DNA from: a virus
Length of the DNA: 27,394 nt
Virus record (IMG/VR): IMGVR_UViG_3300025133_000506
Location: 1-27,394 of that record
Reading direction: 5' to 3' (one strand)
Part shown: piece after piece, positions 1-27,394 of the stretch
How the letters are laid out: every line of letters starts with the position of its first letter
How positions within the stretch are numbered: the first letter of the stretch is position 1
Notes under the pieces: generated by a model
Seen by the model: only the letters and a program-made list of their open reading frames with translations
What the model was told of the DNA's origin: nothing
Database searches by the model: none
Program-made: the position numbers and the translations under genes

Positions 1-258
1 ATACCTATGAGCACATTCTCAGCGTTATTGAATAATGATTGGGATAGATTTATGGATTACCATATACATACGATGTATCCATTTGGTAGAGTTGTAAGAC
101 AAATAGACCAAACATTTGATGAGCCTTATGGCACTACATTTGGTAGAGGTATGCAACAATTCTTTAGACTACCTACTGATAAATTAGCAAGTAAGTACAA
201 GAAGTCTCAATTAGAGGAATCTAAGAGAGAATACATAGAAGGGATATTAAGTAATTAA
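1..258 (+). CDS. C-terminal end of a probable large virion protein (partial)
   Basis: The reading frame is open from the first base of the window, so this is probably the 3' end of a longer gene; an ATG at 7 would give 83 aa. The visible part has an aromatic, basic composition, with a PFGRVVRQ segment and a terminal LPTDKL followed by a charged helix (KYKKSQLEESKREY). Large internal virion proteins of phages often end this way, so I infer an internal or ejection-type structural protein at the end of the late operon. The next gene starts 2 nt after the stop. The family assignment is impression-level, and the protein could be a stand-alone small one. Confidence 0.5.
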   Translation: MPMSTFSALLNNDWDRFMDYHIHTMYPFGRVVRQIDQTFDEPYGTTFGRGMQQFFRLPTDKLASKYKKSQLEESKREYIEGILSN

Positions 259-260
259 AT

Positions 261-776
261 GTGTCCAATGGTCTCAATAAAGATGGAGGGATTAGCTTTG
301 ATAGAAAGCGTAATTTTAAGCCTAAAGAGCCTGAAATGTTCTCTCGTAAAGCACCTGATAAATCAGATAAAGAAGAGGAGAAATTAGATGAACAACCTCG
401 TAACCTTGATAAAGAAAGTTTACTACGAGCTGAAAGGTTGGCAAAGGCTCATAAAAGGGCAAAGCAAATTAACTTTTCAGGATTTGCTGTTAATGGGGGT
501 TCTATTGCAATGTTGTTTTTCGGTATTAATAATATTTTACTTGACCCTGAAACTGTAGGTATGGTTACAACTATTGAAGAGATGACTGGCGTTGAGTTAT
601 ACTATGATAAAATTATTGAGTTTATAGAAAAATTTAAAGCTCAAATAATATCTATATTTGGCTCAATACAATTAATGCTAGGCTATTACCAACAACTTAG
701 AGGGCGTATGAAAAATGCTGATAGAGAAGATACTTTTGCTTTTATTAATGAAGAGCTAGGAAAGGCAGGTTTATAA
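261..776 (+). CDS. Hypothetical membrane-associated late protein
   Basis: This 171-aa protein starts at GTG, 2 nt after the preceding stop. Residues 1-65 are highly charged, rich in K, E, D and R. Two hydrophobic segments follow, at about residues 73-95 (FSGFAVNGGSIAMLFFGINN) and about 128-145 (IISIFGSIQLMLGYY), separated by an amphipathic stretch. The C-terminus is charged. The stop overlaps the start of the next small membrane protein (TAATG), so the genes are probably translationally coupled. Its place beside a likely lysis cassette suggests a membrane protein of lysis or late virion assembly, but no family is recognised. Confidence 0.6.
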   Translation: MSNGLNKDGGISFDRKRNFKPKEPEMFSRKAPDKSDKEEEKLDEQPRNLDKESLLRAERLAKAHKRAKQINFSGFAVNGGSIAMLFFGINNILLDPETVGMVTTIEEMTGVELYYDKIIEFIEKFKAQIISIFGSIQLMLGYYQQLRGRMKNADREDTFAFINEELGKAGL

Positions 777-925
777 TGGACAATAAAGTAAGAATTGAAT
801 CTGTTATTAATTTATTTTACAAAACATTTATGTGCATTATATGGTATAAAATACTTATAGCACTACAAAGCTTAGTGCAGTTAGGATTAGCTGTACACAA
901 TCAAACTAACTCAATTTTTAAATAG
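776..925 (+). CDS. Small membrane protein, possible lysis accessory
   Basis: This 49-aa ORF starts with ATG overlapping the previous stop codon (TAATG). It has a hydrophobic stretch of about 24 residues (FMCIIWYKILIALQSLVQLG) after a short charged N-terminus, consistent with one membrane segment. It is the first of three consecutive tiny membrane-protein genes (776-1345), the usual layout of holin, antiholin and spanin modules. The role is inferred from size, topology and position only. Confidence 0.55.
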   Translation: MDNKVRIESVINLFYKTFMCIIWYKILIALQSLVQLGLAVHNQTNSIFK

Positions 926-932
926 GAACAAA

Positions 933-1109
933 ATGGATAGTATTAAAAGTTTTATAGATAGTACCGCAGGTACAGCAATAACAGGTATGGGAGGAGTAGT
1001 ACTAAGCTACTGGGATATGATACCTCAAGTTTTAAGAATATCAATCTTAGTAGTTACTTTAATTCATTTAATAGTTAGACTATATAAGGAAATTAAAATT
1101 TGGATATAA
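933..1109 (+). CDS. Small membrane protein, holin-like
   Basis: This 58-aa ORF starts at ATG 933 behind an AGGAA Shine-Dalgarno. After a short N-terminal amphipathic part and a Gly-rich stretch (GTAITGMGGVV), residues about 34-50 (RISILVVTLIHLIVRL) form a membrane segment. The protein ends in a basic tail (YKEIKIWI). The next gene begins at 1100, inside its 3' end. Its size, topology and neighbours fit a holin or antiholin, but no holin family was recognised. Confidence 0.55.
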   Translation: MDSIKSFIDSTAGTAITGMGGVVLSYWDMIPQVLRISILVVTLIHLIVRLYKEIKIWI

Positions 1110-1345
1110 CATTAATTCAAGAACTTGGACTCCCTTTAGCAGGTACTATTGGATTAGCTTGGCTTGTATTAAAGTTTATTAATTGGGGAAAAGACTATTT
1201 ACTTAAAGAAATAGAAGAGCTTAGAGGAGATATTGTGAGGTTAGAAAAAATTATAGTTCAGCTAATTGATAATGAAAAAAAGAATGAGATAACCTTAAAG
1301 GAAATCTCATCTAATCTAGATACTATAATTAAGGTTATAAAGTAG
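1100..1345 (+). CDS. Probable holin-like protein with one TM segment and a coiled coil
   Basis: This 81-aa protein uses a TTG start inside the previous gene (10-nt overlap). One N-terminal membrane segment at about residues 9-28 (LGLPLAGTIGLAWLVLKFI) is followed by a long charged coiled coil (residues about 33-80, KEIEELRGDIVRLEKI). This architecture is seen in BhlA/XhlA-type phage lysis proteins; membership is inferred, not demonstrated. It is the last plus-strand gene. Its stop overlaps the 3' end of the convergent minus-strand gene by 11 bp, and no hairpin terminator lies between them. Confidence 0.6.
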   Translation: MDITLIQELGLPLAGTIGLAWLVLKFINWGKDYLLKEIEELRGDIVRLEKIIVQLIDNEKKNEITLKEISSNLDTIIKVIK

Positions 1346-1523
1346 TATTCATATCTTTATTTAAATCCTTTTCTATTGTAGACGCTAGTTCTTCAATATT
1401 AGCAGGGTGGAGGACTAAGTGTCCTTCCCTTGTATGACTAACAGCTTTACTACAATCTATAATTTGACAATTCTTTTTCTTCATCGTCTGGATTATTTTT
1501 AAAATCAAATCCTGTGTAATCAT
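1335..1523 (-). CDS. Hypothetical protein at the end of the minus-strand block
   Basis: This 62-aa ORF starts at ATG 1523 with a GGAG Shine-Dalgarno 9 nt upstream. A second ATG 13 codons in has a weaker RBS. It overlaps the preceding gene by 74 nt in another frame. The middle contains CQIIDCSKAVSHTREGHLVL and the C-terminus is a charged helix. No family is recognised. It is the last gene of the minus-strand transcript and meets the late operon tail to tail. Confidence 0.5.
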   Translation of the reverse strand: MITQDLILKIIQTMKKKNCQIIDCSKAVSHTREGHLVLHPANIEELASTIEKDLNKDMNTTL

Positions 1524-1632
1524 TTATATCTACTCCTAGATTTTTTAATATATCTAATATAAGCTTTTTTTGTAGCTCTAAATCTATAACTAGATTATTT
1601 ATCCTATCATTCAACAGTTTTAAATCATTCAT
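1450..1632 (-). CDS. Hypothetical small helical protein
   Basis: This 60-aa ORF has a strong Shine-Dalgarno (AAAAAGGAGATAAA before ATG). Residues 1-35 predict a leucine-rich amphipathic helix or coiled coil (NDLKLLNDRINNLVIDLEL) and the tail is acidic (NPDDEEKE). A 13-bp perfect inverted repeat lies in its 5' leader (1687-1737). No function is recognised. Confidence 0.6.
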   Translation of the reverse strand: MNDLKLLNDRINNLVIDLELQKKLILDILKNLGVDINDYTGFDFKNNPDDEEKELSNYRL

Positions 1633-1686
1633 TTTATCTCCTTTTTAGATGTAAAGCTCTTGAAGGAGAATAGTTCCAAACAAGAT

Positions 1687-1737
1687 ATATAAGCAGGGTA
1701 CGGATAATCGCTACAATTTCTAAAACCCTGCTTATAT
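1687..1737 (-). other. 13-bp perfect hairpin in the 5' leader of the 1450-1632 gene
   Basis: Arms ATATAAGCAGGGT (1687-1699) and ACCCTGCTTATAT (1725-1737) are perfect inverted repeats around a 25-nt loop. The hairpin lies 109 nt downstream of the 1746-1958 coding start, between its stop and the next SD. On the minus strand it is not followed by a clear U-tract, so a simple intrinsic terminator is not favoured. A processing site, an RNA-stabilising element or a regulatory leader are all possible. Confidence 0.6.
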
Positions 1738-1745
1738 TGGCTCTA

Positions 1746-1958
1746 TCACCTACTTCCAATACCACCTTTTTTAATAGGTTTTTTATCGGTTTGTAAGTTT
1801 TTTACATCAGCATTCTCAGCATCTGCTTCTAAAGGCTTAACTATTTTATCAAGTATTCTGGCTATAGTTATTATTCCTAGTGATACATGTGTTCTAAATT
1901 TCTTATCATCACTAAAATCCCAATTATGATATTGGTCCTCAAGTTCTTTTAAAAACAT
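1746..1958 (-). CDS. Hypothetical protein downstream of the tRNA gene
   Basis: The start at 1958 is chosen because a strong GGAGGG Shine-Dalgarno sits 5 nt upstream. A longer frame to 2006 would start beside the tRNA 3' end without an RBS. The 70-aa product begins MFLKELEDQYHNWDFSDDKK and has a central helix (LGIITIARILDKIV). Its C-terminus is Lys/Gly-rich and basic (DKKPIKKGGIGSR). No family is recognised. It is probably cotranscribed with the tRNA and the AsnRS-like gene. Confidence 0.6.
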   Translation of the reverse strand: MFLKELEDQYHNWDFSDDKKFRTHVSLGIITIARILDKIVKPLEADAENADVKNLQTDKKPIKKGGIGSR

Positions 1959-2014
1959 TATTACCCTCCATATATTGTCTATTTGGTTTATTGTTAAACT
2001 TCTCATATTATTTG

Positions 2015-2098
2015 CAGTAGGGGTAGGAATCGAACCTACAAGAGCTCTCGCCCACTACCTAAACAGGGTAGCGTGTCTGCCAATTCCACCACCCTACT
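2015..2098 (-). tRNA. Leu-bodied class II tRNA with GUU (Asn) anticodon
   Basis: A complete cloverleaf folds on the minus strand. The acceptor AGTAGGG/CCCTACT has 7 perfect pairs. The D-arm GTGGAATTGGCAGACAC is of tRNA-Leu type. The anticodon stem CTACC/GGTAG has 5 pairs and its 7-nt loop CTGTTTA gives anticodon GUU at 2062-2064. A 15-nt variable arm forms a 4-bp stem (GGGC/GCTC) with a GAGA loop. The T-arm is GTAGG-TTCGATT-CCTAC. The discriminator is G73 and no CCA is encoded. The body and long variable arm are Leu/Ser-like. The anticodon loop differs from E. coli tRNA-Asn (CUGUUAA) only at position 37, where U replaces the usual purine. It starts 4 nt after the AsnRS-like stop. Its amino acid is uncertain: Asn by anticodon and G73, Leu or Ser by body. 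Confidence 0.9.
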
Positions 2099-2102
2099 AT
2101 AC

Positions 2103-2924
2103 CTATATTATTCCTTCTAATTTCATAGCTCTTGCCATTCTATTAACTCCAATTCCTGCCCCAAATCTTGGGAAGAAATCTAAGTTAAGATAATCGTCAA
2201 GTTCTTTCAAAACTCTTTCTTCAGTAAATTGCTTATATAATAAATTAGCATATTCTCCATCTGAAATAGATAGAAAATTATCATACATTTCATTAGCATT
2301 AGAACTTCTTTCTGCTGAACCTATAGTTTCCTGTCCATGCAAAATTACATCTACCTTATTATAGAGTTCTTGATTCTTAGAATTTTGTTTCATATTCCAG
2401 AATGGATGAGAGCGTTGAGGGAAATATTTTAAGAATATAACATCACCATAATCATCATGCATTTTTTCTTCATGCTCTGCCTCTAAATGTTTGACTTTAT
2501 AAGTATCACAAACACAATCATAATGCATATGAATAGAGTTTTTAAATCCAAGAAATTTTAACAACTCTTCTTCAGTAGCTATTAATGTAGCCATATCCCC
2601 TTTGCTTTCAAACTCAAACATTGGGAATATCTTTTGATGTCTACCTTTAATTGGATTAGGTTCATTACGATAGCTCGTAGAGACACAAAACACCCCCTCT
2701 AGCTGAGGATTTTTTAACATTTCATACTCTAACCACATCTGACCTGTTTGGGGTAGAGGATAGTTAATACCGTCAAATACAAATTGACTAATTGTCTTTG
2801 GGTCCTCACAAGCTGACAAGATACTTAACCTGCTTTGCGTTGGAACTTCTACAAATCCCTTTTCTTCTTTAAAATATCTTCTCATTTTATTTACTACTTT
2901 ATCATAGTCAAGTGTTTCGTACAC
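2103..2924 (-). CDS. AsnRS/AspRS-like class II aminoacyl-tRNA synthetase catalytic core
   Basis: This 273-aa protein starts at GTG 2924 (AGGAG 7 nt upstream; TAGTG overlap with the upstream gene). All three class II motifs are visible. Motif 1 is at about residues 20-33 (KGFVEVPTQ). Motif 2 has R86 and E88 (YRNEP), the RH pair at 95-96 and FEFE at about 103-106. Motif 3 is GAGIGVNR (255-262) with its arginine. HGQETIGSAERS (196-207) matches the substrate-site GxExxGGSxR region of AspRS/AsnRS. There is no N-terminal OB-fold anticodon-binding domain, so the size matches stand-alone cores such as the archaeal AsnRS-related asparagine synthetase. Possible roles are asparagine synthesis, charging the adjacent tRNA without reading its anticodon, or modifying another substrate. 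It does not look like bacterial AsnA. Confidence 0.85.
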   Translation of the reverse strand: MYETLDYDKVVNKMRRYFKEEKGFVEVPTQSRLSILSACEDPKTISQFVFDGINYPLPQTGQMWLEYEMLKNPQLEGVFCVSTSYRNEPNPIKGRHQKIFPMFEFESKGDMATLIATEEELLKFLGFKNSIHMHYDCVCDTYKVKHLEAEHEEKMHDDYGDVIFLKYFPQRSHPFWNMKQNSKNQELYNKVDVILHGQETIGSAERSSNANEMYDNFLSISDGEYANLLYKQFTEERVLKELDDYLNLDFFPRFGAGIGVNRMARAMKLEGII

Positions 2925-3220
2925 TAAGCTTCTCCTTCTTCTGAGTCTATTATGTCATCAGCAAAATAAACAATATTATCAATAGTTTCATCTGTTTCTC
3001 TAAGCTTTACCTTGAAAGATAAATCACCATTTTTATTAAGCATTATACCTTTATATGGTCCTGCTACTAAGGTTGTTTTATTATTTTCATTAGGTTCTAT
3101 TCTTTCAATAGCTTCTTCAATAGCATGTATATATTTATTACCTGTTACGCTGTACCCAAGAATTTTCCTGAGTACAGCCTTAAGGTTTTGAAGATGGTCT
3201 CTAATTAGGTTTCTCTTCAA
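2924..3220 (-). CDS. Hypothetical protein upstream of the AsnRS-like gene
   Basis: The open frame gives 98 aa from a TTG at 3220 with a weak AAGAAG RBS. An ATG at codon 60, preceded by AAAGG, would give only about 40 aa. The start is therefore uncertain. The C-terminal half looks beta-rich and then very acidic (YFADDIIDSEEGEA). A 30-nt near-perfect hairpin lies in the 5' part (3149-3178). The stop overlaps the GTG of the AsnRS-like gene, suggesting translational coupling. No family is recognised. Confidence 0.5.
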   Translation of the reverse strand: MKRNLIRDHLQNLKAVLRKILGYSVTGNKYIHAIEEAIERIEPNENNKTTLVAGPYKGIMLNKNGDLSFKVKLRETDETIDNIVYFADDIIDSEEGEA

Positions 3221-3452
3221 CTGATTCTTCTTTCTCGATATGTTTAGTTAAATCTTTAAGTTCTATCTTTATTAAAAGCTTTAACCTATTAATTTCCATA
3301 TAATCATTTTCATCAATAGCGTCTATCATTTTAGATACTAAATTTACCATTTGTTTAGACTTACTTTTCAATATATAAAGTCTATATAATGCATCACTTC
3401 TTTCTGTAATAAGCCTACTTATATCTTCTTCTAAACTATGCGTTTTACTCAT
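3201..3452 (-). CDS. Hypothetical coiled-coil protein
   Basis: This 83-aa, almost entirely helical, charged protein has heptad-like leucine and isoleucine spacing (SLEEDISRLITERSDALYRL; later EINRLKLLIKIELKDLTKHI). Its start overlaps the stop of the preceding gene by 8 nt and its end overlaps the next by 20 nt. No catalytic motif is seen. A role as a small adaptor or scaffold protein is possible but unsupported. Confidence 0.55.
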   Translation of the reverse strand: MSKTHSLEEDISRLITERSDALYRLYILKSKSKQMVNLVSKMIDAIDENDYMEINRLKLLIKIELKDLTKHIEKEESVEEKPN

Positions 3453-3654
3453 ATTCTAAAACTATCTCCATATATTTAGTGAACTCTTTTTGCCATTTCC
3501 ATGGTTTTTCAACAATATCCACAATAATCTTTGCTGGATATTGTTTTTCTACGACCAGCCATCTTAGAAATGGAATAAAATTATCACTACTTACATTAAT
3601 CAAGTTAAGTTTATTTAATTCTGGTTTTATTTTCTTCATTATTTCTTTTTTCAT
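3445..3654 (-). CDS. Hypothetical small protein
   Basis: This 69-aa protein has a basic N-terminus (MKKEIMKKIKPELNKLN) and an aromatic-rich centre (FIPFLRWLVVEK, KPWKWQKEFTKYME). Either of two nearby ATGs (codons 1 and 6) could start it; neither has a good Shine-Dalgarno. It overlaps the zinc-finger ORF 3611-3766 by 44 nt in a different frame. No family is recognised. Confidence 0.5.
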   Translation of the reverse strand: MKKEIMKKIKPELNKLNLINVSSDNFIPFLRWLVVEKQYPAKIIVDIVEKPWKWQKEFTKYMEIVLEYE

Positions 3655-3766
3655 CTATTTTTGTGAAGGTGCATCTATGTTCATCTGACCATAAAATACC
3701 ATGAGGTACTTCTTCTGCTTCGCTACTAACTATTTGTTTACATTCATTACATATAAATTTATTCAT
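3611..3766 (-). CDS. Small zinc-finger-like protein
   Basis: This 51-aa ORF starts at ATG 3766, overlapping the stop of the nuclease gene (TAATG) with GAGGG upstream. The N-terminus has a Cys-x2-Cys knuckle (FICNECKQ), followed about 20 residues later by H and C ligands (DEHRC), a plausible CCHC zinc site. The C-terminus is basic (EKRNNEENKTRIK). It belongs to a genome-wide set of tiny Cys-knuckle proteins here. Confidence 0.6.
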   Translation of the reverse strand: MNKFICNECKQIVSSEAEEVPHGILWSDEHRCTFTKIDEKRNNEENKTRIK

Positions 3767-4125
3767 TATTTAACCCTCTTTGGTTTTATTATATTTATAA
3801 AATCATCTAATGGTAAAGAGATGTATGGCTCTTTATGATTCTTTTTTATAACTAATGCAGGTATTGCATTCTCTCTTTTATTAGCTTCTGCTTGTTCTAC
3901 TGAACTCCAGAACTGTAGTCTTTCGACATTCTTACATTCAAAGCTAAATGGTATCTTTCTTTTAGCAAGAGGGGAGAGTTTTATATCCTCTCCCCTTTCA
4001 CCCATAATAGCACCTTTTATATCATCATCTTCTAACATAGGAAACGCATTCAGTAGTTGTTCTACTACATAATTTTGCAATGCTCTTCCTTTTGCTTTTG
4101 CTGATTTTGGTTTCAAATGAGCCAT
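3766..4125 (-). CDS. PD-(D/E)XK endonuclease, Holliday-junction-resolvase-like
   Basis: This 119-aa protein starts at ATG 4125 with a GGAAAAGG leader. A basic N-terminus (KPKSAKAKGRALQNYVVEQL) carries a likely catalytic helix. A GERGEDIKLSP acidic segment follows, then FSFECKN (the E-x-K element), then a helix LQFWSSVEQAEANKR, the usual order in small PD-(D/E)XK nucleases such as archaeal Hjc-like or phage endonucleases. It lies downstream of the primase-helicase gene, so I infer DNA processing or junction resolution during replication. The exact subfamily is not known. Confidence 0.75.
   Translation of the reverse strand: MAHLKPKSAKAKGRALQNYVVEQLLNAFPMLEDDDIKGAIMGERGEDIKLSPLAKRKIPFSFECKNVERLQFWSSVEQAEANKRENAIPALVIKKNHKEPYISLPLDDFINIIKPKRVK
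3800..3816 (-). promoter_or_regulatory. Divergent copy of the TTTACCAT..ATGAT element inside the nuclease CDS
   Basis: On the minus strand this reads TTTACCATTAGATGATTT, matching 15 of the 16 core positions of the cassette-array element. It ends 34 nt before the 3766 start codon, the same spacing as in the array. It falls within codons for LPLDD, so coincidence is possible. If real, it would drive the operon that contains the AsnRS-like gene and the tRNA. Confidence 0.35.
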
Positions 4126-4278
4126 CCTTTTCCATGATATGTATCTAATTGGATACTTATTCCTATTTTAGATAGGTGAAACGAAAATGTACAAAATATT
4201 CCATTTATACGCAATATTGTTAATTGAAACATTATTAGTTTAAAGAATTTTATGGAATAGCTTGTCATGTCGTTTTCT

Positions 4279-6138
4279 TTATCTCTGAGAAATCCTAGCA
4301 CGACCAATCTTTTGAGTGTCTTTTCCATAGCTTCCATTAACCAATTCATATTTAAATGTTTCTCCTATCATTTTCATTTCTACTCTAAATCCATTACCTG
4401 TCCTAGTTTTACCATCAGACACTATTTTTATAGGACTTTTTCTAGTCCCATCTATTAATATTAACTTATCGGCATTCTGTTCAATTGATGATGAATCTTT
4501 TGCACTATGGACATCAAGAGGCTTAGGTCTACCTCTCTCGTCTTTAGTTGCACCTCTAGATATATGAGCTACTCCGATAACAATAGTTTTAGTATCTATT
4601 GCCAATCTTTGTAGATTATATGATATTTGTTCCATTTTTCTCATATTATCTCTAACGCCATGAACTATTATTTTATCCATGGTATCCACCATAACTATAT
4701 CAGGTTGCTCTTGTACTACTAACTCTTTCATAGATTCAATATTTGGCTGTGAATCCATTAGCCTTATATGTTTAATAGCGTCTAAATATTCATCTACTAC
4801 ACTATGGTCTTGAGTTAGTTTACTTTTAACTGCTTCATATGTTTGATTATGTGATATTTGGAAGAATCTACATAGCAATAACTCACTAGGCATTTCAAGA
4901 GTTATATATAATATCTTAAACTCTTTTAATGATACTGATAAGTTCTGCAACCATGCTGATTTACCAACTCCTGTATCTGCTATTACTACTATAAACTGCC
5001 CTTCTTCCATGATATAATCAGTCCCTATATCCCAAACATCTCTAAGATTAAATTCAGTTCTAGACTGTAATAATCTTTGTATATATTCTTCTTTCACCTC
5101 TTTAGGTGTCTTAACTGATACTCCAAAATTCTTTGCTTGATAAAACTTGCAAAGAGTATCGCAGTATGAACTCATTATATGGTCATCACACCTGTATTTG
5201 TATTCATAATCATCATATACTCTTGCTATTTGATTATTACGCTCACTTTCAGGCAGATTGGGTATTGTAGCTCTAGCTATTGCTAATGATTGGTCTTTAT
5301 TTAAACCCCATACATTTTTCCAAACAACAGCCATTCTTAGCAAGGTGTTATTCCTACCATGCTCAAAACTACTATCAGCCATTTTCTGTACACAAGTTAC
5401 ATTACCATTATACTTAGTGCCTATTTTAGCATTACTAGGTTTAATAGTAGGAGTTTCTTTGACTATTCTTTTAGCTTTTTTATCACTCCAGATACTTTCA
5501 GGTGTTTCATCCCAGCCTAATGTTAATTGTGTATCAGCACATTCTAATTGTGATATATCTACATCATCACGCTTTTTAGCTAATTCACATACATTTTCAT
5601 ATGTACAATTTTTTAAACTATCATACATAATAGGTATTTTATATAGGTTAGATTTATTATTTATGGTATACTCTAATCTAATTATGCGAGCATTATCATA
5701 TATTAAATCAATATTATAGCCTTTAAAATCCCTTTTAAGAGTCTCTTTTAGCATTGCAGGAAGATTTTTACTAGGTTCAAATCCATAATAATCAGGAATT
5801 ATCACATGAAATCCTCTACCTGAAAACCATATCTGAATAAGGTCTTTATTAGCACCTCTTTCAATTAACGCTGAATGGAAATTCAAGACTTCTTTTACTA
5901 ATGCATTACCATCATCTTTAATATCGAAATCAAACAATATCCTATCAAGAGCATAAACACCTTTATAGTCTTTTATTGATTTACATTCATCTATACTATC
6001 GTCTAATAGAAACATAGACCTGTAGACCTCTGTTTCTAAATGCATATAATCTGTAGCATCTGCTATATCAATAAACTTACCTCTATTTGATAGGGCACCT
6101 GCTACTATTTCTATCTTTTTAGGGGTTTTATTATCCAT
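4279..6138 (-). CDS. AEP-type primase fused to a DnaB/RecA-like (SF4) helicase
   Basis: This 619-aa replication protein has an N-terminal archaeo-eukaryotic primase-type domain: the metal site LFDFD (D70, D72), SGRGFH (S106 to H111) and a basic segment RIIRLEY to NLYKIP (151-169). The linker contains PriCT-like helices and a Cys cluster (C317, C326, C330) that could bind zinc or an Fe-S cluster. The C-terminal half is a RecA-fold motor: Walker A ADTGVGKS (387-394), a LEMP segment (about 414), Walker B IVMVDT (481-486) and a GVAHISRG sensor/H4-like motif (522-529). The fusion would combine primer synthesis with unwinding, as T7 gp4 does with a different (TOPRIM) primase. It overlaps the upstream small gene by 28 nt. 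Confidence 0.85.
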   Translation of the reverse strand: MDNKTPKKIEIVAGALSNRGKFIDIADATDYMHLETEVYRSMFLLDDSIDECKSIKDYKGVYALDRILFDFDIKDDGNALVKEVLNFHSALIERGANKDLIQIWFSGRGFHVIIPDYYGFEPSKNLPAMLKETLKRDFKGYNIDLIYDNARIIRLEYTINNKSNLYKIPIMYDSLKNCTYENVCELAKKRDDVDISQLECADTQLTLGWDETPESIWSDKKAKRIVKETPTIKPSNAKIGTKYNGNVTCVQKMADSSFEHGRNNTLLRMAVVWKNVWGLNKDQSLAIARATIPNLPESERNNQIARVYDDYEYKYRCDDHIMSSYCDTLCKFYQAKNFGVSVKTPKEVKEEYIQRLLQSRTEFNLRDVWDIGTDYIMEEGQFIVVIADTGVGKSAWLQNLSVSLKEFKILYITLEMPSELLLCRFFQISHNQTYEAVKSKLTQDHSVVDEYLDAIKHIRLMDSQPNIESMKELVVQEQPDIVMVDTMDKIIVHGVRDNMRKMEQISYNLQRLAIDTKTIVIGVAHISRGATKDERGRPKPLDVHSAKDSSSIEQNADKLILIDGTRKSPIKIVSDGKTRTGNGFRVEMKMIGETFKYELVNGSYGKDTQKIGRARISQR

Positions 6139-6371
6139 GTTTTTTCCCTTGAATTGTTAGCCTCTTCTTCAATGGATACGCCTGTTAAAAGTTCCTTTTC
6201 TCTTAACCTTCTCCACTCTCTTTCATAAGAGCTAGTATTATGAAGAACTCCATACTTATCAAGCCCATGTAGTTTAATATTACCAAACTCATGAGAGGAG
6301 ATAGATACACTACCTCCCCCCATTTTAAACTGATGGTCTATAAAGTCTATTATAACTCCACCTATATTCAC
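6111..6371 (-). CDS. Hypothetical protein, possibly winged-helix-like
   Basis: This 86-aa protein starts at GTG 6371 with AGGAG 7 nt upstream. The middle has a helix with alternating charge (SYEREWRRLREKELLTG), followed by a short segment and a final strand (KTWIIKP). The order resembles a small winged-helix fold, but this is weak. It sits between the 175-aa protein and the primase-helicase, overlapping the latter. Confidence 0.55.
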   Translation of the reverse strand: MNIGGVIIDFIDHQFKMGGGSVSISSHEFGNIKLHGLDKYGVLHNTSSYEREWRRLREKELLTGVSIEEEANNSREKTWIIKPLKR

Positions 6372-6373
6372 AA

Positions 6374-6901
6374 TTAATCTCCTACATAATGTTTAACGAA
6401 TCCTTTACTTACTGAATCGTTAAAATTCTTTTCAAGATTATTTGTATTATTAGCTGATGTTATATAATCATGTTTAAAGAACACATCTTTACCGTTCTTA
6501 TTTGTATGAGGTGTTTTATAGCTAATATATGATATTTTAGCACCAACCATATCTTCAGCAGTATTTTTAGGGAATCCTGCTTGACTGAAATGTACTTTTT
6601 CATTCTTAAAGTCTTTAACCATTTCACCGTCTACATTTTCCCATTCTAAATCTATACCGCATGCTTTAACTGCTTGTATAGGTTTAAATGCAGTACTTTT
6701 GCTAGTTACAATATCATCATCATCTTTTCTATATGAGCCTTTAATACTTAAAACAACATCAAAATCAAGACCTTCTACATCAACTACTAAATCTACAACA
6801 ATATCAGAATCCCACTTTGTGCCTGATTTGCTTGTAAATTCTTTTTCATATTCTATACTAGCCTCTTTAACTGTTCCTGTATTTACGAAATAATTTGGCA
6901 T
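6374..6901 (-). CDS. Possible ssDNA-binding protein (position-based)
   Basis: This 175-aa protein has an excellent RBS (AGGAGG 4 nt upstream of ATG). It looks rich in beta strands (DSDIVVDLVVDVEGLDFDVVL) and is acidic, with an alpha segment AFKPIQAVKACGIDLEW. It directly follows the ERF annealing gene, where phages commonly encode an SSB. I recognise no OB-fold signature, so the SSB call is inference from position, size and composition only. Confidence 0.5.
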   Translation of the reverse strand: MPNYFVNTGTVKEASIEYEKEFTSKSGTKWDSDIVVDLVVDVEGLDFDVVLSIKGSYRKDDDDIVTSKSTAFKPIQAVKACGIDLEWENVDGEMVKDFKNEKVHFSQAGFPKNTAEDMVGAKISYISYKTPHTNKNGKDVFFKHDYITSANNTNNLEKNFNDSVSKGFVKHYVGD

Positions 6902-7375
6902 TTAACCTCCTATGGTTGCCTTTTTATTATTATTAGATGCACCATTTTGTGCGTCTATTTCCATTATTGCTTCTTGAACTGAATCATCAATTGCAAATAA
7001 GCCATTCATTGCATATTTTCTAGCATATGAGCTAGCACTACCTGTCACTTGTGCTGTATCCATACCTTTTTTATTCATAGATATTCCTGCACAACCTTTA
7101 GTTTCTATTCTTTCATTTTTCCAATGAAACGCAACTGTTGATTTTACATATAAATATGAACCATCCATTCCAAGATGGTCTGGTTCAATTTCATCAGACA
7201 TAGTTACATAGCAATTACCAATTTCTTTCATTATTGGTTTTAAGCTCTCAACTATGCTTTCAAGATTTCGATACTTAAACCCTCCAAACTTATTTACTAA
7301 GTTCTTAGGTGCTTTAAGTTCAGTTTGTATATGATTCATAACATCATTGATGTTTTCAAATTTAGGTTTAGCCAT
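6902..7375 (-). CDS. erf: ERF-family single-strand annealing protein
   Basis: This 157-aa protein has the ERF hallmarks. The N-terminal helix carries the FKYRNLESI segment (residues about 29-38). The core includes MDTAQVTGSASSYARKYA followed by MNGLFAID (about 104-131), corresponding to the conserved SYxRRYxLxxLFxI region. ERF proteins such as P22 Erf form rings on ssDNA and anneal complementary strands, allowing recombination and genome circularisation. The C-terminus is Asn-rich. The upstream Cas4-like nuclease could provide resected ends. The start overlaps the stop of the DUF932-like gene (TAATG). Confidence 0.88.
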   Translation of the reverse strand: MAKPKFENINDVMNHIQTELKAPKNLVNKFGGFKYRNLESIVESLKPIMKEIGNCYVTMSDEIEPDHLGMDGSYLYVKSTVAFHWKNERIETKGCAGISMNKKGMDTAQVTGSASSYARKYAMNGLFAIDDSVQEAIMEIDAQNGASNNNKKATIGG

Positions 7376-8193
7376 TAAGCCTCAGCCCCTTCTTTTATGT
7401 TTACAAAATCACTTACTCTAGCTGGTGTAAGCATATTATGTAATTGTATATGCTTATTCATTATTTTATCAGGCTTTGTAGTCTTTAATGCATGATTAGC
7501 ACAATTATATAGAGACCATTTATTCCTGTCATCAAATTCCTTGTAAGTAGGATTCTTCCATTGCCTTACAGCTTCTGTAAACTGACTGCTGTTAAGAATA
7601 CCATTACCATACATTTGACCTAAATATCCAAACCCAGAGTTATTAGTTACATCTATTCTTCTCATAGTTTTAATATCTTCATCTACTGTATCCCATGTAT
7701 TTTCACAAGTCTCAGATAAATCCCACATTAATTTCATTACTAAGTCTTGTAATACATTTTTAGTATGTTTTCTTAATGTTGTTATATCTCCTGTGAACAT
7801 CATATTATCACATACTAATACAGATGCTCCAAAGCACCAACCTACAGACATAGATTTATCATAACTATTTCTAAATCCAATACTGCGTCTTACAGGGTTT
7901 GATTCTTCTATATCTGATTTTTTGATATAATTATGTATTCCAAAGAACTTGCCTGCTGGTCCATCATATATAATTTCACCCTCTTCATCTCTGCAAATTC
8001 CTTTATTTATAGAATATTGAGAGTTTACAAATTCATAATCAGGTAATTGCTTAACTACTTGCTTATTTATATTTAATATTATATCTTCATGTCTTACTGG
8101 TTTATATGTATTTGTTTCTGGTGGTGTATCTAATTCCAATAAATCGTTAAAACTTACAGGTATACTACCACGCTGTCGCATTAAATTGCTCAT
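7375..8193 (-). CDS. DUF932-like phage protein
   Basis: The 272-aa frame from ATG 8193 is preferred because AAAGG sits 7 nt upstream and the sequence further up encodes a zinc-ribbon ORF in another frame; a longer frame to 8238 has a poor RBS. Features include GICRDEEGEIIYDGPAGKFFGIHN, SVGWCFGASVLVCDNMMFTGD and RKHTKN, resembling the DUF932 / phage-plasmid protein family often found with recombination genes. The biochemical role of this family is not established. The gene lies between the zinc-ribbon cluster and erf. Confidence 0.65.
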   Translation of the reverse strand: MSNLMRQRGSIPVSFNDLLELDTPPETNTYKPVRHEDIILNINKQVVKQLPDYEFVNSQYSINKGICRDEEGEIIYDGPAGKFFGIHNYIKKSDIEESNPVRRSIGFRNSYDKSMSVGWCFGASVLVCDNMMFTGDITTLRKHTKNVLQDLVMKLMWDLSETCENTWDTVDEDIKTMRRIDVTNNSGFGYLGQMYGNGILNSSQFTEAVRQWKNPTYKEFDDRNKWSLYNCANHALKTTKPDKIMNKHIQLHNMLTPARVSDFVNIKEGAEA

Positions 8194-8338
8194 GCTTTTT
8201 CCTTTTATTATTGATATTGCAGGGGTTACATTTCCCATTGCTTTTTATATACAATACATTGTAATAGTTATTACAATTCTTAGTTTCACAAGTTATATGA
8301 TTTTCTGACGGTTTAACTGTGTGATTTTTTGCTTTCAT
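8165..8338 (-). CDS. Zinc-ribbon miniprotein (overlapped, missed by length filters)
   Basis: This 57-aa ORF starts at ATG 8338 with an AAAGGA Shine-Dalgarno about 9 nt upstream, inside the 3' end of the preceding zinc-ribbon gene (26-nt overlap). It has two Cys knuckles: HITCETKNC (C-x4-C) and GKCNPC (C-x2-C), followed by a very basic tail (NINNKRKKHEQ). Its 3' end overlaps the DUF932-like gene start by 29 nt. A nucleic-acid-binding zinc ribbon is plausible. Confidence 0.65.
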   Translation of the reverse strand: MKAKNHTVKPSENHITCETKNCNNYYNVLYIKSNGKCNPCNINNKRKKHEQFNATAW

Positions 8339-8462
8339 ACTTCTTTTCCTTTATATAACAATATGCACAGTAAAGCTTTTTATCTTTTATAACTAGAGCT
8401 TTTTTTTCTTTACATAGTTGACATTTTTGAGCAGGTTTATCAAAACTACCACTAATCATCAT
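8313..8462 (-). CDS. Zinc-ribbon miniprotein
   Basis: The start at 8462 (MMISGSFDKP) is chosen because AGGAG lies 5 nt upstream; the longer open frame to 8594 is a shadow of the neighbouring gene. The 49-aa product has two C-x2-C knuckles (KCQLCKE and LYCAYCY) spaced 14 residues apart, the classic zinc-ribbon layout, and a Lys/Ser-rich basic tail. It overlaps both neighbours by 11 and 26 nt. Confidence 0.7.
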   Translation of the reverse strand: MMISGSFDKPAQKCQLCKEKKALVIKDKKLYCAYCYIKEKKYESKKSHS

Positions 8463-8616
8463 CTTCTCTCCTGTCGTGCTCTGGTTCAAGGTTTGCTCTA
8501 CAATCATCACAAACATAATTGTAATCTCCACCATCTTCTGAGCAGTATATACAATATGATTTAGTATCGTTTGGATTCTCACTTGGAGGGTCAAACATTT
8601 CTATTATATTTCCCAT
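8452..8616 (-). CDS. Acidic zinc-ribbon miniprotein
   Basis: ATG 8616 overlaps the upstream stop (TAATG), which selects this start over a longer in-frame one. The 54-aa product carries C-x2-C knuckles SYCIYCS and VCDDCRA spaced 11 residues apart. Unlike its basic neighbours it is strongly acidic (EPEHDRREDDD at the C-terminus). That favours a protein-binding rather than a DNA-binding role, though this is inference. Confidence 0.7.
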   Translation of the reverse strand: MGNIIEMFDPPSENPNDTKSYCIYCSEDGGDYNYVCDDCRANLEPEHDRREDDD

Positions 8617-8891
8617 TATAAATACACTACCTTTTCTGTTTTTCCTTCGCATTTTTGACAAGTTTTCACTTTTTGCATGCGAGGCATTTCCATATAATAC
8701 ATTACTTTTCTACCCCAACTGTCAAAGCTATAAACATTATTGCATTTATCACATAGCCATAATGTATTTGTAGCTATTCTAGGGCTAGGTACCTTATTAC
8801 GCTCATATATATATGGTAAATACCAAGCATTAAAGGTCATTTTTTTCCAATATTCAGCGTCATATTTACGAGGTTTTGTTTTTTTAGCCAT
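8616..8891 (-). CDS. Zinc-ribbon protein
   Basis: This 91-aa protein has a basic N-terminus (MAKKTKPRKYDAEYWKKM), an aromatic middle and two C-x2-C knuckles (LCDKCN and TCQKCEG) separated by about 27 residues. It is the first of four tandem overlapping zinc-ribbon genes. The pattern is compatible with nucleic-acid binding or with subunits that remodel a host complex. No specific family is recognised. Confidence 0.7.
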   Translation of the reverse strand: MAKKTKPRKYDAEYWKKMTFNAWYLPYIYERNKVPSPRIATNTLWLCDKCNNVYSFDSWGRKVMYYMEMPRMQKVKTCQKCEGKTEKVVYL

Positions 8892-8909
8892 ATGTATCCT
8901 TGTTGAAAT

Positions 8910-8948
8910 ATAGGGGCAACTTACTTTTCAGTCTTAAGCTACCCCTAT
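8910..8948 (-). terminator. Hairpin after the 8963-9253 gene
   Basis: ATAGGGG (8910-8916) pairs with CCCCTAT (8942-8948) across a 25-nt loop. On the minus strand it follows the stop of 8963-9253 and is followed by a short ATATTTC stretch, so it is at best a weak intrinsic terminator before the zinc-ribbon operon. Confidence 0.45.
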
Positions 8949-8962
8949 TATGAGCGGAGGTA

Positions 8963-9253
8963 TTAAGCCACTCTGTTAGTTCTTAATAAGGATTGTGCGT
9001 AACTCATCCTGCTAACCTCCTTTTGTTCTTCAGGAGAATACCTGTTAGCTTTTACATTGTTGTAACTTTCTGAGTTACGAACTTTTTGAATAAACTGAAT
9101 TAACATTCTTTTATTCATCAGTCTTAAATCTTCATAATTAGATTTTAAAGACTTTACTGGTACTGTACCATATTTATTTACATGAGCTATTTCACCTACA
9201 GTCTCTATAAGCTCATTGTTGAAACCTACTGATTCAAATGTGGCTGTTGCCAT
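8963..9253 (-). CDS. Hypothetical phage protein
   Basis: This 96-aa protein has a strong AGGAGG Shine-Dalgarno 5 nt before ATG. The sequence is mainly helical with a basic central region (LKSNYEDLRLMNKRMLIQFIQ) and a C-terminal SYAQSLLRTNR. It is a single gene flanked by hairpins at 8910-8948 and by the 9269-9481 gene. No family is recognised. Confidence 0.6.
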   Translation of the reverse strand: MATATFESVGFNNELIETVGEIAHVNKYGTVPVKSLKSNYEDLRLMNKRMLIQFIQKVRNSESYNNVKANRYSPEEQKEVSRMSYAQSLLRTNRVA

Positions 9254-9268
9254 AATACCTCCTTTTAT

Positions 9269-9481
9269 TTATATTCTTATTTCACAATCAGGTATTCTTT
9301 TTAAGACCCTGATATATAGGTTTAATTCCTTTTCAGGAACTTGTAAATCATAAACTCTTTCTTTTCCTACTAAAATGGTAATATCTACTTTTTTAGTAAA
9401 TTTATCTTTTATATTTATTGCATTTTTACCTAAGAATGACATGTCTTTTAATGCTCTTAGCGTATTTATTATTTTTCTCAT
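9269..9481 (-). CDS. Hypothetical protein in an array-like cassette
   Basis: ATG 9481 is chosen because AAGGA lies 5 nt upstream; a longer frame would start at TTG inside the promoter-like element. The 70-aa product starts MRKIINTLRALKDMSF, followed by beta-strand-like segments (VDITILVGKERVYDLQV) and LYIRVLKRIPDCEIRI. The gene follows a divergent copy of the cassette-array element (9499-9515) and a terminator hairpin, so it has the same cassette layout. Confidence 0.6.
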   Translation of the reverse strand: MRKIINTLRALKDMSFLGKNAINIKDKFTKKVDITILVGKERVYDLQVPEKELNLYIRVLKRIPDCEIRI

Positions 9482-9498
9482 AAATTCCTTAATAATAA

Positions 9499-9515
9499 TT
9501 GTCAAAATAGGGTAA
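9499..9515 (-). promoter_or_regulatory. Divergent copy of the cassette-array promoter-like element
   Basis: The minus strand reads TTACCCTATTTTGACAA, 13 of 17 positions identical to the best copies. It lies between a terminator hairpin (9515-9538) and the SD of the 9269-9481 gene, the same arrangement as in the main array. Confidence 0.5.
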
Positions 9516-9538
9516 AGGGGAGTAAATAACCCCCCCTT
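9515..9538 (-). terminator. Intrinsic-type terminator after 9550-9981
   Basis: AAGGGG (9515-9520) pairs with CCCCTT (9533-9538) on a 12-nt loop. It is positioned just after the stop of 9550-9981 and runs into the TTTACC of the next promoter-like element. Confidence 0.6.
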
Positions 9539-9549
9539 AATTTACCTTA

Positions 9550-9981
9550 TTAATCAATATCGTAAAAGCCTTGTTTTGCGAATTTATACCATTGATTAGC
9601 CATATGTAATTTTCTTACTAATAATGAACATTCTCTTATATCTTCAGGGTTATCTGAATTAATATATTTAATTAAACTATCTGTTAGAATCTCTAATATT
9701 GCTTGATGTACTTTTTCAATTGTACTGTATTCCGATGTTTCACCATCACCACTATTATATTCATAAAAGTAAGATGATTTATTTAAAGTACCATTATCAA
9801 AATCAACTTCACCGTTACCAAGCATTTCCTTAGCGTCATCTTCGTCATCAGCTCCATATATATCTACATTGTAGTCGTAATTATATTTTAATTTAAACCC
9901 TAATAATTCGGGTATTCCTTCACAATTTTCTTTAGTAGCATTCTCTCTAATACTTATACTTCTATCAATAATTGTATCCAT
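9550..9981 (-). CDS. Acidic hypothetical protein
   Basis: This 143-aa protein has about 30 Asp/Glu against 14 Lys/Arg. The acidic residues are concentrated in DIYGADDEDDAKEMLGNGEV and an aromatic/acidic SSYFYEYNSGDGE stretch. The C-terminal third is helical (TIEKVHQAILEILTDSLIKY). The start overlaps the stop of the upstream zinc-knuckle ORF (TAATG). It could be a DNA-mimic or a host-protein inhibitor, but nothing beyond composition supports that. Confidence 0.6.
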   Translation of the reverse strand: MDTIIDRSISIRENATKENCEGIPELLGFKLKYNYDYNVDIYGADDEDDAKEMLGNGEVDFDNGTLNKSSYFYEYNSGDGETSEYSTIEKVHQAILEILTDSLIKYINSDNPEDIRECSLLVRKLHMANQWYKFAKQGFYDID

Positions 9982-10121
9982 TATTTTACCTTTTTATTTT
10001 TAATTGTTTTTTCACCTCTTGCTATTACTTCGGTTTTACATCTTTTACACATTCTTTTATGGTTTTTAATTCCCCATAACTTTGCACATTTACATCTTAT
10101 ATGTTTTTCTATATTTATCAT
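9981..10121 (-). CDS. Tiny basic zinc-knuckle protein
   Basis: This 46-aa ORF is coupled to the next gene by a TAATG overlap and overlaps the end of the Cas4-like nuclease gene by 32 nt. Cysteines are arranged as C-x-C (HIRCKCAK) and C-x2-C (MCKRCKT). About one third of the residues are Lys or Arg (NHKRMCKRCK, KTIKNKKVK), fitting nucleic-acid binding. The small size and overlap make it easily missed. Confidence 0.6.
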   Translation of the reverse strand: MINIEKHIRCKCAKLWGIKNHKRMCKRCKTEVIARGEKTIKNKKVK

Positions 10122-10950
10122 ACCACTCCGTTACCATTTTTTTATATTCTTTTTCAAATTTCTCTCTTTTATCTTCAAAGATTTTTATATATTTATTCCA
10201 ATCTTTTTTGTTTGTATCTTGCATATCTTCTGTTTTCATACATAAATCCTTCCAATTGCAATAACTACACTCCCAAGAGGCAAATGGAGAAATTTCATTT
10301 ATTTCAGGGAGCTTTTCTGTTCCTAATTTTTGTATTTCCCAATAAAGTTTAGCCATTTCTATAGCTTTAATAGGTACTTCATACTCATTCATTAGACCTT
10401 TTTCTTTATTAAAGAACACTAAAATCATTTTATCTAACCTACCGTACTTTTTTAGAACACCTATACCGTAAGTAGCAAGCTGTAAATCATAAGAGATAGA
10501 CCTATTTTCTATTATATCTCCTTTAAGCTTGCCAAATAACTGAGTATATTTCCAGCTTGTACAGGTCTTGAAATCATAAAGATATACTTTATCATCAGGA
10601 GTAGTAATTATAGCGTCAGCGAAGCCTCTAACGCCTAATTTTTCCATAACAAACTCTTCTTCAATACTGATATGTTTAATTTTATCAACAAAATTAGGAT
10701 TGCTATTAGTTATTGCATTTACTAATGCTTTTTCCATATCATCATGAAAAATTGTACCTGTTCTCATGTTTCTAATAGCATCATTTGAGGTAGGATTAGT
10801 TTCTTCATATTCATTAATTTTAAAGAATCTTTTTCTTGTGCAAGAATAGGAAGAGCTAGCACCAAAATACTTTTCTTTACCAACATATCTTTCTTGTTTA
10901 TTGGTTTCGTTGCATAGCTCTATCCAATTATCATATATATCTTTAATCAT
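10090..10950 (-). CDS. Cas4/RecB-like Fe-S nuclease
   Basis: This 286-aa PD-(D/E)XK nuclease has a probable 4Fe-4S cluster. C37 (SYSCTRKRFF) and C228, C231 and C237 (CSYCNWKDLC) give the one-plus-three cysteine pattern of Cas4/AddB-type enzymes. Active-site residues are H69 (GTIFHDDME), D112 (RGFADAI), D126 and K128 (YDFKT), and Q157 (YDLQLATYG, QhXXY-like). Such enzymes resect DNA ends 5'-3'. With the ERF annealing protein this would make a phage recombination pair. No Cas1/Cas2 or CRISPR array is present, so a CRISPR role is not suggested. Confidence 0.85.
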   Translation of the reverse strand: MIKDIYDNWIELCNETNKQERYVGKEKYFGASSSYSCTRKRFFKINEYEETNPTSNDAIRNMRTGTIFHDDMEKALVNAITNSNPNFVDKIKHISIEEEFVMEKLGVRGFADAIITTPDDKVYLYDFKTCTSWKYTQLFGKLKGDIIENRSISYDLQLATYGIGVLKKYGRLDKMILVFFNKEKGLMNEYEVPIKAIEMAKLYWEIQKLGTEKLPEINEISPFASWECSYCNWKDLCMKTEDMQDTNKKDWNKYIKIFEDKREKFEKEYKKMVTEWYDKYRKTYKM

Positions 10951-10952
10951 AA

Positions 10953-11120
10953 CTACTTTTCTTCCTCCTTATCCTCATGAGGATGTGTTCCTGTATGCTT
11001 TTGCAAGTTATGAATATTTAAAGCTTGTCGCATTACTATATCTTCAAGAACAACAACTTTTTCTTTAAGAATTAAGATTTGTTTAGTAGTTTCTTTGTTA
11101 AATTCGCCTAATTCGTACAT
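10953..11120 (-). CDS. Small coiled-coil protein
   Basis: This 55-aa ORF from ATG 11120 overlaps the end of the 73-aa gene by 13 nt and ends 2 nt before the nuclease gene. It is a single long helix with heptad-like hydrophobics (ETTKQILILKEKVVVLEDIV) and a His-rich then acidic tail (THPHEDKEEEK). The tail region carries AAGGAGG, which serves as the ribosome site for the nuclease gene. Confidence 0.55.
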   Translation of the reverse strand: MYELGEFNKETTKQILILKEKVVVLEDIVMRQALNIHNLQKHTGTHPHEDKEEEK

Positions 11121-11329
11121 TGTACTCCTTCAAATTCATCTAGTATTTTATTTAAATCATTTTCAGTAAGATGGCTAAATTGATGATTATGATATTTAGG
11201 GTGGTCTGCCTCAAAATATGTATCACCGCCACTACCATCGTTCCAAATACTGCCTTTATCGGTTATAGCCTCGTAGCCTAACCCTCTTCTGGTTTTAAAG
11301 TACCTTATACTTTTTACTTTTAGTTTCAT
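11108..11329 (-). CDS. Hypothetical protein, first gene of the recombination operon
   Basis: This 73-aa protein has AAGGAGG 5 nt upstream of ATG. The beta-rich, glycine-containing N-terminal half (RRGLGYEAITDKGSIWNDGS) is followed by a His/Asp region and an acidic helical C-terminus (ENDLNKILDEFEG). A cassette-array element lies 19 nt upstream (11348-11364), so this is probably the first gene of the transcript into the nuclease and replication genes. Confidence 0.65.
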   Translation of the reverse strand: MKLKVKSIRYFKTRRGLGYEAITDKGSIWNDGSGGDTYFEADHPKYHNHQFSHLTENDLNKILDEFEGVQCTN

Positions 11330-11347
11330 TCAACCTCCTTTATAATA

Positions 11348-11364
11348 GTATCATAAAAAGGTAA
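11348..11364 (-). promoter_or_regulatory. Cassette-array promoter-like element (copy nearest the replication block)
   Basis: The minus strand reads TTACCTTTTTATGATAC. It lies between a terminator stem with five T residues (11363-11376) and the SD of 11108-11329. Positions ACC and TATGATA are conserved with the other copies. Confidence 0.65.
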
Positions 11365-11367
11365 AAA

Positions 11368-11431
11368 GAGAAATAGGATAACGGTTTCCTTTATGTTATC
11401 GTTAACGGCATGCCTGCATACACTATTTCTC
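11368..11431 (-). terminator. Terminal stem of the large RNA
   Basis: GAGAAATAG (11368-11376) pairs with CTATTTCTC (11423-11431). Five Ts follow on the minus strand and merge with the next promoter-like element. Inside is a second stem, GATAAC (11377-11382) with GTTATC (11395-11400). Confidence 0.6.
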
Positions 11432-11854
11432 TATTACCGTTTACATAATTATAAACAATCAACACAAATTATCGCAATAATATGTGCTGTCCCTGCCTAT
11501 TCAGCATGGTTAGATTGCTTATAATTACTAAGAGTGAGTGCATCTCTTACCCTTAATCATATTTATGGGTTTATTTCAGTTCACCGAAACCATAAATCTA
11601 CAATTAAGGTCAAGCCCCTCTATAAGGCTTATGGCTTACTTCGCCTTTTGCCTCGCAAAGCAACGAGGGTTCTGCATATAGGTAGCTATAATGAGAAGTA
11701 TTAACTTTCTGATATATAACATTTATCACCTAAATTTATCAGTGTGTGATTTATCGGACACTCTTCATACACATAGTTTATTGATGGGTATCGCACTGAT
11801 ATTTATAAGCTGTTATGGTGACCCAACACTTAGCTGACTGCCAATATTCAGCAC
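11368..11854 (-). ncRNA. Candidate ~490-nt structured non-coding RNA
   Basis: No plausible ORF exists here, but paired segments are dense. Stems include TATCAGTG/CACTGATA (11737-11744/11794-11801), CCTCG/CGAGG (11651-11668), a nested hairpin CCTTAAT+ATTTATGG / CCATAAAT+ATTAAGG (11551-11609), TAAGAG/CTCTTA (11529-11549) and CACA-ATTAT/ATAAT-TGTG with a 4-nt loop (11463-11486). A 9-bp terminal stem GAGAAATAG/CTATTTCTC (11368-11376/11423-11431) encloses GATAAC/GTTATC. Five Ts follow on the minus strand, so the RNA ends in an intrinsic terminator. It is the 3' part of the transcript from 12298. Size and context recall large phage RNAs such as GOLLD or ROOL, but I cannot assign a family. Confidence 0.65.
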
Positions 11855-12058
11855 TTATTTTAGATAACTGTACCAGCCTCTTTCAAAGTTTTTAACTATT
11901 TCGCTAAATAATTTAGACGAGTAGTATCCTGCTTTATTAGAGACATTATTTCTAAACTGAGTAAGTCTAGTAGATAATTTTTTCTCTTCTTGCACTTGAT
12001 TGTGCACCTCATTGAACATATTATCTATATCTTCTTCTGTTAAACTAGATGTATCCAT
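11855..12058 (-). CDS. Hypothetical small protein
   Basis: This 67-aa protein is translationally coupled to the upstream gene (TAATG at 12058). An acidic N-terminal helix (SSLTEEDIDNMFNEVHNQVQ) is followed by a basic, aromatic C-terminal part (KNFERGWYSYLK). It is in the same cassette as 12058-12258 and is followed directly by the large structured RNA region. No family is recognised. Confidence 0.6.
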   Translation of the reverse strand: MDTSSLTEEDIDNMFNEVHNQVQEEKKLSTRLTQFRNNVSNKAGYYSSKLFSEIVKNFERGWYSYLK

Positions 12059-12258
12059 TACTGCCTTTCTTTTTCGTTTTCTACTAATTGCTCTATTTGT
12101 TGTACAACTTTTGGAGCCTCTTTAATCATAGCGTCTCCAAATGCTGACATAGTTTCTCCAAGTTTATCAATTTGATATTCTTGAAATCTTATTAGAGCGT
12201 TAAAAATAGAGTTTTCAAATGATTTAAAATCATCTTTTGTTGGTTGAAAATTATTCAT
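12058..12258 (-). CDS. Hypothetical small helical protein
   Basis: This 66-aa protein has AAAGGA 8 nt before ATG and a cassette element 23 nt upstream (12282-12298). The sequence is helical throughout with an amphipathic pattern (FENSIFNALIRFQEYQIDKL) and a charged end (EQLVENEKERQ). It is the first gene of a two-gene cassette. No function is recognised. Confidence 0.6.
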   Translation of the reverse strand: MNNFQPTKDDFKSFENSIFNALIRFQEYQIDKLGETMSAFGDAMIKEAPKVVQQIEQLVENEKERQ

Positions 12259-12281
12259 TAGTTATTCCTTTAATTATAGTA

Positions 12282-12298
12282 ATATCATAATAAGGTAA
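12282..12298 (-). promoter_or_regulatory. Cassette-array promoter-like element
   Basis: The minus strand reads TTACCTTATTATGATAT; it drives the 12258/12058 gene pair and the large RNA region. It belongs to the ACCTT subtype shared by the copies at 11348, 12397 and 12639. Confidence 0.7.
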
Positions 12299-12327
12299 AA
12301 AGAAGTATTATTACCTTGATATTACTT

Positions 12328-12395
12328 AAAAAAAACTACTACTACAATGTGTATTTACACTTAATCGTAGTAGTAGTATTAACAAGGAGAAAATT
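12328..12395 (-). ncRNA. Gene-less mini-cassette: leader plus terminator hairpin
   Basis: A promoter-like element (12397-12413) is followed, after an SD-like TCTCCTTG leader, by an 11-bp perfect hairpin: ACTACTACTAC (12335-12345) with GTAGTAGTAGT (12367-12377), containing an inner GTGT/ACAC stem. Seven to eight Ts follow on the minus strand. The predicted transcript is only about 60-70 nt with no ORF. It could be a small RNA, an insulating terminator, or a cassette that lost its gene. Confidence 0.5.
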
Positions 12396-12396
12396 A

Positions 12397-12413
12397 ATAT
12401 CATAATAAGGTAA
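12397..12413 (-). promoter_or_regulatory. Cassette-array promoter-like element
   Basis: The minus strand reads TTACCTTATTATGATAT, ahead of the 12328-12395 hairpin cassette. It directly follows the GGGGG/CCCCC terminator of the 12414-12638 cassette. Confidence 0.7.
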
Positions 12414-12433
12414 AGGGGGAATAAATCCCCCTT
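12413..12433 (-). terminator. Terminator of the 12414-12638 RNA cassette
   Basis: AAGGGGG (12413-12419) pairs with CCCCCTT (12427-12433) around a 7-nt AT loop. The stem's end overlaps the next promoter-like element. Confidence 0.65.
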
Positions 12434-12638
12434 ACCTATAGCAGTTGTTTGAAAGATTCATTCCAATGACATGCTTAGGTCATCCATGGTAAGTTGATAA
12501 GTCTTGACCATGATAACTAGGAACATTCTCCTAGTGCTTACTACTGTTGCCTTTTGTTGACATACGATTATCAGTCGTCAATAGCGTCCATTTTTACCTT
12601 TATTAAGGATTTAATTCTTTACTTTAGTAGTAGTATAA
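12414..12638 (-). ncRNA. Candidate ~220-nt structured RNA cassette
   Basis: This stretch lies between two promoter-like elements and ends in a GC-rich terminator, with no ORF longer than about 22 codons. Paired segments include ACTAGGA/TCCTAGT with a 6-nt loop (12516-12535), GGTCA/TGACC (12478-12509) and TTGAC/GTCAA (around 12558-12580). A tiny ORF inside has its SD-like AGGAG buried in the ACTAGGA hairpin. I favour an ncRNA over a peptide, but either is possible. Confidence 0.5.
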
Positions 12639-12655
12639 TTATCATAATAAGGTAA
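12639..12655 (-). promoter_or_regulatory. Cassette-array promoter-like element
   Basis: The minus strand reads TTACCTTATTATGATAA, followed by ATACTACTACTA. It precedes the 12414-12638 RNA cassette and directly follows the terminator of 12694-12945. Confidence 0.7.
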
Positions 12656-12679
12656 AGGGAGAGGATATACCCCTCCCTT
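12655..12679 (-). terminator. Terminator of 12694-12945
   Basis: AAGGGAG (12655-12661) pairs with CTCCCTT (12673-12679) around an 11-nt loop, directly after the stop region of 12694-12945 and abutting the next promoter-like element. Confidence 0.65.
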
Positions 12680-12693
12680 ATACCTATTTACCT

Positions 12694-12945
12694 TTAGCTA
12701 ATTTGTGACATGAAATCAGCTTTATCCTCAAATTGGCGTTCACCTCGTTTAAGATACCAAGATTCACCATTCTGAGATTCTTCAACTTTTCTCATATTCA
12801 GTTTATTAGCTACTGCCAATGCTTGTTTCCTTGTGAAATCATCCATTGGCAAGAATCCATATTCAGCGTCTCTTGGGTCTGCTTGGATTCTATTTTCACC
12901 TTTACCTGAAAAGAAATTAATTGAATTTTGAGTTGAATTACTCAT
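12694..12945 (-). CDS. Hypothetical cassette protein
   Basis: This 83-aa protein has a strong GGAGG 9 nt upstream of ATG. Ser/Asn-rich N-terminus, then RIQADPRDAEYGFLPMDDF, a helical DDFTRKQALAVANKL and a WYLKRGERQFEDK segment. The fold is unknown. It is a single-gene cassette with its own upstream element (12998-13014) and terminator. Confidence 0.65.
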   Translation of the reverse strand: MSNSTQNSINFFSGKGENRIQADPRDAEYGFLPMDDFTRKQALAVANKLNMRKVEESQNGESWYLKRGERQFEDKADFMSQIS

Positions 12946-12997
12946 GTGTATTACCTCCGTTTTAATTAAGAATTGGATGTATAAATACCATATCTAT

Positions 12998-13014
12998 ACA
13001 TCATACTATGGTAA
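12998..13014 (-). promoter_or_regulatory. Cassette-array promoter-like element
   Basis: The minus strand reads TTACCATAGTATGATGT, about 50 nt upstream of the 12945 start. The leader here is longer and differs from the common AATTAAAACAAGG leader. Confidence 0.65.
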
Positions 13015-13127
13015 AGGATGTTTTACACATGAATTGACATACATATATTTTAAGTAATAGGTCAATTCACCGAGCGAGCGTAGCGAGCGAGGCTATGGGA
13101 AAAATAACTTGGGGAGTAGAATAAAAG
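13015..13127. other. Inter-cassette spacer with inverted repeat and GC-rich tract
   Basis: This 113-bp non-coding spacer is longer than any other terminator-promoter junction in the array. It contains GAATTGAC/GTCAATTC (13031-13038/13061-13068, 8-bp perfect arms, 22-nt loop) next to a GC-rich tract with two CGAGCGAG direct repeats separated by CGTAG (about 13070-13092). That composition is foreign to the AT-rich surroundings. No ORF is seen. Confidence 0.5.
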
Positions 13128-13130
13128 AAA

Positions 13131-13146
13131 GAGGCTGTTAAGCCTC
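13131..13146 (-). terminator. Terminator of 13138-13362 with the stop codon in its loop
   Basis: GAGGCT (13131-13136) and AGCCTC (13141-13146) form a 6-bp stem with loop GTTA, which is UAAC on the minus strand. The gene's TAA stop (13138-13140) is inside this loop. A TTTCTTTTATT tract follows. Confidence 0.65.
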
Positions 13147-13362
13147 CTCTTCATTGATTGAATTTTTCATTTGAATCATAAGTCCTCTTTTAGTAGTATA
13201 GAACTCATTAACATAAACTATTTCAATTGAGTCAAAATCAATTATCTCTAAAGCTCCTTTTGCTTTAACTATTCCAAGTATTATACCTGAAGGAATAGTT
13301 TGTCTTTCAAGCCTCCAATCAATATTATTATGAGAGTTCTTAAATATTATTATTGTTCGCAT
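13138..13362 (-). CDS. Hypothetical cassette protein
   Basis: This 74-aa protein has AAGGA 9 nt upstream of ATG. It is beta-rich (MRTIIIFKNSHNNIDWRLER; IIDFDSIEIVYVNEFYTT) with a charged tail ending in EEEA. The stop codon falls in the loop of the terminator hairpin. No family is recognised. It is a single-gene cassette. Confidence 0.65.
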   Translation of the reverse strand: MRTIIIFKNSHNNIDWRLERQTIPSGIILGIVKAKGALEIIDFDSIEIVYVNEFYTTKRGLMIQMKNSINEEEA

Positions 13363-13389
13363 TTTAGTTATTCCTTGTTTTAATTAGTA

Positions 13390-13406
13390 TTATCATAATA
13401 TGGTAA
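13390..13406 (-). promoter_or_regulatory. Cassette-array promoter-like element
   Basis: The minus strand reads TTACCATATTATGATAA, followed by the common leader TACTAATTAAAACAAGGA. It drives 13138-13362. Confidence 0.72.
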
Positions 13407-13410
13407 AAAG

Positions 13411-13432
13411 AAGAGGGCTTACGCCCCCTCTT
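13411..13432 (-). terminator. Terminator of 13433-13783
   Basis: AAGAGGG (13411-13417) pairs with CCCTCTT (13426-13432). The loop region contains GTAA on the minus strand. It begins one base after the TAA stop and runs into CTTTTTACC of the next element. Confidence 0.65.
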
Positions 13433-13783
13433 TTAGTTGGATAATTCAGATGGTATATCGGGATAACTATTAATCTCCCACCATTCACTACCGTCATATT
13501 CTCCACGAGTTATCCAAGAACCATTTGTAAGCCAAATCGTTCCAAATAGATTTTGCCCACCATATCCTGAATCATATTCAAAATTAAGCGAATTAATAAA
13601 ATCAAGTAGTTCTTGGTCTGTATGACTGCATTTTAATTTGTAAATTGTACAATTTTTATCATACTCTTCATCTCCATGAACTATCCTTGCACATTTTACT
13701 AAATCTTTACCTTTTATACCGTTATTGAATTTATAATTTAATAAATCTATTAACTCAATCATTGCATTTATTCTATCCTGCAT
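13433..13783 (-). CDS. Hypothetical cassette protein
   Basis: The start at 13783 (MQDRINAMIEL) is chosen because AAGGAG lies 6 nt upstream; the 10 extra codons of the longer frame are the leader itself. The 116-aa product has an N-terminal helix, a Cys-containing middle (VKCARIVHG, KLKCSHTDQE) and an aromatic, Gly-rich C-terminus (YGGQNLFGTIWLTNGSWITR). It is the longest protein in the array. No family is recognised. Confidence 0.65.
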   Translation of the reverse strand: MQDRINAMIELIDLLNYKFNNGIKGKDLVKCARIVHGDEEYDKNCTIYKLKCSHTDQELLDFINSLNFEYDSGYGGQNLFGTIWLTNGSWITRGEYDGSEWWEINSYPDIPSELSN

Positions 13784-13806
13784 AATATCTCCTTGTTTAA
13801 TTAATA

Positions 13807-13823
13807 ATATCATACTATGGTAA
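13807..13823 (-). promoter_or_regulatory. Cassette-array promoter-like element
   Basis: The minus strand reads TTACCATAGTATGATAT, followed by TATTAATTAAACAAGGAG. It drives 13433-13783. Confidence 0.72.
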
Positions 13824-13852
13824 AGCAGAGTAGTAGTATATATAAGAAAAGA

Positions 13853-13869
13853 AGGGGATTAAACCCCCT
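13853..13869 (-). terminator. Terminator of 13859-14074 with the stop codon in its loop
   Basis: AGGGG (13853-13857) pairs with CCCCT (13865-13869). The loop contains the TAA stop of the gene (13859-13861). TTCTTTTCTT follows on the minus strand. Confidence 0.6.
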
Positions 13870-14074
13870 CTTCACTTATATCATACTCCCATTTATTAAA
13901 TCCCTTAACCTCTTCTATAACACAATCTTCACTACATAAAACATTATCATATAATCCTCCATTATCAGGAAATATCACTAATCTTTTATGTCCATTATTT
14001 TCTCTTAATTCTTCACCACATTTAACACAAATATTATTCATTATTTTAATTCCATGTGCTTTATAATTTTTCAT
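13859..14074 (-). CDS. Zinc-ribbon-like cassette protein
   Basis: The start at 14074 (MKNYKAHGIK) is taken behind AAGGAG; the longer frame reads through the leader. The 71-aa product has a C-x2-C knuckle (ICVKCGEEL) and, about 28 residues later, C-x3-C (VLCSEDC), a FYM/MYM-like or zinc-ribbon layout. The terminator stem encodes the last codons and the stop is in the loop. Confidence 0.65.
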   Translation of the reverse strand: MKNYKAHGIKIMNNICVKCGEELRENNGHKRLVIFPDNGGLYDNVLCSEDCVIEEVKGFNKWEYDISEEGV

Positions 14075-14097
14075 TATTACTCCTTGTTTAATTAGTA

Positions 14098-14114
14098 TTA
14101 TCATAACATGGTAA
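14098..14114 (-). promoter_or_regulatory. Cassette-array promoter-like element
   Basis: The minus strand reads TTACCATGTTATGATAA, followed by TACTAATTAAACAAGGAG. It drives 13859-14074. Confidence 0.72.
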
Positions 14115-14123
14115 AGGAAAAAA

Positions 14124-14141
14124 AGGGGGCGTTAGCCCCCT
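14124..14141 (-). terminator. Terminator of 14149-14328 (UAAC loop)
   Basis: AGGGGGC (14124-14130) pairs with GCCCCCT (14135-14141) closing a GTTA loop (UAAC on the minus strand). A T-rich tract follows. Confidence 0.72.
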
Positions 14142-14148
14142 CTAAGCA

Positions 14149-14328
14149 TTATTTAAGATATTCTTCGAAAGGTACATTTCTTGTTTTACACCAAGCTACC
14201 TTTCTAATCATTTCATGAAAAATCCTAAAAGTTTTTAGCCTTTCTTCATCTCTATCTATTTTATCAGGTTTTAATAGTATATCTATTTCATTTTCAAGAA
14301 GCCTTTTTAGAAATTCAAATTCATTCAT
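14149..14328 (-). CDS. Hypothetical cassette protein (59 aa)
   Basis: This 59-aa ORF starts MNEFEFLKRLLENEIDILLK and ends FEEYLK. It is helical and charged, with one Cys (VAWCKTR). A second ATG-like start is one codon further down. AAGGATAAATAA is the upstream SD region and a cassette element lies 28 nt upstream. Terminator and promoter spacing are identical to neighbouring cassettes, supporting a real gene. No family is recognised. Confidence 0.65.
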   Translation of the reverse strand: MNEFEFLKRLLENEIDILLKPDKIDRDEERLKTFRIFHEMIRKVAWCKTRNVPFEEYLK

Positions 14329-14355
14329 TATTTATTTATCCTTATTTAATTATTA

Positions 14356-14372
14356 GTATCATAACATGGTAA
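14356..14372 (-). promoter_or_regulatory. Cassette-array promoter-like element
   Basis: The minus strand reads TTACCATGTTATGATAC, followed by TAATAATTAAATAAGGA. It drives 14149-14328. Confidence 0.72.
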
Positions 14373-14467
14373 AAAATACTCCTATAATCGACCTTTATAC
14401 AGCTAATATGTCAATTGTCTATAATGCAATATAGAGCCTTTTCATTCTCTATGATTATAGAAGTATT
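14373..14467 (-). ncRNA. Candidate ~95-nt structured RNA closed by a 15-bp stem
   Basis: A promoter-like element at 14466-14482 is followed by no ORF. The RNA's first bases AATACTTCTATAATC (14453-14467) pair over 15 bp, with one U-G wobble, with its last bases GATTATAGGAGTATT (14375-14389). Five or more Ts then run into the next element. An inner hairpin ATAGAG/CTCTAT lies near the 5' side. The closing stem overlaps the end of the promoter-like element, implying transcription starts within or just after TATGATAA. The closed, multi-arm shape and minimal length favour a stable ncRNA. Confidence 0.65.
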
Positions 14468-14482
14468 ATCATAACATGGTAA
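14466..14482 (-). promoter_or_regulatory. Cassette-array promoter-like element
   Basis: The minus strand reads TTACCATGTTATGATAA; it drives the 14373-14467 RNA cassette. The common AATTAAAACAAGG leader with its SD is missing here, as expected for a non-coding transcript. Confidence 0.72.
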
Positions 14483-14486
14483 AAAA

Positions 14487-14504
14487 AGGGGCTGTTAAGC
14501 CCCT
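14487..14504 (-). terminator. Terminator of 14511-14660 (UAAC loop)
   Basis: AGGGGCT (14487-14493) pairs with AGCCCCT (14498-14504) closing a GTTA loop (UAAC on the minus strand), followed by seven Ts. Confidence 0.75.
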
Positions 14505-14510
14505 CTATAA

Positions 14511-14660
14511 TTATGCTAAGAACTCCGTCATATCATATCGTTCAATATAAATATTAATAGCGTCTATGATATTTAATACTGCCTTATTATATTCAGGAGT
14601 GTTGTCTCCTTGCAGTCTTAATCTAAGCTCTTTTCTTAGTTCAATCATCTTTTTATACAT
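14511..14660 (-). CDS. Hypothetical cassette protein (49 aa)
   Basis: This 49-aa ORF has an ACAAGGAATATT leader before ATG. It is helical, with a basic N-terminal segment (MYKKMIELRKELRLRLQ) and an acidic C-terminus. The stop is 6 nt before a UAAC-loop terminator. Its place in the regular promoter-SD-ORF-terminator layout is the main evidence for coding. Confidence 0.65.
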   Translation of the reverse strand: MYKKMIELRKELRLRLQGDNTPEYNKAVLNIIDAINIYIERYDMTEFLA

Positions 14661-14684
14661 AATATTCCTTGTTTTAATTAGTAT

Positions 14685-14701
14685 TAATCATAACATGGTA
14701 A
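14685..14701 (-). promoter_or_regulatory. Cassette-array promoter-like element
   Basis: The minus strand reads TTACCATGTTATGATTA, followed by ATACTAATTAAAACAAGGA. It drives 14511-14660. Confidence 0.72.
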
Positions 14702-14707
14702 AAAAAA

Positions 14708-14725
14708 AGGGGGCGTTAGCCCCCT
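14708..14725 (-). terminator. Terminator of 14729-14914 (UAAC loop)
   Basis: AGGGGGC (14708-14714) pairs with GCCCCCT (14719-14725) closing a GTTA loop, followed by about nine Ts on the minus strand. Confidence 0.78.
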
Positions 14726-14728
14726 CTC

Positions 14729-14914
14729 TTATTTATTCCTCTGTTCAGATACCACTTGAACTGCCTTTACAACATTCTTACCGTTGCGTACAGTTCGTTT
14801 ACACTCTTCTTTAGTGAAGATTGCTAGACCTTTAGCAACGAAGAATGAGTTAATGGTTAATGAAGCACCTACTTGAATACCCTTTTGAGTTAAATTAAGT
14901 AATGTATTTTTCAT
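14729..14914 (-). CDS. Hypothetical cassette protein, basic
   Basis: This 61-aa protein has AAGGATATACAA before ATG. A moderately hydrophobic central stretch (IQVGASLTINSFFVAKGLAIF) is followed by a basic segment (KEECKRTVRNGKNVVKAVQ). It might be membrane-associated or amphipathic. No family is recognised. It is a single-gene cassette. Confidence 0.65.
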   Translation of the reverse strand: MKNTLLNLTQKGIQVGASLTINSFFVAKGLAIFTKEECKRTVRNGKNVVKAVQVVSEQRNK

Positions 14915-14945
14915 TTGTATATCCTTGTTATTTAATTATAATTAA

Positions 14946-14962
14946 CTATCATAACATGGTAA
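14946..14962 (-). promoter_or_regulatory. Cassette-array promoter-like element
   Basis: The minus strand reads TTACCATGTTATGATAG, followed by TTAATTATAATTAAATAACAAGG. It drives 14729-14914. Confidence 0.72.
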
Positions 14963-14969
14963 AAAGAAA

Positions 14970-14985
14970 GAGGTTGTTAAGCCTC
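14970..14985 (-). terminator. Terminator of 14990-15229 (UAAC loop)
   Basis: GAGGTT (14970-14975) and AGCCTC (14980-14985) form a 6-pair stem closing GTTA (UAAC on the minus strand); one position is a non-Watson-Crick pair. TTTCTTTTTACC follows. Confidence 0.65.
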
Positions 14986-14989
14986 TCTC

Positions 14990-15229
14990 TTAGGTTAGGT
15001 TCTTTATCTTACGGTTAGTAACTTCACATTTAAATGACCATTCTTGTTGTTTATGCATAAATAGTAATTTTCTACATCTTTTTAATAACTTTCTCATATC
15101 GTCTTTTACAAGAAAGTATTCAAGTCGTATATTTTTATCTATATTGTACTTGTAATAAGGAGATGTAAAGTTTGTTTTAATAAACTTTAAATCATTAATT
15201 AATGCTTTAAGTAGTCTGTATGCTTCCAT
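14990..15229 (-). CDS. Hypothetical cassette protein, very basic
   Basis: This 79-aa protein has ACAAGGATAAATAA before ATG. It is highly basic (MRKLLKRCRKLLFMHKQQEW; TNRKIKNLT) with an N-terminal helix (LLKALINDLKFIK), which suggests nucleic-acid or ribosome contact but proves nothing. It is a single-gene cassette with its own upstream element and terminator. Confidence 0.65.
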   Translation of the reverse strand: MEAYRLLKALINDLKFIKTNFTSPYYKYNIDKNIRLEYFLVKDDMRKLLKRCRKLLFMHKQQEWSFKCEVTNRKIKNLT

Positions 15230-15258
15230 TTATTTATCCTTGTTTTAATTATAGTTAA

Positions 15259-15275
15259 CTATCATACTATGGTAA
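15259..15275 (-). promoter_or_regulatory. Cassette-array promoter-like element
   Basis: The minus strand reads TTACCATAGTATGATAG, followed by TTAACTATAATTAAAACAAGG. It drives 14990-15229. Confidence 0.72.
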
Positions 15276-15284
15276 AAAGAATTA

Positions 15285-15302
15285 GAGGAGCGTTAGCTCC
15301 TC
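15285..15302 (-). terminator. Terminator of 15309-15452 (UAAC loop)
   Basis: GAGGAGC (15285-15291) pairs with GCTCCTC (15296-15302) closing a GTTA loop (UAAC on the minus strand). TAATTCTTTTTACC follows. Confidence 0.72.
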
Positions 15303-15308
15303 CTGTTC

Positions 15309-15452
15309 TTATGGAATCTCAATATCATTATCTTGTGCATGCTTTAGGAACTCAAGGTCTTGTTCTTCCATTTGTTTATCTGTAAGCATTTCTCGTTCTT
15401 CTGCACAAGATAAACATTTACAATCTAATTGATGAACTGATTCAAATAACAT
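15309..15452 (-). CDS. Acidic Cys-containing cassette protein (47 aa)
   Basis: This 47-aa ORF has TAAGGAGTACACT before ATG. A three-cysteine cluster (LDCKCLSCAEE) near the N-terminus could bind metal. The rest is acidic (EEREMLTDKQMEEQDLEFL). It is the first protein-coding cassette of the array from the divergent junction, so it may be expressed very early. Confidence 0.62.
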   Translation of the reverse strand: MLFESVHQLDCKCLSCAEEREMLTDKQMEEQDLEFLKHAQDNDIEIP

Positions 15453-15480
15453 AGTGTACTCCTTATTTATTTAATTAGTA

Positions 15481-15497
15481 TTATCATACTATGGTGA
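15481..15497 (-). promoter_or_regulatory. Cassette-array promoter-like element
   Basis: The minus strand reads TCACCATAGTATGATAA, followed by TACTAATTAAATAAATAAGGAG. It drives 15309-15452. One base differs from the TTACC of other copies. Confidence 0.7.
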
Positions 15498-15655
15498 AAA
15501 AAAACTGAGCAGGATGCAAGCCTGCTCTTATAAGATGTTCTAGTGTAACCTATTATAAATCCAACTTTGATTAACATAACTTGTATTCCTTTCTGTTGGG
15601 TTTATCGATAGGAAGTTTTACACACAGGGAATCTTATCAGATTTTGTTTTAGTTC
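15498..15655 (-). ncRNA. Candidate ~155-nt long-hairpin RNA
   Basis: The first transcript of the array has no convincing ORF but folds as one long interrupted hairpin. Stems, from outside in, are ATAAGAT/ATCTTAT (15530-15536/15631-15637), GTGTAA/TTACAC (15543-15548/15618-15623), CCTAT/ATAGG (15549-15553/15608-15612) and AAATCCAAC/GTTGGGTTT (15557-15565/15595-15603, one mismatch). About 30 nt form the apical loop. A GAGCAGG/CCTGCTC terminator with an 8-T tract closes it. The collinear order of four stems is hard to explain by chance. Confidence 0.7.
15507..15527 (-). terminator. Terminator of the 15498-15655 RNA
   Basis: GAGCAGG (15507-15513) pairs with CCTGCTC (15521-15527) around a 7-nt loop, followed on the minus strand by AG and eight Ts: a textbook intrinsic terminator. 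Confidence 0.85.
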
Positions 15656-15672
15656 TTATCATACTATGGTAA
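15656..15672 (-). promoter_or_regulatory. First cassette-array promoter-like element
   Basis: The minus strand reads TTACCATAGTATGATAA, the rightmost copy, at the edge of the divergent junction. It drives the 15498-15655 RNA. Confidence 0.72.
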
Positions 15673-15915
15673 TACATTGTGTTACTTATGTGGATTATAT
15701 ATTGAGTGATAGTGGTGGGTGAGTGGTGGATGTGTACACGATGAGTGTAACTAACTCAACCAATTCACTTGAACTCAACCTAATCCCAACCCTTAACCCC
15801 AATTCGATGGGGGGTGGAACCAATGTATTTCAACCACTCCCATTCTAGAATAAATTTTGGAACATTTATACAGAAAGTGCATATATTATAAGTATATAAT
15901 TGGGGTAAAAAATCT
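15673..15915. other. Divergent early/late junction
   Basis: This 243-bp non-coding region separates the minus-strand array from the plus-strand late operon. On the plus strand it begins G/T-rich (GTGGTGGGTGAGTGGTGG) and switches to C/A-rich (ACCTAATCCCAACCCTTAAC). It contains a direct repeat AACTCAACC (two copies about 27 bp apart), an ACCCC/GGGGT hairpin and a GTGTACAC palindrome. TATATTATAAGTATATAAT about 35 bp before 15916 could be a promoter -10 region. An origin or packaging-site role is possible but unproven. Confidence 0.45.
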
Positions 15916-16095
15916 ATGTCTCAAGATTTTGAAGTGTTTGATTTACAAAGAGGTGTGTTTACGGATGAGGATAGTAGAGAGATTATTAAAGCTTACGAAG
16001 AGTTTGATAAAGCATATCAAGTATATCAAGCTGAAAGAGAGATTGTTAAGACTATTCTGGAACAAGCTATAATAAAAGAGGAAGAATTAAGTTGA
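15916..16095 (+). CDS. Small helical protein at the head of the late operon
   Basis: This 59-aa ORF starts at ATG 15916 with GGGG upstream. It begins MSQDFEVFDLQRGVFTDEDS and continues as an acidic helix (REIIKAYEEFDKAYQVYQAE) ending EEELS. Its composition is far more protein-like than the Leu/Lys-rich alternative frame 15857-16072. It precedes the 13-bp repeats and small terminase. No family is recognised. Confidence 0.65.
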   Translation: MSQDFEVFDLQRGVFTDEDSREIIKAYEEFDKAYQVYQAEREIVKTILEQAIIKEEELS

Positions 16096-16096
16096 A

Positions 16097-16122
16097 TCTA
16101 TATATAGAGTTTATATATAGAG
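16097..16122 (+). repeat. Two copies of a 13-bp repeat, outlying group
   Basis: TATATATAGAG occurs twice with 13-bp period (AGAG at 16106 and 16119), just after the stop of 15916-16095. It is the same unit as in the larger block at 16172-16234. Confidence 0.7.
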
Positions 16123-16147
16123 TAAGTGAGTATGTGAGTATGTATAC

Positions 16148-16174
16148 AAATAATTACCTTATAGGTAATTATTT
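16148..16174 (+). terminator. 11-bp AT-rich hairpin between the repeat groups
   Basis: AAATAATTACC (16148-16158) and GGTAATTATTT (16164-16174) are perfect inverted repeats with a 5-nt TTATA loop. It lies between the two 13-bp repeat groups and could be an attenuator, RNA-processing or protein-binding site. As a terminator it is weak, with little GC and no clean U-tract. Confidence 0.45.
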
Positions 16175-16234
16175 ATATATAGAGTATATATATAGAGTAT
16201 ATATATAGAGTATATATATAGAGTATATATATAG
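16172..16234 (+). repeat. 13-bp tandem repeats abutting the small-terminase start
   Basis: Unit TATATATATAGAG is repeated with exact 13-bp period (AGAG at 16181, 16194, 16207, 16220 and a partial at 16233), about five copies. The last partial unit ends at the ATG at 16235. Candidate roles are a terminase recognition (pac) site, an iteron-type origin, or a transcription/translation control region. No normal SD precedes 16235, so the repeat's GAG may substitute. Confidence 0.85.
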
Positions 16235-17002
16235 ATGGATACAATTTATAAAAAAATTGATGGTGAATCAGTAGGGTTCAATGTTTATTGCAAGGATGAA
16301 GCAGATGAACTTGGTATAGATTATATCCATTGGAAAGAGTGCTCAGATGGAGATTGGGGTCTTTCTGATGATGGATATGTAGGTAAATGTCTATATAGAC
16401 GAGAATACAAATCCAAACAGAAGAAACCATCTGTAGCAGTAAAGTTATGCTATGGAATGGCGTTCATAAGTAAGAACTCAAAAATTTTATATGAAAAAAA
16501 TAGAGCTTATAATTCTTATTCACACCAAAGACCACAGCATTGGATTGAAGCAGAGCTTAGAAAGAAGAGAACAAAGAATACCATAGATGCCTTTGTCGCT
16601 TACACAATTGCTGGTAAGAAGCCAGATTGGGAAGTTTTGGGTACAATGTATAGGTCTGACCAAAAAGAGCCTGACAAGACCGTTAAAAAGTTATTTAAAC
16701 AAAAAGAGGTTCAAAGTATGGTAAAAGAAGAGTTGAAGAAAGTTCTGATAGGTAAGGGTATTACAGAAGAAATGGTACTTGACTTGCATAATGAGGCGAT
16801 AGAGATGGCTAGGGAGAAGCAGGATATATCTTCATTCCTGCGTGCAACAGAGAATTTTATGGATTTACTGGATATGAAGCCAAGTAAGAAGGAAGTTACT
16901 CAGTCATTAGAGATGGGTGTTACCACCAAGATATTAGATGCTATTAATAGTGAGGAGAAGAAATCTCTAAAGATGTCTGAAACAAAGGAATTGAGTGAAT
17001 AA
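16235..17002 (+). CDS. Probable small terminase subunit / DNA-recognition protein
   Basis: This 255-aa protein lies immediately before TerL, overlapping it by 8 nt. The N-terminal half contains several Cys and aromatic residues (YIHWKECSDGDWGL, VKLCYGMAF). The middle is a basic helix-rich domain (WIEAELRKKRTKNTIDAFVAY, PDWEVLGTMYRSDQ) that could be helix-turn-helix-like. The C-terminal part is a long charged helical region. Position and composition fit a TerS that recognises packaging sites such as the repeats just upstream. No TerS family motif is certain. Confidence 0.6.
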   Translation: MDTIYKKIDGESVGFNVYCKDEADELGIDYIHWKECSDGDWGLSDDGYVGKCLYRREYKSKQKKPSVAVKLCYGMAFISKNSKILYEKNRAYNSYSHQRPQHWIEAELRKKRTKNTIDAFVAYTIAGKKPDWEVLGTMYRSDQKEPDKTVKKLFKQKEVQSMVKEELKKVLIGKGITEEMVLDLHNEAIEMAREKQDISSFLRATENFMDLLDMKPSKKEVTQSLEMGVTTKILDAINSEEKKSLKMSETKELSE

Positions 17003-18485
17003 GGAGCAACAAGTACAAAAGGAAGTCCTAACTAAGTTAAAGAAGAACATGATTATGTTCGGTAAGGTTATTATGCCGAATATGTTTGTATCCGCCTCTC
17101 CTGACTTTCATTATACAATTGCTGATGTATTGATGCAGGAAGATGAGAAGCAGATTAATATTATTGCTCCTAGGGGTCATGCTAAATCCTCTATTGTTGG
17201 AGGTGTGTTCCCTTTATATCATTTATTCTTTGATAAAGGACCAAAGCTTATTGTACTTGTTTCAAGAACTCAAGACCACGCTGTAAAGCTTTTAGGTACA
17301 ATAAAGGATGCATTAGACTATTCACCGCCATTAAGAACATTATTTGGATATTGGGGTGTGCATTCAGCTAAAGCATGGGCTAAAACAGAAGTTGAGCTTA
17401 AAGATGGTTCTATGATTATCTGCAAAGGTACAGGACAACAGCTCAGAGGAATTAAACATGGAAATCAAAGACCTACACTTATTATTGTAGACGACCCAGA
17501 AGATGAAAATAACACTAAGACAGCAGAAGCGATGGAAGGGAACCTTAGATGGTTACTTCAGTCTGCTGTTCCTTCATTAGACCCTATAAAAGGTCGATTA
17601 GCAGTTATTGGAACACCTATTCATCAAAGATGTTTGGTAGAAACGCTGAAAGAAATGAAGGGTTGGAATAATATGCTATTTAGACCTGATATGGCTAATA
17701 ATAAAGCTTTATGGGAAGAATGGCAACCAATTAGCAAGTTAAAGGAGAAGAAGGAAGAGCTAGAATCTATTAGTAGAGTGAGTGTGTTTTATAGAGAATA
17801 CTTATGTGAGATTGTAGGTGATGAGGACCAACTATTTAAGGAGAAGTATTTTCAATACTATGAAGGCAATCTGGCAGAAAACAAAACACTACATCTCACA
17901 GAGTTTAAGGGAGAAAAATGCGATAAGAAAATCCCTGTTAATATTTTTATGGGTATTGACCCTGCATCTTCTACTAGACAAACAGCTGATTTTTCAACTA
18001 TTGTTACTGTTGCTGTTGATAAAGATAATAACCGCTATATGTTACCTTATTTCCGCAAGCGTGTTTCCCCCATGGCTTTGGCAGATGCTATAATAGAAAG
18101 ATTTAAATTATATAAACCTGATAAATGTAGGATAGAATCAGTAGGTTATCAGGAGATGTTGAGAGAATATATCAGACAGCGTTGTGAAGAAGAAGGATTA
18201 TTTATATCTGGGCTGGAGATAAAAGAAAATCCCAGAACATCTAAATCATCTAGACTAGAGACATTACAGCCTTACTTTGCACAAAAGAAGGTGTTTATGC
18301 AAGGAGATATGGAAGATTTTAGGAATGAATTACTATTATACCCTAGAAGTAAGCATGATGATTTACTAGATGGGTTCTATTATGCTAATAAGAAATCTTA
18401 TACTCCTACTCATAATATCAATAAAGATACTACCAAGAAGCGTAATATTAATCTTACTAATGATTATAGTTGGTTAGTAGCGTAA
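16995..18485 (+). CDS. terL: Terminase large subunit (packaging ATPase-nuclease)
   Basis: This 496-aa protein starts at GTG (AGGAA upstream). Walker A is APRGHAKSS (residues 58-66) and Walker B is TLIIVDDPEDE (161-171) with the catalytic acidic pair. A C-terminal RNase H-like nuclease has FMGIDPASS (D at about 321), RIESVGYQ (E at about 378) and HDDLLDGF (about 454-461). It pumps DNA into the prohead and cuts it. The length and motif order are typical of GxAKS-type podovirus/siphovirus terminases. Confidence 0.95.
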   Translation: MNKEQQVQKEVLTKLKKNMIMFGKVIMPNMFVSASPDFHYTIADVLMQEDEKQINIIAPRGHAKSSIVGGVFPLYHLFFDKGPKLIVLVSRTQDHAVKLLGTIKDALDYSPPLRTLFGYWGVHSAKAWAKTEVELKDGSMIICKGTGQQLRGIKHGNQRPTLIIVDDPEDENNTKTAEAMEGNLRWLLQSAVPSLDPIKGRLAVIGTPIHQRCLVETLKEMKGWNNMLFRPDMANNKALWEEWQPISKLKEKKEELESISRVSVFYREYLCEIVGDEDQLFKEKYFQYYEGNLAENKTLHLTEFKGEKCDKKIPVNIFMGIDPASSTRQTADFSTIVTVAVDKDNNRYMLPYFRKRVSPMALADAIIERFKLYKPDKCRIESVGYQEMLREYIRQRCEEEGLFISGLEIKENPRTSKSSRLETLQPYFAQKKVFMQGDMEDFRNELLLYPRSKHDDLLDGFYYANKKSYTPTHNINKDTTKKRNINLTNDYSWLVA

Positions 18486-18531
18486 TATAAATAAATGGAA
18501 CAAACTTTAATGGAGGTCGTTTAATACGCCA

Positions 18532-20757
18532 ATGCCCCAAAAACCTGAATCAGTCAAATTAACACATGACTTATTAGAAGAATATAGTTCTGCACGCTCT
18601 AAATGGGCTAAACAGGCTGTTGAAGATAATGAGTTCCGTTATGGTAAACAATGGGAAGATAAACATGTCGATGCTCTAAAGAAGAGAGCACAGACTCCTG
18701 TTGTTGTAAATGTTGTCCATTCCGCAGTAGAGCAGGCAAAAGCTATGCTCACCTCAAATTCCCCTAAGTTTCAATCCACAGGCAGAGATGATTCAGATGT
18801 AAATACAGGTAGAATATTCTCAGATTTAATGTCATGGGTATGGGATAACTCGAATGGTGATAGCGTCTTAAAGCAGGTGATAGATGATTATTATGTAAAA
18901 GGCATGGGTGCCATGTGTGCGTATTATGACCCTAATGCTGATTATGGTAAGGGTGATGTGTTTGTAAAAGCAGTAGACCCTTTACACCTGTATGTAGACC
19001 CTAATAGTATAGACCCCTTCTTACAGGATGCGTCTCATATTATTGTAGCTAAAAAAATTATGAAAAGCCAGCTTAAAGCTGACTATCCAGATTATCAGGA
19101 TATAATACAAGATGCAGTACCTACAGACTATACATCAACAGTAAGTACCACAAGATATGGTATGTACGATGAGCAGGTCTCAGGTGAACGCTTCATGTCA
19201 AATGGTTCGATAGCAAATGACGATAATGAGGAGCTAGAACTGTTTGAACGCTTTACTAAGATTAAGATTCCATATAAGCGTACTTATGACCCTATAATGG
19301 ACAAAGAGCAGATATTAAAAGAAGAAGATTTTGAGAGCTATGTCCAGCAACCAGCGTTTTTGATATTAGGACCACAAGGTGAGCAAATAGTAACTGACCC
19401 TAAGATGGTAGAACAGACTCAAGCCTTATATGACCAATATGATGGTAGATTCCATTTAACTATGGATAAGATGACAGGTCAGCCTATTCAGGTTAAAGGC
19501 TCAGAAACTGAAAACTCTATTCCTAATTCAACAACAGACATTGTACCGATGACGATAGGTCATCTTATTGAAGAAGGTCACATTACAGTAAATGATATTA
19601 TTGTAGACCATATTGAATGCAATGTAGCTGTTGGTGATAAAGAGATGTACTCAATAATTAAACCTATTGAAAATTATCCGATTGTCGCCTTTATGAATGG
19701 TCATAATAGAAATCCTTTTCCAATTAGTGATGTTCGTCTTGTCAAGGGTCTGCAAGAGTATATTAATAAGATTCGTTCTCTTATTATTGCTCACGCATCC
19801 AGTTCTACTAATGTTAAGCTACTTATTCCTAGGGGTAGCATGGATAGAAAAGAGCTGGAAGAACAATGGGGTCGTGCAGGTACTGCGGTTATAGAATACG
19901 ACCCAGAACTAGGACAGCCGATTGTAGCAGGTCCAGTTCCACTACCTAATGAGCTTTATAAGAATGAGGCTGATGCAAAGGCTGATATTGAGAGAATATT
20001 AGGTATTTACGCTTTAATGCAGGGAGACCAAGGTTCGGCACCGCAGACCTATAAAGGAACTGTGGCTCTTGATGAGTACGGACAGAGAAGAATCAAATCA
20101 AAGAAAGATGATATTGAGTTCTCTCTAAATATGATGGCGAAAGTAATTGTAGGTTTAATACAAGCTTACTTTACCGATGAGAAAGTTGTCCGTTTAATCC
20201 AGCCTAACTCAGGCGTTCCTAAAGAATTAAGAATTAATCAGAGTATGTATTCTGATGTTACAGGTCGATTTATGGGTAGAATTAATGATGTTACTATCGG
20301 CAAATATGATGTTGTAGTAGTTAGTGGTTCTACCCTACCCTCCAACAGATGGGCTCGCTTTGAATATTATAAAGAATTGTATTCATTAGGCGTTATTGAC
20401 CAAACAGAATTATTAAAACAAACAGATGTTGCAGACATGGAAGGCGTTTTACAAAGGTCTAGTCAAACAGCCAAACTCCAAGGTCAAGTGCAACAGATGG
20501 GTGAGGAAGTTAAAAAACTTAAAGGTGACCTTCAAACTGCACAGAGAGAATCACTTCATGACCGTAAACGAGTTGAGCTGATGAAATATGAGGTCAAGTT
20601 AGCCAAGGCAGAAGCTAAGGTTGAAATGGCATCATCTCTTTATAAATCAAGAGCATCAGACGAGCTTAGTAAAGTCAAGGAGGCTGTCAAAGAGGTGCAG
20701 GGAGATAAAGGTACCGAACAAACAGACTTAAATGAAGAAATGTTAGGTCTGGCTTAA
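18532..20757 (+). CDS. P22-type portal protein
   Basis: This 741-aa protein, directly after TerL, begins with a charged helix and FRYGKQW, then VVVNVVHSAVEQAKAMLTS and DPLHLYVDPNSIDPFLQDAS, typical of P22-like dodecameric portals. A C-terminal coiled coil (KLQGQVQQMGEEVKKLKGDL) resembles the portal barrel. The ATG is 15 nt downstream of GGAGG, slightly long spacing. It forms the ring through which DNA enters and leaves the head. Confidence 0.9.
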   Translation: MPQKPESVKLTHDLLEEYSSARSKWAKQAVEDNEFRYGKQWEDKHVDALKKRAQTPVVVNVVHSAVEQAKAMLTSNSPKFQSTGRDDSDVNTGRIFSDLMSWVWDNSNGDSVLKQVIDDYYVKGMGAMCAYYDPNADYGKGDVFVKAVDPLHLYVDPNSIDPFLQDASHIIVAKKIMKSQLKADYPDYQDIIQDAVPTDYTSTVSTTRYGMYDEQVSGERFMSNGSIANDDNEELELFERFTKIKIPYKRTYDPIMDKEQILKEEDFESYVQQPAFLILGPQGEQIVTDPKMVEQTQALYDQYDGRFHLTMDKMTGQPIQVKGSETENSIPNSTTDIVPMTIGHLIEEGHITVNDIIVDHIECNVAVGDKEMYSIIKPIENYPIVAFMNGHNRNPFPISDVRLVKGLQEYINKIRSLIIAHASSSTNVKLLIPRGSMDRKELEEQWGRAGTAVIEYDPELGQPIVAGPVPLPNELYKNEADAKADIERILGIYALMQGDQGSAPQTYKGTVALDEYGQRRIKSKKDDIEFSLNMMAKVIVGLIQAYFTDEKVVRLIQPNSGVPKELRINQSMYSDVTGRFMGRINDVTIGKYDVVVVSGSTLPSNRWARFEYYKELYSLGVIDQTELLKQTDVADMEGVLQRSSQTAKLQGQVQQMGEEVKKLKGDLQTAQRESLHDRKRVELMKYEVKLAKAEAKVEMASSLYKSRASDELSKVKEAVKEVQGDKGTEQTDLNEEMLGLA

Positions 20758-20804
20758 TGTTGTTGCTGTCTTTAGACAAACAACGAAAATAAAGGTTAGT
20801 AAAA

Positions 20805-21761
20805 ATGGAACAAATCCTAGAACAAAGTAATGCTGGTGAATTTCCAGTAGAGACTGCACAGGTGCCTCAAACTGAGACTACTCCTGTAACAGCAGACCCT
20901 ATATTTGGAAATAAATCAATTGCTGAACAAGGTATGCCCCAAGGGCAAACATTTCCAATGGGAGATGTAACTCAACCCCAAACTCAAGAGGCTGTACCTC
21001 AACAGGGAACAGTAGAGCAGGGCGAGATTAAAGATGACCCTCGTAGACATGAATATTGGCAATCACAGACTGATAAGGTTAAGAACGAGTTAAGAGGAGT
21101 ACAGGATGAGCTGGATTATTATAAAAATACTTTAGCTCCAGTAGAGCAAGTTATAAAAGCTAATCCAAAGGTACTCGATAACTTAGAATCGTTATCCAAT
21201 GGTCAAACTCAAGGATTAAACCCTCAACAGGGAAATCCACAAGAGACATCATTGCAGAAACCTCTCAGACCAGAGAAACCACATTCTTACAACGAGGTCG
21301 ATGCGTATAACGACCCCAATAGTGAGTCGTTTAAATATAGAATGTCTTTAGATAAACATAGAGACGATATGATAGATTGGTATGGAAACATTGACCAAGC
21401 TCGTCAGATGCAACAGCAACAAGCTATGCATTACCAGCAACAGCAAATGTTACATAATAACACTCGTAATAACGCAATAGCGTCATGGGGTTATACTGAA
21501 ACAGATGCGGATGGCTTTGTTCAATGGGCTTCCAATCCCTCAAATATCTCTATGAATAATCTTAAAGCACTCTATGAAATGCAAAAAAACGGTAATCAAC
21601 AACAAATAGAGTCACAGCAGAAAGTGGTACAAATGCAACAACAGCAAGAACGATTAAAAGTCCCAATGACTTCAGCAGTCCAAAAAGGACAAGCTCCTGC
21701 TCCGATGACAGATGACCAAGCTTTCTCAGCGTCTCTATTTTCTAACGCCAAAAGGAGATAG
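20805..21761 (+). CDS. Probable scaffolding protein
   Basis: This 318-aa protein is rich in Gln and Pro with an unstructured N-terminal 75 residues, then a coiled-coil (QSQTDKVKNELRGVQDELDY) and a Gln-rich helix (DQARQMQQQQAMHYQQQQM). A basic C-terminus ends NAKRR. It sits between portal and capsid genes, the classic scaffold position. Scaffolding proteins drive prohead assembly and are then released. Confidence 0.82.
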   Translation: MEQILEQSNAGEFPVETAQVPQTETTPVTADPIFGNKSIAEQGMPQGQTFPMGDVTQPQTQEAVPQQGTVEQGEIKDDPRRHEYWQSQTDKVKNELRGVQDELDYYKNTLAPVEQVIKANPKVLDNLESLSNGQTQGLNPQQGNPQETSLQKPLRPEKPHSYNEVDAYNDPNSESFKYRMSLDKHRDDMIDWYGNIDQARQMQQQQAMHYQQQQMLHNNTRNNAIASWGYTETDADGFVQWASNPSNISMNNLKALYEMQKNGNQQQIESQQKVVQMQQQQERLKVPMTSAVQKGQAPAPMTDDQAFSASLFSNAKRR

Positions 21762-21766
21762 AATAA

Positions 21767-23113
21767 ATGGCAATTAAGAATCTGGGAGCATCAGGTGTTC
21801 TTTTTACAGACCGTAGAGATTTTTACATCGACCCGAATGTAACTAAAGAACTCTGGACTGATGTAACTCCCTTTACTACAGTAGTTTCTACTAAAGAAAC
21901 TAGACAAACAAATGACCCTGTGTTTAAAATGTTTGAACATAGAAATCCATGGGTAAATCAAAAGATACAGTTATCATCTACAGGTGCAGGAACTGTTCCT
22001 GATAGTGATGTAGGTATGGATATGCCGACACCTTCATACACAATTGGATTAGAAGGCGGTGACGGTGTAAATTCAACAGAATATAGCTCATGGGCTGGAT
22101 TAATCTGTGAAGTATGGGCTTCAGGTGCAGTTGAAGATGGAGCAGGTGCAGGTGTTATTACAGGTACAGCATCTAAGGGTACTGTATTAATTAGAGAGAA
22201 AACAGGTAGTGATTTTGAACTTGTTAGTCTTTCTGGTGCAACTATTGTAGTAGCCGAACATGATTGGTTAGTAGTTGTAGGTAACGCACATGGTGAAGGA
22301 ACTTATTCACCTGAGCCATGGGCTGATGAGTTGAAAGTAGTTTATAATTCTACTCAAATCTTCAAAACACCTTTAGAGATTACAGGTACATTACTACAAG
22401 CATCACTTAGAGGTGAATCATCTGAACTTGCAAGACTTCGTGTCTTAAAAGGTCAAGAGCACAAAATTCAAAAAGAAAGAGCTTTCTTATTTGGACAAAG
22501 TGCGGATGGTACAGCCTTAGATGGTACAGGTACAATGGCTGATACTCATCGTACAGATGGTGGTGGTAAAAAAGCACGAACTACTTATGGTATTATATCT
22601 GCTATTAATAAGTATGGTAATTCCTCTGGTGATTCACAGAATAAGTTTACTGTGTCTGAAGCAAGTTATAGTTATTCTAGCTTTGTTGATGATATGGAAA
22701 AAGTATTCCAATATGTTCCAGAAGCAGGTGTTAAACAGGCTTTCTGTGGAGCAGGTGCATTAGGTTATTGGTCTAAAATGGCTGGTAATACAGGCATGGC
22801 AGGCAACTCAGGTTGGACTGTTAATGTTAGTGATATGAAAAGAGATGCTCTAGGTTTTAATTATAAAACTTTAGAAACACCTCATGGAATATTACAGTTG
22901 ATACCTACTCCTGTGCTTAGAGGACCATACAACAAAACAATGCTTGTCATTGATGATAGTAATATGTTCCACGCTCAGTACAGAAACCAAATGTATCAAA
23001 CGAACATTAAAACAGATAATGCTTATGATGGTGTTAAAGACCAATATATGTCAGATGAAGGTATTGGTGTATCTTTAATAGAATCTCATAATCTGTTTAC
23101 AATCACAGCGTAA
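21767..23113 (+). CDS. Major capsid protein, SU10/DUF5309-like
   Basis: This 448-aa protein has AAAGGAG 9 nt upstream. The N-terminus DRRDFYIDPNVTKELWTDVT, the FEHRNPWVNQ segment and the RVLKGQEHKIQKERAFLFGQ helix match the DUF5309 (SU10 major capsid) family, an HK97-fold group of podovirus capsid proteins. An inserted domain at about residues 95-195 (GGDGVNSTEYSSWAG, VEDGAGAGVITGTASKGT) may project from the shell. Confidence 0.88.
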   Translation: MAIKNLGASGVLFTDRRDFYIDPNVTKELWTDVTPFTTVVSTKETRQTNDPVFKMFEHRNPWVNQKIQLSSTGAGTVPDSDVGMDMPTPSYTIGLEGGDGVNSTEYSSWAGLICEVWASGAVEDGAGAGVITGTASKGTVLIREKTGSDFELVSLSGATIVVAEHDWLVVVGNAHGEGTYSPEPWADELKVVYNSTQIFKTPLEITGTLLQASLRGESSELARLRVLKGQEHKIQKERAFLFGQSADGTALDGTGTMADTHRTDGGGKKARTTYGIISAINKYGNSSGDSQNKFTVSEASYSYSSFVDDMEKVFQYVPEAGVKQAFCGAGALGYWSKMAGNTGMAGNSGWTVNVSDMKRDALGFNYKTLETPHGILQLIPTPVLRGPYNKTMLVIDDSNMFHAQYRNQMYQTNIKTDNAYDGVKDQYMSDEGIGVSLIESHNLFTITA

Positions 23114-23124
23114 GGAGGTAGTCA

Positions 23125-23535
23125 ATGGCTAGACCTTATTTAGGTGGTTCAAATGCATGTATTAAGGCGGTTTCTGCTGATACTACACTAGGTGTTGGAG
23201 ACTCAGGTAATAATATTATAGTGGATGCAAGTACTGCATCGACTAATTTTACAATTACCTTACCTGCAACAGCAACAAGTAAAGGTGTATCCTACGATAT
23301 TATATGCGGTGTAGCTAGTCATAGTGCATCAACGGTATTGGTTACTTCTGATACCAATATAGTAGGTGGCACTCTCTTGTGGTCTACAGGCGTTGTAACT
23401 GAAGTTGCGTCTGGGGCAAGCAGAGGCTTTGGTGATTCAGCAAAAGCAGGGTCAAGAATGCATATAGTTTGCGATGGCACTCAATGGTTAATATTGAATG
23501 CTAATAGCGATGTAGCGTTTGTGGCATCTCATTAA
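23125..23535 (+). CDS. Probable head decoration/virion protein
   Basis: This 136-aa Ser/Thr/Gly/Ala-rich beta protein follows the capsid gene with a strong AAGGAGG. It has NFTITLPATATSKGVSYDII and RMHIVCDGTQWLILNANSD, typical of phage decoration or head-fibre-like domains. It is followed by a terminator hairpin, so capsid and decoration genes may be expressed more strongly than downstream genes. Confidence 0.65.
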   Translation: MARPYLGGSNACIKAVSADTTLGVGDSGNNIIVDASTASTNFTITLPATATSKGVSYDIICGVASHSASTVLVTSDTNIVGGTLLWSTGVVTEVASGASRGFGDSAKAGSRMHIVCDGTQWLILNANSDVAFVASH

Positions 23536-23545
23536 TAAATAATCT

Positions 23546-23569
23546 TAGGGGAGGGGCAACTCTCCCCTA
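23546..23569 (+). terminator. Hairpin after the capsid/decoration genes
   Basis: TAGGGGAG (23546-23553) pairs with CTCCCCTA (23562-23569) around an 8-nt loop, 10 nt after the stop. The U-tract is weak (TTATTT), so partial termination or attenuation is likely. Confidence 0.7.
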
Positions 23570-23583
23570 TTATTTAGGAGTTT

Positions 23584-24435
23584 ATGCAAGCTTTTAGTTT
23601 ACAAATAGATAATATAGTAGGATATGATGTAGGTGCATCAACTGATGTGGATGACGCTTTAACAGCCTCAGCCAAGGAAGTATTAGATATACTGCCTGAT
23701 GCATTATTATTGTTACATTCTACTAGCTCAGACACATCATCTTATAAATTGCCTTTGTTAAATAAAAAGGTATTAAGTATTACCAAGGATGGATATAATG
23801 TTAAATCGGTAGGGTTGGGTTTATCTACCCAAATTGCCGATTCAAACTCATTGCATTATGCTACAGAAAGAAGTCCTGTATCTTTCATAAACGCTACGAA
23901 TGATATAGAGGTTTATCCTCAAGGAAGCTCTGCTCAAGGGAAAGTTTCATATATAAATTATCCTGTAGTTTCAAACTCTCATACAGAAATATCATCTAAT
24001 GTACAAACAGGAGTAACTGTTGAGGCTGATGATGGAGTTTTTACTAAAACTGCTCATGGGTTTGTTGTAGGCAATACAGTTACATTGAAAAGTTTTACTA
24101 TAGCTGATGGTACACCAATTGCATATTTAAATGATTTAACTACACAGATAGCAAGCACTCCTAATGCAGATACTTTTACATTAGAAGGAATAACAGCTAC
24201 TGATGTTGTAGCCGATGGTATAAATGGACAAGTTATAAAAAATGGTGGGTTTCCAAATTCAGCAGAACATGCAGTTGTATTATCAGCGTCATTAAAGTTA
24301 TTAAATAAAAAGCTAGGTGCGTTAATTGTAACGGATGAGGATACAGAATTAGCTCAAACAATTCAAGGGCTTATCGCCTCTACCTCAGCTTTATATCAGA
24401 AAGAAATACAAAGACTTACAGGAGCTAAATCATAA
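23584..24435 (+). CDS. Probable head-tail connector (adaptor) or tail-tube protein
   Basis: This 283-aa protein has AGGAG 4 nt upstream of ATG. N-terminal helices (DALTASAKEVLDILPDALLL) are followed by LSITKDGYNV, NSLHYATERSPVSFI and IEVYPQGSSAQGKVSYINYP, a pattern common in virion proteins after the capsid gene of SU10/marine podoviruses. Residues about 145-210 form a small beta domain (VTVEADDGVFTKTAHGFVVG). The C-terminus is helical. It ends overlapping the next gene by 1 nt. Confidence 0.6.
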   Translation: MQAFSLQIDNIVGYDVGASTDVDDALTASAKEVLDILPDALLLLHSTSSDTSSYKLPLLNKKVLSITKDGYNVKSVGLGLSTQIADSNSLHYATERSPVSFINATNDIEVYPQGSSAQGKVSYINYPVVSNSHTEISSNVQTGVTVEADDGVFTKTAHGFVVGNTVTLKSFTIADGTPIAYLNDLTTQIASTPNADTFTLEGITATDVVADGINGQVIKNGGFPNSAEHAVVLSASLKLLNKKLGALIVTDEDTELAQTIQGLIASTSALYQKEIQRLTGAKS

Positions 24436-25211
24436 TGACTCAACAACAAATGATTGAGAGTATTCAGCAGATATATCCTGATATGGGAGAAACGCAATTG
24501 CGTCTATTACTCAATGATGCGTTAGATGAGTTTGTAGAAGAAACTAGAGTCTTGACAGGGCATTCATATTTAGAATTAATACCTAATAATGATTTTTCAG
24601 GAAATCCCTTAAAAGGTGAGGTGGGGAGTAGTGATGGATTAGCAGGCACAGTAGGTGGTTATTCTAATATTTGGCATATAGGCGGTAGTGCAAGCCTTTC
24701 TCTTGGCATAGATTCAAATAGATTGTCAATAACAAAATCCAGTACAAATGCAATACATTTTACAGGTGGAGCTTTAACATCAGGCGTTTATTTAAAATCT
24801 GGTATAAATTATAAAATTGAAATAAGTGTAACAGATTTACCCCCAGAAAATGTTATTGTCAACTTTGGTATTTGGAGTGCAATGCCTTCTAGCGATGAGG
24901 TTTTACCAGCTGGTATAGAGACAGCAGGTGTAACTAATAATTCGGAAAAAACAAGTTCTACAACATTTTTAAACGGTACAGACAGATTAGTTTATCCATT
25001 TTTTTATATACAGGGGACAGGCACAAATAGTACTATTTATATTGAGCATTTAAGCATTAAACCTGTTGATTCGCTAGATAGATATTATCCTCTTACTCAT
25101 TTTAATTCTGTAAGCTCTACAAGTGATGTGCTATCTGTATTTCAAATTGATTTAGATGAAAAACCTCTCAACAGGTTTGTTGGTCAAATAAATAAGACGG
25201 ATGTAAAATAA
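24435..25211 (+). CDS. Adaptor-like protein with an inserted carbohydrate-binding-like module
   Basis: This 258-aa protein has a helical N-terminus (residues 1-45, MIESIQQIYPDMGETQLRLL) and a C-terminal tail (LDRYYPLTHFNSV to the stop) that both look like a short adaptor. The middle (about 50-207) is a beta-sandwich-like module: IPNNDFSGNP, SASLSLGIDSNRLSITKSST, a YKIEISV strand and IYIEHLSIKPVDS. This is reminiscent of CBM4/9 jelly-roll domains and probably faces out of the particle to bind glycans. The gene is tightly linked to its neighbours (1-nt overlaps on both sides). Confidence 0.6.
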   Translation: MTQQQMIESIQQIYPDMGETQLRLLLNDALDEFVEETRVLTGHSYLELIPNNDFSGNPLKGEVGSSDGLAGTVGGYSNIWHIGGSASLSLGIDSNRLSITKSSTNAIHFTGGALTSGVYLKSGINYKIEISVTDLPPENVIVNFGIWSAMPSSDEVLPAGIETAGVTNNSEKTSSTTFLNGTDRLVYPFFYIQGTGTNSTIYIEHLSIKPVDSLDRYYPLTHFNSVSSTSDVLSVFQIDLDEKPLNRFVGQINKTDVK

Positions 25212-25591
25212 TGGCTACAAGTTACAATGTATGGTGGGTGAAAGATGGAAATTTAGGAATAGCTCAATTTTCTCAATCTACAGGAGATATATCTACAATA
25301 TCTTTAGAAGGTAAAACGGTAGGTATTCATTATTTTAAGTCTCCTACAAAATTTACATCTTCAGATTTAACAAAAAAGATTGATGAATTAAGTGGAAATG
25401 ATATGTTTCCAAACGCTTTAGCATATGGCGTTGTATGTAAGGTCATGCAGAAATGTGCTGAAATAAAAGGTAATCCACAAATGGCTCAGTATTATAAATC
25501 AGAGTATATGGATTATGTTAGACGAGGGAAAAGAATTAAAAACGAAAATAAAATCTCTGGTGGTTATAACATCATCGGAGGAGAATACTAA
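25211..25591 (+). CDS. Adaptor/tail-accessory protein
   Basis: This 126-aa protein overlaps the previous gene by 1 nt. It begins with a beta-rich part (YNVWWVKDGNLGIAQFSQST) and has DMFPNALAYGVVCKVMQKCAEI plus QYYKSEYMDYVRRGKR, a helical C-terminal pattern typical of head-tail connector proteins. Together with 24435-25211 it may form one connector, split into two genes. Confidence 0.55.
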   Translation: MATSYNVWWVKDGNLGIAQFSQSTGDISTISLEGKTVGIHYFKSPTKFTSSDLTKKIDELSGNDMFPNALAYGVVCKVMQKCAEIKGNPQMAQYYKSEYMDYVRRGKRIKNENKISGGYNIIGGEY

Positions 25592-25600
25592 GGAGTTTAA

Positions 25601-25852
25601 ATGGCTAAAGGCTTGCAAGATTATCAAACAGGTGAATCAGTTGCTCCAGCAGTTAAGGCATTAACATATGCTAATGGTGCTACAGCTGTGCAATCAAGAG
25701 CTGTATATATAGGTGTTGATGCTGATTATACATTTACTATAAATGGTGTAGCAGTTGTATTTAAAGGCTGTATTGCAGGTACTATTCTACCTATATCTGC
25801 TACAGCAGTTACAGGGCAGGGTTCTACTGGCGATATAGTATTCCTGTACTAA
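25601..25852 (+). CDS. Small conserved-type virion protein
   Basis: This 83-aa protein has AAGGAG 8 nt before ATG. It has the pattern VYIGVDADYTFTINGVAVVFKG then IAGTILPISATAV and GDIVFLY. Proteins of this size and beta-rich pattern often occur just before fibre genes and may be small virion or decoration components. The next gene starts 1 nt after its stop. Confidence 0.6.
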   Translation: MAKGLQDYQTGESVAPAVKALTYANGATAVQSRAVYIGVDADYTFTINGVAVVFKGCIAGTILPISATAVTGQGSTGDIVFLY

Positions 25853-25853
25853 T

Positions 25854-27394
25854 ATGCGTTCAGGACTCGGACATGGTTTAACCAAGACAAGTGGAGCAGG
25901 TCGTACCTTTACAAAAGATGAACTTGTAGCTTATTATCCATTCAATTCTAATAGTGCAGATGATAAATCTACTAATACTAATAATGGTACAGTTAAGTCA
26001 GGTAGAGCATTAGCTTTTGATGGAGATGTGGATTCTCTTAAGATTCCCGATACTATGATGAGAGAGACAGATTGGAGAGAGGGAGCTATAGTTTGCTGGG
26101 TTAAACCATTTGATTTTGCTACTACAGGTCGTATATTTTCTCATTATTCAAGTGGAACTCAAAGAATGTATTTATCTACAAGTATAGCAGGTGAGGTTGG
26201 ACAGTTAGCATGGCAATTAGGTAATGGTAGTGGTGAGAGTACAGGTACTATGGTCTTAAATACATGGCATAGAGTTGTGTTATCATGGAAAGATGGAACT
26301 ACGAATGCTTATATTGATGGAATTTTGAAAGATACCACTTCTGATAATACTTCTGATTTTGATAGTTTAACTGGTAATAAATTTTATATTGGGAGTCATC
26401 AGGGAGACGAAAGTTATTTTGAGGGGTATCTTTCAGACTTCCAGATGTATAACAAAGTTTGGTCTTCTACAGATGTAACAAATGACTATAATAATCCAGA
26501 GATGTTAGCACATACTTTTAGTGGTACTTCTTTAATAGAATCTAATCTAAAGCTTTGGTATCCAATGTCTGAAGGTAATCCTGAAAGTCCTCAGACAACT
26601 ATATTTGATGGTAGTGGAAATAAGAATCATGCTACATCTGTCTTTTATGGAGATGAGATGTGGGATGGAGAACAAGGAGACGATGCTAATTGGCTTTTAT
26701 TTGGTACTAATACTAAAGCTGAAGATGATGGAGCTGTAAAAATAACTTATGACAACAATGCTTCAGGTGGTTATATAATGCTTAGAGATGCTTCTGATTT
26801 AAATGATGACCTTGTTGTAGGCAGGACTTACATAATTTCTTTTTCCACAAAAGTTAATCAAGGGTCAATTACATGGAGATGTCTAACTTCAGCAGTAGGA
26901 GGTACTAATGATACAGCGACAGCTATAACTTCAACTGAATTTGAACCTAGAACCATGACAGTTGTTGCCAACCACTCGACAGACATGTATATTCATTCTA
27001 ATGGTATGGGAACTGGCGATATTGTTTGGGTTAAAGATTTATCAGTCAAAGAAGTAGGTCTATCTACTACAGGTCATGTAGAAGGACAGGAGACTATCTT
27101 TCAACCTGCTTTTGTAGGACAGAATAGAATGTCAGTATTTAATGGTATAGATGGTTCAGATGAATATGCTGAAGTTTCAGATACTGATGAATTAGATATG
27201 GGTACAGGTAACTTTACTTTGTCTGCATGGGTATGTCCTCAAGACTGGGTTGGTAAAGGATATATTTTATCAAAAGGTTCTGCTGGTTCAGATGGGTATG
27301 CTATGCAACTTGATATTAATAGAAAATTAATAGGTAGATGGGATTCAACTTCTAATAATGAATCTGGTACAAGTGGTACTGCTGTATCTCAAAA
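25854..27394 (+). CDS. Tail fibre/adhesin with LamG-like lectin domains (partial)
   Basis: The frame opens at ATG 25854 and is still open at the window end (at least 513 codons). Residues about 22-215 form a concanavalin/LamG-like domain (LVAYYPFNSNSADDKSTNTN, TWHRVVLSWKDGTTNAYIDG, FYIGSHQGDESYFEGYLSDF). A second begins at about 232 (LKLWYPMSEGN) and resumes at about 405 (MSVFNGIDGSDEYAEVS, NFTLSAWVCPQDW). Between them a CBM-like module (about 266-398) is inserted, ending IVWVKDLSVKEV. The 3' end is missing. It is probably a receptor-binding fibre. Confidence 0.85.
   Translation, partial: MRSGLGHGLTKTSGAGRTFTKDELVAYYPFNSNSADDKSTNTNNGTVKSGRALAFDGDVDSLKIPDTMMRETDWREGAIVCWVKPFDFATTGRIFSHYSSGTQRMYLSTSIAGEVGQLAWQLGNGSGESTGTMVLNTWHRVVLSWKDGTTNAYIDGILKDTTSDNTSDFDSLTGNKFYIGSHQGDESYFEGYLSDFQMYNKVWSSTDVTNDYNNPEMLAHTFSGTSLIESNLKLWYPMSEGNPESPQTTIFDGSGNKNHATSVFYGDEMWDGEQGDDANWLLFGTNTKAEDDGAVKITYDNNASGGYIMLRDASDLNDDLVVGRTYIISFSTKVNQGSITWRCLTSAVGGTNDTATAITSTEFEPRTMTVVANHSTDMYIHSNGMGTGDIVWVKDLSVKEVGLSTTGHVEGQETIFQPAFVGQNRMSVFNGIDGSDEYAEVSDTDELDMGTGNFTLSAWVCPQDWVGKGYILSKGSAGSDGYAMQLDINRKLIGRWDSTSNNESGTSGTAVSQ

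Follow-up and report, generated by a model that had tools for sequence, protein, structure and literature searches.

In marine phages, the gene of an AsnRS-like enzyme, here called X, is strictly and recurrently followed by a class II tRNA with an asparagine anticodon. Judged from sequence and gene neighborhood, X appears to represent a new family that derives from AsnRS and is linked to pyrimidine synthesis. We propose, with a probability of roughly 45%, that X is an asparagine-activating enzyme feeding pyrimidine synthesis and that the dedicated phage tRNA is a non-ribosomal asparagine carrier for X. What phage tRNAs are for is a long-standing question. The literature searched yielded no paper on the linkage of X and the tRNA, on a tRNA-Asn with a class II body, or on a role of an AsnRS paralogue in making pyrimidines, and a phage tRNA of this kind was not found described.

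Results

Organization of the X-tRNA locus

The window, i.e. the whole stretch analysed, comprises 27,394 nucleotides of IMG/VR record IMGVR_UViG_3300025133_000506 and is a fragment of a tailed phage with 33% G+C. Genes for terminase, a P22-like portal, and an SU10-like major capsid protein are located at 16995-23113, and the region from the early genes to the terminase region (10950-16235) contains short ORFs only. The X gene (2103..2924, minus strand) encodes 273 aa, with a GTG start codon at 2924 and the stop codon at 2103-2105. Immediately 5' of X is a 98-aa ORF (2924..3220, minus strand) with no family match; its stop codon overlaps the start codon of X, and translational coupling of the two is possible.

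A 4-nt spacer (2099..2102, minus strand) separates the stop codon of X from the 5' end of the tRNA (2015..2098, minus strand). The mature tRNA body, read from 2098 to 2015, is 84 nt long and has a Leu-type D arm, a 15-nt variable arm, an A1-U72 pair, and G73 at 2015. The anticodon stem is CUACC/GGUAG, and the anticodon loop CUGUUUA (2060..2066, minus strand) holds GUU at 2064-2062 and U37 at 2061. ARAGORN reported tRNA-Asn(GTT) at 2014-2098 on the minus strand, and Rfam RF00005 matched 2015-2098 with 49 bits (E 8e-8). The first-pass annotation had read this locus as a class II synthetase core without an anticodon-binding domain, 4 nt before a Leu-bodied GUU tRNA with U37 and G73; ARAGORN, Rfam, Pfam, and AlphaFold2 confirmed it.

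X has an AsnRS-type core and pocket

The Pfam domain tRNA-synt_2 (class II D, K, N core) was detected in X with 59.2 bits (cut-off 25), and no other domain was found. X is a complete class II core with motifs 1-3, in which R86, E88, R206, and R262 are invariant. The N-terminal OB-fold anticodon-binding domain is absent from X, since the ORF starts at the core and residues 2-272 align to the core only. A PDB sequence search with the single X protein gave no match, and profiles were needed. The net charge of X was judged too weak an indicator to argue for or against tRNA binding. The family corresponds to PHROG 29758, which is listed as of unknown function. The AlphaFold2 model of X, built from 79 homologues, had a pLDDT of 94.4 and a pTM of 0.91. 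In the structure comparison, AsnRS cores were the top matches (Z 28.4, rmsd 2.0 over 246 residues), followed by AspRS (Z 27.2) and then by the archaeal asparagine synthetase AS-AR (Z 24.2).

The pocket residues with which AsnRS and AspRS read the amino-acid side chain are known. Gln62-x-x-Leu65-Glu66 was found in 223 of 223 X proteins, as in AsnRS (SGQLNGE in E. coli), and its AspRS counterpart is Lys198-Gln199; this comparison with the AspRS lysine rests on the common LPQxxQ motif, as single AspRS and AsnA sequences aligned poorly in hhalign. Arg206, the equivalent of AspRS Arg489, is also retained by X. Since all X proteins carry AsnRS-type pocket residues, X should bind and adenylate asparagine. 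X thus resembles AsnRS (class IIb) in the fold, the three motifs, and the Gln62/Leu65-Glu66/Arg206 signature, but differs from it in the missing anticodon-binding domain, in an identity of about 22%, and in the frequent location of cellular X genes in pyrimidine clusters.

X could instead be an ammonia-dependent asparagine synthetase of the AsnA or archaeal AS-AR type, with an indirect link to pyrimidines. AS-AR (3p8t, 3rex) and AsnA are likewise stand-alone AsnRS-type cores used as metabolic enzymes, AS-AR is AsnRS-derived and has no anticodon domain, it matched X in structure (Z 24.2), and the NCBIfam model for asparagine synthetase A matched X weakly. That match was, however, 29.8 bits against a cut-off of 322. 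AS-AR binds Asp (3reu), whereas the AspRS-type lysine is replaced in all X proteins, and it would be left unexplained why genomes keep pyrDEF but lack CarB, PyrB, and PyrC (see below). We regard this identity of X as very unlikely.

X and the tRNA are linked in marine phages

Viral contigs were searched with the tRNA loop and T arm alone, which yielded 84 loci with a proper class II tRNA. X was found just upstream in all 60 loci with at least 1300 nt of upstream DNA; seven loci were without X, each with no more than 366 nt upstream. Ordinary tRNAs caught by the same pattern were never accompanied by X. When the search started from the enzyme, the tRNA was present in 148 of the 150 marine-clade loci with room for it. 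The spacer between the X stop codon and the tRNA was 4-12 nt in most linked loci. In the X tree, tRNA-linked members fell into separated groups, namely the clade of the window, a large marine cyanophage-like clade, the isolated L025/L234, and L095.

The cyanophage isolates P-SSM2, P-SSM5, and P-SSM7 carry the same pair, in which the X family member is annotated as 'tRNA ligase' and the adjacent tRNA as tRNA-Asn. In the GenBank record of P-SSM2 (AY939844.2), the tRNA-Asn is placed at 164094-164179, inside PSSM2_205. ARAGORN placed this tRNA at L012 6786-6873, immediately behind the 'tRNA ligase' gene and about 2 kb ahead of the recorded position, which is an apparent annotation slip.

The first-pass annotation had suggested searching related phages for conserved linkage, and both searches revealed it. 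Neither an alternative fold with an ordinary Leu anticodon nor relatives with a normal tRNA-Leu were found. The proposal of a dedicated enzyme-tRNA pair therefore holds for these phages, where the linkage is strict and both partners appear to be of asparagine type, but not for the X family, which is not defined by the tRNA.

The tRNA keeps charging elements and varies in decoding elements

The minimum-energy fold of the naked tRNA sequence was not a full cloverleaf. Twenty homologues showed a cloverleaf, in which 15 of the 20 pairs have compensatory changes; these homologues were picked by stem pairing, which biases the figure of 100% paired positions but not the double changes. Position-specific variation was counted over 119 distinct X-linked tRNAs from the enzyme-first, loop-blind search, with GUU as a selection condition. 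G73 was present in 119 of 119, and the 1-72 pair was UA in 112 and AU in 7. Position 37 was U in 108, C in 2, and A in 9, so that U37 is typical but not invariant; position 33 was C in 5 and position 38 was C in 30. The variable arm ranged from 11 to 33 nt. When the GUU condition was dropped for the same clade, no other anticodon was found directly after X, with five stretches read by eye. That U37 is unusual, as noted at first reading, is borne out by the 302 other tRNAs of the fetched loci, 300 of which have a purine at this position.

Of the tRNA-Asn features, GUU and G73 are present, the class I body with a short variable loop is absent, and A37 occurs in just 9 of 119; position 37 is where the loop differs from that of normal tRNA-Asn. 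Of the tRNA-Leu features, the class II body is present, and A73 and a Leu anticodon are replaced by G73 and GUU. Since the D arm and variable arm are Leu-type, one might suspect that the finder had misread a normal tRNA-Leu gene, or that the tRNA is degenerate. This reading was refuted and its probability is close to nil: G73 and the 7-nt GUU loop are kept in 119 distinct sequences, and the stems are compensated.

Bacterial Asn identity consists of the anticodon and G73, and GUU plus G73 confer Asn identity when moved into another tRNA (PMC9976931). A37 is a determinant for bacterial AsnRS, C38 is a determinant for AspRS, U1-A72 makes Asp-tRNAAsn subject to amidation, and G73 serves as an antideterminant against LeuRS (PMC9976931). 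Insertion of Leu or Ser at Asn codons, one of the outcomes first considered, is unlikely in view of G73 and GUU. The tRNA may also be a decoy against anticodon nucleases, another of these outcomes. The X-linked tRNA shares U1-A72, G73, and GUU with the pathway of ND-AspRS plus GatCAB amidation (PMC9976931); the product of that pathway goes to the ribosome, whereas the phage tRNA has lost decoding features. As G73, a weak 1-72 pair, and GUU are kept while positions 37 and 33 are altered, selection appears to maintain the charging and amidation identity of this tRNA and not its decoding features.

Locus L095 belongs to another X clade. Here X is immediately followed by a class II tRNA whose anticodon is GUC (Asp) and which has U37, C38, U1-A72, and G73. 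The X stop codon there is near 2820, and the GUC tRNA is at the same place as L521. For this tRNA, Asp charging followed by amidation would fit better than a function as Asn-tRNA for ribosomes. At 14 loci (L482, L486, L492, L504, L507, L519, L527, L536, L552, L565, L578, L581, L587, and L591), phage tRNAs with a Leu-type class II body and the loop CTGTCTC (GUC, pyrimidine 37, C38) were observed with no X in the fetched stretch; where read by eye, they have U1-A72 and G73. They represent a broader group of phage tRNAs that are Asx-type and have a class II body.

X occurs without the tRNA in cells and in many phages

Relatives of X with 50-64% identity were found in CPR bacteria, DPANN archaea, Dependentiae, Chlamydiae, Bacteroidota, and Gamma- and Alphaproteobacteria, and X is present without the tRNA in many phages, including many freshwater ones. 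The tRNA was beside X at 0 of 80 cellular X loci. No CUGUUUA tRNA was found in 45 X-bearing cell genomes, a pattern that misses other loops; the tRNA covariance model was unspecific on whole cellular genomes and appears to match Leu and Ser tRNAs generally. A loop-blind scan of 19 whole viral records with a tRNA-less X revealed no class II Asn/Asp tRNA. Since all X-bearing cells and many X-bearing phages are without the tRNA, X cannot need it everywhere, and X can act without it.

These data bear on the possibility that the pair serves protein synthesis, with X as a minimal AsnRS attaching asparagine to the neighboring tRNA. The AsnRS-like core with its pocket and all three motifs, the Asn-type anticodon, G73, and the strict linkage agree with such a role. 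However, no part of the tRNA is more conserved than its anticodon, yet X has no anticodon-binding domain, so another enzyme probably reads the anticodon. In addition, tRNA-less X is common and tied to pyrimidine genes, the tRNA-linked X proteins of two clades have just two common residues that are rare in other X proteins, and the tRNA does not conserve its decoding features. A role of the pair in translation is hence improbable.

X is associated with pyrimidine genes

Homologues of pyrD, pyrE, or pyrF adjoin X at 24 of the 80 cellular X loci, in Gammaproteobacteria, Chlamydiae, Bacteroidota, Alphaproteobacteria, Dependentiae, and Pasteurella atlantica. The gene order in P. atlantica is pyrD, X, and pyrF-pyrE; in Aureispira, X is beside pyrD and a pyrE-pyrF fusion. 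P. atlantica has two OMP decarboxylase-type genes (G021:C1 1582496-1583128 and 1941125-1941739), one of them in the X cluster. X homologues at five DPANN/CPR loci (L103, L145, L154, L157, and L174) are in reduced genomes and have no adjacent pyrimidine genes.

The enzymes of the first three steps are largely missing from X-bearing genomes. PyrB was over the cut-off in 2 of 22 X genomes, compared with 14 of 14 control genomes. CarB exceeded the cut-off in one of 24, and a large CarB fragment was seen in addition. PyrC was over the cut-off in 2 of 30 and, with the dimeric model, in 0 of 22; weaker PyrC-like matches were seen in Bacteroidota. PyrF was over the cut-off in 32 of the 47 X-bearing cellular genomes searched. 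The remaining third or so, without a PyrF match, are reduced CPR and DPANN MAGs, in which X may have another function or which may be incomplete.

Within the order of Aureispira, X was found in 9 of 299 genomes, and PyrB was absent from all nine. PyrB was present in 53 of 60 sampled X-less genomes of this order (51 over the cut-off and two as split genes), a contrast with a Fisher p of 2e-7, which is optimistic because the genomes are related. In Pasteurellaceae, the contrast fails, as the sampled X-less genomes are without PyrB too. Among phage isolates, the cyanophages with PyrE (P-SSM2, P-SSM5, and P-SSM7) are exactly those with X, and PyrE also occurs in two environmental phage contigs with X and the tRNA. 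As a matter of genomic association, X stands where CarAB, PyrB, and PyrC would be needed in genomes with pyrDEF. A role of X in pyrimidine synthesis is well supported by this genomic evidence.

Discussion

The evidence moves the interpretation of the X-tRNA pair from translation to metabolism. We infer the exact reaction of X and the role of the tRNA as follows. Asparagine holds five of the six ring atoms, and asparagine plus one carbonyl carbon equals dihydroorotate. Most likely, X would form dihydroorotate from asparagine, bicarbonate, and ATP and in this way bypass carbamoyl-phosphate synthetase, aspartate carbamoyltransferase, and dihydroorotase. An adenylating enzyme acting with bicarbonate could close the ring, and carbamoyl phosphate, PyrB, and PyrC would not be needed. 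The pathway would be continued by host PyrD and then by host or phage PyrE. That a single enzyme makes dihydroorotate from bicarbonate and asparagine, either free or as Asn-tRNA, in place of the first three enzymes is a tentative suggestion, which we hold to be possible but doubtful.

In some marine phages, X comes with a dedicated class II tRNA that retains its identity for Asn/Asp charging as well as the 1-72 pair that the tRNA-dependent amidotransferase recognizes. If this tRNA is charged while ribosomes use it poorly, it could feed asparagine to X, a carrier role that would suit hosts making asparagine mainly on tRNA. This carrier proposal would account for the tight operon and for a tRNA that conserves its identity elements but has lost those for decoding. 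Several observations stand against this explanation of X and the tRNA as a whole. The tRNA of the window has A1-U72, not U1-A72; all X-bearing cells and many X-bearing phages do without the tRNA; class II GUC tRNAs occur in phages with no X nearby and may serve a purpose of their own; and about one third of the X-bearing cellular genomes are without a PyrF match.

Alternatively, X could be a pyrimidine enzyme next to an independent tRNA, whose changed anticodon loop and long arm would leave it functional after the cleavage of host tRNA-Asn/Asp by anticodon nucleases, or which would otherwise aid translation. In favor of this reading, many X genes work without a tRNA, there are class II GUC tRNAs without X nearby, and resistance to host nucleases has been proposed for phage tRNAs with anticodon-loop mutations (van den Berg 2023, PMC10264068). 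The X-linked tRNA resembles the latter in its altered anticodon loop; those tRNAs have no described enzyme partner, whereas the X-linked tRNA has a strict partner and a class II body. An independent tRNA is, moreover, difficult to reconcile with X at 60 of 60 tRNA-first loci with enough upstream DNA and a spacing of 4-12 nt, or with linkage in L095 and in two or more X clades that lie apart from each other. A rescue tRNA would also need to decode, which a pyrimidine at position 37 and C33 should harm. We consider two unconnected genes rather unlikely.

To our knowledge, the first three steps of pyrimidine synthesis are regarded as near universal. If X acts as an asparagine-activating enzyme of pyrimidine synthesis, a widespread synthetase-derived family would replace all three steps and add a new pathway. 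It would explain the presence of pyrDEF without pyrB in Aureispira-like bacteria and in many intracellular bacteria, and for phages, X would be a gene for making nucleotides. With one enzyme and one RNA, the purpose of phage tRNAs would become directly testable on a conserved tRNA that appears to be selected for charging identity while its decoding features decay.
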